Part shown: positions 1 to 64,000 of the stretch, one piece after another
How the letters are laid out: each line of letters starts with the position of its first letter
How positions within the stretch are numbered: position 1 is the stretch's first letter
Assembly (NCBI RefSeq): GCF_900078545.1
Contig: NZ_FLLS01000002.1
Coordinates: forward strand, 868,001 to 932,000
Reading direction: 5' to 3'
Length of the DNA stretch: 64,000 nucleotides
Origin: Olegusella massiliensis
GTDB lineage: Bacteria; Actinomycetota; Coriobacteriia; Coriobacteriales; Atopobiaceae
Translations under genes and position numbers: made by a program
Notes under the pieces: model-generated
Databases searched by the model: none
What the model was told of the DNA's origin: nothing
Seen by the model: the letters and a program-made list of their open reading frames with translations, nothing else

Positions 1-557
1 TTGATGCTATGCTGCATCTTTCGCGTCTTGAAAACGGCAAAACACGATTCCATCCTAAACATACTGATATTGTTTATCTGGTACGTAGTTTGATATCGAT
101 GCAGGAGCGTCTCTTTGCTGGTAAAGGCCTGCGTCTTGCTTTTGACGACAAGACAGCACACCACGAGCTTTATGCCGATGTAGATCCTGATGGTATCCGC
201 GAGGCGATTACCAACCTTATGTCCAATGCTATGCGCTATACGCCTGAGGGCGGTTGGGTGCTGGTGACAGTGGAATCCGACCGCGATGACGTGCTGATTT
301 CTGTGCGTGATACCGGTATTGGTATTGCTAAAGAAGAGATACCTAAGATCTTCTCACGCTTTTGGCGTTCAGCCGCGGGACGTGAGCGCGCCTCAGGAGG
401 CCTTGGTGTTGGGCTTGCTATCACCAAAGGCATCATTGACCTACACAACGGCACTATTTCTGTAAAATCCGAGCTGGGGCATGGCACCACCTTTACCATG
501 CGTATTCCCACTGATCAGTCTCGCCATGGTCGCAAGCAGGATTCTACTGAGGAATAG
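1..557 (+). CDS. Sensor histidine kinase, C-terminal part (cut by window start)
   Basis: This is the catalytic end of a two-component sensor kinase; its start lies before the window. The reading frame is open from base 3 and begins with a DHp-helix tail (LHLSRLENGK), consistent with the region just after the phosphorylated histidine. A HATPase domain follows, with an N box (ITNLMSNAMRYTPEGG), a G1 box (VRDTGIGIAKEE), an F box around FSRFWR and a G2 box (GGLGVGLAITKG). The protein would autophosphorylate with ATP and pass phosphate to a partner regulator, which is not in view. The last 15 residues are polar and probably disordered. The input signal cannot be judged. Confidence 0.93.
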   Translation, partial: DAMLHLSRLENGKTRFHPKHTDIVYLVRSLISMQERLFAGKGLRLAFDDKTAHHELYADVDPDGIREAITNLMSNAMRYTPEGGWVLVTVESDRDDVLISVRDTGIGIAKEEIPKIFSRFWRSAAGRERASGGLGVGLAITKGIIDLHNGTISVKSELGHGTTFTMRIPTDQSRHGRKQDSTEE

Positions 558-632
558 GAACACTTCACTAAGAAATAGGAAAGCTGCAAAAAAAGCTGCG
601 TTGCAAGCTGTTTGCAGAGTAAGAGTGCATAC

Positions 633-665
633 AAAAAAGCAGGTCAGACGTATTGCCTGACCTGC
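633..665 (-). terminator. Rho-independent terminator behind tRNA-Arg(CCT)
   Basis: On the minus strand a 9-bp perfect stem (GCAGGTCAG / CTGACCTGC) with a 9-nt loop is followed by six T residues. It begins 9 bases after the CCA end of the tRNA gene and should end its transcript. Confidence 0.85.
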
Positions 666-674
666 TGTATATGC

Positions 675-750
675 TGGTGACCCCGGGCGGATTCGAACCG
701 TCGACACCAGGTTTAGGAAACCTGTGCTCTATCCCCTGAGCTACGGGGCC
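675..750 (-). tRNA. tRNA-Arg (anticodon CCT)
   Basis: The minus strand folds as a 76-nt cloverleaf with the CCA end encoded in the DNA. The acceptor GGCCCCG pairs with CGGGGTC with one G-T wobble. The anticodon stem CAGGT/ACCTG encloses the loop TTCCTAA, giving anticodon CCT, which reads AGG. The T loop has the standard TTCGAAT. Confidence 0.96.
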
Positions 751-816
751 GTGCGTAAGGGTCATTTTATCACCTGTTGGCAAGCAATACCGCCACGGCT
801 TTGACCCAAATGAGAA

Positions 817-1491
817 CTACTTCGTGCCTTTATCCTTTTTGTCACGCGTCGACTTCTTGGGAGCATCCTCATCAAGGTGTGTCGCAGCATACTGCAAAAT
901 ACGCTTGTCTGACATACGCGCAACTTCAGCATCGGCGGCATTGCGCATGGGACGTACAGAGCGCCAGTCAAAGACAAAACCAGCAATAATCAGCGCATAA
1001 GCAGCTACCAGCGTAATTACGCTTAATGTGGCACCAAAGCTACTTTTTTCGGCAGGGAAGAAGCGACCCAACACTAAAGACAGTACCGTCATGCCCATGC
1101 CGCCACCAAGCAAGACCCACCAAATATGCTGACTACGCTTATAAGAAGCGTGGCCATTCAAAATGGATCGAGCGACGCGCGTGCGAGCGTCAGCGATGTT
1201 GCGCTGACGGCGACGTTCAGCCTTTTGTTCTTCTTTGGTCATTTCAGACTGAGCTTTCCCCGTCTTGCCGAGTTTGTAATCTTCAGAAGATACAACACGG
1301 ACAGCGGCGGCAGCCTCGCGACTGGGCTTCGCACGAGCAGCAGAACTCTTGTATTGACCAAAACTGCTTTTCTTTGCCGCGGAATTGTCTTCTTGTTGAT
1401 CTGCTGTTGTGTCGGTTGCGCTCTTAGCGAAGGGATTGCCATTGAGTGCGGCTTCTTCGCGCGCGCCAGCTAACGTATCACGCAGTGACAT
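817..1491 (-). CDS. Small two-helix membrane protein of unknown function
   Basis: I do not recognise this 224-aa protein. The first 100 residues are polar and rich in Ala, Ser, Lys and Glu. A basic stretch (KAERRRQRNIADARTR) precedes two hydrophobic segments near residues 125-145 and 155-175 (VLLGGGMGMTVLSLVLG and LSVITLVAAYALIIAGFV). The C-terminus is charged and ends in a Lys/Asp-rich tail. A helical-hairpin inner-membrane protein with both ends in the cytoplasm is the simplest reading. Its start lies inside the end of purC (14-bp overlap), so it is probably translated from the same message. Confidence 0.7.
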   Translation of the reverse strand: MSLRDTLAGAREEAALNGNPFAKSATDTTADQQEDNSAAKKSSFGQYKSSAARAKPSREAAAAVRVVSSEDYKLGKTGKAQSEMTKEEQKAERRRQRNIADARTRVARSILNGHASYKRSQHIWWVLLGGGMGMTVLSLVLGRFFPAEKSSFGATLSVITLVAAYALIIAGFVFDWRSVRPMRNAADAEVARMSDKRILQYAATHLDEDAPKKSTRDKKDKGTK

Positions 1492-2374
1492 GAGTCTCCT
1501 TCATGGGGATAAAACTTTCTCCAGTAATAATTTGGTATGCCTCTTGATAACGCTTGGAGGTACCCTCAATCACCTTGGCGGGGAGGTGAGGAGGCTCACC
1601 AGTCATATCCCAGTTGGCACGCAGCCAATCACGGACGTATTGCTTGTCATAGCTTGGTTGAACGCTACCAGCAGCATAACCCTCAGCAGGCCAGAAGCGA
1701 CTGGAGTCAGGGGTAAGGCATTCATCAATTAAGGTCAGCTCGCCATCAACCAAACCAAACTCAAACTTGGTATCAGCAATAATGATGCCACGCGTTGAAG
1801 CATATTCGGCAGCAGCACGATACAGTTCCAATGAAGCATCGCGAAGTTGGGCTGCCATGCTTTCGCCGACAATTTCTGCACAGCGCTCAAATGAGATATT
1901 TTCATCATGGTCGCCGATAGCTGCCTTGGTCGAGGGTGTAAAGATGGGCTCGGGCAGCTGAGAAGCTTCGACAAGACCTTCGGGTAGCTTGATACCGCAA
2001 ACCGTGCAGTCCTGATCGTAGGTCTTTTTACCGGATCCTGTGAGATAGCCGCGCACAATGCACTCAATAGGCAAAGGCTGCGCTTTACGAACAAGCATAG
2101 AGCGTCCAGCGAGATAATCCGTATATCCTGCATATTCATCGGGCAGGGCAGCAGGATCAATTGAAACCATGTGATTGGGAATCAAATCCTGGAAACGCTT
2201 AAACCAAAATGCCGAAATGCGGGTAAGAATTTCACCTTTGTAAGGAATCTCGTCAGGCAAAATAAAGTCATAAGCGCTGATGCGGTCACTTGCGACCATA
2301 AGCAACGTATCACCGCAATCATAGATGTCACGCACTTTACCTTGGGAGTCAGGGCGCATATCCATCGATTCCAT
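1478..2374 (-). CDS. purC: Phosphoribosylaminoimidazole-succinocarboxamide synthase
   Basis: PurC (SAICAR synthetase) joins CAIR and aspartate with ATP in purine synthesis. The 298-aa protein has the usual size of the longer PurC form. It shows the N-terminal nucleotide-binding hairpin (GKVRDIYDCGDTLLMVASD), the motif SAYDFILPDEIPYKG, the substrate segment VRGYLTGSGKKTY and the C-terminal IADTKFEFG / LIDECLTPDSSRFW. The start at 2374 has AAGGAG eight bases upstream. It lies behind the pknB cluster and close to, but divergent from, purE-purM-purN, so purine genes sit on both sides of the kinase cluster. Confidence 0.96.
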   Translation of the reverse strand: MESMDMRPDSQGKVRDIYDCGDTLLMVASDRISAYDFILPDEIPYKGEILTRISAFWFKRFQDLIPNHMVSIDPAALPDEYAGYTDYLAGRSMLVRKAQPLPIECIVRGYLTGSGKKTYDQDCTVCGIKLPEGLVEASQLPEPIFTPSTKAAIGDHDENISFERCAEIVGESMAAQLRDASLELYRAAAEYASTRGIIIADTKFEFGLVDGELTLIDECLTPDSSRFWPAEGYAAGSVQPSYDKQYVRDWLRANWDMTGEPPHLPAKVIEGTSKRYQEAYQIITGESFIPMKETHVTA

Positions 2375-2490
2375 GTGAAAATCTCCTTAATACTCAAGCG
2401 TAAATCATCGTCATTTACGCACCGCATATCGTACAAACGCGCTGATTATACGAGAAATGAGCGCAGAGTTTGTGAGTCTTTTATCTAGTG

Positions 2491-4416
2491 TTAAGAGTTA
2501 TCACCTTGAGCGGATCCAGTCGAAACAGTAATGGTAATAGTGGAGCCCACAGAGGCGCTACGGCCACCGCCTGGACTCTGTGAGATAACCTTACCCTTCT
2601 CCACGCTTGAGCTAGATGCGGTCTCTACACTGACCTCAAAACCCACATCGCCCAGAGCGCTCTGAGCTTCTTCTTGAGTAAAGCCTACGACAGATGGAAC
2701 ATCAATAGAAGAAGGACCAGAGGAGACGGTGATGACAATCGTGGAGCCTTTATCGGCCTTTTCCGTGGCAGACTGACGGAACACAACGCCTTTGGCAACC
2801 TCGTCAGAAGCCTCCTTGCGGACATCCACCTTAAAGCCAGCATTGCTTAAAGTCGCAGTTGCATCGTCTTGACCCATACCAGTGACGTCAGGGACTTTGA
2901 CCGATTCAACACCCAAAGAAAGCTGGTAGGTAACACTGTCGCCAGCTTTTGCTGCAGTGCCTGGTTTGGGATCTTGAGAGACAACTTTGCCCGCTTCTAC
3001 ATCGGGGGAGTATACACCGTCGCCAGCCTTTGAAACGAGCCCCCTACTCAGCAGAGCATCCTCGGCTTCTTTGGCTGTCATATTGGTGAGATCGGGAACA
3101 GAGACATCTTCAGCTGGCTTTTCGCCCTTAGAGATAGTGATATTAATTTCGGTATCTTTGGCAAATTGCTTGTTTGCGGCAGGATCTTGGCTCATGACAC
3201 AACCAGACTCTACCGTGTCGCTGTAGCCCTCACGAACCTCACCCACTTTAAACCAATTTGTGGACTCGATGGCCTCAATGGCATCTTCGCGTGAGAGGTT
3301 TGAGAGGTTGGGTACCGCCTTGGTGCCACCGCCAGCAAAGATCGTGGTCCAAAGAATCGCAATAACGGTAATAACAAGCGCAATAGCCCCCAGTACACCA
3401 AGAATAGTGCGACGACCCTTTCGGCGCTCTTCAGTTTCTTGCCGTTCGCGTGCGAGCTCGGTAGCTGAAGTCTGGCGTGCACGTGCAGATGTGGTGCGTA
3501 CAGGTGTTACACGTTGGGTGGCAGTAGTAGATGGGGCGCCAATTTGTGCAGTAGCTGTAGTGAGTGGTAATACGGCGGTTGCATTGTTGACTTCCTGAAG
3601 CCTACCCGCGAGATAGTCGTGCAACACGCGCACCAACTCGTCGGCGCTCTGGAAACGCGCATCAGGGTTTTTTTGCATGCATTTGAGAATAATGCCCTCA
3701 AGCGAAGGGTCAATCGCAGGATTGCGTTGGCTTGGCGGCTGCGGAGTTTCATTGACCTGCTTGAGTGCAACAGATATTGCATCATCTCCATCAAAGGGCA
3801 CGCTACCTGTTGCAGCTTCGTACATAACGACACCAAGTGAGTAGATATCCGTGGTGGGACCCAAAGGCTTGCCCTGAGTTTGTTCCGGAGATACGTAGTG
3901 AGCTGTACCTAGAACAGAATTATCAGTTGTCAGATGGCTGTTTTTTGCACGCGCAATGCCAAAGTCCATGACCTTGATATTGCCGTCAGGCTGCACCATG
4001 ATATTTTGCGGCTTAATGTCGCGATGAATGATGTCATGACGATGGGCTACGGAGAGAGCCTGTGCAATCTGTGAGCCAATCTGAGCAACTTTCTTGCCAT
4101 CAAGCGCACCATGTCTCCGGATGCCGCTCTTGAGGTCGGTACCGCGTAAATACTCCATCACGATGTAATAGGTATCGTTATCTTTACCCCAGTCGTAGAC
4201 CGAGACGATATAGGGACTCTGCAAAGCCGCCGCCGCCTGAGCTTCCTGCTTAAAGCGAGCAGCAAAAGATGGGTCGTTAGCATACTGCGGCAGCATTGTC
4301 TTGATAGCGACCGTACGGCCTAACACACGGTCGAGACCGCGGTAGACAACCGCCATTCCACCTGCCCCGACCTTATCTTGAACTTCATATCGTCCGCCGA
4401 GTGTCCTACCTGGCAT
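2491..4416 (-). CDS. pknB: PknB-type Ser/Thr protein kinase with four PASTA repeats
   Basis: This is a membrane receptor kinase that senses peptidoglycan fragments outside the cell and phosphorylates cell-wall and division proteins inside. The kinase domain fills residues 1-270: P-loop GAGGMA (17-22), Lys39, HRDIKPQN (131-138), DFG (151-153) and the activation segment with GTAHYVSPEQ. A Thr-rich juxtamembrane linker leads to one membrane helix near 335-360. Four extracellular PASTA repeats follow, starting near KAVPNLSNL, DVSVPDLTNM, VKVPDVTGM and IDVPSVVGF. It is the last kinase gene of the cluster, 96 bp after the RodA-PBP fusion. The phosphatase that should reverse it is PstP at 7389-8708. 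Confidence 0.96.
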   Translation of the reverse strand: MPGRTLGGRYEVQDKVGAGGMAVVYRGLDRVLGRTVAIKTMLPQYANDPSFAARFKQEAQAAAALQSPYIVSVYDWGKDNDTYYIVMEYLRGTDLKSGIRRHGALDGKKVAQIGSQIAQALSVAHRHDIIHRDIKPQNIMVQPDGNIKVMDFGIARAKNSHLTTDNSVLGTAHYVSPEQTQGKPLGPTTDIYSLGVVMYEAATGSVPFDGDDAISVALKQVNETPQPPSQRNPAIDPSLEGIILKCMQKNPDARFQSADELVRVLHDYLAGRLQEVNNATAVLPLTTATAQIGAPSTTATQRVTPVRTTSARARQTSATELARERQETEERRKGRRTILGVLGAIALVITVIAILWTTIFAGGGTKAVPNLSNLSREDAIEAIESTNWFKVGEVREGYSDTVESGCVMSQDPAANKQFAKDTEINITISKGEKPAEDVSVPDLTNMTAKEAEDALLSRGLVSKAGDGVYSPDVEAGKVVSQDPKPGTAAKAGDSVTYQLSLGVESVKVPDVTGMGQDDATATLSNAGFKVDVRKEASDEVAKGVVFRQSATEKADKGSTIVITVSSGPSSIDVPSVVGFTQEEAQSALGDVGFEVSVETASSSSVEKGKVISQSPGGGRSASVGSTITITVSTGSAQGDNS

Positions 4417-4471
4417 TTGCAGCTCCTATCTTGCTCGCAGCACGCTTACTGCGCTCTTACATAATCTCATA

Positions 4472-4496
4472 AGCTTCGCTCTTTGGGCGCGAAGCT
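4472..4496. other. Hairpin between the RodA-PBP gene and pknB
   Basis: An 8-bp perfect inverted repeat (AGCTTCGC / GCGAAGCT) with a 9-base spacer lies in the 96-bp gap. There is no T run on either side, so it looks more like an RNA-stability or attenuation hairpin than a strong terminator. Confidence 0.4.
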
Positions 4497-4512
4497 ACGC
4501 TACTCACACAGA

Positions 4513-7386
4513 TCAACTAGCACCTGCCGCCTGTACATTGAGACAAGCGGCGAGTACTTCTCCTGCCACAGTAGTGGCAACGCCGTGAACAGAATTATCA
4601 TCGACCTGCTCAATGACTACCGAAATAGCCACAGTAGGATTTTTATAAGGAGCAAAACCGATAAACAGTGAGTTAGACCATTTGCCATTATTAGTTTCGG
4701 CGGTACCTGTTTTGCCGGTTACTTGGACTCCACGGATGGCAGCGCCGCCGCCCGTACCTGATTCAACTACGCTGAGCATTGCTTCTTTGAGCTGGTCTGC
4801 GGTAGAAGCAGAAAAGACCTTACCTAGGGAAACTGGTTTAGTCTCAGAGGTAGTCGTACCCTCATGAGAAACAATGTGGTCAATAACATAGGGTTGCATG
4901 GCTTCGCCACCATTTGCAACCGCTGCCGCAAGCACCGCGTTTTGCATCACAGTGGTATAGGGACCATTGTTGCCCTTATGTTGTCCCACAGGTTGGCCTG
5001 CTGCCGCCCAAGCGGTTTCCCATTCGGACATCTCGTCGGCCGCAGGCATTGTAGAGGGCAGAGTTGAGAAGTCCTGACCAATAGAGCTGCCATAGCCAGC
5101 TGCTTGAGCATAAGAAATGAGATTTTTGGCCCCAACTTGACTACCTATCTGTGCAAAGACGGTGTTGGCAGAGTTTGCAAACGCATCCTTGGCGCTGAGA
5201 GATTCCCAGGAATTGTTTTCAAAGTTAGTGACCGCAGCTCCGCCAAAATCCATTGAAGCGGGAGCGGGATAGGAGGTTTCAAGCGTTGTGCGCTTGAGGT
5301 CAAGAGCGGCTCCTAGAGTGAGCGTTTTGAAAGTGGATCCTGGTGCATAGAGTGCGCGAGTGGTCCTGTCAACAAGGGGCGAGTTCTTATCGTCGGCTAC
5401 GATATAGCCGCTTTGATCATAAGAATAGGTGGGTGAAGAGGCCTTTGCTAATACAGCACCTGTTGAAGGGTCGAGAACAGTAATAGCTCCCACATATCCT
5501 TCGAGTGCACGTTCAGCAGCACGCTGCATTTGTGAATTAAGGGTAAGCACAACAGACGAGCCCGCGTTGGGTACTCCTGCTAGCGAAAGCAGAGCGTTAT
5601 GCAGATTAGAAAAGTCTGCGTCACCCTTGAGCGCATCATTTGCTGCGAGTTCGACTCCGGTAATCTCTCCGGTAGAAACAAAGCCAACGGTATGTACCGC
5701 TAAAGAACCCTGGGGATGGTTGCGCTGATAGCTACCATCAGCTTGCAAGACCGACTCTGCGAGCGTGACCTCATCGGAAGTCACAATTGAGCCACGTTGG
5801 ACACGACGAGCTTTGAGTGCGGTATGGGTGTTGTATTGGTCGTGCTGTAGGGTTTCGGCATGAATGACCTGCACATAAGTGAGGTTTGCAATGAGCGCGG
5901 CAAACATGAGGGAAAACACGGAGACAATCACAGTAAGTCGCTTACCCAGAGCAACACGGCCAAGTACGCCAGATTCAGGTGTGAGCATGCTATAGCGTCC
6001 ACGGGCGTGTGCACCATGCACTACTGAAGAAGCAGTGCGCGCACCGCTGAGGGCAGGATTTTGGGTGGTATTAAATTTAATTGAGTCAGAAGTTTCTACC
6101 TGGACGCCATGTCCTGTACCTTCATCACCCGCACGTAGCAAAAGACCAATAATGATAAAGCTTGCCAGTAAAGAGCTGCCACCCTGACTCATAAAAGGCA
6201 AGGTGACACCTGTAAGCGGCAACATTTTGGTGACACCGCCCACAATAACAAAGGCCTGAACGGCAATAGCGGCGGTCAGTCCTGCTGCGGTAAATGCGGA
6301 GACATCAGAACGTGCACGTGCCGCAGTAGCAAGGCCACGCACCGCTAGGAGCAAATAACAAATCAGTACAGCGGAGGCGCCCAGAAGCCCCAGCTCTTCT
6401 CCGATAGCAGCAAAAATAAAGTCAGATTGAACAAAAGTAACAGTCTGGGCTGCCAGACCCTTACCAATGCCTGTACCTGCCATGCCACCGTCTGCCAACG
6501 AGTAGAGCGATTGCAAAATTTGCATACCGCTACCCCAGCGATCTTGGGTGGGGTCAAGCCACATATGTACACGAGTTTGTACGTGACCAAAAAACTTAAA
6601 GCAAAAAACGCCACCAATAGCGAGTAACAAAAAGAAAAAAATGACATAGCTTGGACGTCCTGTGCAAACAAAAAGCATGAGCACAAAGAAACTAAAGAAA
6701 AGCAAAGCGCTGCCTAGATCACGTTCAAAGACCACTACCAAAAGCGAAATGCCCCACATGACCAACATAGGCGCCAGCATGCGCGGGCGGGGGAGAGCAA
6801 GGGGTCCGATATGGCGCATGGAAGCAGAGAGCATTTCTCGATTTTCTGCGAGATACGCGGCAAGGAATAAGATAATGAGAATTTTTGCAAGCTCACCTGG
6901 TTGGAAAGAGAGAGGCCCCAAACGTAGCCAGAGGCGTGAGCCGTTGATTTCAGTACCAAAAATCATTGGAATAAGGAGCAGCACAATACCTGCAATACCT
7001 AGGGTAAATTTGTATTCTGCCAGCTGGTCGAGGCTGGGTACAAAATAGAGTGTGGCTACCATTGCAGCAACCGAGACAAAGAGCCATATGACTTGGCTGT
7101 TTGTCTGTCCTCCCGTGAGACGTGATACAAAGGTAATACCAATGCCTGAGAGCACAAATACCAAAGGTAAAATTACAGGATCTGCTGCAGGGGCAAGCCT
7201 GCGAACAGCAAGATGTGCGCCGGTAAAAGCAACAAGAAGACCTAGCGGTACAGCAAACGCTGAGATACTCAAAGCAACCTTGTCAGAGACCAAATACATG
7301 GCATAAAGCAGGCCTACCGGTACGGCAGCAAGTAGCAGTAAGAGCAACTCTGTATTGCGTCTACCGTTGATTTGTTGTTCCCGCAT
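4513..7386 (-). CDS. Fused RodA/FtsW glycosyltransferase and class B penicillin-binding transpeptidase
   Basis: One 957-aa polypeptide joins the two halves of a SEDS-bPBP peptidoglycan synthase. Residues 1-420 are a polytopic SEDS protein with GSRLWLRLGPLSFQPGE near 149, the catalytic-type Asp223 in FERDLGSALL, the signature SDFIFAAIGEELG (321-333) and MSQGGSS near 399. A linker and one more membrane helix (480-505) lead to a transpeptidase domain with STFK (684-687, nucleophile Ser684), SAN (739-741) and KTG (892-894). In most actinobacteria rodA and pbpA are separate neighbours; here no stop or start lies between them. It would polymerise and crosslink lipid II strands at the membrane. The start is 2 bp behind the pstP stop. 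Confidence 0.95.
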   Translation of the reverse strand: MREQQINGRRNTELLLLLLAAVPVGLLYAMYLVSDKVALSISAFAVPLGLLVAFTGAHLAVRRLAPAADPVILPLVFVLSGIGITFVSRLTGGQTNSQVIWLFVSVAAMVATLYFVPSLDQLAEYKFTLGIAGIVLLLIPMIFGTEINGSRLWLRLGPLSFQPGELAKILIILFLAAYLAENREMLSASMRHIGPLALPRPRMLAPMLVMWGISLLVVVFERDLGSALLFFSFFVLMLFVCTGRPSYVIFFFLLLAIGGVFCFKFFGHVQTRVHMWLDPTQDRWGSGMQILQSLYSLADGGMAGTGIGKGLAAQTVTFVQSDFIFAAIGEELGLLGASAVLICYLLLAVRGLATAARARSDVSAFTAAGLTAAIAVQAFVIVGGVTKMLPLTGVTLPFMSQGGSSLLASFIIIGLLLRAGDEGTGHGVQVETSDSIKFNTTQNPALSGARTASSVVHGAHARGRYSMLTPESGVLGRVALGKRLTVIVSVFSLMFAALIANLTYVQVIHAETLQHDQYNTHTALKARRVQRGSIVTSDEVTLAESVLQADGSYQRNHPQGSLAVHTVGFVSTGEITGVELAANDALKGDADFSNLHNALLSLAGVPNAGSSVVLTLNSQMQRAAERALEGYVGAITVLDPSTGAVLAKASSPTYSYDQSGYIVADDKNSPLVDRTTRALYAPGSTFKTLTLGAALDLKRTTLETSYPAPASMDFGGAAVTNFENNSWESLSAKDAFANSANTVFAQIGSQVGAKNLISYAQAAGYGSSIGQDFSTLPSTMPAADEMSEWETAWAAAGQPVGQHKGNNGPYTTVMQNAVLAAAVANGGEAMQPYVIDHIVSHEGTTTSETKPVSLGKVFSASTADQLKEAMLSVVESGTGGGAAIRGVQVTGKTGTAETNNGKWSNSLFIGFAPYKNPTVAISVVIEQVDDNSVHGVATTVAGEVLAACLNVQAAGAS

Positions 7387-7388
7387 CC

Positions 7389-8708
7389 TTATTCACCTGC
7401 CCCAGAAGTATTTGTGTTGCTTTCTTTATTTTCCTCACCCAGAGGCACCGCGGGATTGTTGGGAGAAATGCCCTCTTGTTCGACTTTCTCCTTGGTTTTC
7501 GCCGTTTGGTCAAGAGTTTTTGTGGTGCTTTCCATATAAGCATTTATCTTCGCGTAGGCATCTTTGTAGCTTTCTGCTGCAACGCCCTCATGCTCTAAGC
7601 GAGTGCGCGTTGCTTCATCAGTAATTTCGGAGGTCTGTACATCTGATGTTTCCACCCATTCATTAAGGGGAAGGCCAAAAACGCGGTCATTCCAACCTCG
7701 GTAAATAGCAATGCGTCCGTTATGATCTTTGAGAAAGTAAGACGAACGGATTATCAAAGTCATTGACGCCAACATCAACAGTACGAAGCCAAGAATACAA
7801 GCGGTTACCCGTAAGATATGGCGTTTCTTTTTTGTCCAGCGCTCCTCTTCCAAACCATCATCTTCGATATCTACTACCAAAACAGTAACGTTGTCATGAC
7901 CACCCGCAGAAAGTGCTTCGGCAACCAAGCTATCTGCGGCAGACTGAGGGGTGGTACAGGATACGGCAATTGATTCAATTTTTGAATCTTCAATCATGGA
8001 TGAGAGACCATCAGAACACAAAATTAGACGATCTCCGGTAGAAACATTGATGGTGAAGTGGTCGGCATACATTTCGGGGTCAGAACCCAAAGCGCGTGTG
8101 ATAACCGAGCGCGAGGGGTGAACCCGTGCCTCGTCAGCGGTAATCTCACCCGCATCGACTAACTCCTCCACGTAGGAGTGATCATGTGTGAGACGTACGA
8201 GTGTACCCGCATGCAAAAGATAGAGGCGCGAATCTCCCACATGCGCGATTGCCATTTTGTCGCCAATAATAATGACAGAAGTGCAGGTAGAACCCATGCC
8301 GGGTTTACCTTTACCCTCTTTAGTACCGTTGATAACAGCAAGATTTGCTGCTTCAACGGCAGCACCTAAGTACACATCATCCGCTTCATGAGGAGCTTGT
8401 TCAGCAAGCGTCTGAGCAGCAATAGAACTAGCTACTTCACCCGCAGCATGTCCGCCCATACCATCACAAACAGCAAACAATGGTGCACGAACAAGAAAAG
8501 AATCCTCGTTATGCTCACGTACGAGACCCACGTCAGATCGTACACCCCAAGACAGACGCGTGGTCGAGCCGGTGGTAGTTTGAGAATCTTCCCGTGAATC
8601 CAGGCAAAGCATATCGTGCCCTGGACTCGTCACCGGAGCTTTTTTCTCTTGGGCGCTCCGATGGAGTGAGGGTCGCTTTACCGAATTTTTTAGCATGGAT
8701 AGATTCAT
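7389..8708 (-). CDS. pstP: PP2C-type Ser/Thr protein phosphatase with membrane anchor
   Basis: This metal-dependent phosphatase reverses phosphorylation by the clustered kinases. After a polar N-terminal extension of about 50 residues the PP2C core begins at SWGVRSDVGLVREHNED. It continues with VCDGMGGHAAGE, IAHVGDSRLYLL, ILCSDGLSS and GGHDNVTVLVVD, so the Asp residues that hold the metal ions are present. One membrane helix (ILRVTACILGFVLLMLASM) starts near residue 300, and a tail of about 120 residues lies outside the cell, an arrangement known for actinobacterial PstP. The long extension makes the exact start uncertain; an internal start cannot be excluded. It is followed after 2 bp by the RodA-PBP gene. 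Confidence 0.93.
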   Translation of the reverse strand: MNLSMLKNSVKRPSLHRSAQEKKAPVTSPGHDMLCLDSREDSQTTTGSTTRLSWGVRSDVGLVREHNEDSFLVRAPLFAVCDGMGGHAAGEVASSIAAQTLAEQAPHEADDVYLGAAVEAANLAVINGTKEGKGKPGMGSTCTSVIIIGDKMAIAHVGDSRLYLLHAGTLVRLTHDHSYVEELVDAGEITADEARVHPSRSVITRALGSDPEMYADHFTINVSTGDRLILCSDGLSSMIEDSKIESIAVSCTTPQSAADSLVAEALSAGGHDNVTVLVVDIEDDGLEEERWTKKKRHILRVTACILGFVLLMLASMTLIIRSSYFLKDHNGRIAIYRGWNDRVFGLPLNEWVETSDVQTSEITDEATRTRLEHEGVAAESYKDAYAKINAYMESTTKTLDQTAKTKEKVEQEGISPNNPAVPLGEENKESNTNTSGAGE

Positions 8709-8720
8709 ATGGACATCTCG

Positions 8721-9134
8721 CTAGCGTCGGCTAATACGCATGATGGCATCGCCTACCTGTACCTCATCTTCGTCCCTCAGCGTCACTGGCTGGTCGATGG
8801 GGTGTCCATTTACAAGAGTGCCATTGGTTGATTGCAAATCCTCAAGCACCAAGGCAGGGCCCTGAAGGGTATAGCGTGCATGCGTAGCTGAAACAAAGGG
8901 TTCATCAATAACGATATCGGATGAAGGTGAGCGTCCCATTACGACTGGTCCTAAGATATCCACACGAAGGCCGCGTAGATTGGAAGGCCCTTTCTCAACA
9001 CTCACGGTCCAAATCGCAGCATCCTTGCGCTGTCCGCGCACAAGACCAATACCTGTCTTCATTGTGGTAAAGAGGAACAGGTAAAGGAAAGCGACAAGCA
9101 AAAGTCTACCGACGAAAAGGACAAGATCAATCAT
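8721..9134 (-). CDS. fhaB: FhaB-type membrane-anchored FHA protein
   Basis: This 137-aa protein has one N-terminal membrane helix (LVLFVGRLLLVAFLYLFLF) and a C-terminal FHA domain that binds phosphothreonine. Typical FHA signatures are visible: GRSPSSDIVIDEPFVSATHA and DLQSTNGTLVNG. In mycobacteria the equivalent protein (FhaB/FipA) couples kinase signals to division and wall synthesis, and a similar role is inferred from position. GGGAGA eight bases upstream supports the start, and it lies inside the end of fhaA, so translation is probably coupled. Confidence 0.93.
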   Translation of the reverse strand: MIDLVLFVGRLLLVAFLYLFLFTTMKTGIGLVRGQRKDAAIWTVSVEKGPSNLRGLRVDILGPVVMGRSPSSDIVIDEPFVSATHARYTLQGPALVLEDLQSTNGTLVNGHPIDQPVTLRDEDEVQVGDAIMRISRR

Positions 9135-9136
9135 CT

Positions 9137-10381
9137 TTAGTTCTCCCGAAACTCGAGATTCATCAAGCCAACGGTAATAAGGTCACCGTCGTGCAGAGCG
9201 CATTCTGTAATGTCTACATCATTTACCAGCGTGCCGTTGGTAGAGTGTAAATCTTTAATACGCCAGCCGCGACCATCCCAAGAAATCTGGGCATGGCGGC
9301 GAGAAACGTTGGGATCACGCAACACCACAGCGCCTTCACTACGTTCACGACCAATGATGGCGCTGGGAGCAGAGGCAATATAGCTACGTCCCGATTGATG
9401 GTCAATGAGCGTGCAGGTGTAGTTCTGCTCGGATTGAGAAACTGGTGCAGTTGCGGGTGTTGCTGCGGGAGCGGGTTGTGCCTGAGGACGCCTTTGAGTC
9501 ACTGGTATAGACACGGGCCGTGCTGTGGGTGCAGGGCTGGGGGCTAGTGCATCGGCGTACTGACTATCGACATAGTCTGTAGGGATAACACCTAAGCCAA
9601 TGGAGTCGTCAGTCAAAGGAGATCCTGATATGGGGATTGCTACAGGGTCAGGCACAGGAATAGCGCGCATATGCTCGGAGGCAATGCCAGGCACACGAGA
9701 GACGAGCGGCGAAGCAGGCTCTGCTGCAGGCTCAGGCTCGGATAGCGCAACCGGTACAGGAGCAGCAACGGGAGTAGGTATTACTACTGGAGCAGGTTTA
9801 ACTGCGGGAGCCGGCGTAATGGCATCATCTTCGTGCGTCTGAGGCTCAGGAACAGCCATCGGAGCCTCTACGGGCTGCTTGAGAATAGCGCGCTTTTGGC
9901 GCTTTTTGCTACGAGGAATCTCGACAGCCGATGCAGCCGCAGAAGCAGCTCCACCTAAGGTAGAAGCACCAGAAAGAAAAGCCTCTTCCTCAATACGTAA
10001 ACGATTGAGCGTGCGTACATCAACGTTTTCTGCAAAGACGGCAAACCTACCGCTGCGTAGGGAGGGATCAACCATAAATCGAGCAAGTGGCTTACCAACA
10101 AATACATAATTGTGCCGCTTGCCTTCCTGTTCGACCAAATCAGACAGCTCCGCGGTGAACTGAGGATACAAAGCTCGCATTGTTGCATCGTCGGCAGAGG
10201 ATACAAGGATGGTATAGAGAGCAGGGGCAGTATTGACCCCGTCAACTACGAAAGTCTCTGCTTCCATCTCACGGGCAGCACGGCGGGCGAGCTTGCGAAG
10301 AGATATAGGAGCTGTAAAGCCCTGAGGAGCAGCGCCAAAAATACTGTTCATGCGCTGCTCGAAAGTTTTGAAGACGTTCAT
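9137..10381 (-). CDS. fhaA: FhaA-type protein: DUF3662 domain plus C-terminal FHA domain
   Basis: Residues 1-115 match the N-terminal DUF3662 domain of actinobacterial FhaA (MNVFKTFEQRMNSIFG, ending with FVGKPLARFMVDPSLRSGRF). A long Pro/Ala/Val-rich linker follows, about residues 150-310. A C-terminal FHA domain ends the protein, with IIGRERSEGAVVLRDPNVSRR and DLHSTNGTLVNDV. FhaA binds phosphorylated partners of the wall-building machinery, such as MviN in mycobacteria. I chose the start at 10381 because GAGGAG lies upstream and it forms an ATGA overlap with the kinase gene; a longer frame upstream lacks domain character. The total is 414 residues. Confidence 0.94.
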   Translation of the reverse strand: MNVFKTFEQRMNSIFGAAPQGFTAPISLRKLARRAAREMEAETFVVDGVNTAPALYTILVSSADDATMRALYPQFTAELSDLVEQEGKRHNYVFVGKPLARFMVDPSLRSGRFAVFAENVDVRTLNRLRIEEEAFLSGASTLGGAASAAASAVEIPRSKKRQKRAILKQPVEAPMAVPEPQTHEDDAITPAPAVKPAPVVIPTPVAAPVPVALSEPEPAAEPASPLVSRVPGIASEHMRAIPVPDPVAIPISGSPLTDDSIGLGVIPTDYVDSQYADALAPSPAPTARPVSIPVTQRRPQAQPAPAATPATAPVSQSEQNYTCTLIDHQSGRSYIASAPSAIIGRERSEGAVVLRDPNVSRRHAQISWDGRGWRIKDLHSTNGTLVNDVDITECALHDGDLITVGLMNLEFREN

Positions 10382-12171
10382 CTGGACTCCTCGTCCTCGA
10401 AATGTCGTGACTCTTGCAAAGCACTGATAAGAGACACAAATATAGTTAAGAGTACCGCAACACCTACCGTTTCCCACGTGGGGGCCGGCCATATGCCGCC
10501 ATTCTCCATTCGAGCCGCTACAAGCTGGGAAAAACATACTATGCCACAGCAGCTAATTTGGCCAATTATAAAGCGCGTTCGAGAGGCTTCGGGACGTCCG
10601 ATAATACTTGCAAGACAGGCTGCAAGTATGCAGCCGCCAAGACGAATGAGTGAGGGGAAAGAAATGAGCAGCGGTAGCTTTGTGCTGGCTTTTGCAAGTT
10701 GAAAACCTACAGGTATTAATAGGAGTTTGAGCTGAGTGAGCAGCCAAGCAAAACCAGCACTAATAGCTGCCCTGGGGACATCTGAGTTACAACCTGCAAC
10801 TGCAGCAGCAGCAGCGTTTTGGCCTAAAGCAGGAGCGACGAGTAGTGCAAGCGACGCTGTCTGAGTATGGATTTGCTTGAACCACAGCGTGCCAAAACAG
10901 GCAATGATTGCGACGGCTAATAAAATAGACGGCCCGTTGCCTGCAGGCAAAAGAGCAAGCGCAAAGAGCAGGGGTATAAGGAGCCCTGCAAGTGGAGTCC
11001 AGCATGCTACTGCAGCAGCTACCGCCAAAACTCCTGGCACTATAGGAACGCTTTGAGTGAGGGGGATATGAGGTAGAAGCTCAGCGGTAAGCAGCGACGC
11101 TGCGATTGCCGTGAGTCCACGTACGACTGCCGATGCCAACCAAGGAAACCGCACTGCTAGTGGAATGCGTTCACCTTCCCACTCGTCATCATCTAGCCCG
11201 TCTTCCTGAGAGGTAAGAGAGGAGATAGATGCAGCACCTTCCTCAGGATCACCTAGGCCAAAGGCCATATCGTCGGCTACCTGATCGGCGTTTGTGGGAC
11301 GAAGGGCGGGGTCTGCATCAAGACAGGCCATAATGGTCTGCTCGGTAATTCCCGCAAGGGTAGGATCTTTTTTGGAGAGACGGGGACGAATGCCGCGGCG
11401 AATGGCAAGAGCAGATTGCTCAGCAGTATCCGCGGCAAAAGGATTGGTGCCGGTAAGTGCCTGCACCAAGACAACTACCATCGAAAAAATATCAGCTCGT
11501 TCATCGACCGTACCACCCTCAATCTGCTCGGGTGGCATATAGCCTACGGTTCCACCGCGCGCATCTGCAAAACCTGCGGCAGAAGAAAGAGCGGCCATAC
11601 CAAAGTCACAAAGTTTAATTTTGCCTTCGTGAGTCAGCATGATATTAGACGGTTTTATGTCGAGGTGAAGCACCCCCGCGTGATGCGCAAACGCCAGCGC
11701 TGCACCAAGTTCTTGTGCAAGGTAAGCCACTTCATCATGGGTGAGTGTGCCGCCCTCAACGCGGGAAAGCAACTCGGATAAAGTCATACCATCAACGTAT
11801 TCCATAACGAGATAAGCAATTTGATTTTCAACTGCGAAATCATGTACCGCAACGATGCCGGGATGTTCGAGGCGGCTTGCAGTACGCGCTTCAGAAAGTG
11901 CTTCTTCTATGGTGGCATCAGCCTGCGCAATTGTGGCATCAGGAATTTGAGCGGTCTGATTGATGAGCGGTGCCAAACGCATTCGCTTGATTGCCACGCG
12001 ACGTTGCAGGCGAGTATCCCAACAGGCAAGAACCGTGCCAAAACCACCAGTACCACAGCTACCCATCACACGATAGCGGCGCAAGATCATGGTCTCGGGC
12101 ATATCGTTTTGTTCGACAACTTTTTGAGCTGCTGGATAACGTACATGTGTATGGGCATCAGCTATAGGCAC
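10378..12171 (-). CDS. PknA-like Ser/Thr kinase fused to a polytopic membrane domain
   Basis: The first gene of the cluster encodes a kinase with P-loop GTGGFG, VAIKRM, the catalytic loop HLDIKPSN, DFG and GTVGYMPPEQ. The usual Arg of the HRD motif is Leu, so it belongs to the non-RD type. After an acidic linker (EDGLDDDEWEGE) the last 230 residues hold about seven or eight hydrophobic segments, where actinobacterial PknA normally has a single helix. The start is uncertain. GTG at 12171 has AAAGGA ten bases upstream; ATG at 12204 and 12102 lack a clear ribosome site. The gene is divergent from purE. Confidence 0.9.
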   Translation of the reverse strand: MPIADAHTHVRYPAAQKVVEQNDMPETMILRRYRVMGSCGTGGFGTVLACWDTRLQRRVAIKRMRLAPLINQTAQIPDATIAQADATIEEALSEARTASRLEHPGIVAVHDFAVENQIAYLVMEYVDGMTLSELLSRVEGGTLTHDEVAYLAQELGAALAFAHHAGVLHLDIKPSNIMLTHEGKIKLCDFGMAALSSAAGFADARGGTVGYMPPEQIEGGTVDERADIFSMVVVLVQALTGTNPFAADTAEQSALAIRRGIRPRLSKKDPTLAGITEQTIMACLDADPALRPTNADQVADDMAFGLGDPEEGAASISSLTSQEDGLDDDEWEGERIPLAVRFPWLASAVVRGLTAIAASLLTAELLPHIPLTQSVPIVPGVLAVAAAVACWTPLAGLLIPLLFALALLPAGNGPSILLAVAIIACFGTLWFKQIHTQTASLALLVAPALGQNAAAAAVAGCNSDVPRAAISAGFAWLLTQLKLLLIPVGFQLAKASTKLPLLISFPSLIRLGGCILAACLASIIGRPEASRTRFIIGQISCCGIVCFSQLVAARMENGGIWPAPTWETVGVAVLLTIFVSLISALQESRHFEDEESR

Positions 12172-12276
12172 GTTCGCGCAGTCCTTTCTATGTTTGAGCT
12201 TCATTTGAATAAGGCGCGTGTATGTGTCATGAGTATACTGTAAGGCGTAAATGACCATGAAAGGAGACCAGTTCAC

Positions 12277-12744
12277 ATGACTCAGACAGAAAAGCCTCTG
12301 GTGGGCATCATTATGGGTTCGAAATCTGATATGGCCGTAATGGAGGGCTGCACCAAGCAGCTTGAAGAGCTCGGAGTACCTTATGAGCTCATTATTGCTT
12401 CGGCGCACCGTACCCCTGCAAAAGTGCATGAATGGGCATCTACCGCAGCTGATCGTGGTATTCGTGTCATCATTGCAGCAGCTGGTAAAGCTGCTCATCT
12501 TGGTGGTGTTGTTGCAGCATATACGCCGCTACCCGTGGTTGGCGTACCGATGAAGACGTCTGATCTGGGCGGCATGGACTCCTTGCTGTCTATGGTACAG
12601 ATGCCAACTGGTGTACCTGTGGCTTGTGTGGCAATCGGTGGAGCCAAAAATGCTGCTATCTATGCAACGCAAATCCTTGGTGCCGCTATGCCTGAATGGC
12701 GTGAAAAAATAGCGGCATTCAAGACAGCGATGGCAGAGGCATAG
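12277..12744 (+). CDS. purE: 5-(carboxyamino)imidazole ribonucleotide mutase
   Basis: PurE class I moves the carboxyl group of N5-CAIR to give CAIR in purine synthesis. The 155-aa length and the motifs GIIMGSKSDMAVM, SAHRTP, AAGKAAHLGGVVAA and GGMDSLLSMVQMP are typical of the family. AAAGGAG before the ATG fixes the start. It is followed after one base by a sortase gene and then by purM and purN. Its product feeds PurC, whose gene lies behind the kinase cluster. Confidence 0.97.
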   Translation: MTQTEKPLVGIIMGSKSDMAVMEGCTKQLEELGVPYELIIASAHRTPAKVHEWASTAADRGIRVIIAAAGKAAHLGGVVAAYTPLPVVGVPMKTSDLGGMDSLLSMVQMPTGVPVACVAIGGAKNAAIYATQILGAAMPEWREKIAAFKTAMAEA

Positions 12745-12745
12745 C

Positions 12746-13702
12746 GTGGCGCGTCATATGGGCAGCTCGTCTTCTGCCAGCAACAAAACAGTGCATATGG
12801 CTGCGTCGGTGGAGGAGCCATTGAGTAACCACGCGGTAAATCCCCTGCCTTCTCATGCAGGCGGTGTAAATGGTTTACCTTCACAAAAGCCAAACCGCGG
12901 ATCTAAAGGTCGGCGCATTTTCTCAACCCTGTTGCTTGCGGTGGGTATTGTCTTGCTGCTGGTAGCGGGTGGCATGTTTGCTGTGCAGCAATGGGGCTAC
13001 TACCAACAAGATAAGGTGAACAGCGATCTTGCTGCGCACGTCAAGATTGATGATGCGCCCAGTCAGGGTTCCGAGGTGGAAAAATGTCCCGTGACGGTAG
13101 ACTGGGCCGCTCTCAAGAAGGTTAACGATGAGGTTGTCGGCTGGCTTTATGTGCCCGGCACCACCATCAATTATCCCATCTATCAGCACTCTGATAACGA
13201 GTATTACTTACACAATAATGCCGAGGGTACCTGGACTGTTGGCGGCCAGCTCTTTATGGATTATGAAAACACCAAGCCAGGTCTTGTGGACAATCAAAGT
13301 CTGATTTATGGCCATCACCTGCTTAACGGCACTATGTTTGAGCAAATTGCAGCCCTTGATGACCAAAAGAAGTTTGATGAGATGGGCACCATTTGGTATG
13401 TCACCGAGCAAGGCGCACATCGTTTGAAGCCCGTCTTTATGTATGACACGGCGCGTGAAGATATGGATGCGCGTACGACTAATTTTGCCAGCGCTGATGA
13501 GCTGCATAAGTTTTTAGCAAAGCGTCTTGATAAGGCGTTGACGCGTCGTGCTGATGCAGACAAGATTGTCTCCAAGGTAGATCATGTGATGACTTTATCT
13601 ACCTGCATCTATTACTCCAAGTACGAAAAGGGACAAGGCCGCGGCTTGCTGGTGTGTGCTCCTGTAGAAGAAATCGATGCAGCGCTTGCTGCAACGAAAT
13701 AA
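12746..13702 (+). CDS. srtB: Class B-like sortase
   Basis: This is a membrane-anchored transpeptidase that links surface proteins to the cell wall. A polar cytoplasmic N-terminus of about 55 residues precedes one membrane helix (FSTLLLAVGIVLLLVAGGMF). The catalytic domain contains VVGWLYVPGTTINYPI, the His of LIYGHHLLNGTMF, the Cys of MTLSTCIYY and the Arg of GRGLLVCA, an order and spacing typical of class B. The start is a GTG one base behind purE, within the purine operon. No substrate with an LPXTG-like motif is visible nearby, though two exported proteins lie at 62.8-64 kb. Confidence 0.9.
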   Translation: MARHMGSSSSASNKTVHMAASVEEPLSNHAVNPLPSHAGGVNGLPSQKPNRGSKGRRIFSTLLLAVGIVLLLVAGGMFAVQQWGYYQQDKVNSDLAAHVKIDDAPSQGSEVEKCPVTVDWAALKKVNDEVVGWLYVPGTTINYPIYQHSDNEYYLHNNAEGTWTVGGQLFMDYENTKPGLVDNQSLIYGHHLLNGTMFEQIAALDDQKKFDEMGTIWYVTEQGAHRLKPVFMYDTAREDMDARTTNFASADELHKFLAKRLDKALTRRADADKIVSKVDHVMTLSTCIYYSKYEKGQGRGLLVCAPVEEIDAALAATK

Positions 13703-13755
13703 GGACTAGCAAACTAAGGCAGACGGTCACAGTTTCCAAACGGAAGGGTCTCGAC

Positions 13756-14850
13756 ATGAGCGATGAGAAGCACATCACCTACGCAGATGCCGGAGTCGAT
13801 GTCGATGAGGGAGCGCGGGCGGTTGAGCTTATAAAACCTGCAGTTGCAGCGACCATGCGCCCCGAAGTGATTGGCGGGCTTGGCGGATTTGGCTCATTGT
13901 TTTCTATGGCAGGTTTTAAGGATATGCAAGACCCTGTGCTGGTTTCTGGTACCGATGGTGTGGGTACCAAACTTGCTATTGCGCAGTTGCTAGGGCGCCA
14001 TAATACGGTGGGCCAAGATTTGGTTGCAATGTGCGCTGATGACGTGGTGGTTGCTGGTGCTGAGCCACTTTTCTTCCTAGATTATGTCAGCGTAGGCAAG
14101 CTGAGTGCCGAGTCCATGGCTGAGGTTGTAGGTGGAATTGCTGAGGGATGCCGTTTAGCAGGTTGCGCCCTAGTGGGTGGCGAGATGGCCGAGCATCCCG
14201 GTGTTATGGATCCTGATGACTACGATCTTGCTGGGTTTGTTGTGGGTGTGGTCGATCGCCCCCACATGCTTGGTCCCGACCGCGTAAAAGAAGGCGATGT
14301 TATTATCGGTTTGCCTTCCAGCGGTATTCACTCAAATGGCTATTCTTTGGTGCGCAAGGTTGTTATCGAAGGCAAGACAGTCGATGAGCTGAATACGCCG
14401 CTTGATGAGTTGGGTGGCAGGAGTTTAGCTGATGTTGTGATGGAGCCTACAACCATTTATGCAGGTTCTCTTACACGCATTCTTAAGGCAGGCGCGCCCA
14501 TACATGCTATGGCCCATATTACCGGTGGAGGCATTACCGAAAACCTTAATCGCGCTCTGCCCAGCAATATCGATGCCTTAGTTGATCGCGGAGCTGATTA
14601 CGGTTGCAGTTGGGAAGAGATGGGCGAAGGTCCCGCTTGGAACGTCCCTGCTGTTATTGATTATGTAGTCCGTGAAGCAGGACTTACTCCTGATGAAGCC
14701 TACAAAACGTTCAACATGGGTGTAGGAATGTCACTCATTTGCGACCCCAATGATGTGGATGAGCTTTGTGAGGCATTGGTTTGTGAGGGCTTTGAGTCTT
14801 TTGTGATGGGTGAGTGCATTGCTGGTACGGGAAAGGTTGCTTACCGATGA
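13756..14850 (+). CDS. purM: Phosphoribosylformylglycinamidine cyclo-ligase
   Basis: PurM (AIR synthetase) closes the imidazole ring of FGAM with ATP. The 364-aa protein shows the N-terminal ITYADAGVDVDEG, GFGSLFSM, VSGTDGVGTKL, DLVAMCADDVVVAGAEPLFF, LVGGEMAEHPG and LPSSGIHSNGYSLVR signatures. The start at 13756 has GGAAGG upstream; an open frame further upstream overlaps the sortase and has no PurM similarity. The stop overlaps the purN start (ATGA). Confidence 0.97.
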   Translation: MSDEKHITYADAGVDVDEGARAVELIKPAVAATMRPEVIGGLGGFGSLFSMAGFKDMQDPVLVSGTDGVGTKLAIAQLLGRHNTVGQDLVAMCADDVVVAGAEPLFFLDYVSVGKLSAESMAEVVGGIAEGCRLAGCALVGGEMAEHPGVMDPDDYDLAGFVVGVVDRPHMLGPDRVKEGDVIIGLPSSGIHSNGYSLVRKVVIEGKTVDELNTPLDELGGRSLADVVMEPTTIYAGSLTRILKAGAPIHAMAHITGGGITENLNRALPSNIDALVDRGADYGCSWEEMGEGPAWNVPAVIDYVVREAGLTPDEAYKTFNMGVGMSLICDPNDVDELCEALVCEGFESFVMGECIAGTGKVAYR

Positions 14851-15464
14851 CCATCAAAATTGGCGTTCTTATTAGTGGCTCGGGCACCAATCTGCAAGCA
14901 ATTATTGACCGCATCGCAGCAGGTGCACTCGATGCGGAAATTGTGCTTGTGGTGTCTTCTCGCCCCTCTGCATTGGGTCTCAAACGCGCTGAGGCTGCAG
15001 GTATCCAAACGCTTACCCTTAGTAAGGATATCTATGCTGAACCCATTGTTGCAGATGAGGTGATTGCTTCTAGCCTTAAAAAAGCAGGAGCAGAGTATGT
15101 GGTCATGGCGGGTTATATGCGCAGGGTACATGGCCCCATTCTGGCATCGTTTCCCAATCGCGTTATCAATTTGCACCCAGCGCTGCTCCCCAGCTTTCCT
15201 GGCGCACATGCAATTCAAGATGCTTATGAGCGCGGGGTAAAAGTTACAGGCGTAACCGTACATTTTGCTAATGAGGATTACGATGCTGGTCCTATCATTG
15301 CTCAGCACGCGCTTGCCATAGAGGAAAGTTGGGGCGTCGATGAACTTGAAGAGCATATTCACGAGATTGAGCACGAGCTTTATCCCGATGTGCTGCAGAT
15401 GATTGCCGAAGATCGCATAAGAGTACGTTCTAACCTAACGGTGGAGGTTGCTGCTGCAAACTAG
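14847..15464 (+). CDS. purN: Phosphoribosylglycinamide formyltransferase
   Basis: PurN transfers a formyl group from 10-formyltetrahydrofolate to GAR. The 205-aa protein starts with KIGVLISGSGTNLQAIID, the phosphate-binding segment. It contains MAGYMRRVHGPIL, the catalytic Asn-His region VINLHPALLPSFPGAHA and the Asp segment VHFANEDYDAGPIIAQ. The start overlaps the purM stop by four bases, so the two are translationally coupled. Confidence 0.97.
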   Translation: MTIKIGVLISGSGTNLQAIIDRIAAGALDAEIVLVVSSRPSALGLKRAEAAGIQTLTLSKDIYAEPIVADEVIASSLKKAGAEYVVMAGYMRRVHGPILASFPNRVINLHPALLPSFPGAHAIQDAYERGVKVTGVTVHFANEDYDAGPIIAQHALAIEESWGVDELEEHIHEIEHELYPDVLQMIAEDRIRVRSNLTVEVAAAN

Positions 15465-15470
15465 ATGCGT

Positions 15471-15502
15471 TTGTGTCGCTAACGTTTGCGTTGGCGACAC
15501 AA
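15471..15502 (+). terminator. Hairpin behind purN
   Basis: A 14-bp stem, with one T-G wobble at the fifth pair from the loop, and a 4-base loop (TTTG) begins six bases after the purN stop. There is no T run after it, so termination would be weak or factor-aided; it may instead protect the 3' end. Confidence 0.5.
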
Positions 15503-15581
15503 CATTGATGGCATCGTGCGACGTGGCAAAACACTTCAGAATCAATGCTCGATTGCTGAAGCTTTGAGAGACGGCGCTTCG

Positions 15582-16160
15582 CTAGTTGCTTTCATAGGTC
15601 TTTAGTTCCATCAATACGTCCGTATGAGGTAGATAAGTGATATCAGCCGATATATTGTCTTGGGGTTTCCACTTTTCTTTTTCTGTATCGTAGGTGTGAG
15701 AATCAATCTCGAACACCTTGATATCATTGCTTGCCGTGTAGCCTTGCACTTTGTACAAGATGGCATATTCATGATTAATGTCCTTTTCAAAGGTCACATA
15801 ATCAAGATTCAAAGAGGCAGGATGAGCTATATACGGTAAATCAAGGACTGGAGCTTTTAATAAGAAAAAACCCCCCGCGCAAGCAATCACGAGGCAGATC
15901 CACCAAATGACGGTGTGTTGCCATTTTTCCTTATAAAAATAGCCAAAAGCCAGTAATACGCCGACTATTACAACGACAAAAAATCGCCAACTAATATCAG
16001 AGACATATCCGATTATGCCCTCATGAAAATAGCCAATACCAGCAGGAACAATGATAAATACTAAGCTTGCCATAAAGAGAATAAATAATATAAAAATACT
16101 GCCATAGGCAATTCTTCTTCTGAGGGGCATAGTTCCTTTATTGATTGCCATTGTCTCCAT
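15582..16160 (-). CDS. Membrane protein of unknown function
   Basis: I do not recognise this 192-aa protein. Three to four hydrophobic segments lie in the first 110 residues (ILFILFMASLVFIIVPAGIGYF, FFVVVIVGVLLAFGYFY and WWICLVIACAGGFFLL). The last 80 residues are a polar domain rich in Tyr, Asp and Thr. GAGGTGGAAG upstream supports the start. The gene lies between purN and the restriction-modification island and points toward purN. Confidence 0.65.
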   Translation of the reverse strand: METMAINKGTMPLRRRIAYGSIFILFILFMASLVFIIVPAGIGYFHEGIIGYVSDISWRFFVVVIVGVLLAFGYFYKEKWQHTVIWWICLVIACAGGFFLLKAPVLDLPYIAHPASLNLDYVTFEKDINHEYAILYKVQGYTASNDIKVFEIDSHTYDTEKEKWKPQDNISADITYLPHTDVLMELKTYESN

Positions 16161-16404
16161 CGCACTTCCACCTCTTGATACAAAATTTTATATCCATACC
16201 TTTGACAAGAGATAAGCCTCAATCGGCTTCTCATTCAATTGAGTAACAAACAGCGAAGAGTACAATTTTGTATCCCTCAATATGAATTTTATTTACGAGT
16301 CTATTGTTTTCTAGCAGCGCTCATTCATCAATGCGGCAATTGCGGAGCTATCCTTGCCCTTACAGTGTTTTACCAACAGCTGTTTGAACCCTTACACACC
16401 CTTT

Positions 16405-17202
16405 TCAGGGATTGCCAGAAATCCGGCGCTGCGTGAAGTAAAATAGTAGCTTGTTGAGATATGCCTGCCGCTCCGTCACGGAATCGGCGAAGTCACGGAA
16501 AGTGGCGAGGACTGCGCGCCCGCCCCCATCTGCGTCGAGCGTCACCACATGGGGAAGTTGGGAAAGCTCCGCCCTCTTCGGGTTGATGATTGTTACGCGA
16601 GAACCATGGTCATCGGGCCCGACAAGAAGGGCTTGGAGAAGGAGTGCGATGATGCCTGTGGTCTTCCCACTCCTTGTCTTGCCTGCGACCAGCATGGACC
16701 CGGACGTCGAGAGATCGATGGAAGCACCCTTTTTGACGACGAGGATATGAGGTCTACCGGAGCGAAGTTCTTCCACGCTATCGCAATACAAGCTCCGGTC
16801 GATAGTCACGTCCTCAACGGTGAATGTTACAGAGTTGAACGCAACGTCGATGTCCGTCTGTGTAACGGCAAAGCTCCCGAAGCGTTTGGAGAGGCTTGCG
16901 CTGATGCTCGAAGAAATACTCGAGATATCTTTGACCCGCGCGGCAGCAATTCCGATAACAATCTCATATGATCCTTGCCCCGTCCCTCTGCAGTGAACGG
17001 GGGGGGGTAAAAGCTCCCCATCCTTTAGATGAAGCGGATTACCCATTGAGTAGTCAAAGAGACCCCTGCGCACCATGATTTGGATTCGCTGGGCATCGGT
17101 CAGCCTCCAGCGGATGACAGGCGCGAGCACAGCAGCCAAGAGCGCAGGCGTCAAAAGAACGTCCCCAACACCGTGAAATTTCCTCAGAGAACAGCAAAAA
17201 TC
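16405..17202 (-). pseudogene. Remnant of an FtsK/SpoIIIE-like conjugation ATPase
   Basis: The minus frame from 17202 to 16405 encodes the middle of an FtsK-family ATPase. A Walker A motif (AGKTRSGKTTGI) is followed by TIINPKRAELSQLPH and a VTLDADGG segment, as in coupling ATPases of integrative elements. No proper start is visible: the frame opens after a TGA at 17203, and the first candidate is TTG at 17154. It ends without Walker B and the C-terminal motor half, so both ends are missing. A run of nine G on the plus strand (16999-17007) lies inside it. It marks the left edge of the foreign island. Confidence 0.7.
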
Positions 17203-17253
17203 TCAAAACTCGACAAGTCGCTCGGATCCGGCATCTCTATTGCCATGAGCGAC

Positions 17254-17265
17254 AAATGATTATTT
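17254..17265 (+). repeat. hsdS inversion site A
   Basis: The 12-bp core AAATGATTATTT in plus orientation lies at the 5' end of the silent half-hsdS. In the frame of that cassette it encodes N-D-Y-L, the same residues as at sites C and D. It faces site B (17867-17878) and site D (20006-20017), so inversion with either is possible. Confidence 0.8.
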
Positions 17266-17857
17266 GCTGGACTATGCTTCTGCACTATTCGAGAAGGAAG
17301 TAAGTGAGAATTCACATATTTTCAAGTTCGGGGACCTTGTGCAGCTCGAAGATTCCGAGAGGGTGCCGCTGAATAGCCGAGATCGTGCTGCAAGACAGGG
17401 ACCGTACCCTTACTACGGAGCCACGGGCATCATGGACCATGTAGATGATTACCTGTTTGATGGCATTCACATACTACTGGGAGAAGATGGTACGGTAATC
17501 ACAGGCGACGGCTTGCCAATTCTGCAATATGTTTGGGGTAAGTGCTGGGTGAACAATCACGCACATATACTCAGCCCTAAAGCCGATTACTCATTGGAGA
17601 TGTTGTATCTGGCGCTGCGAAAGACTAACATTACGCACATCGTAACCGGCGCGGTACAGATGAAGATAAGTCAAAAGAATCTTAACAAGTTGGAGCTAGT
17701 GCTGCCATCGCCCGATGCAATACCGTTGGTGGACGCCATATTCGAGGCATACAGAAACAGTGTTGAGGAGTCGGCGCATTTGTCCACACTTCGAGACAAT
17801 CTGCTACCAAAGCTTATGTCAGGTGAGATTGATGTCTCGGAGGTGGAACTGCCCTAA
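17264..17857 (+). CDS. Silent C-terminal half of an hsdS specificity gene
   Basis: This promoterless-looking cassette encodes the second half of a type I specificity subunit. A spacer-helix start (LLDYASALFEKEV) is followed by one target-recognition domain (FGDLVQLED, YPYYGATGIMDHVDDYLFDG, GKCWVNNHAHIL, KISQKNLNKLELVLP). It ends with the conserved segment LRDNLLPKLMSGEIDVSEVELP. Only a TTG at 17264 could start it, with no ribosome site, so it is probably expressed only after joining an N-terminal half. Sites A and B flank it exactly. Joining the operon N-half would give a protein of about 380 residues. Confidence 0.85.
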   Translation: MLDYASALFEKEVSENSHIFKFGDLVQLEDSERVPLNSRDRAARQGPYPYYGATGIMDHVDDYLFDGIHILLGEDGTVITGDGLPILQYVWGKCWVNNHAHILSPKADYSLEMLYLALRKTNITHIVTGAVQMKISQKNLNKLELVLPSPDAIPLVDAIFEAYRNSVEESAHLSTLRDNLLPKLMSGEIDVSEVELP

Positions 17858-17866
17858 GCCGCCGCT

Positions 17867-17878
17867 AAATAATCATTT
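17867..17878 (-). repeat. hsdS inversion site B
   Basis: The 12-bp core in minus orientation lies nine bases after the stop codon of the silent hsdS half. Read on the minus strand it continues as GCGGCGGCTTAG, which would close an N-half after LNDYLAAA. Confidence 0.8.
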
Positions 17879-17940
17879 ACCGGAACGTAGGCCTGCACTT
17901 CAGAATTGTTTCCATCGAACCAGGAGGAAAGGAGCCCCCG

Positions 17941-18906
17941 ATGGAAGCGATGATCAATATGGTCCTAGCTCAGATGCAGCCGGTTCTAGACTATCTGCAG
18001 TTAAAGCAATTAAAAACAGTGCTCGAAAGCACTCTGTACAGTCATGCCGAAAGCAGCGTGCCCAGCAACTCGAGTCTGCTCGGTCTCTTCCTTACCGCCA
18101 AGGAAGTCGAGGGGTGCTCTCCGAGAACAATCGCGTACTACGAAAGCACCCTCAAGCACATGGACAGCTCAATCGGGCAGCCATATACTCAAATCTGTAG
18201 CGACGATCTGCGCAAATACCTTAGTGACTACGAATCGAATCGTAGCGCGGGCAAGGTGACCATCGATAACATTCGACGCATCATGTCTAGCTTCTTTTCG
18301 TGGCTTGAAGACGAGGATTACATCGTTAAGAGTCCCGTCCGACGAATCCGCAGGGTCAAAACGGCAACGACGGCAAAAGAGATTCTAAGTGATGAAGACC
18401 TGGAGACCCTTAGGGACAACTGCTCGTTCCTGCGTGACCTCGCCATCGTCGACATGCTCGCATCAACCGGCATGCGTGTTGGAGAGCTGGTCGGCCTCAA
18501 TATCTCAGACGTTAATCTGCAAGAACGGGAATGCGTGGTCACCGGCAAGGGCAACAAGCAGCGCCCTGTCTACTTCGACGCGCGGACCAAGTTGCATCTA
18601 ACGGAATACCTACGCTCCAGGAATGACGACAGCCCCGCCCTTTTTGTGGCCCTGAGGGGAGGCGGGCAACGGATGAGTATCGGCGGCGTGGAGTCGCGCC
18701 TACGGAGTCTCGGCAAGCAATCGAGAATCGATAGGGTATATCCACACAAGTTCCGGAGAACGCTCGCAACGCACGCCATCGACAAGGGCATGCCTATCGA
18801 GCAGGTGCAAAAGCTCCTCGGCCATGCGAGAATAGACACCACCATGCACTACGCCATGGTGAATCAAAGCAACGTGAAGGCCTCGCATAGGAAGTATCTG
18901 GAATGA
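17941..18906 (+). CDS. Tyrosine recombinase, probable hsdS invertase
   Basis: This is a 321-aa site-specific recombinase of the XerC/XerD type. An N-terminal SAM-like core-binding domain (residues 30-130, FLTAKEVEGCSPRTIAYYES) is followed by a catalytic domain. The latter has the first Arg in ASTGMRVGELVGL, the HxxR box in PHKFRRTLATHA, LLGHARIDTTMHY and the terminal nucleophile Tyr in MHYAMVN. AGGAGGAAAGGAG lies just upstream of the ATG. It sits between two hsdS cassettes that carry inverted 12-bp repeats, which points to it as the enzyme that inverts them. Its stop overlaps the start of the second hsdS by four bases. Confidence 0.93.
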   Translation: MEAMINMVLAQMQPVLDYLQLKQLKTVLESTLYSHAESSVPSNSSLLGLFLTAKEVEGCSPRTIAYYESTLKHMDSSIGQPYTQICSDDLRKYLSDYESNRSAGKVTIDNIRRIMSSFFSWLEDEDYIVKSPVRRIRRVKTATTAKEILSDEDLETLRDNCSFLRDLAIVDMLASTGMRVGELVGLNISDVNLQERECVVTGKGNKQRPVYFDARTKLHLTEYLRSRNDDSPALFVALRGGGQRMSIGGVESRLRSLGKQSRIDRVYPHKFRRTLATHAIDKGMPIEQVQKLLGHARIDTTMHYAMVNQSNVKASHRKYLE

Positions 18907-20030
18907 TTAAGCGAGAACTCGGCAGTGTCTGCTCCCGTCTTAGCAGCGGGAAATCGATTTGCGCTGAGAATATAAACCCGATTGGGTCCTACCCGGTTAT
19001 TGGCGGTAATGGACTCCGCGGATATACCGACAGCTACAACTTCGATGGAGAATGCGCAGTCATAGGACGCCAGGGCGCAGCCTGCGGAAACGTGAGGTAT
19101 CACTCGGGCAAAGCATATATGACTGAACATGCAGTCGTCGTTTGCGCAAACGACGACAACGACACCCGCTACCTTTCCTACCTCCTTTCAATCCAAAATC
19201 TTGGGCGTCTGTCTGCGCAATCCGCCCAACCTGGCATTTCGGTAAAAACCCTTTCCAAACAGGAAGTCTGCCTGCCGCCTCTCGACGAACAGAAGCGAGT
19301 CTCCCAGCTACTTGGAACTATTGACTCAAAAATCAACGCCAACACTAAACTAAATGATTATTTAGCTGAGCTCCTCGACGCATTGTTCATGGATATGCTC
19401 AACAATGTCGACGCAAGCTGGGAACAACTCTCGCTCTTAGATATCGCAAGCTATAAAAACGGCCTCGCGATGCAGAAGTTCCGCCCTGCTCCGGACGACC
19501 CCGGCTTGCCTGTGCTCAAAATCAAGGAACTTGGACAGGGAGTTTGCACGCCGGATTCCGAACGCTGCACGAGTACGATAGACGAGAGCGTCAGAATTCA
19601 TGACGGCAATCTCGTCTTCTCGTGGTCAGGAACGCTCTTACTAGATTTTTGGGCAGGAGGCAACGCCGGACTCAACCAGCATCTATTCAAGGTCGCCTCG
19701 GATAGGTATCCGAGCTGGCTCTACTATCTTTGGACAAAGCACCATATGGACAGATTTATCATGCTGGCAAAAGATCGCGCCACGACCATGGGACACATCA
19801 AACGCAGCGCGCTGGCAGAATCCGAAGTCCTCATTCCACCTGCAGAACAGCTAGAAGTTCTTACGCAGAAAATGCAGCCCATCGTTGACGAGCTAATCGT
19901 AAACAAAGTTCAGTCGCACAAGCTGGCAGACCTTCGCGACACCCTACTCCCTAGACTCATGTCGGGTGAAATTGACGTCTCAAGCGTCAAGCTTCCTACG
20001 CCGCCAAATAATCATTTAGGCGACTGTTAA
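18903..20030 (+). CDS. hsdS: Type I restriction specificity subunit, full length, coupled to the recombinase
   Basis: This 375-aa protein has two recognition domains. Residues 1-130 form TRD1 (YPVIGGNGLRGYTDSYNF, AYMTEHAVVV, VCLPPLDEQKRVSQLL). The first spacer (IDSKINANTKLNDYLAELLDAL) ends the N-half near residue 154 at site C. TRD2 follows (LLDIASYKNGLAMQKFRP, LVFSWSGTLLLDFW, LIPPAEQLEVL), then the closing helix LADLRDTLLPRLMSGEIDVSS. The last residues run through site D. Translation is coupled to the recombinase by ATGA. It would direct HsdM/HsdR to DNA if expressed. Inversion between sites C and D would move its second half to the operon copy. Confidence 0.92.
   Translation: MIKRELGSVCSRLSSGKSICAENINPIGSYPVIGGNGLRGYTDSYNFDGECAVIGRQGAACGNVRYHSGKAYMTEHAVVVCANDDNDTRYLSYLLSIQNLGRLSAQSAQPGISVKTLSKQEVCLPPLDEQKRVSQLLGTIDSKINANTKLNDYLAELLDALFMDMLNNVDASWEQLSLLDIASYKNGLAMQKFRPAPDDPGLPVLKIKELGQGVCTPDSERCTSTIDESVRIHDGNLVFSWSGTLLLDFWAGGNAGLNQHLFKVASDRYPSWLYYLWTKHHMDRFIMLAKDRATTMGHIKRSALAESEVLIPPAEQLEVLTQKMQPIVDELIVNKVQSHKLADLRDTLLPRLMSGEIDVSSVKLPTPPNNHLGDC
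19352..19363 (+). repeat. hsdS inversion site C
   Basis: The 12-bp core in plus orientation lies inside the spacer codons (LNDYL) of the full-length hsdS. It is opposed by site D 643 bp away. Inversion between C and D flips only the second recognition domain. Confidence 0.85.
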
Positions 20031-20559
20031 TGGCAATTTTTGAATCAAGATTTAACCCGATACTAGCAATTGCCCGCTGGAAGGACAGGTCTTCCGGATA
20101 TGTAACCATAATTTCGTCTTGAAGCCGATTGCGATTCATCTCCGTTTGGCCCGTTGACCCTTCGGCCATCTGCTCAATCATAGCCTGTTTAGATTTGAGG
20201 AAGTAACCCAGATAATATGGATCGATTCCTTCACTTGCTCTTAGGGTTATCACGTGTCCATCGGTTGTGCAGAGTTGGCCGGGCTGTTCTACAACCTGTG
20301 CAACGCGGCCAGCGCTCCCAACACCAGTCGCGTTGATGAGTATGTCTCCTTGCTGAACAAGTTTTTCATTTTTAACGTGTTTAGCTGCTCCATCATGCAA
20401 ACGCGCTTGCCCATAGTCAACGGTTTGATTGCGAACGCATCGCTGGCCGAGGACGACCATACTTCCACGCTGCTCGCTCTCAACATATTTCGGGATAATA
20501 CCTTTCCCGATATAAGAGACGAGGCTCCTTAGAGATGCTGACAACCATCTAGAGCTCAT
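19996..20559 (-). CDS. hsdS: Operon hsdS, cut to one recognition domain
   Basis: This is the hsdS directly behind hsdM; its ATG at 20559 overlaps the hsdM stop. It encodes 187 residues: one recognition domain (VSYIGKGIIPKYV, DILINATGVGSAGRV, TTDGHVITLR, STGQTEMNRNRLQDEIMV) and the spacer GLNLDSKIAINSRLNDYL, then Ala-Ala-stop. The stop lies five bases beyond the site D core. Normal HsdS has about 400 residues and two such domains, so in this orientation the operon makes a half subunit. A joined C-half from sites C-D or A-D restores full length in frame. Some half-sized S subunits can dimerise, so activity cannot be excluded. Confidence 0.85.
   Translation of the reverse strand: MSSRWLSASLRSLVSYIGKGIIPKYVESEQRGSMVVLGQRCVRNQTVDYGQARLHDGAAKHVKNEKLVQQGDILINATGVGSAGRVAQVVEQPGQLCTTDGHVITLRASEGIDPYYLGYFLKSKQAMIEQMAEGSTGQTEMNRNRLQDEIMVTYPEDLSFQRAIASIGLNLDSKIAINSRLNDYLAA
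20006..20017 (-). repeat. hsdS inversion site D
   Basis: The 12-bp core in minus orientation is shared by the ends of two convergent genes. On the minus strand it encodes LNDYL of the operon hsdS, and on the plus strand it is in the last codons of the full-length hsdS (PNNHL). It is the gateway through which a C-half can be joined to the operon gene. Confidence 0.85.
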
Positions 20560-22060
20560 ATCCGATTGCCCCCAGATTCTTCTTGATCTGCTCCTGCAGT
20601 CGGTTGGACTCTTCGAAGCACTTGGCGATCTCACCGGTCAGCTGTGCCATCTTCTCCTCGAAGGGTTCGCCGTCGTCCTCGGCATCGGGAATACCAACGT
20701 AGCGACCGGGCGTGATGATGTAGTCCTGCTCCTTGATGTCCTCGACGGAGGCAATAGCGGAGAAGCCCTTCTCCTCTTCGAGTGTTCCCTCGCGAAACGC
20801 GTCGAACGCCCCGGCGACCTTGGCGATGTCCTCCTTGGTAAACTCGCGGAGCTTGCGTGACACCATGGTGCCCATGTTGCGGGCATCGATGAACAGGGTC
20901 TTTCCGGGCTGGGCTTTCTTCTTGGTGATGATCCATAGACTCACCGGGATACCCGTACTGTAGAAGAGCTTGTCGGGCATGGCGATGATGCCCTCGATCA
21001 GGTCTGCCTCGATGAGTCGTGCTCTGATCTCGCCCTCGTTGTTTGTCTGGCTGGAGAGCGAACCGTTGGCGAGCACCATGCCCATGCGGCCTGCGTGGTT
21101 GAGGTGGTGCACCATGTGCTGGACCCAGGCGAAGTTCGCGTTGCCCTCGGGCGGAACGCCATACTCCCAGCGCGGGTCCTCCTTGAGCTTGTCGCCTCCC
21201 CAGTCAGAGAGGTTGAAGGGCGGGTTGGCGAGGATGAAGTCGAACTTCTCCGTGCGGTGCAGGTCGTTGAAGAACGTGTCGGCGTTCCGCTTGCCCAGGT
21301 CCGCGTCGATGCCCCTGATGGCGAGGTTCATGGTCGCCATCTTCCACGTGGTGGGGTTGCTCTCCTGGCCGTAGATCGACAGGTCGTCGATGTTGCCCTG
21401 ATGGCGCTTCACGAATTCCGCCGACTGAACGAACATGCCGCCCGAGCCGCAGCAGGGATCGTAGACGCGCCCATGGTAGGGCTCGATGACCTCGACGAGC
21501 GTCCTGACAATGCAGGCGGGCGTGTAGAACTCGCCCGCGTTCTTGCCCTCCGCCTCCGCGAACTTGGAGAGGCAGTACTCGTAGGTGCGTCCCAGGATGT
21601 CGCGCGTGTCGCCCTTCTCCGCCATCTGCACGTTGGTAAAGAGGTCCACGACCTCGCCCAGGCGGCGCTTGTCCAGCTCCTGGCGGGCGAAGTTCTTGGG
21701 GAGGATGTTCTTGAGCTTGTCGTTCTCCGCCTCGATCTGGCGCATGGCCTCGTCGATGACCTTGCCCACCTCGGGGGTGTGCGCAGCAGCAGCAATGGTC
21801 TTCCAGCGGGCGTTCTCCGGCACAAAGAAGATATTCTCCGCCGTATACTCATCGCGATCCTCCTCGAAGCCCTCTCCCTCGTCGACAAGCTCCTGGTGGC
21901 GTTGGTCGAACTTGTCGGAGATGTACTTGAGAAAGATGAGCCCAAGCACGACGTTCTTGTACTCGGAGGCATCGATGTTGCCGCGTAGCTTGTCAGCAGC
22001 GCTCCAAATCTGCTGCTCGAAGCCGATCTCGGCGGTGTTGTCCTTCTTCTTGCGTGCCAT
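20549..22060 (-). CDS. hsdM: Type I restriction-modification DNA methyltransferase subunit
   Basis: HsdM methylates adenine in the target sequence set by HsdS, using S-adenosylmethionine. The 503-aa protein starts with the N-terminal helical domain (IWSAADKLRGNIDASEYK, VLGLIFLKYISDKF). The SAM motif is VYDPCCGSGGMFVQSAEF, preceded by AGEFYTPACIVR, and the catalytic motif is ILANPPFNLSDWGGD. AGGAG six bases upstream of ATG supports the start. It follows hsdR after 9 bp and overlaps hsdS. Base composition is clearly GC-richer than the flanking purine and kinase genes, indicating transfer. Confidence 0.97.
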   Translation of the reverse strand: MARKKKDNTAEIGFEQQIWSAADKLRGNIDASEYKNVVLGLIFLKYISDKFDQRHQELVDEGEGFEEDRDEYTAENIFFVPENARWKTIAAAAHTPEVGKVIDEAMRQIEAENDKLKNILPKNFARQELDKRRLGEVVDLFTNVQMAEKGDTRDILGRTYEYCLSKFAEAEGKNAGEFYTPACIVRTLVEVIEPYHGRVYDPCCGSGGMFVQSAEFVKRHQGNIDDLSIYGQESNPTTWKMATMNLAIRGIDADLGKRNADTFFNDLHRTEKFDFILANPPFNLSDWGGDKLKEDPRWEYGVPPEGNANFAWVQHMVHHLNHAGRMGMVLANGSLSSQTNNEGEIRARLIEADLIEGIIAMPDKLFYSTGIPVSLWIITKKKAQPGKTLFIDARNMGTMVSRKLREFTKEDIAKVAGAFDAFREGTLEEEKGFSAIASVEDIKEQDYIITPGRYVGIPDAEDDGEPFEEKMAQLTGEIAKCFEESNRLQEQIKKNLGAIGYEL

Positions 22061-22069
22061 TTTCGGCTC

Positions 22070-25000
22070 CTATTCGTAGATCTTCGTGTCGGCCCAGAGC
22101 TCGCACTGCTCCATGACCGTCTCCATGGCGTCGTCGACGCCCTCGGGCGGGTACTTGTACTTGCGTAGGAGGCGCTTGATCGCGCGGCGCATGCCCGCCC
22201 GGGCACTCTCCTTCTTCTGCCAATCTATCGTGGCACTCCTCTGCAGGGTCTCGGTGAGCTCCCGCGTGATGGACACGAGCTGGTCGTTGTCGTAGAAATC
22301 CTTGACCGCCTCGGGCTTGGTTATGGCATCGTAAAAAGCCATCTCCTCGTCGTTCAGCCCGAGCTTCTCGGCGTCGGTCCTGTCCCTCATCATGTCCTTG
22401 GCCATCTTGACGAGCTCCTCGATGACTTCGGCGTTGGTGAGCATGCCATTGAGGTAGGAGTTGAGCGTGCCCTGGAGCATGTCGCTGAACTTTTGCGCCT
22501 TGACTACGCTCGTGCGCTGGTAGGCCCGCACACGCTCCTTGATGAGACGTTTTAGGCTCTCGACGGCGACGTTCTTCTCCTTCATATTGGCGACCTCGGT
22601 GAGGAACGCCTCATCGAAGAGGGAGATTTCGACGTCCTGGCTGTCGAAGAGGTTGAGGACCCCGTCCGCATGGACGGTCTGTTGCAGGATCTCGGTCACC
22701 TGCTTGTTGAACTCCGCGTAGGTCATGCCTCCCGAACCCCCGGATTTGCGCCCCGTGAGCCTAAGCACCTGGACGCGCAGGACCGAGAGGTATGCCGCCT
22801 CGTGCTGGTCCTCGTGCGAGACCAGGCTCTTGCACAGGCTGAGGGCCTGGTTCATGAGCTGGCATTGCTTGAGGAACTCCTCTGCGTCGTCATGCCGCTT
22901 GGGTTCGAGCAACCAGTCGACGCCCTCCGCGATCGCGCTCGCGAGCTCGGCCTTCTTGTCTGTGAAGATAAGCTTGCGGTAGTCGAAGCCATACATGAGG
23001 TCGCGGCACACGTCGAGCTTCTCCAGGAACTTGGGGTATGCCGTCGCGGCGACGTCCATGTTGCCGTAGTTTGACTGGTCGCGGTTGCTATAGTCCTTCA
23101 TGGCCTGTTTGAGGGCACGGGCGATGCCGATGTAATCGACGACCAGGCCGCCCTCCTTATCCCGGCAGACGCGGTTCACACGAGCTATGGCCTGCATGAG
23201 GTTGTAGCCCTTCATGGGCTTAAAGACGTACATGGTGGACAGGCTCGGCACGTCGAAGCCCGTGAGCCACATGTCCACGACGATGGCGATCTTGAGCGGG
23301 TCGTCATCGTTCTTGAAGCGCTGCTCCATGTCCTTCTTGTGCTTGGAGCCGCCGCAAACCTCGAACCACTCCTCGGGGTCCTGGTTGGACATCGTCATCA
23401 CGACGCCGACTTTGTCCTTCCAACTGGGGCGCAGCTCCATGATTTGCTTGTAAATCTTCATCGCGATGGGACGGCTGTACGCCACGATGAGCGCCTTGCC
23501 CGCAAGTACGTCGGCGCGGTTCTCCTCGTAGTGCTCGACGATGTCCCTGCACAGAGCGTCGATGGTCTCCGGAGTATCAAAGATGGCGTCCAGCCCGCCC
23601 AGGTCGCGCTTGGACTTTTGCACGGTTGCCTCGTCGGCCTGATCGGCGAACTCACGGTACGCGTCATCGATGCGCCCGAGCGCGTTCTCGTCGAGGCGGA
23701 GCGCCATCACGCGACTCTCGTAGTAAACGGGCTTCGTCGACTCATCCTCGACCGACTGTGTCATGTCATAGACGTCGATGTAGTCACCGAATATCTCCCT
23801 GGTGTTACGGTCCTCCAGCGCGATGGGCGTACCGGTGAAACCGATGTAGGAGGCATTGGGCAGCGCCTTGCGCACCACGCGGGCCGCGCCCACGCTGACC
23901 TTGCCGGAGGCGTCCATCCTCTCGGTGAGGCCGTACTGGCCGCGATGGGCCTCGTCGACCATAACGACGACGTTGCTGCGGTCGCACAGGGGCTCATCGC
24001 CGTCGGTGAACTTCTGCATGGTGGTAAAGATGATGCCGTTCGCCTCGCGCCCCTCAAGCAGGTCCTTGAGGTCCTTGCGGCTCTCCGCCTGGACCGGTGT
24101 CTGGCGGAGGAACGCGGAGCAGCGCCCGAACTGGCCGTAGAGCTGGTCGTCTAGGTCGTTGCGGTCCGTGATGACCACGATGGTCGGACTGTCGAGCCTG
24201 CTCTGGAGCAGGTGTGCGAAGAAGACCATGGAGAGGGACTTGCCGGAACCCTGTGTGTGCCAGAACACGCCAATCTTACCGTCGCCCTCTACGGCCTTTG
24301 CAGCCCGCACGATGGCCTTGCGTACGCCGAAGTACTGGTGGTAGGCGGCGAGGATCTTGACGATCCTGTCGTTGGAGTCGTTGAAGCACACGAAGTTGCG
24401 GACGATGTCGAGCAGCCGCTCCTTGGGAAGCATGCCGTCGAGCATCGTCTTCCACGTCGCGGCCTTGGTCTCGGAGTAATCCCCGTCCACGGATTTCCAG
24501 GCCACGAAGCGGTCCTCGTCCGCCGTGATGGTGCCCACCCGCGTCTCGGACATGTCGCTCATGACGCAGAAGACGTTGGGGACGAACATGCTGGGAATCT
24601 GGCGCATGTACTGACGGAGCTGCTTGTAGGCGTCAGAGGCATCCGTCTCTTCGCGAGAGGGTGACTTGAGTTCGAACATGACAAGCGGCATGCCGTTGAC
24701 GAACACGATGACATCAGGACGCTTCTCGGAGTACTCGACGAACGTCCACTGGTTTACGACATGGAAGTCGTTGTTGCCGGGATCGTCGAAGTCGAGCAGA
24801 CGAACGATTTCGTCCCGGTCCTGCTCGCCGTCGAAGTAGCGCACCTCGACGCCCGACTGGAGGTAATCGTTGAAGGTCTCGTTGCGCTGTTCCAAGGTGT
24901 CACCCTCGACGTTCGAAATCTTGAGGATGGCCTCATCGATTGCAGCGGAGGGGAGCCCCTTGTTGATTCGCGCCAGAGCGTCGGGCAATGCGTCGGGAAG

Positions 25001-25153
25001 GAACACATCGCGGTAGTCATCTGAGGAGCGGCGGACGTCCGGCCCATAAAGATGGTCGTATCCGAGGTTGTCGACGAGATGCTCGACGATAACCTGCTCG
25101 AACCAGTCTTCATTGATTCGCGATGAATCGTACTCTATATAAGCGTGCTTCAT
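22070..25153 (-). CDS. hsdR: Type I restriction endonuclease subunit
   Basis: HsdR moves along DNA and cuts it when the complex meets an unmethylated site. The 1027-aa protein has an N-terminal nuclease region (VFVNGMPLVMFELKSPSRE, with the ELK of the PD-ExK type). The SF2 motor follows: Walker A in FWHTQGSGKSLSMVFF, VVITDRNDLDDQLYGQF, the DEAH box in VMVDEAHRGQYG, FTGTPIA, then the second RecA domain with AIVVDMWLTGFDVPSLST and QAIARVNRVCRDK. The C-terminal helical part ends near LRKYKYPPEG. AAGG upstream of 25153 supports the start. It is the first gene of the hsdRMS operon and shares its high GC content. Confidence 0.97.
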   Translation of the reverse strand: MKHAYIEYDSSRINEDWFEQVIVEHLVDNLGYDHLYGPDVRRSSDDYRDVFLPDALPDALARINKGLPSAAIDEAILKISNVEGDTLEQRNETFNDYLQSGVEVRYFDGEQDRDEIVRLLDFDDPGNNDFHVVNQWTFVEYSEKRPDVIVFVNGMPLVMFELKSPSREETDASDAYKQLRQYMRQIPSMFVPNVFCVMSDMSETRVGTITADEDRFVAWKSVDGDYSETKAATWKTMLDGMLPKERLLDIVRNFVCFNDSNDRIVKILAAYHQYFGVRKAIVRAAKAVEGDGKIGVFWHTQGSGKSLSMVFFAHLLQSRLDSPTIVVITDRNDLDDQLYGQFGRCSAFLRQTPVQAESRKDLKDLLEGREANGIIFTTMQKFTDGDEPLCDRSNVVVMVDEAHRGQYGLTERMDASGKVSVGAARVVRKALPNASYIGFTGTPIALEDRNTREIFGDYIDVYDMTQSVEDESTKPVYYESRVMALRLDENALGRIDDAYREFADQADEATVQKSKRDLGGLDAIFDTPETIDALCRDIVEHYEENRADVLAGKALIVAYSRPIAMKIYKQIMELRPSWKDKVGVVMTMSNQDPEEWFEVCGGSKHKKDMEQRFKNDDDPLKIAIVVDMWLTGFDVPSLSTMYVFKPMKGYNLMQAIARVNRVCRDKEGGLVVDYIGIARALKQAMKDYSNRDQSNYGNMDVAATAYPKFLEKLDVCRDLMYGFDYRKLIFTDKKAELASAIAEGVDWLLEPKRHDDAEEFLKQCQLMNQALSLCKSLVSHEDQHEAAYLSVLRVQVLRLTGRKSGGSGGMTYAEFNKQVTEILQQTVHADGVLNLFDSQDVEISLFDEAFLTEVANMKEKNVAVESLKRLIKERVRAYQRTSVVKAQKFSDMLQGTLNSYLNGMLTNAEVIEELVKMAKDMMRDRTDAEKLGLNDEEMAFYDAITKPEAVKDFYDNDQLVSITRELTETLQRSATIDWQKKESARAGMRRAIKRLLRKYKYPPEGVDDAMETVMEQCELWADTKIYE

Positions 25154-25187
25154 GCTGATACCTTAGGTAGCTTTGCCATGTCGTTAA

Positions 25188-25499
25188 CGACGACTAACAG
25201 GCGTTATTCTACCATCAGCAATTTTTGGTGAACTGGATGGAGTCCCTTCGACTGAAGATGGGCCGAATGGTCGATGGGTTACCGTAGAAGATGGGAACTC
25301 TTTAGCTGCGCTGTTTGATAAAGAGAGGGGCCGAGAATTCCATCTTGGCCCCTCTATCGTTTGCGAAGCTCCCCGAGGTGTAAAACTGGAGTACGGAATG
25401 TCTCGAGATGTCAATAAGCCTTCATTTGTCAGGCGCTCTAGCTCTCGTGGCAGATGTTGCCATGATAAGCAAAGATTTAGAAGGTGTCCCCATATATAA
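25188..25499 (+). pseudogene. Open fragment with coding character, origin unknown
   Basis: A plus frame stays open from 25188 to the TAA at 25497-25499 but has no start codon near its beginning. The translation looks protein-like in its first 75 residues (SAIFGELDGVPSTEDG, VTVEDGNSLAALFDKERG, GPSIVCEAPRGVKLEYG), then becomes Arg/Ser/Cys-rich. I do not recognise it. It is probably the truncated end of a gene from the mobile element that brought the island. Confidence 0.35.
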
Positions 25500-25518
25500 C
25501 TACGAGCCAGGACACCTT
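25481..25518. repeat. Short inverted repeat at the right edge of the island
   Basis: AAGGTGTCC (25481-25489) and GGACACCTT (25510-25518) form a 9-bp perfect inverted repeat with a 20-base spacer. It could be a hairpin or a relic of transposon ends; no transposase is present. It overlaps the stop of the open fragment. Confidence 0.4.
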
Positions 25519-25608
25519 TCGTGTTCTGGTCCAGCTTTTCGACATCGGCAGTTCTTCTTTAGATAAAGATTGAGAGCGCTGTCCTTAACTACCTAGCTTG
25601 CGAACGTG

Positions 25609-26265
25609 TTATTTGAGCTCCCACTCAATCGTTACCGTATCGCCCACATCGATATCATCGGCTTCAATATCGATATCATACGATCTGCCAGCTGGGGGAG
25701 CACAAGATTCTGCCATGAACTCAAGAGGGCGAGAAACAACTTGTAGCTCTCCCCATGAATAATCAATGCGTTCAATTTCTCCCAGCGCTACCCCCGCAGA
25801 CTCGGCCAAAATCTTTGCTTTTGCTCTGGAATCCTCCACGGCTTTCTTGAGAAGCTCGTTTTTAACATCTTCCGGATTGGAGACGGTGTACTGGATGGTA
25901 AATTCTACTTCCACAGGACAGCATGACAGTTCATACAGTGTGCGACCGAGTTGCTGATTGTCATTTGGGAATTTAATTTCGGTCTCATGCTCAAACTTAT
26001 AACCTACAAATCTACTTTTATAATTATCGTTCTCATCCAGGTAGCGTTCATATTCGGATTGAATTGAAAAGTGTGTCGTTTTGAGATCTGTTCCTGAAAG
26101 ACCAGATTTTTCCAAGGCCTTCCTCAGCAACTTTGTCTGGTGTGCAGATTTTTTTATCGTTTTTGCATAATCAGAATAAACTCCATCAGCCTCGATGAGC
26201 AGGCAAATGATATCTGGTTTAACGGAAAGATTGCCTTTTCCCGTGACTTTGATAATTCTTCCCAT
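25609..26265 (-). CDS. SIMPL-domain (DUF541) protein
   Basis: The 218-aa protein matches the SIMPL family: the opening VTGKGNLSVKPDIICL, the central LRKALEKSGLSGTDLKTTHFSI, and AVEDSRAKAKILAESAGVALGEIERIDYSW near residue 130-160. Members include mammalian SIMPL and bacterial surface or periplasmic proteins such as BP26; their molecular role is poorly known. No signal peptide is visible, so this copy is likely cytoplasmic. It is alone between the restriction island and the toxin-antitoxin pair. Confidence 0.85.
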   Translation of the reverse strand: MGRIIKVTGKGNLSVKPDIICLLIEADGVYSDYAKTIKKSAHQTKLLRKALEKSGLSGTDLKTTHFSIQSEYERYLDENDNYKSRFVGYKFEHETEIKFPNDNQQLGRTLYELSCCPVEVEFTIQYTVSNPEDVKNELLKKAVEDSRAKAKILAESAGVALGEIERIDYSWGELQVVSRPLEFMAESCAPPAGRSYDIDIEADDIDVGDTVTIEWELK

Positions 26266-26398
26266 CGCCGCTCCTTCTTTTGACTGATTCAGTGCTTATT
26301 TTCCACCTTAGACATCAAAGCGACCGTTTCTACATGGATTGAGTGAACGGGTAGTATGTCTACACTTTTTTGAGTGAACAGCATGGATATTGGGCGCA

Positions 26399-26438
26399 CC
26401 TTTTAACGATAGGAAAAGCTATCGTTAAAAGGTTTAAG
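26399..26438. repeat. Perfect 14-bp hairpin and left copy of a 20-bp inverted repeat
   Basis: CCTTTTAACGATAG (26399-26412) and its exact complement (26419-26432) are separated by six bases. The right arm extended to 26438 is the reverse complement of a 20-bp sequence at 28140-28159. It lies behind the toxin gene. There is no T run, so a plain terminator is less likely than an element boundary or recombination site. Confidence 0.6.
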
Positions 26439-26460
26439 ACTCACTTGGCAGTGCGTTACA

Positions 26461-26784
26461 TTACAATTGTTCCAGTTGCGTAGACTGATCTCTTCTTACA
26501 TAAATAACTGCAAGTATTTGGACTTCTTTTTTATTCTCATCAACCCAAAAGTAAATGTAATAATTTTTTACGCGTATTTTTCTAAAACCAAGCTCACCCC
26601 ATGGCTGCTCATCTATACACTTCACACGATAAGGCATTGTCTGTAAAGACATCATTTCCGTCTTCAACAGCTCGAGCATTCTTTTAGCTACTATCGGCTC
26701 CTTTAACTCAGTGGCAATATATTCTCGAATAAGTGCAAGATGCCCTTTCGCCTGACGAGTAACTTTTATCTTATACTCACCCAT
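26461..26784 (-). CDS. RelE/ParE-family toxin
   Basis: This 107-aa protein has the fold signature of RelE/ParE toxins: an N-terminal strand-helix (IKVTRQAKGHLALIREYI), a second helix with Lys/Arg residues and the paired strands LGFRKIRVKNYYIYFWVDE and VQILAVIYVRRDQ. Family members cut ribosome-bound mRNA or poison gyrase; which applies is not certain. Its ATG overlaps the antitoxin stop by one base (TAATG), so both are translated together and the antitoxin is made first. Confidence 0.92.
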   Translation of the reverse strand: MGEYKIKVTRQAKGHLALIREYIATELKEPIVAKRMLELLKTEMMSLQTMPYRVKCIDEQPWGELGFRKIRVKNYYIYFWVDENKKEVQILAVIYVRRDQSTQLEQL

Positions 26785-27086
26785 TAAAGACCTCGGTCAA
26801 GCTCTTCAAAAACATCATCTATCGGATAACTATCACCACGAACCGCCTGATCATAACCTTTAGCCATCAACGCGTTAAACGTTTTCTCATCCATATCATC
26901 TTGTGCCGGAAGCGACTTCGGAATAGTAAGCGAAAACGGAATACCCTTATTAAGAATGATTTGACGATAAAACATGTCAATAGCAGTAGCCCTAGGAATT
27001 CCAATAGTTTCCAGAATCTTCTCCGCCTGCTGCTTAATATTTGCTTGTATTCTCACATTCACATTCGCTGTTTTAGTAACTGCCAT
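26784..27086 (-). CDS. RelB/DinJ-family antitoxin
   Basis: The 100-aa protein has an N-terminal ribbon-helix-helix segment (VNVRIQANIKQQAEKILETI) typical of RelB/DinJ. The conserved follow-up is IPRATAIDMFYRQIILNKG and IPFSLTIP. It neutralises the downstream toxin and probably represses its own promoter upstream of 27086. ATG 27086 is preferred because GGAGG is nine bases upstream; a TTG start at 27095 is possible. Confidence 0.92.
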   Translation of the reverse strand: MAVTKTANVNVRIQANIKQQAEKILETIGIPRATAIDMFYRQIILNKGIPFSLTIPKSLPAQDDMDEKTFNALMAKGYDQAVRGDSYPIDDVFEELDRGL

Positions 27087-27153
27087 ATCAATCAACCTCC
27101 ATATTCATACCATACATAATTGTGTCGCATATTGCAATACAATTTACATGAAT

Positions 27154-27997
27154 AGGATTCTCCGACTGATATATACACTTATAGTAAATATGGCGAGGAA
27201 AAGAAATGGTATGGATCCTCTGTTGACTGCGCTAATTTTGCTTCGCAGATTCTATACGCCGGTGGCATATCAATGGGCCCAATATTGATCAAAATAAGGG
27301 GTGGTGGTGGAAATCGAAAGGAAATCGCTTTATATCATGGATGAATGCCAATGTTTTCAAGAGCTACATGGTGTCTAGCTATAGCGCAAAGTACTGGAAT
27401 AGTCTCGTGTCTAATGTCCGTAGCGGAGATTTCATTGCTGTAGACTTCACAAGTGATGGCACTATAAATCATGTGGGCTTCGTCCACACCAAGAGTGGTG
27501 GAAAGTTACGGTTTGTCCAGCATACCAGAAGCTACCTTAATTGGGATGGTGGATGGCTGGACTCAAATAGAAAAGGAACTACTATCGTGTACGCCGTTAA
27601 AGGGAATAGGTTACAGCTAGTACCTCTACTAGCTGTGCTGGTAGGCCTAGTAATACTAGTTTATCGCTTCTGGTGGAACACCTCTGCTCTGTATGCTCCG
27701 TTTTGCGCTCTTATGGCGTGTGGGGTTGTTGCTGCGTTGATCCAGTTATTGGTTGCCATGATAACTACTTCTCAGCGCAGCAGAAAGATTATAGCTATCG
27801 TGGATACGACAGTGATTATAATAACGCTGTTGACCATCGTCTTTGGCGAGTATATATGCTGCGATGTGCTGAAATTGCCTGTTATTAGCTATGCTTGGAG
27901 CCCTGGAACGCAGATTAACACCGTTGCTACAATCTTGGCCGGTGCCGTGGTGACACTACTAGTGTTCTGGGAACAATGCAAGACAAGGCGGCAGTAA
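27154..27997 (+). pseudogene. Frameshifted amidase-like (Amidase_6) gene with membrane tail
   Basis: Two frames together encode an Amidase_6-type domain. The first frame (27154 to about 27280) contains GEEKKWYGSSVDCANF and ILYAGGISMG, with the Asp-Cys-Asn-Phe active-site style motif. The second, shifted by one base near 27275-27281, continues with KGWWWKSKGNRFISW, GDFIAVDFTSDGTINHVGF and FVQHTRSYLNWDGGW. Four membrane segments follow (residues 90-215 of the downstream frame). There is no start codon in the first frame, so the gene is also cut at its 5' end. The intact family comprises exported cell-wall or peptide amidases. It lies between the 20-bp inverted repeats. Confidence 0.75.
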
Positions 27998-28139
27998 AAC
28001 CATATAAAAATCTACAGCTTTCAACACAAGCGAAGCGTGTTATCCATCCTGTGCACCCGACCCTACACCGTCGACATGTTTCCTCAAACAGTCAAAACAC
28101 GCTCAAAAATAGCGAAAACCCAGCTTAAAACAGCCGTTC

Positions 28140-28159
28140 CTTAAACCTTTTAACGATAG
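28140..28159 (+). repeat. Right copy of the 20-bp inverted repeat
   Basis: CTTAAACCTTTTAACGATAG is found here in plus orientation and at 26419-26438 in minus orientation with no mismatch. The two copies enclose the toxin-antitoxin pair and the broken amidase gene. The rest of 27998-28201 shows nothing else that I can identify. Confidence 0.75.
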
Positions 28160-28201
28160 TCCTCGCTAAGCTCCGTTACACAAGGGCAAACTTGCACCCA
28201 C

Positions 28202-29401
28202 CTAATCAGCCTTTGACATCAACACAACACTCTCGACATGCTTGGTGTGAGGGAACATATCGACAGCGGTTAACTGATCGAGACGATATCCAAGCTCACG
28301 AAGTATGCGCAGGTCCCGTAGCTGTGTCTGAGGATTGCAGGAAATGTAGACGATACGCTTAGGCTGTGCCTGGGAAAGCGCGGTGAGAAACTCCACAGTA
28401 GACCCTGCGCGTGGTGGATCTAGCAAGGCAATGTCAAAATTATTTTGTTGAGGCTTACGTGTAGTGAGCCAATTCGTTGCATCTGCTGCATAAAAGTGGC
28501 AGTTATTTTCTAGGAGATTAGCCTCAGCATTGCGTTTAGCGCAGCCGATTGCCTCGCGCACTGTTTCTATGCCAGTGATTTTGATGTCTACCTTATGCGC
28601 GCGTGCCTGAGCTGCTGCACAAATACCAATAGTGCCTGTGCCGCAGTATGCATCGAGTGCCTGCGCCCCCTCCTCAAGCTGTGCCGCATCAATCGCCAAT
28701 TGATATAAAACCTCGGTTTGTGCCGGATTGGTTTGGTAAAAGCTCATAGGACCAATTTCAAAACGACAGCCGAGTAGCTCGTCATGCATAACACCACTGC
28801 CCCACAGCACGTGATTTTCTCGGCCGAGCATTGCGTTGGTGTGGCGCGTGTTGACGTTTTGAACGCACGAGGTTACTTCGGGGCACATACGTTTTAATTC
28901 ATCGGTAAAGCGACTAAGCCTGCGAACTTCTCGTCCGTTGGTGACAATGGTAAGCAGTACGTCTTTGCTCTTCCAGCCCATGCGAACAATGGCATGGCGG
29001 AGGACTCCCTGCCCCGTATCTTCGTTGTAGGCAGGAATGCGCAGGCGTGTTGCTACGTGGGCAACTTCTTGCAAAATATGACGTGCACGAGGATCTTCGA
29101 CAAGACAAGTATCGCAGGAAACAATACGGTGGGTTCCTGCTGCATAAAATCCCGAGCGGAGGCGTCCTTTGGCTGCTGGTGCAAAAGGAGTCGCTGCCTT
29201 ATGTCTGTAGGCAAGAGGTTCTCCACGTACACCGACAATGGGTGAGATTTCGGTCTTGTCTTGTTTGGTAAGGTCGGCGAAAAGCCGCTCAATCCACTCC
29301 TGCTTGCGGCGCAGTTGCACAGGATAGGGGACCGCGAGCCATTCGCAGCCTCCGCACGAGCGAGCTATTGGACAGGTGTATGTCTTGTATCCCATGCTCA
29401 T
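28202..29401 (-). CDS. rlmD: RlmD/TrmA-type rRNA (uracil-C5) methyltransferase
   Basis: This SAM-dependent enzyme methylates C5 of a uracil in RNA, most likely 23S rRNA. An N-terminal CPIARSCGGCEWL supplies cysteines for an iron-sulfur cluster, with a further Cys in SCDTCLVEDP. The SAM-binding region is ALDAYCGTGTIGICAA, followed by ALLDPPRAG, the catalytic Cys in RIVYISCNPQTQLRDL and the terminal DMFPHTKHVESVVLM. The TRAM domain is absent. The start is uncertain: ATG 29401 or 29395 precede the conserved GYKTYTCP, while a TTG at 29437 would add 12 residues. The RNA target (U747/U1939 type) cannot be told. Confidence 0.88.
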   Translation of the reverse strand: MSMGYKTYTCPIARSCGGCEWLAVPYPVQLRRKQEWIERLFADLTKQDKTEISPIVGVRGEPLAYRHKAATPFAPAAKGRLRSGFYAAGTHRIVSCDTCLVEDPRARHILQEVAHVATRLRIPAYNEDTGQGVLRHAIVRMGWKSKDVLLTIVTNGREVRRLSRFTDELKRMCPEVTSCVQNVNTRHTNAMLGRENHVLWGSGVMHDELLGCRFEIGPMSFYQTNPAQTEVLYQLAIDAAQLEEGAQALDAYCGTGTIGICAAAQARAHKVDIKITGIETVREAIGCAKRNAEANLLENNCHFYAADATNWLTTRKPQQNNFDIALLDPPRAGSTVEFLTALSQAQPKRIVYISCNPQTQLRDLRILRELGYRLDQLTAVDMFPHTKHVESVVLMSKAD

Positions 29402-29739
29402 CAGTGTAGAGTACCTGCCCGCAATATTTAAGCTCAATGCGCAGCACAGAAAAAAAGTTGTTCGTCATCACGAGTGAGCGAGTGCGCACCGTTCATAAAA
29501 GCACGGCTCCGGCCACAGGAAATGTCATGGCTTCGAACACAAAGCTACCTCAGGCGAGATTGCGCCAGAGCTGTCATTGGGGACAAAAAGATGCTGTTGG
29601 TGACATTGATCAACACAGACAGATAAATGCTCGCGACCATAAAGCATATAAAAGGATTTTTATTCGTATAGTCGCGCATTATCTGTCTTGATGCTTGCTT
29701 GGCGTTCTTGCGCGGCGCGCTCACGGGACGGAGGCCACG
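29402..29739. promoter_or_regulatory. Divergent promoter region of rlmD and the first LytTR regulator
   Basis: About 340 bases separate the divergent genes. The half near the regulator is A/T-rich, with TATAGT-like and TATAAAAGG segments near 29645-29670 that could be promoter elements. I see no convincing pair of -35 and -10 boxes, no tRNA and no repeat. Confidence 0.35.
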
Positions 29740-30471
29740 ATGGTTGTTGCGGTCTACGATCCACATAGAGACGCATGCAGGCAGATTGTAGATCTGTTGG
29801 CAGAGATAGGGCGCGCGAGCAACTCAGGTATTTTAGCGAGGGTCATGCCAAGTACGAAGGTGCTGTTGCAGATTGCGTGTGACTCATTGATGCCACCAGA
29901 TTTGGTGTTGATTGATAGAGATTTGCCGAATGAGAGTGGAATTGAGTTAACAGAAACTCTGCGGCAAAAAGGCTACCGTGGACCAATATGCATCACCGCA
30001 TCAGATGCGGATTCAGTCTTTGATGCACTGGATGCTGGCGCTACAAATTATCTGGTTAAAGGAAGCAACGATTTTGCAGAGCGTCTTGGTAAAGCAGTGC
30101 ATACTACACGGGTATGCATGCTTGACGATCTGCAAGGATGCAGTATTCGACTGAGGGGGAGCGAAGGCGCTCATCCAGTACCACTATCTCAAGTGAGATA
30201 TTTTTCGGTTGATCGTCACACAATTTGTGGTCACTGGGGACAGATGGTTGAGAGTTTAGAATACCGTTCGACACTCGACGATGTTCAGGAGCAGTTTGCA
30301 AATTTAGGCTTTGTGCGTTGCCACCGCGGCTATGTGGTCAACACAAGCTATATTGCGGATGCCCGCCAGCACGAGTTGACATTGTTGAGCGGCGAGCAGC
30401 TCCCCGTGGGTCGTCGCTATCGTACAGCCTTGGAGCGCCTCAAAACATTTCCACGCGCACGCTTTGGTTGA
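29740..30471 (+). CDS. LytTR-family response regulator (first of tandem pair)
   Basis: This 243-aa regulator has an N-terminal receiver domain with the phosphoacceptor-type Asp in LVLIDRDLPNESG and a Lys-containing segment YLVKGSND. The C-terminal LytTR DNA-binding domain has IRYFS-type strands (VRYFSVDRHTICGHW), LGFVRCHRGYVVNTSYI and LPVGRRYR. The acidic pair near the start is replaced (VAVYDPHRD). GGAGG five bases before ATG 29740 fixes the start. It has no sensor kinase beside it; a related regulator follows 107 bp downstream. Confidence 0.92.
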   Translation: MVVAVYDPHRDACRQIVDLLAEIGRASNSGILARVMPSTKVLLQIACDSLMPPDLVLIDRDLPNESGIELTETLRQKGYRGPICITASDADSVFDALDAGATNYLVKGSNDFAERLGKAVHTTRVCMLDDLQGCSIRLRGSEGAHPVPLSQVRYFSVDRHTICGHWGQMVESLEYRSTLDDVQEQFANLGFVRCHRGYVVNTSYIADARQHELTLLSGEQLPVGRRYRTALERLKTFPRARFG

Positions 30472-30578
30472 GCCGATGTGCCCATGACAGCTTGACATCT
30501 TTCGCTAGGGATTTTGGCACGCTTATAACTCGCGATTTTTCAGCTTTAGATTTTGGTTCTAGAGAGAAAGGTGATGAG

Positions 30579-31313
30579 GTGCGTGCGCTCGTAGCTGATA
30601 AAGATAACGTAATGCGCAGACGAACGGTGCAGATGCTGCGCGCAATTTCTGCGGAGCAGATGTTAGGCGTGCGTGTTGTTGTGGTGAGCGGTTCCGAGGC
30701 TCTGTATCAAGCAGTATTTAAACGAGGTCCAGCAGATATTCTCTTTTTGGATACCAATTTGCCGTTAGGTGGAGGTATTAAGATAAGCAAAGATCTGCGT
30801 CGTTTAGGGTATCAAGGGTTTATTGTTGTCAGTTCATGCGATGCTGAGGAAGAATATCTAGCTTATTTGGCGGGTGCATCTACCTTTCTGTACAAACTTG
30901 ATCCAAACTATCTCGTGCGTTTGGGAATGTGTTTGCGCGCTGCAGCGCAGGTAAAATTGCAACTTCAGCGTGAATACCTACATACGCACTCGGGCACGGA
31001 GCACTTTGTTCTTGCCATTCGGGAGATTCGCTACTTCTCGGTTGAAAGTCATTATGTGACCTGCTATTGGGGACCCGAACTGCATACAACGAGCTATTCT
31101 AGTTCGCTCAGACAAATTCAGTGTGATCTAGCTGAACATAACTTTGTGCGCTGCCATCGAAACTATCTCATTAACTGCGATTTTGTAGAAAAGATTGATA
31201 AGCAAAGCGTGACGTTACAAGGTGGGATTTGCTTGCCTGTGAGTCGTCGATACGTAAAAGAACTGCGCTTTGCTTGCCAAGAACTGGCTGGGTTAAACCA
31301 TGTCTTTCTATAA
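30579..31313 (+). CDS. LytTR-family response regulator (second of tandem pair)
   Basis: The 244-aa protein is a paralogue of the preceding gene. The receiver domain has VRALVADKDNVMRRRTVQ and Asp in DILFLDTNLPLGGG. The LytTR domain has EIRYFSVESHYVTCYWG, HNFVRCHRNYLINCDFV and LPVSRRYVKEL. The GTG at 30579 is chosen because AGAAAGG lies seven bases upstream and the receiver begins there; a longer open frame overlaps the first regulator. Both probably arose by gene duplication and may respond to separate, unlinked kinases. Confidence 0.9.
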   Translation: MRALVADKDNVMRRRTVQMLRAISAEQMLGVRVVVVSGSEALYQAVFKRGPADILFLDTNLPLGGGIKISKDLRRLGYQGFIVVSSCDAEEEYLAYLAGASTFLYKLDPNYLVRLGMCLRAAAQVKLQLQREYLHTHSGTEHFVLAIREIRYFSVESHYVTCYWGPELHTTSYSSSLRQIQCDLAEHNFVRCHRNYLINCDFVEKIDKQSVTLQGGICLPVSRRYVKELRFACQELAGLNHVFL

Positions 31314-31328
31314 AAGAGGAGTTAGCAA

Positions 31329-31481
31329 ATGATGATTTTTGCTGAGTTGTCCTTTTAGCGGGAGGCTGCGCTTGCATTATGGCAGGACTCTGGATTTCTT
31401 TGCACAAAAGATAAAAAACTTACGTCTGCCGCGTTGCTGCAGCACTTGCCCGAGGAGTTGTTTATACGAGTCCATGCGTAG
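31329..31481 (+). pseudogene. Small reading frame with a strong ribosome site and an in-frame TAG
   Basis: AGAGGAG lies seven bases before ATG 31329. The frame codes nine residues (MMIFAELSF), meets TAG at 31356-31358, then continues open for 40 codons with protein-like sequence (REAALALWQDSGFL, TSAALLQHLPEEL) to a second TAG at 31479-31481. It is either a gene stopped by a point mutation or a short leader peptide. I do not recognise the product. Confidence 0.35.
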
Positions 31482-31547
31482 GTTATTGTGTGCCCAATGG
31501 CGCTTTTGCGCCCTTTCTTCGCCATTACTTCAATAGAAGGAGGAACC

Positions 31548-33617
31548 ATGGGCACAGATTCAGGAAAGGTCAGGAATGTAGTCCTTGTGGGCCAAGGCGG
31601 CGTGGGAAAGACCATGCTGGCCGAGGCTATGCTTCACTTGACGGGAAAGACGAGCCGTCTTGGCGGACATGCTGGTACCAAACCCACGCTGGATTACGAC
31701 ACCGAAGAAGGTTCGCGTGGTTTTTCGATTTCCACGACGATTGCCCCGGTCGAGTGGAATGGCATGCGGATCAATGTCCTCGATGCCCCTTGCTATCCCG
31801 ACTTTGTTGGTGATGCATACACGGCGATGAGCGCTTGCGAAACCGCTGTTTTTGTCGTGGATGCAGCCTCTGGAGCTGGTGCAATTACTACTCGTCTGTG
31901 GTTTGCTGCTGAAGAGCTGAGTCTTGCCCGTGCGTTGTTTATTAATCGTCTGGATCGTGCAGAAACCGATTTTGATACGGCTCTTGAAGAGCTTCGTGAG
32001 CATTTTGGCAACAACCTTGCTGCGGTAACCCTTCCCATGGGTACGGGCAATGACTTTGCTGGCATTATTGACGTTATTCGCATGGAAGCGCGTCATCTTG
32101 AGAATGGCAAGCCTGTTACAAGCGAGATTCCAGCTGAGTATCTCGAAGAGGCTCAGAAGGCTCATGAAACCTTGACGGATTTGGTCGTTGAGGCTGATGA
32201 CGAACTGATGATGAAGTACCTCGAGGGTGAACCCATCACTACTGAGGAAATTGAGGGGCTGCTTGATAAGGCATTGCGTGAGCGCATATTTGTTCCCGTC
32301 TTTGCGGGCTCTTGTGTCCGCGAAGAGGGCATCATTTCCTTTATGAATGCTGCTGTCAGCTGGTTTCCTGCAATGGCTGACTTTGGTCGCGTGCCTCTTG
32401 TTAATGGTGAGGAACTTGATATTTCACCTGATGATGACCGCCCTGTTGCCTTTGTGTTTAAGAGTCTCAATGATCCGCAAAATGGTCGTCTTTCTTTCCT
32501 CAAAGTGTTGGCGGGTACACTTACGCCGGGTCTTGAACTCAACAACGCGCGTACACGCAAGAGTGAGCGCTTAGGCCACCTTTATCTCATGACTGGCAAG
32601 GAGACGACCGATGTTAAGTCTGTGGCTGCAGGCGACATCTGTGTTGTGCCCAAGCTGGATGCCATGACTGGCGATACTCTTTCTGCAACAGGCAAAGTTG
32701 AAGCTGCGTCGTTCCGCTTCCCCAACTCGCTGTATCGCATTGCTATCGAGCCTGATGCTCGCGGCAATGAGGGCAAGCTCTTTGCCTTCCTCGAAAAGAG
32801 TGCTGATGCAGATCCTACGTTGCGTGTCGACCGTGATGAGGAGACTGGCCAAACCGTTATCTCTGCTATAGGTGAGGCGCAGGTCAGCGTGCTGCTTGGT
32901 CGTCTGGAGGAACGTGCAGGCGTTACGGCTCATACAGTCAAGCTGCGTATCCCATATCGCGAGACTATTCGTCGCATTGCTTCTGCTCAGGGTCGTCATA
33001 AGAAGCAGACCGGTGGCGCAGGTCAGTTTGGCGATTGCTGGTTGCGCGTTGAGCCCAATCCTGGTGCTGGCTATGAGTTTGTCGACGAGGTTGTTGGCGG
33101 GCATATTCCGCGTGGTTTTATCCCCGCTATCGACAAGGGCATTCAGGAGACCCTGCGTGACGGTGTTCTTGCAGGGTATCCAATGATTGATGTTAAGGTT
33201 GCCGTGTATGATGGCTCGTATCACCCCGTCGACTCTAACGAGATGGCCTTTAAGACTGCCGCACGCATTGGTTTCCAAAAGGCCATTGAGCAGGCGGAAC
33301 CTGTCATTCTTGAGCCCATGGCACATCTAACCATTACCGTTCCCGAGAGCTATGCTGGCTCTATTATGGGTGATGTATCGGCTAGCCGTGGCCGGGTTGA
33401 AGGCATGGAGGCGGGCTCTGGCAATCAGCTGGGCTCCACTATCGTGGAGGCGACGGTGCCCTATGCCGAGGTAACCGACTATGCGACGCGTTTGCGTTCA
33501 CTGTCTCGCGGTACCGGTGAGTTTGAGATGGAAATTACCAGCTATGAGCAGGTGCCTCACGATGTCCAGGAGCGTTTAGCTCAGGAATATCGTGATCGTC
33601 GAGCTGAAGGTCGCTAG
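31548..33617 (+). CDS. Elongation factor G-like GTPase
   Basis: The 689-aa protein has the EF-G/TetM layout. The GTPase domain starts VRNVVLVGQGGVGKTMLAE (P-loop), with the G2 region in TEEGSRGFSIST, a DxxG-position segment NVLDAPCYPDFVGD and the G4-like INRLDRAETDF. Domains II to V follow, with GQFGDCWLRVEPNPG, FVDEVVGGHIPRGFIPAI and the C-terminal GDVSASRGRVEGME. The DAPCYPDF segment replaces DTPGHxDF, so the hydrolytic His and Gly differ from true EF-G. This fits the actinobacterial EF-G-like group rather than the housekeeping factor. GAAGGAGGAACC before ATG 31548 fixes the start. Confidence 0.88.
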   Translation: MGTDSGKVRNVVLVGQGGVGKTMLAEAMLHLTGKTSRLGGHAGTKPTLDYDTEEGSRGFSISTTIAPVEWNGMRINVLDAPCYPDFVGDAYTAMSACETAVFVVDAASGAGAITTRLWFAAEELSLARALFINRLDRAETDFDTALEELREHFGNNLAAVTLPMGTGNDFAGIIDVIRMEARHLENGKPVTSEIPAEYLEEAQKAHETLTDLVVEADDELMMKYLEGEPITTEEIEGLLDKALRERIFVPVFAGSCVREEGIISFMNAAVSWFPAMADFGRVPLVNGEELDISPDDDRPVAFVFKSLNDPQNGRLSFLKVLAGTLTPGLELNNARTRKSERLGHLYLMTGKETTDVKSVAAGDICVVPKLDAMTGDTLSATGKVEAASFRFPNSLYRIAIEPDARGNEGKLFAFLEKSADADPTLRVDRDEETGQTVISAIGEAQVSVLLGRLEERAGVTAHTVKLRIPYRETIRRIASAQGRHKKQTGGAGQFGDCWLRVEPNPGAGYEFVDEVVGGHIPRGFIPAIDKGIQETLRDGVLAGYPMIDVKVAVYDGSYHPVDSNEMAFKTAARIGFQKAIEQAEPVILEPMAHLTITVPESYAGSIMGDVSASRGRVEGMEAGSGNQLGSTIVEATVPYAEVTDYATRLRSLSRGTGEFEMEITSYEQVPHDVQERLAQEYRDRRAEGR

Positions 33618-33653
33618 TTCGTAGCGAAGATATCAATCTTGGCATGTGAAATG

Positions 33654-33683
33654 AAGAGGGGTTGCGCTGGCAGCTCCTCTTTT
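33654..33683 (+). terminator. Terminator behind the EF-G-like gene
   Basis: A 10-bp stem with two G-T pairs (AAGAGGGGTT / AGCTCCTCTT) and an 8-base loop begins 36 bases after the stop and ends in a short T run. Confidence 0.6.
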
Positions 33684-33779
33684 GCGTAGCGGGCTTAAAA
33701 ATACATTGAGAAGAACATATGTACTATTTCTTGTAATAATGTGATACATTTGTTCTATATTTTGACTAGGGAGGACGCT

Positions 33780-34145
33780 ATGCTAAGGGAAAAAAGTCAA
33801 TGTATCCATAAGATTGATATGGGTGGCGGCGAGTATCGCGAGCTTGGCTATACGCAAAGCGAAGACGGGATAGAAATATATGAAACTTCCTGGGGTCCAG
33901 ATACACAGGCGCTTTTTGGCGATCCTTCTCATACACAAAAACTTATTTTGAAACGCTCCAGTTTGAAAGTGTGTACAGAATTTGAAGAACAGAATTTTTT
34001 AACTAGATTCCTTTTTGCTGGTGAGCTAGGGGATATTGAGTGGCTCTCCGAAGTGCAAGATCGTCTTGATAGGGCGGAGCTTCCCTATGTTTATATGGCG
34101 TTTGCTCACGATGGACAGCTTTATCGGCCATTTTGTGAAGCCTAA
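33780..34145 (+). CDS. Conserved-looking small protein of unknown function
   Basis: I do not recognise this 121-aa soluble, acidic protein. It contains HKIDMGGGEYRELGYTQSE, ETSWGPDTQALFG and a C-terminal LPYVYMAFAHDGQLYRPF. No membrane segment or signal peptide is visible. GGGAGG lies six bases before ATG 33780, which decides this start over an ATG at 33741. The upstream sequence is A/T-rich with TATTTCTTGTAATAATGTGATAC-like composition suited to its own promoter. Confidence 0.7.
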   Translation: MLREKSQCIHKIDMGGGEYRELGYTQSEDGIEIYETSWGPDTQALFGDPSHTQKLILKRSSLKVCTEFEEQNFLTRFLFAGELGDIEWLSEVQDRLDRAELPYVYMAFAHDGQLYRPFCEA

Positions 34146-34276
34146 TTTATAGTGAGCGCTTTTCTTGCTTAGACCTTGAGGGTTAAGCGATGATTTTTTC
34201 CAATGGGTTACGAGTGATATTGATTGCAAGTTTTTCTTGACATCATTTGAATGGGATGTCATAGTACTTCTTGCAC

Positions 34277-34353
34277 GCGGCGTTACCTCAGCTGGATAGA
34301 GGGTCTGACTACGAATCAGAACGTCACAGGTTCGAATCCTGTACGCCGCACCA
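34277..34353 (+). tRNA. tRNA-Arg (anticodon ACG)
   Basis: The 77-nt cloverleaf has acceptor GCGGCGT pairing with ACGCCGC and an encoded CCA end. The anticodon stem TCTGA/TCAGA encloses CTACGAA, giving anticodon ACG. The T loop is TTCGAAT. Confidence 0.97.
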
Positions 34354-34363
34354 GCGAATATTA

Positions 34364-34387
34364 CAGGCACCTTCGGGTGCCTGTTTT
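34364..34387 (+). terminator. Terminator behind tRNA-Arg(ACG)
   Basis: An 8-bp perfect stem (CAGGCACC / GGTGCCTG) with a TTCG loop and four T residues begins ten bases after the tRNA. Confidence 0.88.
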
Positions 34388-34430
34388 GCTATAGATGGTT
34401 TTTTCTCTCCTGCGCAGCAAATATTTCGAT

Positions 34431-34511
34431 AGATGGTTCGTTTCTCGAACTGCTTACCGAAAGATGGTTCGTTTCTCGAGCAGTTTGCTGAAAGATGGTT
34501 CGTTTGTCGGA
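34431..34511. repeat. 31-bp tandem repeat, about 2.6 copies
   Basis: Units beginning AGATGGTTCGTTT start at 34431, 34462 and 34493, a period of 31 bases, with small differences in the second half (CTCGAACTGCTTACCGAA against CTCGAGCAGTTTGCTGAA). A fourth AGATGGTT lies at 34393 and an inverted CGAACCATCT at 34560-34569. No gene is supported across it; the rest of the 34388-34663 gap holds nothing I recognise. Confidence 0.8.
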
Positions 34512-34663
34512 CGAGCGTAAATTCTGACCTGGTCTTTTGTGACGTGCGACTTCGAAAGTCGAACCATCTGTGATTTGTATCCCACCTGCGTTTCAAATAG
34601 CGGAACTCATGCGCTCAAAAGTGGCTTTATGCGCCTTATACGCAATTCCTACACATTTAAATT

Positions 34664-34706
34664 ACATAAAATAAGACCCCTACCAGCGGAAACGTTGATA
34701 GGGGTC
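34664..34706 (-). terminator. Terminator behind tRNA-Ser(GCT)
   Basis: On the minus strand GACCCCTA and TAGGGGTC form an 8-bp stem continued, after one mismatch, by CAACG/CGCTG pairs around a 4-base loop. The following TCTTATTTTATG is T-rich. It begins ten bases after the tRNA end. Confidence 0.8.
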
Positions 34707-34716
34707 AGTAATGTTC

Positions 34717-34807
34717 TGGCGGAGAGCTGGGGATTTGAACCCCAGATAGGGTTAAGCCCTATACACGCTTAGCAGGCGTGCGCCTTCAGCCACTCGGCCA
34801 GCTCTCC
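34717..34807 (-). tRNA. tRNA-Ser (anticodon GCT)
   Basis: The 91-nt minus-strand gene has acceptor GGAGAGC/GCTCTCC, discriminator G and encoded CCA. The anticodon stem CACGC/GCGTG encloses CTGCTAA (anticodon GCT). A long variable arm (TATAGGGCTTAACCCTA), typical of serine tRNAs, is present. Confidence 0.97.
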
Positions 34808-34864
34808 ATGTGCTAGAGCATGTTACCGCATTTTTGGCTTTTGCATAGTGTGACAATGCGCAAA

Positions 34865-35914
34865 TTATCGATAAATGCCTAAGCTCTGCAGGACTTCATC
34901 ATTTATGACAATATCGCTACGATGGTTTCGAAGCGTATCCCAATCAAAATATTGACATAAATCCGCAGGTAAGGCCTCAATTCCTGGTGGTGCAAGTCCA
35001 ACGAGCGCTGCTAAGCCACCTATCAAACGCGCGGAGCTCACTCCTTTTGCACGTAAAAATCCCACATCTAAATCTTGTTCACGTTTTGAAAGGCGTCGTC
35101 CATCAGAAGCAATCAACAGGGGAACATGTGCATAGCGAGGAACGGGCAGTTCCAAAAGCTTTGCAAGATACGTTTGCCGCGCTACCGAGCCCAGCAAATC
35201 TCGACCACGCACAACCAAATTAACCCCTGCAGCCGCATCATCTACAACAACCGCCAGTTGGTAGGCAAAAACCTCATCACTTCGGCGAATAAGAAAATCA
35301 CCACAGTCTTGTGCAAGGTGTTCCTCTTGATGGCCCCAGATCAAATCATCAAAACCGACCAGCTCTTTTGGATTACCTAACTCAGGTACGCGCAATCGAT
35401 ACGCAGGTCTTTTGATGTGAGACTTGTCCGCAATTTCAGCAGGGGAGAGATTGCGGCAGGTTCCCTGATAGATGTAGGTGCCATCAGACGTGTGGGGAGC
35501 TTTTGCGGCGTGTAGCTCTGCTCGACTGCAAAAGCAGGGATAGACAAGCTTGCGACTTTTGAGTAACTCAAGAGCGCTTTCATAAATTTGCTTGCGCTCG
35601 CTTTGATAAGTGGGACCTTCATCCCAGTCTAGGCCCAACCAGTGCAAATCATCCATTAACAGTCTTGCAAGCTTAGGCTGCTGTGCGCGCGGGTCAAGAT
35701 CCTCAATGCGCAACACCATTTTGCCACCAGCACTACGCACAGCAAGCCATCCAAGTAAGGCAGAAAACACATTACCCAAATGCATGCGTCCCGAAGGGGT
35801 TGGCGCAAACCTCCCTACAAGTTTGGATGGCATAGCTGCTGTTGCGTCAATAGTGTCTGCGCTTTCTGTTGTGGGAGCAAATTTGAGGTTTTGATGAGAA
35901 GAAAAGCCTGTCAT
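34865..35914 (-). CDS. gluQ: Glutamyl-Q tRNA(Asp) synthetase
   Basis: GluQ-RS is a glutamyl-tRNA synthetase-like enzyme without an anticodon-binding domain; it attaches glutamate to queuosine in tRNA-Asp. The 349-aa protein has the HIGH-type motif in APTPSGRMHLGNVFSALL, the zinc-site cysteines in YPCFCSRAELH with Tyr and Cys further on (YIYQGTC), and the KMSKS-type motif in GRRLSKREQDLDV. An N-terminal tail of about 30 residues before VGRFAPTPSG is unusual, so the true start may be a later Met near residue 28. It stands alone near two tRNA genes. Confidence 0.9.
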   Translation of the reverse strand: MTGFSSHQNLKFAPTTESADTIDATAAMPSKLVGRFAPTPSGRMHLGNVFSALLGWLAVRSAGGKMVLRIEDLDPRAQQPKLARLLMDDLHWLGLDWDEGPTYQSERKQIYESALELLKSRKLVYPCFCSRAELHAAKAPHTSDGTYIYQGTCRNLSPAEIADKSHIKRPAYRLRVPELGNPKELVGFDDLIWGHQEEHLAQDCGDFLIRRSDEVFAYQLAVVVDDAAAGVNLVVRGRDLLGSVARQTYLAKLLELPVPRYAHVPLLIASDGRRLSKREQDLDVGFLRAKGVSSARLIGGLAALVGLAPPGIEALPADLCQYFDWDTLRNHRSDIVINDEVLQSLGIYR

Positions 35915-35973
35915 TTTTCACCTTAGTCTTAATTGAACAAAACATTTTTGCATAGACTAGGCTGTAGGTGCAT

Positions 35974-35999
35974 GAAATATTTCTGTAACATTTATTACA
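35974..35999. promoter_or_regulatory. Two adjacent dyads upstream of carbamate kinase
   Basis: GAAATATTTC (35974-35983) is a perfect palindrome and TGTAA-N6-TTACA (35984-35999) follows directly. They lie about 195 bases before arcC in an otherwise A/T-rich 279-base gap. They could be regulator sites, for example for an arginine- or nitrogen-responsive repressor; the protein is not known. Confidence 0.35.
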
Positions 36000-36193
36000 A
36001 TGCATGATTATCTATATATATCCATTCACTAATTCAGCGTTATGCCCAACCACCATTAGGATTGCAAAATATACCGTTTAGAGAATGCGATATTATCGCC
36101 ACATATCTTTATGGATTGCGCGCTAATATTGCGCAGTCTGTTAAAGTCTGCAGCAATTATTGCTGTTGTCTACACGCGCTAGAAGGAGAGAAC

Positions 36194-37159
36194 ATGAGCG
36201 AGAAGTATGGTAAGCCCAACCGCGTTGTTATCGCCCTTGGCGGCAACGCTCTCGGCGATACCCCCGAAGAGCAGATTCGTCGAGTTCGCGAGGCTGCTCC
36301 CACCCTGCTTAAGGTTATTGAGCAGGGCAATGAGATCATCATTACCCACGGCAACGGTCCTCAGGTTGGCATGATTCAGAAGGCATTCACCTTTGCAAAT
36401 CAGACTGACCCCAAGATCCCAACCATGGATCTGCCTGAATGCGGTGCTATGTCTCAGGGCTACATTGGATATCACCTGCAGCAGGCTATTGGTGCTTCCA
36501 TGCACAAGGCTTACAAGCGCTGGCATGTTGCTTCCGTCGTGACCCAGATTGAGGTCGATCCCGACGACCCCGCGTTCCAAAACCCCACCAAGCCCATTGG
36601 CGCTTTCCTTACCAAAGAGCAGGCAGATGCCGAGAAGGCAGCTCACCCCGATATGGTCTTTGTTGAGGACTCTGGCCGTGGCTATCGTCGTGTGGTCGCA
36701 TCTCCTGAGCCCAAGAAAATTGTTGAGTACGAGAGCATTTTAAATCTGCTTGACAATGGCTTCATTGTCATTGCTTGCGGTGGCGGCGGCATCCCTGTTG
36801 TCCGCGACTACAGTGACAAGGGCGCCTACAAGGGACAGGCTGCTGTTATCGATAAGGATATGGGCGGCGAGCTCCTCGGCGAGGATTGCTCTGCTGACGT
36901 CCTTGTGTTGCTGACCGCTGTTGATCACGTTGCCATTAACTTTGGTAAACCCGATCAGAAGGATCTCACCGACATTACGGTTGAAGAGGCCAAGAAGTAT
37001 GTCGAGGAGGGTCAGTTTGGCAAGGGTTCCATGGAGCCCAAAGTCAAGGCTGGCATCAAGTTTGCAGAGAGCCGCCCGGGCCGCGTCTGCATCATTGGCT
37101 CCCTCGAGAAGGCATCTGAGGCAATGGCTGGTCTTTCCGGCACGCGCATCCACGCATAA
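36194..37159 (+). CDS. arcC: Carbamate kinase
   Basis: This enzyme makes ATP from carbamoyl phosphate, usually as the last step of arginine or agmatine fermentation. The 321-aa protein has VVIALGGNALGD at the start, IITHGNGPQVGMI, the substrate segment IACGGGGIPVVRD, VIDKDMGGELL and VLLTAVDHVAINFG. AGAAGGAGAG before ATG 36194 fixes the start; a longer frame upstream has no similarity. No arginine deiminase, ornithine carbamoyltransferase or antiporter gene lies nearby, so it is an isolated gene with its own promoter and terminator. Confidence 0.96.
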   Translation: MSEKYGKPNRVVIALGGNALGDTPEEQIRRVREAAPTLLKVIEQGNEIIITHGNGPQVGMIQKAFTFANQTDPKIPTMDLPECGAMSQGYIGYHLQQAIGASMHKAYKRWHVASVVTQIEVDPDDPAFQNPTKPIGAFLTKEQADAEKAAHPDMVFVEDSGRGYRRVVASPEPKKIVEYESILNLLDNGFIVIACGGGGIPVVRDYSDKGAYKGQAAVIDKDMGGELLGEDCSADVLVLLTAVDHVAINFGKPDQKDLTDITVEEAKKYVEEGQFGKGSMEPKVKAGIKFAESRPGRVCIIGSLEKASEAMAGLSGTRIHA

Positions 37160-37183
37160 GTTTGCGCTCTCATACCTCTCCAC

Positions 37184-37215
37184 GCCCCGCCGCCTCCCCC
37201 GCGGCGGGGCTTTTT
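37184..37215 (+). terminator. Strong terminator behind arcC
   Basis: GCCCCGCCGC (37184-37193) and GCGGCGGGGC (37201-37210) form a 10-bp GC-rich stem with a 7-base loop, followed by five T. Confidence 0.93.
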
Positions 37216-37250
37216 GTAGCTACGGTGAAGGCGGTGGAGATGTACAGCAC

Positions 37251-37898
37251 TTAAAACGAGAGACTTTCGTCCTCAAAGTTGTAGCCATACAAGAAGTACC
37301 CGTCTGATTGCAGGGCGGTAGGCGAGTCATTATGTCGCTCAGCCAAACGCGTAAGCCCTAGATGGTCGTAGAAGCTCCAGTCGCAATCGGTATCAGTGAC
37401 AAGATGGGCACTCTGTGCTCCCGCCGCGCGCAAGTAGTCAAGCGCTCCGGTAAAAAGCTTCTTGCCAAGACCAAGTCCACGCGCTGCAGGATTTACTACA
37501 AGCAAGAGCACGCTGTCATCCTCTTTGAGTTGCGCTTGAGCAAGCATCTGGCGATATGCGTCAATCTCGCATTGATAGCCTTCCTCATCGGGAATGGCCG
37601 CCAACACTTCACCGTATTGCTGGTTGACCAGCGCTCGTGCTCTATCCCAATTTGCCTGTTGAGTGGCACTTGGCAGACCATGGCGAGCAAATGTAAAGCC
37701 GAGCAGCTCTTCATTGCGCCATGCGCTCACTGCAAATGTTGCTCGTACGAGGTAAAAACAGATTTCATCGCCCGAGAGGGCTGCAGCAATTTTTGGCTCT
37801 ACGCCACGGTACCAGGTGAATCTCATAAGATTCCACGCCGCATCAAAGTCATGCTCTACATCAAAAGCGCGAATGACGACGTCTTGTTGTGTGTCCAT
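37251..37898 (-). CDS. GNAT-family N-acetyltransferase
   Basis: The 215-aa protein has a GNAT core. The acetyl-CoA loop is ARGLGLGKKLFTGALDYLRAAG, preceded by the strand DSVLLLVVNPA and followed by AHLVTDTDCDWSFYDHLGL. An N-terminal region of about 120 residues (IRAFDVEHDFDAAWNLMRFT) sets substrate choice and is not diagnostic. GAGG seven bases upstream supports ATG 37898 over 37931. It is convergent with arcC. The substrate is unknown. Confidence 0.85.
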   Translation of the reverse strand: MDTQQDVVIRAFDVEHDFDAAWNLMRFTWYRGVEPKIAAALSGDEICFYLVRATFAVSAWRNEELLGFTFARHGLPSATQQANWDRARALVNQQYGEVLAAIPDEEGYQCEIDAYRQMLAQAQLKEDDSVLLLVVNPAARGLGLGKKLFTGALDYLRAAGAQSAHLVTDTDCDWSFYDHLGLTRLAERHNDSPTALQSDGYFLYGYNFEDESLSF

Positions 37899-38116
37899 GA
37901 ATAATCCTCTTGAGAAACTCGTTCTTATCACATCATGCTCTCATCTTAGCTGAGAGCAAAGAGGCTGCCAAAAATACAATCCATCCCTGGCTCTGAGATC
38001 TCTTTACCTTCACCTGTCATGGTGTCCAAGCATTATTTTGGCTCTTAGAAAGCCAAGCGATTGTATTCGGTGTATCTTTATTTTGTCGCTGTCAGCACCA
38101 AAACTGGGGAGGGTCT

Positions 38117-39736
38117 ATGTCAGAACGTCCCATCAAAAGGGCGCTTGTATCAGTAACCGATAAAACGGGCGTGGTTGAGTTTGTCAAAACGCTTGCCGAC
38201 GAGTTTGGCGTTGAGGTCATCTCCACGGGAGGTACTGCAAAAGCGCTGGTGGATGGCGGTGTAAAGGTTACCGCCATCGATGACTATACGGGCTTTCCTG
38301 AGATGATGGGAGGTCGTGTCAAAACACTGCATCCACGTGTTCATGGTGGCCTGCTCTGCCGCAGAGACGATGAGCAACACATGGCAGATGCCAAAGCCAA
38401 TGGCATCGAAATGATCGATATGGTTGTCGTTAACCTCTATGAGTTTGAGAAAACCGTTGCCAAACCCGACGTTACCTTTGCAGATGCCATCGAACACATT
38501 GATATCGGCGGCCCTTCCATGCTGCGCTCTGCCGCAAAAAATAATGACTTTGTGACGGTGGTGTCTGACCCTGCCGATTACAATCGAATTCTTGATGAGA
38601 TGCGTGCACATGATGGCGCTACTACACTTGAAACCCGCCGTCAGCTGGCTCTCAAGGTTTTTCAGACGACCTCGCGTTACGATAGTGCCATATCAGAATA
38701 TCTCGCAAGCCAAGTATCGAGCGACAACAAAGTTGCGAGTTTTGATAGCTCAATTGAGTTTGATTTTCCGCAGACATTGACGGTGACCGCCACCAAACAA
38801 CAAAGCTTGCGCTATGGCGAGAACCCGCAGCAGTCCGCAGCGGTTTATCATCTGCCTGACGCCCCAGCCCACTCCCTCGGTATGGCTCGTCAGATTCAGG
38901 GCAAAGAGCTGAGCTACAACAACTTCTTGGATACTGATGCTGCCTGGGCTGCTGTGCGTGAGTTTGAGGATCCTGCTGTTATCATTCTCAAACACCAAAA
39001 CCCCTGTGGTTCTGCTGTAGCAGCTGATGTAACTACAGCTTACGATCGTGCCTTTGCCTGTGACCCCAAGAGCGCCTTTGGCGGAATTATTGCGGTCAAT
39101 CGTGAGGTTCCTCTATCGCTGGTTGAGCATTTTGCCGATGTGAACAAGCAGTTCGTCGAGGTGCTGATTGCTCCTAGCTACAGTCCCGAAGCCCTTGAGC
39201 GTCTGTCAAAGCGTAAAAACCTCCGTGTGCTTGAGACGGGCGGTGTTGATGCGGGTGTCTCTCTGGAGATGCGTACGATTGACGGCGCTTTGCTTGTCCA
39301 AGAAACTGACCGTGTTGATGAGGATCCTGCGACCTTCGAGGTGCCTACCAAGCGCAAGCCAACTGATGCCGAATGGGATGATTTACTTTTTGCTTGGAAG
39401 GTGTGTAAGACCGTTAAGTCCAACGCAATTCTTGTTGCCAAAGATCGTGCGGGTATTGGTATGGGTCCGGGCCAACCCAACCGATCTGATTCGGCGCTGA
39501 TGGCATGCGAGCGTGCTGAGGCAGCTTGTGAGCGCATGGGTGTTGCTCCTGAAAATCTCGTGGCCGCCTCTGATGCGTTTTTCCCCTTTAGAGACAGTGT
39601 TGACTTGCTTGCTCAACATGGGGTGACGGCGATTATTCAGCCAGGTGGCTCCATTCGTGACGACGAGTCCATCGCTGCTTGTGATGAGTATGGCATCACG
39701 ATGGTCTTTACGGGCAGACGCCACTTTAGGCACTAA
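38117..39736 (+). CDS. purH: Bifunctional AICAR transformylase / IMP cyclohydrolase
   Basis: PurH performs the last two steps of IMP synthesis. The 539-aa protein has the IMP cyclohydrolase domain in residues 1-150 (RALVSVTDKTGVVEF, STGGTAKAL, GGRVKTLHPRVHGGLL, DIGGPSMLRSAAKN). The transformylase domain follows, with LRYGENPQQSAAVY, LSYNNFLDTDAAW, LKHQNPCGSAVA and GMGPGQPNRSDSAL. The end FTGRRHFRH is typical. GGGAGGG before ATG fixes the start. It is separated from the other pur genes by more than 20 kb. Confidence 0.97.
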   Translation: MSERPIKRALVSVTDKTGVVEFVKTLADEFGVEVISTGGTAKALVDGGVKVTAIDDYTGFPEMMGGRVKTLHPRVHGGLLCRRDDEQHMADAKANGIEMIDMVVVNLYEFEKTVAKPDVTFADAIEHIDIGGPSMLRSAAKNNDFVTVVSDPADYNRILDEMRAHDGATTLETRRQLALKVFQTTSRYDSAISEYLASQVSSDNKVASFDSSIEFDFPQTLTVTATKQQSLRYGENPQQSAAVYHLPDAPAHSLGMARQIQGKELSYNNFLDTDAAWAAVREFEDPAVIILKHQNPCGSAVAADVTTAYDRAFACDPKSAFGGIIAVNREVPLSLVEHFADVNKQFVEVLIAPSYSPEALERLSKRKNLRVLETGGVDAGVSLEMRTIDGALLVQETDRVDEDPATFEVPTKRKPTDAEWDDLLFAWKVCKTVKSNAILVAKDRAGIGMGPGQPNRSDSALMACERAEAACERMGVAPENLVAASDAFFPFRDSVDLLAQHGVTAIIQPGGSIRDDESIAACDEYGITMVFTGRRHFRH

Positions 39737-39754
39737 GCTTTACCAAGAAACGCA

Positions 39755-39787
39755 GGGCGGAGCTGTGATGTGTGGCTTCGCCCTTTT
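39755..39787 (+). terminator. Terminator behind purH
   Basis: GGGCGGAGC and GCTTCGCCC form a 9-bp stem with one G-T pair and an 11-base loop, followed by four T. It begins 18 bases after the purH stop. Confidence 0.75.
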
Positions 39788-39875
39788 GCATGACAAGAAA
39801 TACGCTGCAAGAGGCATGACCTTAGCTGCGGGATATTCGCTGCAAGAGATGCTGTTTGAGATGTAGGAGCTAAAT

Positions 39876-40484
39876 ATGGCATTTGAGTTAGGAACACCTT
39901 CACTGATTTGCCGTTGGCGCTTGGCAAATGGAGGCCTGCCACTCGAAAATCGTCATCTACGCGCCTTTTCCCAACGCGGCGTTGATCCTGCCTTGGTTTC
40001 TTGGGCAAAACAGCACATTGAATGGACCTTGGCTGATGGAGCCGCAGGCAATCTCGATGGGGTGCTCATGGTAGTAGTTGACGAAGAGGGTCAGGCTGCG
40101 ATGAGTGTGGGGCCTTACAAAGCCCTGGGTGACACCAGCATCAATGCTTTGCTCCAGCGTGCGATGCAGGCTCAGACAGAGGCTTCACGTACAGGTGTTG
40201 CACCTGAGACTCTCTGGGCGGTAACAGCAGGGCAGATTACCTCCTATCTTGATCCAGCCGAGAAGCTTGCGGGTGCCAGCTCTTTGGTAAGCGACCTCAT
40301 GGTGGCTCACCACCTGCAGTTTACGTATGAAGCACAAATTTCTGATGCCCAAGCCCTTGCCGCAGCTGACGAGGTATTTTTGGTGTCCGATGAGCACGGT
40401 GTTGTTGCTGCCGCCGGGAAACTTGGAAAGTATGCCAAGCAAATGGCGGCAGACTATCAAAAATTGCTGGCAAGCTTTAGTTAA
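39876..40484 (+). CDS. Protein of unknown function behind purH
   Basis: I do not recognise this 202-aa soluble protein. Visible features are RWRLANGGLPLENRHLRAFS near the start, VLMVVVDEEGQAAMSVGPY, an Ala/Gln-rich helix (INALLQRAMQAQTEASRT) and FLVSDEHGVVAAAGKLGKYA at the end. The opening faintly recalls class IV aminotransferases, but the catalytic Lys region is not evident. The ATG at 39876 has TAGGAGC upstream. A terminator separates it from purH, so it may have its own promoter. Confidence 0.65.
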   Translation: MAFELGTPSLICRWRLANGGLPLENRHLRAFSQRGVDPALVSWAKQHIEWTLADGAAGNLDGVLMVVVDEEGQAAMSVGPYKALGDTSINALLQRAMQAQTEASRTGVAPETLWAVTAGQITSYLDPAEKLAGASSLVSDLMVAHHLQFTYEAQISDAQALAAADEVFLVSDEHGVVAAAGKLGKYAKQMAADYQKLLASFS

Positions 40485-40842
40485 CTTTTTTCGCGATTCA
40501 GATTTCCTTCGCAAAGGCTGCATATTGTTTGAGCGGATTTTTGCTGAATGCAAGCAGACACGCTGGGAACTTTTTAATTCCTACTAAATATAGGGCATTT
40601 AACAGGCAAAATATTCTCATGTAAAGCGCGGTTTAGGCTTTAGCTGAGGTGCAAAATGGTTTATTACATTATTATGTATATATACAGCGCACATATATAG
40701 TGCAGGCAACTCAGGCACGTAAGAGTAGAAGCGTTTCTTGTGCGTCCTGTATATGTAGACACTACGACGGATATCGTAGTGTATGGGGGATTAGGCCGGG
40801 CGAATAAATAGTTCGTTCGGATAGTACTAGGAGAGGAGTACC
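40485..40842 (+). promoter_or_regulatory. Promoter and leader region of nifJ
   Basis: The 358-base gap is A/T-rich in its middle (TATTATGTATATATACAG near 40670-40686). The leader has a perfect 9-bp hairpin ACACTACGA/TCGTAGTGT (40759-40767 and 40774-40782). A weaker dyad follows near 40796-40820 (CCGGGCGAA...TTCGTTCGG). AGGAGAGGAG lies just before the nifJ ATG. The hairpins suggest operator or RNA-level control of this highly expressed type of gene; no coding frame is supported. Confidence 0.5.
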
Positions 40843-43800
40843 ATGGCTCGATCTTTTAAGTCTATGGACGGTAATGAGGCGGCGGCGTGGGCGTCGTATG
40901 CCTTTACGGAGGTAGCGGGCATCTACCCGATTACCCCGTCTAGCCCTATGGCCGACCATGTCGACCAGTGGGCAGCACAGGGTCTCAAAAACATCTTTGG
41001 CTCCCCAGTCAAGGTTATCGAGATGGAATCTGAGTCCGGCGCTTCTGGCACCGTTCACGGTTCTTTGGGCACCGGCGCACTGACGACTACCTATACGGCA
41101 TCGCAGGGCCTGTTGCTGATGCTTCCAAACATGTACAAGATTGCTGCCGAGCGTCTGCCGTGCGTTTTCCATGTCTCTGCTCGTCAGGTTGCAACGCATG
41201 CCCTGAACATCTTTGGCGATCATTCGGACGTTATGTCTACACGTCAGACTGGTTTTGCTCTGCTCGCCGAGAGTAACGTCCAACAGGTTATGGACCTCGC
41301 TCCTGTAGCTCACCTTGCAGCCATCAAGGGTGGTCTGCCATTCCTAAACTTCTTTGACGGTTTCCGTACCAGTCATGAGATTCAGAAGGTTGCTACTTGG
41401 GACTTCGCTGAGCTTGCGGATATGGTAGATATGGATGCTGTTCAGGCATTCCGCGATCACGCTCTGAACCCCGAGCACCCCACCGCACGTGGTAGCCACG
41501 AGAATGGCGATATCTACTTCCAACATCGCGAGGCAATTAACGGTGCCTATGATGCACTGCCTGCCATCGTTGAAGACTATATGAAGCAGATCAACGCCAA
41601 GCTCGGCACAGATTACGGCCTGTTTAATTACTACGGTGCCGAGGATGCTGACCGTGTTGTTGTCTGCATGGCCTCTTTCTGCGATACGCTCAAGGAAGTC
41701 ATCGATTATCTCAATGCGCACGGCGAGAAAGTTGGCTTGGTTGAGGTCCATCTCTTCCGTCCCTTCTCCATCAGCCACTTCACCAGCGTTCTTCCCAAGA
41801 CAGTCAAAAAGATTGCTGTTCTTGACCGTACCAAGGAGCCCGGCTCCATCGGTGAGCCTCTTTATGAGGATGTTGTTACCGCTTTGTATGAGGCTGGCAT
41901 GGCTAATCTCACGGTTGTTGGCGGCCGCTATGGCCTTGGCTCCAAGGATGAGCCTCCTGCGGCAGCCTTCTCCGTCTTTGAAGAGCTCAAGAAGGATCAA
42001 CCTGCACGTGAGTTCACCATTGGCATTGTTGACGATGTCACCAACCTGTCTCTTCCCATGGATCCCTACGCTCCCAATACCTCAGCAAAAGGCACTATCG
42101 AGTGCAAGTTCTGGGGCCTTGGCGGCGACGGCACTGTTGGTGCAAACAAGAACTCCATCAAGATTATTGGTGACCACACCGATAAATATGTTCAGGCTTA
42201 CTTCCAGTATGACTCCAAGAAGACCGGCGGCGTTACCCTTAGCCACCTGCGCTTTGGTGACAACCCCATTCGTTCGCCCTACTACGTTACCAAGGCAGAC
42301 TTTGTTGCTTGCCACAATCCCAGCTATATTGACAAGGGCTTCAAGATGGTCCAGGACGTCAAGCCTGGCGGTACCTTCCTGATTAACTCTCAGTGGGCCC
42401 CTGAAGATTTGGGCAAGCATCTTGATGCAGCAGCAAAGCGCTACATTGCCGAGAACAACATTCAGGTTTATCTGATTGACGCTATTGACCTTGCCGCGAA
42501 GGTTGGCATGGGCAAGCGCACCAACACGACGCTACAATCTGCCTTCTTTGCACTGGCTAAGGTTCTTCCCGCCGAGGATGCCCTCCAGTATATGAAGGAC
42601 GCTGCTACAAAGTCTTACTCCAAGAAGGGTCAAGCTATCGTCGATTCCAACCACAAAGCAATCGATGCTGGTGCTACCGCCTTTGTGAAGTTTGATGTTC
42701 CTGCAGATTGGGCCAACGCCACCGATGACGCGCCTGAGGCTCAGCTGACTGGTCGTGACGCAATCGTCGCTCAGGTCAAGGCTATTACTACGCCAGTTAA
42801 CCTCATGGATGGTGACAGCCTGCCTGTTTCTGCATTTATGCCCTACGCAGATGGTACGTGGCAGACTGGTGCTTCTCAGTATGAGAAGCGTGGCACAGCA
42901 GTTATCGTGCCTCACTGGGACGAGACCAAGTGCATCCAGTGCAACCAGTGCGGCTTTGTATGCCCCCATGCAACCATTCGTCCGTTTGCGCTTAACGCCG
43001 AAGAAGTTGCAGCTGCACCCGAGACCATGCGTATGGCTGATGCCAAGGGCAAAGGTATGGATGGCTTGAAGTTTGCCATCACCGTGTCTCCGCTTGACTG
43101 CATGGGCTGCACCAACTGCGCTAAGATTTGCCCGGTTGATGCTCTTACGATGGTGCCCCAGGCTGACGAGGCTGTTGAGCAGGCAAGCTTTGACTACGGC
43201 GTGGCACATGTTGCTGAGAAGCCCGAGCTCTTTGCAGATAACGTAAAGGGTAGTCAGTTCCACAGGCCTCTCCTTGAGTTCTCTGGCTCTTGCGCAGGCT
43301 GCGCTGAGACTTCTTACGCACGTCTTATTACCCAGCTCTACGGCGATCACATGTTCATCTCTAACGCTACTGGCTGCTCTTCCATTTGGGGTAACCCCGG
43401 CGGCGTATCTCCATATACCGTTAACGGTCAGGGTCATGGTCCTGCTTGGAATAACTCCTTGTTTGAGGACAATGCAGAGCACGGCCTTGGTATGTATCTC
43501 GGTTATCAGGCAATCCAGCAGGAGCTTGTAAACGATGCTGAGGCAATTATTGCTTCTGATGCTTCCGAAGGACTCAAGGCGGCTGCTCAGCTCTGGTTGG
43601 ATAGTCGAGGCGATTATGAGACCAGCAGGTCTGCTGCTCGCGAGCTACTTGCCTTGCTTGAGAATGTGGATACCCCCGAGGCAAAGCGTATTATTGCCAA
43701 CAAGCAGTACCTCACCAAGAAGAGCTTCTGGATCTTTGGCGGCGACGGTTGGGCCTATGACATTGGCTTTGGTGGCCTGGACCACGTTCTTGCTTCTGGC

Positions 43801-44376
43801 AACAACGTTAATGTCTTCGTCTTTGATACCGAGATTTACTCCAACACAGGCGGTCAGATTTCTAAGGCCTCCAACTTGGGCCAGCTTGGTCAGTTTGCCG
43901 CAGCCGGCAAGGAACTTAAGAAGAAGAGCTTGGCTGAGATTGAGATGACCTACGGCTATGTCTATGTTGCACAGGTTGCCATGAGCGCCAACCCCATGCA
44001 GCTCCTCAAGGTTCTCAAAGAGGCCGAGGCTTATGATGGCCCGTCCCTCATCATTGGCTACTGCCCATGCGAGCTCCACTCCATCAAGAAGGGTGGTATG
44101 CAGCACTGCCAAGAGGAGATGAAGCGCGCGGTCGAGTGTGGTTACTGGAACCTCTTCCGTTACAACCCCGCGGCTCCCGAGGGCAAGAAGTTCTCTCTTG
44201 ACTCTAAGGCTCCTAAGGGTGGTTATCAGGAGTTCCTGCAGAATGAGGCTCGCTATGCAGGTCTGATGCGTTCGTTCCCCGAGCGCGCTGAAGAGCTCTT
44301 TGAGGACAACGAGAAGGCGGCCATGGCTCGCTATGATCACCTGCTTAAGCTCAAGGAGGTCTACTCCGAGGTGTAA
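40843..44376 (+). CDS. nifJ: Pyruvate:ferredoxin (flavodoxin) oxidoreductase
   Basis: This single-chain enzyme oxidises pyruvate to acetyl-CoA and CO2 and reduces ferredoxin, central to anaerobic energy metabolism. The 1177-aa protein has the usual order. The pyrimidine-binding domain begins YAFTEVAGIYPITPSSPMA and includes the core EMESESGASGTVHGSL. The middle gamma domain contains GLGGDGTVGANKNSIKIIG. Two 4Fe-4S clusters follow in CIQCNQCGFVCPH and CMGCTNCAKICPVDA. The C-terminal TPP domain has FSGSCAGCAETSY, GNATGCSSIWG-like ISNATGCSSIWG, IFGGDGWAYDIGFGGLDHV and DTEIYSNTGGQISK. Codon choice is strongly biased to C-ending codons such as AAC, AAG and ATC, as in highly expressed genes. Confidence 0.98.
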   Translation: MARSFKSMDGNEAAAWASYAFTEVAGIYPITPSSPMADHVDQWAAQGLKNIFGSPVKVIEMESESGASGTVHGSLGTGALTTTYTASQGLLLMLPNMYKIAAERLPCVFHVSARQVATHALNIFGDHSDVMSTRQTGFALLAESNVQQVMDLAPVAHLAAIKGGLPFLNFFDGFRTSHEIQKVATWDFAELADMVDMDAVQAFRDHALNPEHPTARGSHENGDIYFQHREAINGAYDALPAIVEDYMKQINAKLGTDYGLFNYYGAEDADRVVVCMASFCDTLKEVIDYLNAHGEKVGLVEVHLFRPFSISHFTSVLPKTVKKIAVLDRTKEPGSIGEPLYEDVVTALYEAGMANLTVVGGRYGLGSKDEPPAAAFSVFEELKKDQPAREFTIGIVDDVTNLSLPMDPYAPNTSAKGTIECKFWGLGGDGTVGANKNSIKIIGDHTDKYVQAYFQYDSKKTGGVTLSHLRFGDNPIRSPYYVTKADFVACHNPSYIDKGFKMVQDVKPGGTFLINSQWAPEDLGKHLDAAAKRYIAENNIQVYLIDAIDLAAKVGMGKRTNTTLQSAFFALAKVLPAEDALQYMKDAATKSYSKKGQAIVDSNHKAIDAGATAFVKFDVPADWANATDDAPEAQLTGRDAIVAQVKAITTPVNLMDGDSLPVSAFMPYADGTWQTGASQYEKRGTAVIVPHWDETKCIQCNQCGFVCPHATIRPFALNAEEVAAAPETMRMADAKGKGMDGLKFAITVSPLDCMGCTNCAKICPVDALTMVPQADEAVEQASFDYGVAHVAEKPELFADNVKGSQFHRPLLEFSGSCAGCAETSYARLITQLYGDHMFISNATGCSSIWGNPGGVSPYTVNGQGHGPAWNNSLFEDNAEHGLGMYLGYQAIQQELVNDAEAIIASDASEGLKAAAQLWLDSRGDYETSRSAARELLALLENVDTPEAKRIIANKQYLTKKSFWIFGGDGWAYDIGFGGLDHVLASGNNVNVFVFDTEIYSNTGGQISKASNLGQLGQFAAAGKELKKKSLAEIEMTYGYVYVAQVAMSANPMQLLKVLKEAEAYDGPSLIIGYCPCELHSIKKGGMQHCQEEMKRAVECGYWNLFRYNPAAPEGKKFSLDSKAPKGGYQEFLQNEARYAGLMRSFPERAEELFEDNEKAAMARYDHLLKLKEVYSEV

Positions 44377-44405
44377 AACTTCGCTGTAGCATCAGCTACG
44401 TTTGA

Positions 44406-44436
44406 GAGCCCCTCCCAGTCGGAGGGGCTCTTTTTT
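44406..44436 (+). terminator. Strong terminator behind nifJ
   Basis: GAGCCCCTCC and GGAGGGGCTC form a perfect 10-bp stem with a 5-base loop, followed by six T, 29 bases after the nifJ stop. Confidence 0.95.
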
Positions 44437-44623
44437 GTCTTGCTTACACAAGTGGATATATGCGCTACGGTGCCGGGAGCTGCCATGGGGCAGCAGGAGA
44501 CTTCAGTAGTGTGTGCAGAATCGCTCGTATATACTCTACCTACCGATTAACGGGCTCTGTGGATATATAAAATGCAAATAACTCGTACTATGAGAATAGT
44601 GTCGGTGGGCGGAGAGGGGAACC

Positions 44624-45865
44624 ATGGCAGGTTTTTTGAGCTTTAAATTTACGCGTGAAGAGCGCAATTGGGTCGGCTATGACGTGGGTAACTCAGCGCT
44701 CGTCATGCTTAATACCTCTGTTGTACCCATCTACTTCAATAGCCTCCTCAAGGGTGGGGACTCCGATCGCCTCGTAGTCCTTTGGGGTCTGGCCCAAACC
44801 ATTGCTTCGCTGGTAGTAGCTATCCTGATGCCTCTACTTGGCTCGCTTGCCGATCGTCGTGATATGAAAATAAAGTTTTTCTTGGGCTTCTTTCTCACGG
44901 GTTTGGTGGGCTGTCTTGCCCTTGCAGTGCCTATGGGAGCAACGCCATTTCTTGTGGTGTTTGTCATTTGTACCATTGGATTGAATTCGTCCATGACTTT
45001 TTATGATGCAATGCTCACGGACGTTACTACCGACGAACGCATGGATAATGTCAGTTCTGCAGGGTTTGCTTGGGGCTATATCGGTTCTTGCGTGCCTTTC
45101 ATTCTTTCGCTGGTTTTGATTTTTGCTGGTCCAAGTACAGGTTTGGTTGATACGGCGACCGCTACTCGTCTGAGCTTTATTATTACAGCTGCTTGGTGGT
45201 TGGCCTTTACCATTCCTCTGCTTAAGAGCTACAAGCAGATTCACTGGCGTGAGGCGCGCGAGACAGGGGTAACAGCAACTTTCCATGAGCTTGGTGTCAC
45301 CATGCGCGAGATTGGTCAAAACAAAATTATCCTTACCTATATGCTGGCGTTTTTCTTTTATATTGACGGTGTACATACGGTGATTGCCATGGCCACGAGC
45401 TATGGCACAGCGCTTGGTATCGACTCAACTCAGCTAGTACTTGCACTGCTTATTACTCAATTTGTTGCTTTTCCCTCGGCAATTGCCTATGGCATGCTGG
45501 CGGGGAAGTATGGCACGCTTAAAATGATCCGTATTGCTGTCTTGGCGTACTGCGGCATTGTGCTTTTTGCGGCATTCTTCCTCAAGACTGCGCTTGAGTT
45601 CTGGATTCTCGCAATTACGGTCGGTCTTTTTCAGGGCGGCGTGCAAGCCTTGTCGCGCAGCTACTTTGGCAAGATCATCCCCAAGAAGAAATCCAACGAG
45701 TACTATGGCTTTTTCGATATCTTTGGCCGCTACGCGAGTGTTATGGGTACCGCTATTGTTGCTGGTGTGACTGCTGCAACAGGCAGTTCATCCATTGGCG
45801 TGCTCTCGATTGGTTTGCTGTTGGTAGTGGGGTGGCTCATGCTCAGGAAGCTTCCCAGCGAGTAA
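44624..45865 (+). CDS. MFS transporter of the UMF1 (Atg22-like) family
   Basis: The 413-aa membrane protein has about 11 to 12 hydrophobic segments and the UMF1 opening NWVGYDVGNSALVMLNTSVVPIYF. MFS loop signatures LLGSLADRRDMKIKFF and YGMLAGKYGTLKMIR are visible, as is the family segment GGVQALSRSYFGKIIPKKKSNEYYGFFDIFGRYAS split around residue 350. UMF1 proteins are thought to export or import small molecules; the substrate is unknown. AGAGGGGAACC precedes the ATG. It stands alone before the glycosyltransferase gene. Confidence 0.88.
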   Translation: MAGFLSFKFTREERNWVGYDVGNSALVMLNTSVVPIYFNSLLKGGDSDRLVVLWGLAQTIASLVVAILMPLLGSLADRRDMKIKFFLGFFLTGLVGCLALAVPMGATPFLVVFVICTIGLNSSMTFYDAMLTDVTTDERMDNVSSAGFAWGYIGSCVPFILSLVLIFAGPSTGLVDTATATRLSFIITAAWWLAFTIPLLKSYKQIHWREARETGVTATFHELGVTMREIGQNKIILTYMLAFFFYIDGVHTVIAMATSYGTALGIDSTQLVLALLITQFVAFPSAIAYGMLAGKYGTLKMIRIAVLAYCGIVLFAAFFLKTALEFWILAITVGLFQGGVQALSRSYFGKIIPKKKSNEYYGFFDIFGRYASVMGTAIVAGVTAATGSSSIGVLSIGLLLVVGWLMLRKLPSE

Positions 45866-45981
45866 GGATTCATAAGACCCATCAGAGCTGCAACCTCAGC
45901 TTTATGTCGTGCGTAAGAGGCGATTCATACTCTAGAATAGGAGTAGTGATGAACCATACGGCTGAACAGAGGTTGTAGTCC

Positions 45982-47277
45982 TTGAACCCGGTCATTGTCA
46001 TTCCCTCATATTGGACAGATGCCGATTGGCTGCCCGCAATGGGCGAAATTGGTAGCTATGATCATGCGACACATGTGACGAAACCCATGCCTGAACTTGA
46101 GCTTTGTCTTTCCAGCCTTGAGCAAGTGCGTGGTGTGTTGCGTGTGGTGGTTTTGCTTGTGGCCGATAGGCGTTGCGAGGAAGCGGCGCGCGCACGTGTG
46201 GAGAGCATTTGCCGTGCACATACCCGCTTGAATTTGTTGATTGTGGGCAATGCGGAAGCGCGCAGCATTCGCAAAGCGGTGGAACATATCGCACCGCGCA
46301 TGCGCTCAGATTGCTTGTCGTTGCGCGGCTATGGTGCTATTCGCAATATGGGGTTGGCCGTAGCTGCAGTTTTGGGGCACGACACGGTTGTCTTTTTGGA
46401 TGACGACGAAGTTGTTCTTGACGAGAATTTTTTGTTGGATGCGGTTTATGGGCTTGGCAATGCCAATAGGCAGGGCTTGCCAATTTTGGCAAAGACGGGC
46501 TATTACCTCACCAAAGATGGGTCCCCTTATGCAGATGAGGGTCGTACGCGTTGGTGTGATAAATACTGGGGTATGCATCGCGAGTTTAACCAGTGGATGC
46601 GTGACGCGCTCTCGGGTACCCGTATTTCTCGTTCAAATACCGTTTACGGTGGCTGCTTCTCTGTTGCTGCAGAAGCTTTTACAAAGGTTGCTTTTGATCC
46701 CATGATTACCCGCGGAGAAGGCCTTGATTACCTGCTGAACCTGAGGATGTATGGAATGGACGTATGGTTTGATTCGCAATGGTGCGTGCGCCATTTGCCG
46801 CCCCCCATTCCTTCTCATGCAGCCCTTTTTTTGCAGGATGTCTATCGTTGGTGTTATGAGGTTGCCAAACTCAAGCGCACTAATGCCACGATAGGCATGC
46901 GACAAATCCGCCCCGCTTCACTTATGCCGTATCCCGCGCCATGGCTTACCGAAGATGAGCTTTATAGCCGTATTGCCCATACGTCTTTGCGCCGCGCGAT
47001 TACGTGCCGAGAACATCTGTCGTATTTTTTTATATGGCGCAGGGGTCTCAAACAAGCACAAGAGTGGGCACAAAACATATCAGGGCGTTACTTAGAGTTT
47101 CAGACGTATTGGCCACGAGTAATGTCCATGCTCTGGGACGATCATCTTATCGCTCGAAAAATTCTGCAGTCAGGTACCGTACAGTCATTACATCAGAAAA
47201 TCTCAGACGATACGATGGCAAGCGCTCCGTTGACCTCTCGGGATTTGCTTCCCAATATTGAAGAGGAGCAGAGATGA
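45982..47277 (+). CDS. GT-A-type glycosyltransferase
   Basis: The 431-aa protein has a nucleotide-sugar transferase fold: the opening VIVIPSYWTDADW, RGYGAIRNMGLAVAA and the metal-binding DxD in VVFLDDDEVVLDE. A GEGLDYLLNLRMYG segment and WCVRHLPPPIPSHAAL follow. No membrane helix is visible, so it is cytosolic or peripheral. The start is TTG at 45982 with AGAGG upstream, somewhat far. Its stop overlaps the next gene, a LytS-type kinase, by four bases, so expression of the two is coupled. Donor and acceptor are unknown. Confidence 0.8.
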   Translation: MNPVIVIPSYWTDADWLPAMGEIGSYDHATHVTKPMPELELCLSSLEQVRGVLRVVVLLVADRRCEEAARARVESICRAHTRLNLLIVGNAEARSIRKAVEHIAPRMRSDCLSLRGYGAIRNMGLAVAAVLGHDTVVFLDDDEVVLDENFLLDAVYGLGNANRQGLPILAKTGYYLTKDGSPYADEGRTRWCDKYWGMHREFNQWMRDALSGTRISRSNTVYGGCFSVAAEAFTKVAFDPMITRGEGLDYLLNLRMYGMDVWFDSQWCVRHLPPPIPSHAALFLQDVYRWCYEVAKLKRTNATIGMRQIRPASLMPYPAPWLTEDELYSRIAHTSLRRAITCREHLSYFFIWRRGLKQAQEWAQNISGRYLEFQTYWPRVMSMLWDDHLIARKILQSGTVQSLHQKISDDTMASAPLTSRDLLPNIEEEQR

Positions 47278-48716
47278 GCGAAGCTCAAAATAACAAAATA
47301 GACTCGTTGCATAGCTCTGAATGGTCAGGTATTTCTAGTTGGTTTAGACGCAATCAAGATACTGTGGTGCACGGTACCTTTATTGCGGCGGCTGTCTTTT
47401 TGGTTATCTTGCTTGCGTGGGGTATCACCGCGGCAAATTTTGCTGCCACGATGATTGCGGGCGGCGGCTTGGCAGTGGCAATTGTGTTGGTGGGTACCTC
47501 GACAGCGATGCCAGATAATCTACGCTCTGAAGCCACTGAGCGCACCTTGCGTCTGGCATCCAAGACGCTCAACTATATGAGCGGTGGCCTGACAGCTGAA
47601 AATTGTGAACGCGTCTGTCGTATTTTGCTGCCCGAGACGCAAGCAAATGCAATTTCTATGACTGATACGCGTACTACTTTGGCATATATCGGAGAGGAGC
47701 GCGTAGATTTTCCCCTTGATATTCCCGTCTCTGGACCCACACAAGAAGTACTTGAGAGTGGGCATATGCAGACCTATGCTGATATTGATAAAGCTGAATG
47801 GGATGCCTCAGATTCTCCCCAAAAGCCCCAAGGTATATTGCCCCACCCCATTGGGGTTATTGTGCCTTTGATTGTGGCAAATCGCACGGTAGGTACTCTT
47901 AAGTTCTACTTCCGTCACGGTCTCGATGTTGATCGTACGCAGCTTGCCATTGCGCGTGGTTTTTCGGAATTACTCTCGATTCAGCTCTACAGCTATGAGG
48001 TAGACCGTCAAGCAGAACTTACCGCTCGTGCGGAGATTAAAGCATTACAGGCGCAGATTAACCCGCATTTCCTCTTTAATACGCTCAATACCATCGCATC
48101 GTTTACGCGTGTTGATCCCACCAAGGCACGTAATTTACTGCGTGAGTTTTCGTCTTTTTATCGGTATACGCTGGATAGCTCTCGCTCTCTCATTCCACTT
48201 TCGCTGGAGTTGGAACAAATACGACGCTACCTCAAGATTGAAAAAGCGCGTTTTGGTGCAGATCGTATTATCGAGACAGAACATATAGAAGCAGGTTGCG
48301 AAGCTATTCGTATTCCAGGCTTTCTCATTCAGCCCATTGTAGAAAATTCTGTCCGTCACGCTATGCGTGATGAAGGCCCATTGCATATTGATGTGCAGGT
48401 GGTGCGGGATGGCGATGACGTGATGATTGCCGTTGCAGACGATGGCTTGGGGATGGGCTCAGAGGTGGCTGAGCGCCTGTTGGATACTTCTGACAAAACG
48501 GTCACTATTGCCTCTGGCACCCATGGCCGAGGTGCTGGCGTTGCTCTTTCCAATGTTGCTGAGCGCATAGAGCGCTTCTTTGGTGTGGGTTCTGGAGTTG
48601 AGATTATGAGTCGAGAAGGTGAAGGTACGGTTGTCACTTTGAGATTGGTTAACGCTGCGCCTCATGATGATGAGAATGTGAGTGATGAGGGTAATGCCTT
48701 AGCTGACCTCATTTAG
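47274..48716 (+). CDS. LytS/YehU-type sensor histidine kinase
   Basis: The 480-aa protein has two membrane helices (residues 35-75, FIAAAVFLVILLAWG and MIAGGGLAVAIVLVG), a GAF-like cytosolic domain (100-240), then the His_kinase family region. The phosphorylated His lies in LQAQINPHFLFNTLNTIA, followed by REFSSFYRYTL and PLSLELEQIRRYLKIEKARFG. The HATPase part has the N box PIVENSVRHAM, DDGLGMG and the G box GAGVALSNVAERIE. Its partner is the LytTR regulator at 48888. Such pairs often control murein hydrolases, carbon-source uptake or surface structures; the stimulus is unknown. Confidence 0.93.
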   Translation: MSEAQNNKIDSLHSSEWSGISSWFRRNQDTVVHGTFIAAAVFLVILLAWGITAANFAATMIAGGGLAVAIVLVGTSTAMPDNLRSEATERTLRLASKTLNYMSGGLTAENCERVCRILLPETQANAISMTDTRTTLAYIGEERVDFPLDIPVSGPTQEVLESGHMQTYADIDKAEWDASDSPQKPQGILPHPIGVIVPLIVANRTVGTLKFYFRHGLDVDRTQLAIARGFSELLSIQLYSYEVDRQAELTARAEIKALQAQINPHFLFNTLNTIASFTRVDPTKARNLLREFSSFYRYTLDSSRSLIPLSLELEQIRRYLKIEKARFGADRIIETEHIEAGCEAIRIPGFLIQPIVENSVRHAMRDEGPLHIDVQVVRDGDDVMIAVADDGLGMGSEVAERLLDTSDKTVTIASGTHGRGAGVALSNVAERIERFFGVGSGVEIMSREGEGTVVTLRLVNAAPHDDENVSDEGNALADLI

Positions 48717-48760
48717 TGTGAGCTATCCCAGAGTAATTCGAACAAAAAATGTTCAAAAGT

Positions 48761-48783
48761 GACGTTTGGACGTTGTTGACGTA
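48761..48783 (+). promoter_or_regulatory. Triple GACGTT/A direct repeat upstream of the LytTR regulator
   Basis: GACGTT, GACGTT and GACGTA start at 48761, 48769 and 48778, spaced 8 to 9 bases, just before TACTATATAAAG. A palindrome GAACAAAAAATGTTC lies at 48740-48754. LytTR proteins bind pairs of short direct repeats, so autoregulation is plausible. Confidence 0.45.
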
Positions 48784-48887
48784 CTATATAAAGACTCATG
48801 CACAGCTATGGCGCACAAGTTCGCACGGTTTTTAGCATTGGGCTTTACGCTGCGTCCAGCTATGCCAAATATAGAGAGGATGATTGC

Positions 48888-49634
48888 ATGCTGAGCGCTT
48901 TGATTGTGGACGACGAAGCCCCTGCTCGTTTTGAGCTGCGTTCCCTGCTAGAAGAGACGGGCAAGATGGGCACCATCTCTGAGGTGTCGAGCGCATGCGA
49001 AGCTGTGGCCAGTCTGGTCAAGAGTCGCGAGCATGGGGGAGAGAATATCGACGTACTTTTTCTAGATATCTCAATGCCCAAGACTACGGGCATGCAGCTT
49101 GCTGACGCATTGCATAAGCTCAAAAATCCACCCGCAATTGTCTTTGTAACAGCATACAGCGAGTATGCTGTTGAGGCTTTTGGCGTTGACGCCGTTGATT
49201 ACCTTATGAAGCCCGTTGAGATGGATCGTTTGCGGCAAGCCATTGCCAAGGTCGAGGCTCGTCTTAAGACTGCGGTGGTGCAACCTGCAAATAGCATCAA
49301 TACCGAACGTATCCCTGTGGAAAAGGGCGGTCATAAGGTCTTAGTGCCCGTCAATCAGATTCGCTACGTTGAGGCCAAAGACGATTACTCCTGTATTTAT
49401 ACTGACACTGATCGCTATCTGTCGACAATCTCGCTAGCTAAGCTCGAGCAGCGCTTGACTCCCCACGGCTTTTATCGTGTGCATCGTGGCTACATCGTTA
49501 ACCTCGATTTTGTACAGGATTTTGTCACTATATCGGGCGGCGTTGTTCAACTGGGTCTCAAGGACGTGGGGGACAAGAAGATTCCCGTGTCGCGCCGTCG
49601 TGTAGTTGCTGTTAAAAGGATGCTCGGCCTTTAA
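48888..49634 (+). CDS. LytT-type response regulator
   Basis: The 248-aa regulator has a receiver domain (LSALIVDDEAPARFELRSLL, phospho-Asp in DVLFLDISMPKTTGMQL, Thr in VFVTAYSEYAVEAF, Lys in DYLMKPVEM). A LytTR domain follows (VPVNQIRYVEAKDDYSCIYT, GFYRVHRGYIVNLDFV, IPVSRRRVVAVK). AGAGAGGA seven bases upstream decides ATG 48888. It is the partner of the LytS-type kinase upstream; the 171-base gap between them carries its own promoter-like region. Confidence 0.94.
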   Translation: MLSALIVDDEAPARFELRSLLEETGKMGTISEVSSACEAVASLVKSREHGGENIDVLFLDISMPKTTGMQLADALHKLKNPPAIVFVTAYSEYAVEAFGVDAVDYLMKPVEMDRLRQAIAKVEARLKTAVVQPANSINTERIPVEKGGHKVLVPVNQIRYVEAKDDYSCIYTDTDRYLSTISLAKLEQRLTPHGFYRVHRGYIVNLDFVQDFVTISGGVVQLGLKDVGDKKIPVSRRRVVAVKRMLGL

Positions 49635-49655
49635 GCCGAAGTGGGGGAGCGCATA

Positions 49656-50117
49656 ATGCACTATGCCATCATCTCCGATACCCACGGATGGCTTTCAGAG
49701 GAGCTGCTCAAGCAACTTCAAGGGGCTGATGTTATTGTTCATGCGGGAGATATCTGCTCTCCTTCTGACTATCGCACGCTCTTAAATATTGCACCCGTGC
49801 ACCTGTGTTTGGGCAACAACGATTGGGATAATTATGGGCCGCGCGTGCAGAAGCAGGTGCATTTTGAGTCTGAGGGTTTCCGCTGGCAGCTTTGCCATTA
49901 TGAATATCGCTTGGACTTAGACAGTTGCGATATTGCTGTCTGCGGGCACACCCATCGCCCCTTCATTGAGCGCGATCAGGCAACAGGCACATTGCTTATC
50001 AATCCAGGCAGTCCCACTTGGCCGCGCAACGGTTTTCCTTCTATGGTGCGCTTGACAATCACCCATGGCAAAATCACTGAGGCACGCATTATTAAACTCA
50101 GCAAGGAAGATTCATGA
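49656..50117 (+). CDS. YfcE/MJ0936-type metallophosphoesterase
   Basis: The 153-aa protein has all metal-binding blocks of the small calcineurin-like phosphodiesterases: YAIISDTHGWL, VIVHAGDICS, CLGNNDWDNYG, AVCGHTHRPF and LLINPGSPTWPRNG. Family members hydrolyse phosphodiesters, but the natural substrate is unknown. GGGGGAG six bases before ATG 49656 decides this start over a GTG at 49641. It overlaps the next gene by four bases (ATGA). Confidence 0.92.
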   Translation: MHYAIISDTHGWLSEELLKQLQGADVIVHAGDICSPSDYRTLLNIAPVHLCLGNNDWDNYGPRVQKQVHFESEGFRWQLCHYEYRLDLDSCDIAVCGHTHRPFIERDQATGTLLINPGSPTWPRNGFPSMVRLTITHGKITEARIIKLSKEDS

Positions 50118-50953
50118 TTAAGCTTGCACTCTCAGATATTGATGACACGCTTGTTCACTATGGCAGCGGAGCTACGGTAGAGGCAGTTGAAGCGATTCAT
50201 GCTATGCAAGATGCAGGTCTGCATTTTGCTACGGCAACAGGTCGTGTCCCCTCGTCAATTCCCAGTCTGTTGCGTGGAGATCAGAGAGCAAGCGCAACGA
50301 CCGTTTGCTGTAATGGTCAGATTGTTTTGCTTGACGGCGAAGTCATTGCTCGCGAGATTTTGCCGCATGACGCGTTGGTGCGTGTGACTGAGATTTTACG
50401 TGATGAGTTTGGCGCAGTATTGACTTTGTATGAAGAGGACGACGTGAGCTATGGCGTTGGCATCTCTGGTGAGGAACGTGCTGATTGCAGCGACATTTTT
50501 TGGCCGGAGACAGGTGTGCGTCCAGTAGTGCCTGACTATGAAATTGTTAAGGCCAATGTACATGTAAAGGGTACACGTGAGCGCATGGCATGCATTAAGG
50601 AAATATTGGTTTCTGAGGTACCTGAGCTGGACTTTGTCTATCCAAACCCCACGGCTCCCCTTATTGATATCTTGCCCCATGGCAAAAACAAGGCAACAGG
50701 AGCTGACGTTTTGCGCAAAGCTTTGGGCCTAGAGTGGGACGAGGTTTGTGCCTTTGGCGATGCAGAAAATGACCTCACGCTGCTTAATGCCGTACCACAC
50801 TCGGTTGCCATGGCAAATGCCATGCCCGAAGTTGCTCGGATGGCTCGCTGGCACATTGGCTCATCTGCCGAAGATGCGGTCGCAGGCGCCTTGCGTGATA
50901 TTGCACAAGCGTCAAAAACGGGATCCATGCCCAGCTTTATGAGCGAGGAGTAA
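50114..50953 (+). CDS. Cof-type HAD phosphatase
   Basis: The 279-aa protein belongs to HAD subfamily IIB: motif I LALSDIDDTLVHYG with the nucleophile Asp, motif II in HFATATGRVPSS, a Cof-type cap domain (100-190), LPHGKNKATG containing the Lys, and motif IV CAFGDAENDLTLL. The enzymes dephosphorylate sugar phosphates or cofactors. It lies between the phosphoesterase and the DeoR regulator with overlaps or gaps of four bases or fewer, so they form an operon leading toward the PTS cluster. Confidence 0.92.
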   Translation: MIKLALSDIDDTLVHYGSGATVEAVEAIHAMQDAGLHFATATGRVPSSIPSLLRGDQRASATTVCCNGQIVLLDGEVIAREILPHDALVRVTEILRDEFGAVLTLYEEDDVSYGVGISGEERADCSDIFWPETGVRPVVPDYEIVKANVHVKGTRERMACIKEILVSEVPELDFVYPNPTAPLIDILPHGKNKATGADVLRKALGLEWDEVCAFGDAENDLTLLNAVPHSVAMANAMPEVARMARWHIGSSAEDAVAGALRDIAQASKTGSMPSFMSEE

Positions 50954-50956
50954 GTC

Positions 50957-51721
50957 ATGCTAAAGCCAGAGCGCCAAAATGCGATTGTCACCCTTGTGAC
51001 CAAGATGGATTTTGCCTCGGTAAAGCAGATTTCGGAACAACTCGATGTGTCCGAGATGACCATCCGTCGCGATCTTGAGGAACTTGCTGAGGTTGGGCGC
51101 TTAACGCGCGTACATGGTGGCGCGCGTAGTATCGCAGGCCCTCATGGTACCGTAGCTCGTCGCGAATATACCACCAGTGAAAAGCATCGGCAGTACGCTA
51201 TTGAAAAAGAACAAATTGCTCAAACAGCCGCTCGTCTCGTCCAAGATGGGGACACCGTTTTTTTGGGTGCTGGTACTACCTGTGAGGCGCTTGCGCGTGC
51301 CCTTGCTAATGTCCACCTGCGTGTTATTACCAATAGTATTCAGGTTTTTAGTGCGCTTAACGAATGCAATGCGCTCGACGTCATTCTTATTGGGGGAGAG
51401 TATCGTCCCAATACAGGTGCCTTTGTTGGGGGCATTTCCGAACGCTCTATTGAAGCTATTGGCATTAGCAAGGCGTTTGTGGGGACCAATGGTGTGCATG
51501 ATGGACTGATTTTTTGTTCAAATTCTCTTGAAGGCAGTCTTTTTCGTATGGCGCTCAATCGTGCTGACGCTCGTTATGTAGTGACCGATTCAAGCAAGAT
51601 GGGCAAACGAGATTTTTACGGTTTCTACGATGTGGTGAACCTTGATGGTATTGTGACCGATGCTGCAATCACAGAAAAACAAATAAAAGCCCTTTCAGAA
51701 CTCACCGAAGTCATCTTCTAA
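50957..51721 (+). CDS. DeoR-family transcriptional regulator
   Basis: The 254-aa protein has an N-terminal DeoR winged helix (ERQNAIVTLVTKMDFASVKQ, LDVSEMTIRRDLEEL, VGRLTRVHGGA) and a C-terminal DeoRC sugar-phosphate sensor (GDTVFLGAGTTCEALARAL, VITNSIQVFSAL, LIGGEYRPNTGAFVG, AFVGTNGVHDG). It probably represses the adjacent PTS/aldolase/kinase genes until a sugar phosphate appears; the direct repeats at 51949-51980 are candidate operators. GAGGAG lies just before its start, three bases behind the HAD gene. Confidence 0.93.
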   Translation: MLKPERQNAIVTLVTKMDFASVKQISEQLDVSEMTIRRDLEELAEVGRLTRVHGGARSIAGPHGTVARREYTTSEKHRQYAIEKEQIAQTAARLVQDGDTVFLGAGTTCEALARALANVHLRVITNSIQVFSALNECNALDVILIGGEYRPNTGAFVGGISERSIEAIGISKAFVGTNGVHDGLIFCSNSLEGSLFRMALNRADARYVVTDSSKMGKRDFYGFYDVVNLDGIVTDAAITEKQIKALSELTEVIF

Positions 51722-52098
51722 AAAATGGGTGCGGCAGTGTTTGATTGGTCTTTTTGAGTTTAAAAGCACTGCTGTGCAACTGCCAATCAGCGGTATCAGA
51801 GCTGATTATTTTGTCTGAAAGCTTTTTGTTTGATTGCGTTCATGCTTTTTTGTTGAGAAAAGATTAACGCGCACGTCAGCATATCTGTCGGCTTTTAACG
51901 AGCTGATTTTGTACGTCCATAGTTCGCATTTATATGTTAATATGATGCAAAACAAACAAAAGTTAACAAAACAAACAAAACCGTTCACCGGCATAATACG
52001 ACCGTTTACGATAATTCACAAAATATAATGGCAGTTAAACGTACATTTATACCGGGGGAAGTTCCAATGATAAAAAATGTGCGTGAGAGGAGAATTGC
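51722..52098 (+). promoter_or_regulatory. Control region of the PTS operon with paired AAAACAAACAAAA boxes
   Basis: In this 377-base gap the 13-bp box AAAACAAACAAAA occurs twice, at 51949-51961 and 51968-51980, 19 bases apart, or about two helix turns. TATGTTAATATGAT just upstream may hold the -10 region, with TTGTAC near 51909 as a weak -35. The boxes resemble A-rich DeoR-type operators. A TTGATTGG/CCAATCA dyad lies at 51739-51788. A strong GAGAGGAG site precedes the first PTS gene. Confidence 0.55.
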
Positions 52099-52575
52099 AT
52101 GCTAGGCAAGGAAGTCATTATGAAAGAGCTTGCCGAAGTGGATCTTGAAGCATCCACGCCCTTTGAAGTTTTTGAGATTATGGGCAAGCGTTTCCTTGAA
52201 AAGGGCTATGTCAACGAAACCTATCTTCCATCTATTACTGAGCGTGAAAATAACTACCCTACCGCACTGCCTGTAGAACCCTATCCCATTGCGATTCCCC
52301 ACACCGAGGGCGAGGCGATTGTCAAACCCTTCATTGCTCCCGTTCGTTTAAAAACCCCAATCCCTTGGGGTGATATGTCTGATCCCGATAACAAACTAGA
52401 TGTGAAGCTCGCGTTTATGCTCGGTTTTAATGAGCCCGGTGCTCACATTATTTTGCTACAGATTTTGATGCACAATTTCCAGCGTCAAGATTGGGTTGAT
52501 GCTCTGCTCAAGGCTCCCACGGCCGACGCTTTTTATGATGCGGTCATGGATATGGAATGGGTCTACGACGAGTAA
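52099..52575 (+). CDS. PTS galactitol-type IIA component
   Basis: The 158-aa cytosolic protein carries a PTS EIIA type 2 fold. The phosphorylated His lies in YPIAIPHTEGEAIVKPFIAP, and LKTPIPWGDM and LDVKLAFMLGF follow as in GatA-like proteins. It receives phosphate from HPr and passes it to the IIB protein encoded next. GAGAGGAG seven bases upstream supports the ATG. It is the first gene of the PTS operon, after the paired operator-like boxes. Confidence 0.92.
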   Translation: MLGKEVIMKELAEVDLEASTPFEVFEIMGKRFLEKGYVNETYLPSITERENNYPTALPVEPYPIAIPHTEGEAIVKPFIAPVRLKTPIPWGDMSDPDNKLDVKLAFMLGFNEPGAHIILLQILMHNFQRQDWVDALLKAPTADAFYDAVMDMEWVYDE

Positions 52576-52620
52576 GAGCTGCAAAAAGCAAGGGAAGTCC
52601 AAATTGAAAGGGGATTAGTT

Positions 52621-52923
52621 ATGCCAGTACCTATTATCGTTGCGTGTGGTAGTGGAGTTGCCACTTCTCAGACTGTTGCCTCCAAGGTGAACCGCATGCT
52701 AAAAAAAGACAATATTGATGCTCAGGTGACTGCTGTTGACCTTAAGTCTGTCGAGCGTCACCTCAAGGACGCAGCAGCCTATATCACGATTGTTCGCGAG
52801 AAGAACAAGACCTATGGTGTACCCGTTATCGATGGCATCGCTTTTCTTACTGGCATTAACCAGCAGAAGGAGTACGAGAAGCTGCTGGGCTATATCAAGG
52901 ATTACCAGAACGCTGCTAAGTAG
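52621..52923 (+). CDS. PTS galactitol-type IIB component
   Basis: The 100-aa protein has the IIB phosphocysteine loop VACGSGVATSQTVASKV with Cys9. It then has a Rossmann-like fold ending LTGINQQKEYEKLLGYI. It transfers phosphate from IIA to the sugar carried by IIC. GAAAGGGG precedes the ATG. A 45-bp gap separates it from the IIA gene. Confidence 0.93.
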   Translation: MPVPIIVACGSGVATSQTVASKVNRMLKKDNIDAQVTAVDLKSVERHLKDAAAYITIVREKNKTYGVPVIDGIAFLTGINQQKEYEKLLGYIKDYQNAAK

Positions 52924-53056
52924 CGCTTTCTGGTGATTTAGTGCTACGCCAGCTTTCCACTCTTCCCCATCTGGGGGGAAGCTTGGTGGGGAAGAGTGCG
53001 GAGTTGGTGGCGGGTTTTGCAAGTGTAGTTTCACGCGAACGAAGAGAGGGTGCCTA

Positions 53057-54439
53057 ATGGACATTAGTACTGCTTCGACATGGATTCAAGGCTTCTTGAG
53101 TTCTGTCCCGTCGTACGTATTTGTACCTGCACTCATGATTATCATGGGTCTTATCGTCAAGATGAAGCCGTCTGAGGCTATAAGCTCTGGCTTGTTGTTG
53201 GGCGTTGCCTTTACGGGTATGTCCATGCTCATTTCTTATATGACGGGCATCATGGGTCCCATTGGTGAGGCCATGTTGGGTCGCTTGGGTATCAATTTAC
53301 CCATCGTTGACGGCGGCTGGACAACCATGTCTGCCATCTCATGGACCTGGCCGTATGCCGTTTTGATGTTCCCTTTGATGATTGTTGTCAACATCATCAT
53401 GCTGACCATCAATCAGACCGATACGTTTAACGCTGACCTCTGGAATGTCTGGGGCAAGATCTTTACCGCTGTCGGCGTTGTTGCTGTCACTGGATCTGTG
53501 CCCATCGCTTTTGTTGTTGCTGCTATCCAAATCATCTTTGAGCTCAAGATTGCCGACGTGTTCAAAGATCAGATTTATGAAATGAGCGGCATCCCTGGTG
53601 TTACCACTACTCACAGAATGGTATTTACTGCTGCATGGCTGTACCCTATCGATAAGCTTCTTCGCAAGATTCCTGCACTGAACACCAAGATGGATGCTGC
53701 CGCACTGCATGATAAAATTGGTATCTTCGCAGAGAACCATGTCCTTGGTTTTATCCTTGGCTGCTTCTTTGGTCTGCTTGCTGGCTATGATCCGGGCAAG
53801 CTTCTTGGCACTGGTGTTGAGTGCGCCATGTGCTTGACACTCTTCCCTGTTATCTCCAAGTACTTCATGGAGGCTCTCTCCCCCATTTCCGAGGCCGTTT
53901 CCGATTACATGAACGCTCGCTTTGAAGGCCGTCAGCTGGTTGTTGGTCTCGACTGGCCGTTCCTTGGTGGCGCCAATGAGATTTGGATTGCCGCTATGTG
54001 GGGCATTCCTGTAACCACCATCTGGGCATTCCTGCTTGCTGGTCATGGCAATGAGATTCTGCCCTTTGCAGGTATCGTCAACGTATCTCTTGCAGTTCCT
54101 GCATGGATGGTTACCCGTGGCAACGTACCTCGTATGTGCATCCTCTTTGTCATCGCTGTTCCTGTATATTTGTTCGTCGGTACGGCATTTGCTCCCTTCA
54201 TGACCGATCTTGCAAACAGCACGGGCCTCAAGCTAGGTCTTTCTGCTGGCCAGATGATTTCGAACTCTGGTATGGATGCTCCTTTGCAGACCTATGCCTT
54301 TGCAGAGTTCCTTGACTGTCTCAAGGGTAACTTCCTGCCTTTGATTTGCTTAGTCATCTGGATTCTGGGCTTTATGTATACGGTCCATGACATCAAGAAG
54401 GGCGGCAACGCTGCTCCTGAGACCACCTCTGAAGAATAG
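53057..54439 (+). CDS. PTS galactitol-type IIC permease
   Basis: The 460-aa membrane permease belongs to the GatC family, with about ten to twelve hydrophobic segments. Family-like features are VFVPALMIIMGLIVKMKPSE near the start, VDGGWTTMSAISWTWPYAV, HNVFTAAWLYPIDKLL-like HRMVFTAAWLYPIDKLL and VGLDWPFLGGANEIWIAAM. It moves the sugar or polyol while IIB phosphorylates it. GAGAGGGTGCCTA precedes the ATG. The IIABC genes are separate proteins, as in galactitol, arabitol and related systems; the actual substrate is unknown. Confidence 0.94.
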   Translation: MDISTASTWIQGFLSSVPSYVFVPALMIIMGLIVKMKPSEAISSGLLLGVAFTGMSMLISYMTGIMGPIGEAMLGRLGINLPIVDGGWTTMSAISWTWPYAVLMFPLMIVVNIIMLTINQTDTFNADLWNVWGKIFTAVGVVAVTGSVPIAFVVAAIQIIFELKIADVFKDQIYEMSGIPGVTTTHRMVFTAAWLYPIDKLLRKIPALNTKMDAAALHDKIGIFAENHVLGFILGCFFGLLAGYDPGKLLGTGVECAMCLTLFPVISKYFMEALSPISEAVSDYMNARFEGRQLVVGLDWPFLGGANEIWIAAMWGIPVTTIWAFLLAGHGNEILPFAGIVNVSLAVPAWMVTRGNVPRMCILFVIAVPVYLFVGTAFAPFMTDLANSTGLKLGLSAGQMISNSGMDAPLQTYAFAEFLDCLKGNFLPLICLVIWILGFMYTVHDIKKGGNAAPETTSEE

Positions 54440-54477
54440 CTTGTTTGGGCGGTAACACCAGCCACCCATCTGGTATC

Positions 54478-54518
54478 GCCGCCGCTCGTGGTCTTCCCAG
54501 CACGGACGGCGGCTTTTT
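54478..54518 (+). terminator. Hairpin with T run inside the PTS-aldolase gap
   Basis: GCCGCC (54478-54483) pairs with GGCGGC (54508-54513), continued inside by CGTG/CACG, and five T follow. It would lower expression of the aldolase relative to the permease, or end the PTS transcript. Confidence 0.75.
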
Positions 54519-54567
54519 AGTTAGGCTCTGTCTAGTTTTAGTTTCACCAAATAGAAAGGATCCAATA

Positions 54568-55239
54568 ATGCTTGAGGATCTTAAGCTTCGTGTTATGAAT
54601 GTTGCAAAGAGGGCTCAGCGCGATGGTCTGTGCAAGCACAAGTCCGGGAACTTCTCTGCACTTGACAAAGAAACCGGTCTCGTTGTCATTACCCCAACCA
54701 GCGTTGACCGTGAGGACCTTGTTGTCCCTGATATGATTGTTATGGACTTTGATGCGAATGTTGTCGAGAATCAGACCGGTTTGCGTCCGACCTCAGAGTC
54801 CTTGATGCATCTGAAGATTTATCAGGAGCGCAAAGACGTTGTCGCTTTGGCACATACACATTCGATGTATGCCACAACCCTTGCCGTGCTCAACAAGCCC
54901 ATCCCTGCGGTTGTCTATGAGGTGGCTACTCTCAATTGCTCCAAGGCTCGTATTCCTGTGGCTCCTTATGGTCGCCCCGGCACCCCTGCCCTTGCCGATA
55001 ATGTGGTTGAAGCCATCCATGAGTCTGACGTTTTTTTGATGCAAGGTCATGGTTGTGCTGCTGTAGATGAGACCAGCGTGGAGGAAGCCTACCTCAAGGT
55101 CTGCTATATCGAAGAGCTGGCTGAGCTCTACTACCACGCTCTTGTTGCTGGTCAGGGTGTCGAGCCTTACAGCTTCCCTCCGGAAGAGCTTCAGAGCTGG
55201 GAGTACCCCAAAGAGATTAAGTTTCCCAACGCTAAATAG
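54568..55239 (+). CDS. Class II aldolase (FucA/AraD family)
   Basis: The 223-aa protein is a zinc-dependent aldolase or epimerase of the L-fuculose-phosphate type. It shows KHKSGNFSALDKETGLVVIT, PTSVDREDLV, the zinc-binding AHTHSMYATTLAV, and FLMQGHGCAAVDETSVEEAY with the third His. It would split a ketose 1-phosphate into dihydroxyacetone phosphate and an aldehyde. GAAAGGA before ATG 54568 fixes the start. Its place between the PTS and dihydroxyacetone-type kinases suggests it acts on the imported phosphorylated sugar. Confidence 0.92.
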   Translation: MLEDLKLRVMNVAKRAQRDGLCKHKSGNFSALDKETGLVVITPTSVDREDLVVPDMIVMDFDANVVENQTGLRPTSESLMHLKIYQERKDVVALAHTHSMYATTLAVLNKPIPAVVYEVATLNCSKARIPVAPYGRPGTPALADNVVEAIHESDVFLMQGHGCAAVDETSVEEAYLKVCYIEELAELYYHALVAGQGVEPYSFPPEELQSWEYPKEIKFPNAK

Positions 55240-55251
55240 ATAAAACTTCCA

Positions 55252-55282
55252 ACATGGCAGATGCTACGTGCATCTGCCATGT
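55252..55282 (+). terminator. Long hairpin behind the aldolase gene
   Basis: A 13-bp perfect stem (ACATGGCAGATGC / GCATCTGCCATGT) with a 5-base loop lies 13 bases after the stop. The T run is poor (CTTGGTGTTG), so it may protect the 3' end rather than terminate strongly. Confidence 0.6.
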
Positions 55283-55349
55283 CTTGGTGTTGCAATTAAG
55301 GGTGGCTGTGCCGATGGGGATGTGATTTTGCTAGCGGTGCTATAGCGCC

Positions 55350-56216
55350 ATGTTAAGAAGAGTTTGGAATCACTATATGAGCAGGGGTAAGCAGGTGCAA
55401 AAGAGCAAAAAAATCCTTCAGACAAAGGACAGTGCGTTAAACTCTGTCGAACAGGATGTTATTGCTGCTATTGACGCTGCAAGTCCTGCGGCACGCCGTG
55501 AGTCAACGAAGGCGGATGCACAGACTGAGACACCCGAGGAGAAACCTACTCACAAAAGCGTTTGGGAAAAGACCGAAGACGGCGATTTAATCGTCTCGGA
55601 AAATCCTCTCACACATGCCAATAAAACCAATGAGCGCGATGAGCGTCGTCGCCAGAAAAAACGCATTGAGCGCCTGCGCAAAAAGTATGGCCTTGAACGT
55701 ATGACTGAACGCAAGGAGCCCTTACCCATTTCGCTTGGCATGCGCATATGGACTATCGCTGAGGCGCTCGCGTTCAGCGCAGTATGGATTTTTGCTTTTA
55801 ATCTGCTCTATGACCGACTAGGCGACATCATGGCAGCTGTTGGTCTTGCGGTGCTTTTCTTTGGCATATTGTTTGCTATGCATGTGACCCGTGGGCTGTT
55901 GGAGTCGCGTCGTCGTTATAGCGTAAAACCTTCGGCCTCGACAATTCACTATTACATGCAAATGCTGCATTACGACGTGAGATGGTGGGGTCTTATCACG
56001 TTTGGTGTGTATGCGGCCATGTGGTTTGTCGAGCGTTTAGTGCCTATTAGTGGCACCGCAATGGATGTGGTCTATATCGCGTGTGCTGCTTATCTGGGTT
56101 ATATCTGGACTATCAAGTACAAAGGTAGTGAGTTTGTGCCCTTTACCTATATGGAGACTATTTTTTGCCTGATTGCCATGCTCTCTAATTACCTCGTGTT
56201 TTTTGTCATGCGCTAG
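55350..56216 (+). CDS. Membrane protein with long charged N-terminus, unknown function
   Basis: I do not recognise this 288-aa protein. The first 130 residues are polar and charged, ending with a basic helix (DERRRQKKRIERLRKKYGL). Four to five membrane segments follow, from IWTIAEALAFSAVWIFAFNLL to FCLIAMLSNYLVFFVM. The start is unclear: ATG 55350 has no good ribosome site and ATG 55377 is an alternative. It lies between the aldolase and the DhaK gene; whether it belongs to the same pathway cannot be told. Confidence 0.7.
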   Translation: MLRRVWNHYMSRGKQVQKSKKILQTKDSALNSVEQDVIAAIDAASPAARRESTKADAQTETPEEKPTHKSVWEKTEDGDLIVSENPLTHANKTNERDERRRQKKRIERLRKKYGLERMTERKEPLPISLGMRIWTIAEALAFSAVWIFAFNLLYDRLGDIMAAVGLAVLFFGILFAMHVTRGLLESRRRYSVKPSASTIHYYMQMLHYDVRWWGLITFGVYAAMWFVERLVPISGTAMDVVYIACAAYLGYIWTIKYKGSEFVPFTYMETIFCLIAMLSNYLVFFVMR

Positions 56217-56246
56217 GTTGCCACTGCGCAAAAGAAGGGATGAGCT

Positions 56247-57236
56247 ATGAAAAAGATCATCAACGCACCTGAGAACTATACCGACGACATGTTGCGTGGT
56301 ATCTACGCAGCTCATCCCGAGGTTACGTATGCCGAGGATGACCTGCGCTGCTACTGCATTGCCAAGCCCAAGCCCAACAAAGTTGCCATCATCACAGGCG
56401 GGGGTACAGGACATCTACCCCTTTTCTTGGGCTATGTAGGCGAAGGACTTATCGACGGCTGCGGTGTTGGCGGCGTCTTCCAGTCCCCTTCGGGTGAGCA
56501 GATCTACAACATTGCTAAGCAGGTTGAGACAGGTGCTGGCGTGCTGTTCCTTTATGGTAACTACACGGGCGACATCATGAACTTTGACATGGCAGCCGAG
56601 ATGCTTGATATGGATGATATTGAGACTCGTTCTATTGTCGGTGCCGATGACGTCAATTCCAACGCAAATCCTGAGGCACGTCGCGGTGTTGCAGGCATCT
56701 ACTTTATGTATAAAGCCGCTGGTGCCAAGGCAGACCAGGGTGGCAGTTTGGATGAGGTTCTTGCAGCTGCAAAGAAGGCCGGCGACAATGTCAGGACAGT
56801 TGGTTTTGCTCTGGCTCCTTGTATTGTGCCTGAAGTTGGCAAGTCTAACTTCACGCTTGGGGACAAGGAGATGGCCTTTGGTATGGGCATTCACGGTGAG
56901 CCCGGCGTTTGGAATGGCCCCATCAAGACTGCTGATGAACTAGCAGAAGAGTCGCTTGACCTTATCCTCAAGGATATGCCTGTGGCAGAGGGTGAAGAAG
57001 TTGCCGTACTTATCAACGGTCTGGGCGCTACCTCTGGCGAGGAACTCTATATTCTCTTTGATTCGGTCCATCGCCATCTTGATGCCAAGGGTATTAAGGT
57101 CTACAAGGCTATTGTCGGCGAATATGCGACCTCAATGGAAATGATGGGTGCCTCTATCTCAATCTGCAAGATGGACAACGAGCTCAAGGGCTATGTTGAC
57201 TACCCCGTGAATACCCCCTTCATCTGCCAGAAGTAA
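56247..57236 (+). CDS. dhaK: Dihydroxyacetone kinase-type subunit DhaK
   Basis: The 329-aa protein binds dihydroxyacetone or a related ketose covalently. It has IINAPENYTDDMLRGI, GGGTGHLPLFLGYVGEGL, the base region GNYTGDIMNFDMA, and the substrate His in FGMGIHGEPGVW. The C-terminal VGEYATSMEMMGASISI is typical. It pairs with DhaL encoded next. No DhaM (PTS-type phosphate donor) is visible, so ATP or another donor is likely. Related enzymes act on erythrulose or other ketoses, so the name is by family only. Confidence 0.92.
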   Translation: MKKIINAPENYTDDMLRGIYAAHPEVTYAEDDLRCYCIAKPKPNKVAIITGGGTGHLPLFLGYVGEGLIDGCGVGGVFQSPSGEQIYNIAKQVETGAGVLFLYGNYTGDIMNFDMAAEMLDMDDIETRSIVGADDVNSNANPEARRGVAGIYFMYKAAGAKADQGGSLDEVLAAAKKAGDNVRTVGFALAPCIVPEVGKSNFTLGDKEMAFGMGIHGEPGVWNGPIKTADELAEESLDLILKDMPVAEGEEVAVLINGLGATSGEELYILFDSVHRHLDAKGIKVYKAIVGEYATSMEMMGASISICKMDNELKGYVDYPVNTPFICQK

Positions 57237-57296
57237 GAAGTGCCTGGGACAAGTAGGTTCTGCCTGTCCCTTGTAATACGCAAGGAAGGAATCTGT

Positions 57297-57941
57297 ATGG
57301 ACAAGATGGGCGTAGAAGACGTTATTGAGATGTTTGAGAGCGTGGCGGCTATTTTTGCTGAGAAAAAAGAAGAGCTCTGCGAGATGGATGCCGCTATGGG
57401 CGATGGTGATTTAGGTCTGACGATGAATAAGGGTTACGCGGCGCTGCCGGGTTTGCTGCGCGACAACTCTGCTGAGGGCGATATTGGCAAGATGCTCGCA
57501 AAAGCTGGCATGAAGATGTCCTCTGTTGTTCCGTCAACAATGGGCACTTTGATGAGTTCAGGCATCATGGGCGCGGGCAAGGCGCTCAAGGGTAAGACCG
57601 AGCTTGAACCTGCTGACCTTATAACCTTCTATCGTGCTTTTGCTGATGCCTTGGCAAAACGTGGCAAGACTCAGTTGGGCGACCGCACTATTCTTGATGC
57701 GCTGGATGCAGGCGCAGTGAAAGCTGCAGAGGTAGATCCTGCAGAAGGCTTTTTGGCTGTTGCCACTGCCGCAGTTGAGGGTGCCAAAGCGGGTGTTGAG
57801 GCTACCAAAGATATGATTCCTAAGTATGGTAAGGCTGCAGTTTTTGCTGCTAAGGCCAAAGGTATTGCGGACCAGGGCGCGGTAGCTGGTTGCTACCTTG
57901 ATACAGCCATCTTGAACTACTTCCAGGCTAAAAGCGCTTAG
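57297..57941 (+). CDS. dhaL: DhaL-type nucleotide-binding subunit, divergent
   Basis: The 214-aa all-helical protein has the metal-nucleotide motif MDAAMGDGDLGLTMNKG. The usual GDxDHG His is Leu here. The second loop reads STMGTLMSSGIMGAG instead of GGASGPLYG, while LGDRTILDALDAG is close to the family norm. AAGGAAGGAA before ATG 57297 fixes the start. It works with the DhaK encoded just upstream. The altered loops suggest a different phosphate donor or substrate than classical DhaL. Confidence 0.88.
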   Translation: MDKMGVEDVIEMFESVAAIFAEKKEELCEMDAAMGDGDLGLTMNKGYAALPGLLRDNSAEGDIGKMLAKAGMKMSSVVPSTMGTLMSSGIMGAGKALKGKTELEPADLITFYRAFADALAKRGKTQLGDRTILDALDAGAVKAAEVDPAEGFLAVATAAVEGAKAGVEATKDMIPKYGKAAVFAAKAKGIADQGAVAGCYLDTAILNYFQAKSA

Positions 57942-58015
57942 CCTATCCCTTTTCGGTAGGCGTGATGGATCTTTTGGCTGTCACGTACGTTTTTCTCGTT
58001 CTTAAAGGAGGTCCC

Positions 58016-59710
58016 ATGCTATACAACGACCCTAAAACCTTTCGCGAGGATATGCTCAAGGGCTATGAAACGGCCTACCCTGAATATATTGTTCAGGTGC
58101 CAGGTGGCGTAGCTCGCGCTACTGAAATGCCTGACGATAAAGTTGCTATTATCAATGGCGGCGGCTCGGGTCACTATCCCGCATTTTGCGGTATTGTTGG
58201 CGATGGATTTATGGATGCAACCGTGGTGGGTAATGTTTTTACGTCACCTTCCACCGATGATGTTTTGCAGGTAGCAAAATCTGTCGAGCACGGTACCGGT
58301 ATCTTTATCCTTGGTGGTAACTACGCTGGTGACAAGATGAATTTCAATCTTGCGCGCGACGCCTTGCGTGAGGAGGGAATCGACGCGCGCACCTTCTTCA
58401 TTACCGATGACGTCGCTGCTGCAAAGCCCGAAGAATGGGAAAAGAGGCGTGGCAACGTCGGTACTTTTACCGTATTCAAATCCGTGGGTGCTGCTGCAGC
58501 TGAGGGCAAAGGCCTTGATGAGCTTGAGCGCGTAGCAAAGCTCTCCAATGATCGCGTGCGTACGATGAGCATAGGTTTCCGCGGCTGCACGTTGCCGGGC
58601 GAGAGTGCACCTTTGTTCAATGTGCCCGCAGGTAAAATGGAAATAGGCCAGGGCATTCATGGCGAGCCTGGTGTTGGTGAAGCAGGCCTTGCCTCTGCAG
58701 CTGAGGTGGCAGAACTGCTAGTCGATCGCGTCTTGGCAGAGGCTCCAGCAGATGACAACAAGCGTATTGCCGTTATTCTTGATGGTCTCGGATCCACCAA
58801 GTATGAAGAGCTCTTTGTGGTGTGGGGCACCGTGCGTGAGCTGCTTGAAGAACGCGGATATACCCTAGTTGAACCCTTGGTAGGCGAGTTTGTTACCAGT
58901 CTTGATATGGAGGGCATCGCGCTTTCTGTTGAATTCTTAACCGATGAGTTGGAGCGCTACTGGAAAGCCCCTGCATCCACTCCCGCATTCCGCAAGGGTG
59001 CAAGCGAAGGGCTTTCTGGTGCTCGTCGTGAGTATGTTGCAGTAGTCAACGCAAGCAAGAGTTACGCTGCGGGTTCCGAAGCTTCTCGCGCCGCTGCGTC
59101 CTATATTGTTGATGCGTTTAACCGCGTGAAAGCAGCGATTGCTGAGGCTGAGCCTGAACTTGCAAAGATTGATGGCGTAGCAGGTGATGGCGATCACGGT
59201 CGTGGCATGGTAAAAGGAACAACTTTTGCTGCTGAGGCAGCAACTGAGGCGTATGACGCAGGTGCCGCTGCAGGCTCTGTGCTTATCGAAGCAGGTAAGG
59301 CTTGGGCATCTAAGGCTGGAGGCACCTCGGGTGTGCTGTGGGGAGAAGCCCTCGAAGCTGCTGGCAAAGTTGTGGGAGACAACGCAGACAGCTACGATGC
59401 CACGATTGCGGCAGCTGCAACCAAAGCTGCATATGAGCGTATGCTTGAGCTTGGTGGCGCACATCGTGGTGACAAAACCATGCTAGACACCCTTATTCCT
59501 TTTGCTGAGGCACTTGAGGCTGCAGCACAAGATGGATCTTCTCTTGCTGATGCGTGGGCAAAGGCATCTGAGGTTGCCGATCAGGCTGCCAAGGATACGG
59601 CACAGCTTGTCCCCAAGGTTGGTCGCGCGCGTCCTGCGGCGGAGCGTAGTTTAGGCACACCCGATGCAGGAGCCGTGTCAATGGCTTTGGTTATTCGCAC
59701 GGTGATGTAG
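58016..59710 (+). CDS. Fused DhaK-DhaL (single-chain dihydroxyacetone kinase family)
   Basis: The 564-aa protein joins both kinase halves. Residues 1-330 are DhaK: INGGGSGHYPAFCGIVGDGF, GNYAGDKMNFNLA, and the His in GQGIHGEPGVGEAG. Residues 365-564 are DhaL: GVAGDGDHGRGMVKG, SKAGGTSGVLWGEAL and HRGDKTMLDTLIPFAE. Its DhaL half keeps the canonical motifs that the separate DhaL lacks. It is therefore probably the ATP-dependent kinase, while the separate pair does a related step. AAAGGAGGTCCC before ATG 58016 fixes the start. Single-chain enzymes of this group phosphorylate dihydroxyacetone, glyceraldehyde or erythrulose. Confidence 0.93.
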   Translation: MLYNDPKTFREDMLKGYETAYPEYIVQVPGGVARATEMPDDKVAIINGGGSGHYPAFCGIVGDGFMDATVVGNVFTSPSTDDVLQVAKSVEHGTGIFILGGNYAGDKMNFNLARDALREEGIDARTFFITDDVAAAKPEEWEKRRGNVGTFTVFKSVGAAAAEGKGLDELERVAKLSNDRVRTMSIGFRGCTLPGESAPLFNVPAGKMEIGQGIHGEPGVGEAGLASAAEVAELLVDRVLAEAPADDNKRIAVILDGLGSTKYEELFVVWGTVRELLEERGYTLVEPLVGEFVTSLDMEGIALSVEFLTDELERYWKAPASTPAFRKGASEGLSGARREYVAVVNASKSYAAGSEASRAAASYIVDAFNRVKAAIAEAEPELAKIDGVAGDGDHGRGMVKGTTFAAEAATEAYDAGAAAGSVLIEAGKAWASKAGGTSGVLWGEALEAAGKVVGDNADSYDATIAAAATKAAYERMLELGGAHRGDKTMLDTLIPFAEALEAAAQDGSSLADAWAKASEVADQAAKDTAQLVPKVGRARPAAERSLGTPDAGAVSMALVIRTVM

Positions 59711-59826
59711 TGAGGAGATAGCGTACGAGTAGACTCTACATAATCTAGAATGCTGTGCGACGTGAGCATCTTTCTTGTTTGTGTTCTCTAGCAAACGAGG
59801 ATGAGAAAAAATAAGAGGGATGTTTT

Positions 59827-59857
59827 GGGCTGACTCCGAAAAAACAGGAGTCAGCCC
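59827..59857 (+). terminator. Perfect 11-bp hairpin behind the kinase operon
   Basis: GGGCTGACTCC and GGAGTCAGCCC form a perfect stem with a 9-base loop, followed by TTCTCT. It probably ends the DhaK/DhaL transcript. It also argues against the earliest ATG (59820) as start of the LuxR gene. Confidence 0.7.
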
Positions 59858-59933
59858 TTCTCTATATAAAGGGTCAAGTAAAAAAGAGGGGTTTATACTT
59901 TGGTTTATAGTAAGCAGTGATTCCATAAAGATA

Positions 59934-62729
59934 ATGAGAGACGAGAGCGCCCACATGCAAAAACGCCAACTGGACATAGTATGGGGAGCTCTCATGGCAG
60001 AAACTCTACTTGCTGTCCGGTTATGGCAGGGAGAGGGCCTAGGATATCCTGGCATATTTGTGTGCCTAGCAATGGGCATTATGGTAGGCGCAGTGTTTTA
60101 TAACAAAATCGCGCATACAGACTTTTTTACCGTGGCTCATGGAGGTGTGGTTTTACTTATCGTTGGGTATGTCGTAACGACATATACCGTGCTGCTTTTT
60201 GCAATATATTCTACGGGCTTTATAGAGCCTCCCTTTATGGGTGAGCTGTATTGGATATGGGAACTGCTGCCCCAAGCACTCGTCATGACTTCTGGCGCAC
60301 TTTGCATGTTGAGCTATGCTGCACGCGCCCAAACTTATGCTGATAAGGCAATTCAAGAAGAGGACCTGACGGTTCGTCATGGATTCCCTTTACTTCTTCT
60401 AGCAGGATTTTGTCAGTCGTCCTCGCAAATTTTTCCAGAACATCTATCACTTGGATATAACCTAATTTCTGCAGTTGTCGCGCTTGTTGCAGTGCTTGTG
60501 CTCCTTTATTGTGGCAGCCCACAGGCAGATAATGCGGCAGCTAGTCCCTCTGCAGAGAACTTGGGGAGCGAGGGTGACGCAGCGCAGATACAAACAGCTG
60601 GTGCGGAGGGGATGTCTACAAAAAAAGAAATTATTGCAAAGGCGCATGCTCTAGAACAAGGTTTTTTACGGGCAGACAAGTTGGCAACACAACGCGCCGT
60701 CTATATGGGGCTTTTTGCATGCGGACTCTTTATATGGAATGTAATGACGCGAGTCGTGAGCATGTATATGGTAGGCATCATTGCCTGTGCACTTCTCGTT
60801 CTTCTTTTGATACTGCTTGTGCTATCACTTTGGGGCTTAGTAAAAGACCCCACAAGTCCCGTTGAAGATGACCAGCTGGAAGAAAGGCTTATTGCAGTCA
60901 GGTCACTGTGCGTTGAAGCAGGCCTCAGCGATCGCGAAACGGCGGTAGTTGAGTTGATGCTCACAGGAAGGACATCCGCAGACTCTGCTAAGGATTTAGG
61001 TATTAGTGCTTCAACGGTGCGCACCTATCTTCGACGTTCCTACAAAAAGCTTGGCGTTGTTGATGGCCAGGAGCTCATGTCGCAACTTAATTGGGCAGAT
61101 GATAGTACAAGCGCTCGTAGTGAGGACGAGACTCAGGCTAATGAGAACCACAGTTTTCAAAACATTGATTCGCTGTCAGATGTTTCTCAAAGTGATTGGG
61201 GGCTGTCTGGGCAACTGGAATGGAGGAAGCAGCTAAGTTTGCCAAGTTGGCTACATCTCCCGAGGAGCCTTGAGCTTTGCGGACCTATTTCACTTATTTA
61301 TTTACTTTTATTACCCATAGGTGCCACAAATCAACTCTGGGGTTCAGGTCGCCATATCGTACTTGGCGTTGCTCTTGCTTTTGTTGTATGCGGCGCTCTG
61401 CGTTTGTATGCAGAGTTTCATCAGACAGAAGAAAAAGATGAAGAGGACGATGTAGCCTTTAGTGGTATAGAAAAATTTTTATTAGTTGTAGGCATCGTTT
61501 TTATGGTTGGCATATGTGTAAAGTACACCCAAACTTATATACGCGTAAAGGATGACGGCTTTTTGGACTTTGCTGCCCTAGGGTATCTACTCACGTATCT
61601 CAGTCTCACTTCATGTATTTTTTTATGTATCAGAGCAGCAATTCACACAAGCCGGGCATGTGAATTTATACAGGCTATTGCTGCTGCAGCGGGGATGATG
61701 GCCTTCTCGTTATTTGGAGACATTACTTGGCTTATTGCGATTGCTGTGTCAGTTGCTTTTACGGCTTTATTTGTAGTCGATACTACGTGGATAGTGAGTG
61801 ATGGAAATACATATGGGCTAAAAGAGGAGCGCTCCCAACGGGCATCTCAGCTACAAACTGGCGTGATACGCGTAGCTGCTATAGGTGCTGCCGAGCGAAT
61901 ATCGCTCTGCCTACTCGCCGGTGTACTTGGCTTCGTTTTTGAGGAGTCGTGGAGAATTCACACGCTGCTGTGCGCGCTCCCTGCGTTTGTTCCCTTTATT
62001 GCAACGCTTATATTCTTGTCGGGATTTATACTGATAAAACACCGTATAGCACGCCTTTTCATTCCTGCAAGTATCGTCTGTGTGAGTGGGATACTGCTGA
62101 TAGCGCAGCAAAGCATTTGGAATATATGCCCCTATATCATTTTTACTTGGTGTCCCATGGTGGTTGCGGCCGTATTCGTGCACTATCCGTGGCTGTCCTC
62201 CATTCTAGAAGAGCTATCTCCAGCAAATGGACTATCGTCTGCGCTGCATATCGCATCGGTCTGCCTTGTTTGTTTTGGTGTTGGAGCAGTTTTTGGCTCA
62301 ATTGCAGTTGATAAGTATGCAACCTTATTGATAGCAAATTCATACTACTTTGAGTGGCTGGGTGGCCCCACCATCCTAAAGCAGATTTTTTTGTTTTGCT
62401 CGGGCATGGGATCGGTGCTGGCGTGCGCCGCAGCCATCTTCTGCTACGTACAGATATCTGGCAGGATTTCGAGCTATGAGCTGAGCGATAAGCTGCCTCA
62501 GTCGCTGGACGAGCGGATCCTTTATCTTTTTGCATCTCGAGGACTCAGTGAAATTCAAGCCCAGTCACTACTTGGCGTAATTCGTGGACGCACGACAAGA
62601 GAAATTGCCTCTCATCTGGGATATTCCTCTTCTAGTATTAGCGCGGCGCGTTCAAGTGGCTACAAAATTCTTGGTATCTCAAGTAGAGATAAGCTTGTTG
62701 ACTTTGTTTCACATGGTTTAGGCATGTAA
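59934..62729 (+). CDS. Large membrane LuxR-family regulator with two HTH domains
   Basis: This protein of about 931 residues has two membrane-plus-HTH units in one chain. The first unit has about seven to eight membrane segments and a LuxR-type helix-turn-helix near residues 330-385 (GLSDRETAVVELMLTGRT, ISASTVRTYLRRSYKKLG). The second has about ten to twelve membrane segments and a C-terminal HTH (GLSEIQAQSLLGVIRGRT, YSSSSISAARSSGYKILG). Coriobacteria have many LuxR proteins with one such unit; a fused pair is unusual. The start is uncertain: 59934 and 59955 are both plausible and both lack a strong ribosome site. It likely controls the exported-protein genes that follow. Confidence 0.85.
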   Translation: MRDESAHMQKRQLDIVWGALMAETLLAVRLWQGEGLGYPGIFVCLAMGIMVGAVFYNKIAHTDFFTVAHGGVVLLIVGYVVTTYTVLLFAIYSTGFIEPPFMGELYWIWELLPQALVMTSGALCMLSYAARAQTYADKAIQEEDLTVRHGFPLLLLAGFCQSSSQIFPEHLSLGYNLISAVVALVAVLVLLYCGSPQADNAAASPSAENLGSEGDAAQIQTAGAEGMSTKKEIIAKAHALEQGFLRADKLATQRAVYMGLFACGLFIWNVMTRVVSMYMVGIIACALLVLLLILLVLSLWGLVKDPTSPVEDDQLEERLIAVRSLCVEAGLSDRETAVVELMLTGRTSADSAKDLGISASTVRTYLRRSYKKLGVVDGQELMSQLNWADDSTSARSEDETQANENHSFQNIDSLSDVSQSDWGLSGQLEWRKQLSLPSWLHLPRSLELCGPISLIYLLLLPIGATNQLWGSGRHIVLGVALAFVVCGALRLYAEFHQTEEKDEEDDVAFSGIEKFLLVVGIVFMVGICVKYTQTYIRVKDDGFLDFAALGYLLTYLSLTSCIFLCIRAAIHTSRACEFIQAIAAAAGMMAFSLFGDITWLIAIAVSVAFTALFVVDTTWIVSDGNTYGLKEERSQRASQLQTGVIRVAAIGAAERISLCLLAGVLGFVFEESWRIHTLLCALPAFVPFIATLIFLSGFILIKHRIARLFIPASIVCVSGILLIAQQSIWNICPYIIFTWCPMVVAAVFVHYPWLSSILEELSPANGLSSALHIASVCLVCFGVGAVFGSIAVDKYATLLIANSYYFEWLGGPTILKQIFLFCSGMGSVLACAAAIFCYVQISGRISSYELSDKLPQSLDERILYLFASRGLSEIQAQSLLGVIRGRTTREIASHLGYSSSSISAARSSGYKILGISSRDKLVDFVSHGLGM

Positions 62730-62730
62730 A

Positions 62731-62828
62731 CAGCCCATTCTTCCAACTCTGGTACCCCTGTTGACTAGCGCTACACGTGCTATCGCACAACAATCTGCTT
62801 AGTACAGGCACCCGGAGACTTTGAAGAG
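62731..62828 (+). repeat. 98-bp leader repeat, first copy
   Basis: This sequence, which contains TTGACT and ends just before the ribosome site of the gene at 62849, recurs at 63610-63709 with one substitution and two single-base insertions. It is probably a promoter/leader duplicated with its gene. Confidence 0.92.
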
Positions 62829-62848
62829 TTGTTTGAGGGAGAGTCATT

Positions 62849-63541
62849 GTGGCAAGGATAGCTCAAATCACAAAAAGTGAGAAACGTGCCTTAAAGTTGC
62901 TTGTAGCGTTTACCATAGGATCCGTGTTGATATATGGAGCTTGGCTTACCTATCAGTATGCACTTTTAAGACAAGATCACCAAGAGGCCAAGGAATTTGA
63001 ACAGAGTGAAAATAAACGTATGCATGGAGCGATGCATACAACAATTACCCTTGACTCCAAAAAAGATCGAAAAGAGACATCATCAGGTTATTCATATGGG
63101 GTGTGGTATTCATGGTCTGGAACGATGCAAGTTACGGTTGATAAGTATGAATTGTTTGATTCTCCAAAAGATGCAGGTCTTGCCGCTGGAGAGTACGATG
63201 AAATATCGCCTGAGGACAAAACATATGGATTTGCACTTATTACCTTTAGAGTAAAAAATATCGATGCGAAGCCTTTGTATAGCGACGATGGTACATTTCA
63301 TATCAGTACCTTTAATTACAATTTGGGATCGGAAGTAGCCTACTTTAATAACTCAGCTTATACACTTGAACAGCCAGAATACCTTCACTTTAGATTAGAT
63401 CCAGGTGAAGAAAAGACAATGGTTTTAGGGTTTTATCTGGACACCGATCCTTCAGATCAGGCAGCTGAACTTTCCATCGGCTCTGGCGGATCAGATATGT
63501 ACCACCACATCTCCCTGAGCACAGAGAAAGATGACAAGTAA
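62849..63541 (+). CDS. Exported or membrane-anchored protein of unknown function (DUF4352-like fold possible)
   Basis: The 230-aa protein has a short basic start and one membrane helix (LLVAFTIGSVLIYGAWLTYQY), with the rest outside the cell. The outer part is rich in Asp, Tyr and Ser and contains VTVDKYELFDSPK, YGFALITFRVKNIDAKPLYSD and LDPGEEKTMVLGFYLD. This is a strand pattern like DUF4352/immunoglobulin-like domains that bind or signal outside the cell; the match is only suggestive. The start is GTG with GGGAGAG upstream. It follows the LuxR gene and the first leader repeat. Confidence 0.7.
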   Translation: MARIAQITKSEKRALKLLVAFTIGSVLIYGAWLTYQYALLRQDHQEAKEFEQSENKRMHGAMHTTITLDSKKDRKETSSGYSYGVWYSWSGTMQVTVDKYELFDSPKDAGLAAGEYDEISPEDKTYGFALITFRVKNIDAKPLYSDDGTFHISTFNYNLGSEVAYFNNSAYTLEQPEYLHFRLDPGEEKTMVLGFYLDTDPSDQAAELSIGSGGSDMYHHISLSTEKDDK

Positions 63542-63548
63542 TGATTTG

Positions 63549-63599
63549 GAGTGGCTGGGTGGTCCCTCCATCTTAAGACACGCTATTTTACGTGGTTGA
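63549..63599 (+). pseudogene. Relic of a LuxR gene 3' end
   Basis: The frame EWLGGPSIL followed by RHAILRG and a stop matches EWLGGPTIL of the intact LuxR gene (DNA at 62352-62379, three mismatches in 28 bases). The bases after it (63590-63616) resemble the end of that gene and its stop region (62706-62737). Most of the gene copy is deleted. It shows that a LuxR-plus-exported-protein unit was once duplicated here. Confidence 0.7.
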
Positions 63600-63609
63600 G
63601 GTTTGTAGT

Positions 63610-63709
63610 CAGCCCGTTCTTCCAACTCTGGTACCCCTGTTGACTAGCGCTACACGTGCTATCGCACAACAATCTGCTTTAGTACAGGCACCCGGAGACT
63701 TTGAAAGAG
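63610..63709 (+). repeat. 98-bp leader repeat, second copy
   Basis: It is nearly identical to 62731-62828, again ending at the ribosome site of an exported-protein gene. Together the copies bracket the gene at 62849-63541 as a direct repeat of period about 880 bases. Confidence 0.92.
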
Positions 63710-63719
63710 AGGAAGAAGC

Positions 63720-64000
63720 ATGCAACAAGGTAGAAAGCGCTGTTGTCTGAAATGGGCTGTGGCAGTAGCGGTATTACTCATGTGCGTTCCAGTTAGTCCC
63801 GCGTTCGCACATCCAATCAATGAAGCAACAAGTGATTCTCTTATAGCTCCTTCTGGTTCGAAGAGTCCAATGAGGGCTAACACGAATGATACGAAATATA
63901 ATTTCGTATTTACCCTGTGGGATAAAACTGAGGGAACTCCTGGTCGTCGTAAAGAGGATACCACCCCAACATACGTAAATATAGCAACATTAAATATTGG
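63720..64000 (+). CDS. Exported protein with signal peptide (cut by window end)
   Basis: The first 93 residues are visible. A basic start (MQQGRKRCCLKW) leads to a hydrophobic core (AVAVAVLLMCVPVSPA) and an A-F-A cleavage site near residue 30. The mature part starts HPINEATSDSL and contains YNFVFTLWDKTEGTPGRRK and TPTYVNIATLNIG. GAGAGGAAGAAG before the ATG fixes the start. I do not recognise it; the rest lies outside the window, so sortase or anchor motifs cannot be checked. Confidence 0.8.
   Translation, partial: MQQGRKRCCLKWAVAVAVLLMCVPVSPAFAHPINEATSDSLIAPSGSKSPMRANTNDTKYNFVFTLWDKTEGTPGRRKEDTTPTYVNIATLNI

Follow-up and report, generated by a model that had tools for sequence, protein, structure and literature searches.

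A probable four-site invertible type I restriction-modification locus in Olegusella massiliensis and candidate degron ends of its half-HsdS products

Genes and repeated sites of the locus

In this work, we analysed a 64-kb window of the genome of Olegusella massiliensis, a little-studied gut-type actinobacterium. From left to right, the locus comprises site A, a headless C-half of hsdS, site B, a tyrosine recombinase, a complete hsdS holding site C, site D and, on the opposite strand, an hsdR-hsdM-hsdS operon (Table 1); a single locus hence holds hsdR and hsdM along with two or more parts of hsdS. Methylase_S, Phage_integrase, HsdM and HsdR domains were found where the initial annotation had placed the corresponding genes. 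Its description of two C-halves with a recombinase between them and hsdRM adjoining stands, but has to be extended, as two N-halves are also present (N1 in the operon, N2 linked to the recombinase) and the operon hsdS is now a half-gene, whose stop lies two codons beyond site D in the deposited order (...NDYLAA-stop). The closest solved relatives of the recombinase are XerA and XerD, and its R/K/HxxR/H/Y catalytic residues are present (MRVGEL, GKGNK, HKFRR, LGH and TTMHY). Its stop codon overlaps the start of the complete hsdS (ATGA), and the TAG of the tail behind site B and the TAA of C-half 1, which lie on opposite strands, overlap.

Table 1. Features of the locus, with positions given in the 64-kb window
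Feature	Position	Strand	Remarks
C-half cassette 1	17249..17857	+	PF01420 Methylase_S; second HsdS target-recognition half, headless
Site A (AAATGATTATTT)	17254..17265	+	N-D-Y-L in frame, head of C-half cassette 1
Hidden tail behind site B	17854..17866	-	N-half joined to B reads NDYL-A-A-A-stop
Site B	17867..17878	-	exact match
Tyrosine recombinase, 321 aa	17941..18906	+	PF00589 Phage_integrase; XerA/XerC-like
Complete hsdS (N-half 2 + C-half 2), 375 aa	18903..20030	+	PF01420; deposited order
N-half 2 (N2)	18903-19351	+	recombinase-linked; part of complete hsdS
Site C	19352..19363	+	between N-half 2 and C-half 2
Hidden tail behind site D	19996..20005	-	operon N-half reads NDYL-A-A-stop
Site D	20006..20017	-	exact match
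Operon hsdS, N-half 1 only (N1), 187 aa	19996..20559	-	PF01420; overlaps hsdM end
hsdM	20549..22060	-	HsdM domain match
hsdR	22070..25153	-	HsdR domain match

Exact matching over the whole window returned AAATGATTATTT four times, on alternating strands, for an expectation of 0 and with no occurrence among 100 dinucleotide shuffles of the window, which confirmed the four copies first annotated, in position as well as in strand. A single fifth copy exists in the whole 1.8 Mb genome, just 3' of a membrane-protein ORF, and was rejected as a site of the locus, to which it is unrelated. The reading frame across every site is L/T-N-D-Y-L, and the sites lie within the LNDYL-coding segment found at the boundary between the first and second target-recognition (TRD) halves of hsdS. 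When read on the + strand, the 12 bp of site D encode N-N-H-L in the C-terminus of C-half 2. Identity between sites B and C extends to 16 bp.

Inversions in silico and in related genomes

Every inversion between sites of opposite orientation (A-B, A-D, B-C and C-D) was enumerated by simulation. In silico, 16 arrangements result, which offer four full-length specificities, i.e. the in-frame fusions N1+C1 (381 aa), N1+C2 (404 aa), N2+C1 (350 aa) and N2+C2 (375 aa). As had been proposed, the operon N-half gains a different C-half, in frame, by A-D than by C-D inversion (products of 381 and 404 aa); A-B and B-C inversions, which were thought to add further arrangements, do belong to the 16 orders, but either alone leaves the operon product unchanged. 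When the recombinase module has its present orientation (8 of the 16 orders), one of N1 and N2, and never both, is complete, because the two point at each other from either side of the C-D interval; the other N-half stops two or three codons after the site, ending in LAA or LAAA. In the flipped orders, C2 may read through beyond its site (394 or 509 aa).

Of five genomes from the genus, one has the locus and the other four are without the recombinase, and orders could therefore be compared only with other genera. A recombinase scan yielded 80 loci, whose taxonomic grouping was taken from record titles and search groups. The core AAAYGATTATTT recurs, in the same +,-,+,- order, in Bifidobacterium, Slackia, Paraeggerthella, Eggerthellaceae and a Cutibacterium MAG. 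It is common to twelve loci (L006-L014, L017, L019 and L027), of which L009 has three visible sites, its contig being cut. Across 54 core copies, the 12 bp are invariant save one T/C position, third codon positions included, amid varying flanks, which argues for a constraint at the DNA level. Such a strict DNA site can be used to find further loci of this kind.

Rearranged orders were seen among these relatives. Two loci of the B. catenulatum group (L006 and L007) are collinear, with 99.9 % identity on the hsdM side and 97 % on the recombinase side, and L006 carries as its C-D cassette (10403-11081) the inverted A-B cassette of L007 (8952-8274), at 99.4 % identity, its ends falling at the sites. 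In B. callitrichidarum (L059), the recombinase module is flipped relative to hsdRM when compared with L049 and L061. Related genomes thus hold the alternative orders that the initial annotation had called for, with breakpoints at the sites, in other genera and not in this species. The complete gene in relatives is either the operon hsdS or the recombinase-linked hsdS, and both operon-complete and operon-half states occur.

Of the 65 loci, pooled over bacterial groups, in which a single outer N-half could be resolved, 64 have exactly one of N1 and N2 complete; in the one exception, L077, a stop comes early at a start-type junction. Three loci outside this count, L058, L084 and L049, the last with a third N-half next to site A, may be further exceptions. 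No probability is given for this rule, the loci being related and a few of them near-duplicates. Geometry accounts for it where the layout is convergent, as in the window; it is not forced by geometry alone in the co-directional layout found in Firmicutes, where cassette orientation is reciprocal in 41 of 42 loci.

The locus is very probably an inverting type I restriction-modification system, of a class, layout and mechanism already known from B. longum and pneumococcal cod. Its reading as an invertible specificity locus is supported by the full set of parts, the repeats at the TRD boundary, the in-frame alleles, the intact recombinase and the orders found in relatives. Inversion driven by a recombinase between the 12-bp cores, with recombination of the hsdS halves, is very probably the best explanation of these features. 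We infer that the adjacent recombinase carries it out; it would invert the DNA between opposite-orientation cores in the L-N-D-Y-L codons of hsdS, so that the operon N-half and the recombinase-linked one, each combined with either C-half cassette, would yield the four full-length specificities. Switching would presumably take place in this strain, known from one assembly, and the N2 products would be expressed. In such a bacterium, the locus represents a complete and very regular hsdS shufflon.

Two other histories were considered for the locus. It could be frozen or decaying in this strain, a past rearrangement having been followed by the loss of inversion; the half-gene in the operon and the presence of the locus in one genome of the genus would agree with this, but the identity of the four cores, the intact recombinase with its catalytic residues and the in-frame main joins obtained in silico make it very unlikely, the more so as such half-genes are the normal off-state in relatives. 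Alternatively, excision and reintegration between direct repeats (A-C and B-D) could be the main mode, as in pneumococcal tvr. Same-orientation site pairs do exist and the recombinase family is common to tvr-like loci, but the alternating site orientation and the rearrangements of relatives fit inversion, and 73 loci retain this four-site layout, although the search required four sites; we regard excision as the main mode as scarcely credible. Assignment to the tvr (SpnIV) excision type was rejected on the same alternating, inverted sites and on the different look of tvr-like relatives, and loci of Streptococcus and Clostridia without four sites were set aside owing to their tvr-like appearance.

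Comparison with known inverting systems

The locus had been likened to pneumococcal SpnIII, which holds as an analogue but not as the nearest relative, since B. longum NCIMB 8809, also an actinobacterial gut host, has an identical gene order (hsdS3-recombinase-hsdS2-hsdS1-hsdM-hsdR) in the available portion of its description, where partial hsdS genes likewise flank the recombinase (PMC4618763). This portion treats multiple and partial hsdS genes, and recombination in general terms, and contains no sites, locus inversions or LAA ends.

In pneumococcal cod/SpnIII (Spn556II), with PsrA, a tyrosine recombinase likewise lies within the locus, hsdS carries inverted repeats, and methylation switches (PMC4948785, PMC7096588). 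In cod, three hsdS genes are associated with three distinct repeat pairs (15, 85 and 298 bp) and the functional copy is the operon hsdSA (PMC4948785, PMC7096588), whereas the Olegusella locus has one 12-bp core in four copies and its complete gene can stand behind the recombinase. A cod/SpnIII architecture was consequently rejected for the latter, given the four copies of a single core and the half-gene state of the operon hsdS in the deposited order. The inverting type I loci surveyed in REBASE also combine hsdS inverted repeats with an adjacent recombinase and are enriched in host-associated bacteria; the main text of the survey makes no mention of Bifidobacterium, Slackia, Collinsella or Actinobacteria (PMC7394358).

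The LAA ends of half-HsdS

Joining of an N-half to the end side of a cassette brings a stop codon soon after the site. Such terminating junctions were gathered from the 73 four-site loci and gave 133 ends (129 non-redundant), from Actinobacteria and a mostly Firmicutes remainder. LAA was found at 86 of the 133, L-x-A at 113 and a final Ala at 122. Full-length HsdS ends had no LAA (0/130), and background ORFs of at least 200 aa in the same loci had it in 3 of 966; these three were not counted as unrelated proteins, each being a half-HsdS, which leaves 0 of 963 unrelated ORFs. L-A-A-stop is written in 22 different encodings, and N-halves aligned around those of the window are merely 21-29 % identical, with ends alike. 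No description of LAA ends or of the rule of one complete N-half was found in the literature, in an incomplete search that did not cover the main survey, that of Huang et al. 2020, which reportedly deals with epigenetic invertons, including hsdS inverted repeats with an adjacent recombinase; as far as the literature searched shows, both are new.

The GC-rich LAA codons could be a DNA element, such as a recombinase arm, and not a peptide signal, as they adjoin the core in most sites and as Ala codon usage is skewed (GCG, then GCT). Several observations make this improbable. Start-type junctions, which are the obligate partners of end-type ones, are without the element (EQ, EE or LE after the core), and LAA is absent from the other reading frames at the same junctions (0/184). 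Conservation at the junction tails follows codons, with third positions varying more (1.3-1.4 bits) than first ones (0.4-0.5 bits). Furthermore, when the tail is displaced by 1-7 codons from the core, 21 of 26 length variants keep the Ala end (xAA/xVA), e.g. NGHLLERFVLAA, NKNLYDVAA and INDNLPYQSLMVA, with ends such as FVLAA, YDVAA and SLMVA. Antisense coding fares no better: HsdS ends ahead of the site in 82 cassettes, which leaves little or no antisense coding to account for the Ala ends, and 75 of these 82 tails still end in Ala.

A peptide signal of this kind is known, (A)LAA being the ClpX-binding C-terminal end of the ssrA (tmRNA) degron read by ClpXP (PMC8512704). ClpX is present in the host, and a tmRNA region found by Rfam reads ...MALAA-stop, its tag end having been read by eye; ARAGORN called no tmRNA gene in this host. 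The ssrA tag is added at stalled ribosomes, whereas a gene switch would itself encode the putative tag of half-HsdS, at its off-junction. According to the mechanism that we propose, one N-half would receive a C-half while the other would end as a half-HsdS in LAA or LAAA; acting as an ssrA-like C-terminal degron, this end would remove the half-subunit, and one recognition specificity would be active at a time. We give the LAA end of half-HsdS an even to slightly better chance of being such a degron. The chances are evenly balanced for the wider proposal, in which hsdS shufflons of Actinobacteria and Firmicutes would carry an opposite-strand LAA degron at cassette ends, used at the off-join only, ClpXP and geometry together leaving one specificity. 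The Bacteroidota members seen have SSA or LAN ends, which count against the generality of an LAA degron. In Mycoplasma pneumoniae, most HsdS proteins rise upon Lon depletion (PMC7737663).

Half-HsdS could, on the contrary, be stable and working, dimerising on HsdM to form a symmetric enzyme with a palindromic target, LAA then being a neutral helix end. With an engineered N-terminal half of EcoR124I HsdS, methyltransferase and endonuclease activities on a palindromic target are indeed obtained (PMC3320862), and one B. longum strain of this type has the palindromic motif GCAN8TGC in the portion of its description available (PMC4618763). The predicted half-HsdS fold is a complete TRD plus a terminal helix (pLDDT 82), like HsdS structures and the Esub1 entries of about 185 aa. 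In this predicted structure, LAA lies at the end of a helix, which counts against a degron, given that ALAA, in vitro, gave a measurable KM only with a linker ahead of it (PMC8512704). The stable half is nonetheless an unlikely explanation, as it leaves unaccounted for the Ala and LAA ends of terminating junctions, compared with none of the full-length HsdS ends or unrelated ORFs for LAA. Because a half can be an active enzyme and is predicted to have a full TRD fold, there would be a reason to remove it.

If the LAA tails are degrons, they would constitute an unrecognised quality-control step in a known class of epigenetic switches. Half-built recognition subunits, capable of forming active enzymes with new targets, would be kept from acting, and the clean working of such switches would thereby be explained. 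Relatives from Methanobrevibacter were considered as a ClpXP-free control and rejected, the seven inspected being without the four-site layout; they give no test of the degron because no half-product forms, and several of the seven have two convergent full-length hsdS genes.

Coding use of the core and the flank of site A

The 12-bp core of the inversion sites was found to be used on both strands at two positions, encoding NDYL on one strand and NNHL of the HsdS C-terminus on the opposite strand; each strand also has a stop codon at site B, and these two overlap (TTAG/CTAA). An FtsK/SpoIIIE-domain ORF, apparently a fragment, immediately adjoins site A on its outer side and is possibly a leftover of the element that carried the locus in. 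The hsdS switch locus was missing in four other genomes of the same genus.

Features in and beside the probable switch locus (window coordinates)
Feature	Position	Strand	Detail
FtsK/SpoIIIE-domain ORF	16405-17202	-	265 aa, PF01580
Core, both-strand use	17866-17878
Core, both-strand use	20005-20017

Related loci in other genomes

Within the coriobacterial family, locus L103 harbours six core sites (7289-13651) and appears to be a shufflon enlarged by a third pair of cassettes. A close relative of the recombinase (~60 % identity) was present in 28 of the 67 Methanobrevibacter genomes. In several of the loci inspected there (L083, L085, L076, L151, L152, L154 and L156), it is flanked by a convergent pair of full-length hsdS genes. 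This arrangement yields no half-product (the half-HsdS that arises where an N-half is joined to a cassette end). Finally, L180-L183, L132, L141 and L142 encode the same recombinase family without the four-site layout; their hsdS fragments lack the LAA ends usual for half-products, and share an EQSDKSKF-like ending, and these loci resemble the pneumococcal tvr type, which is shuffled by direct-repeat excision and reintegration.
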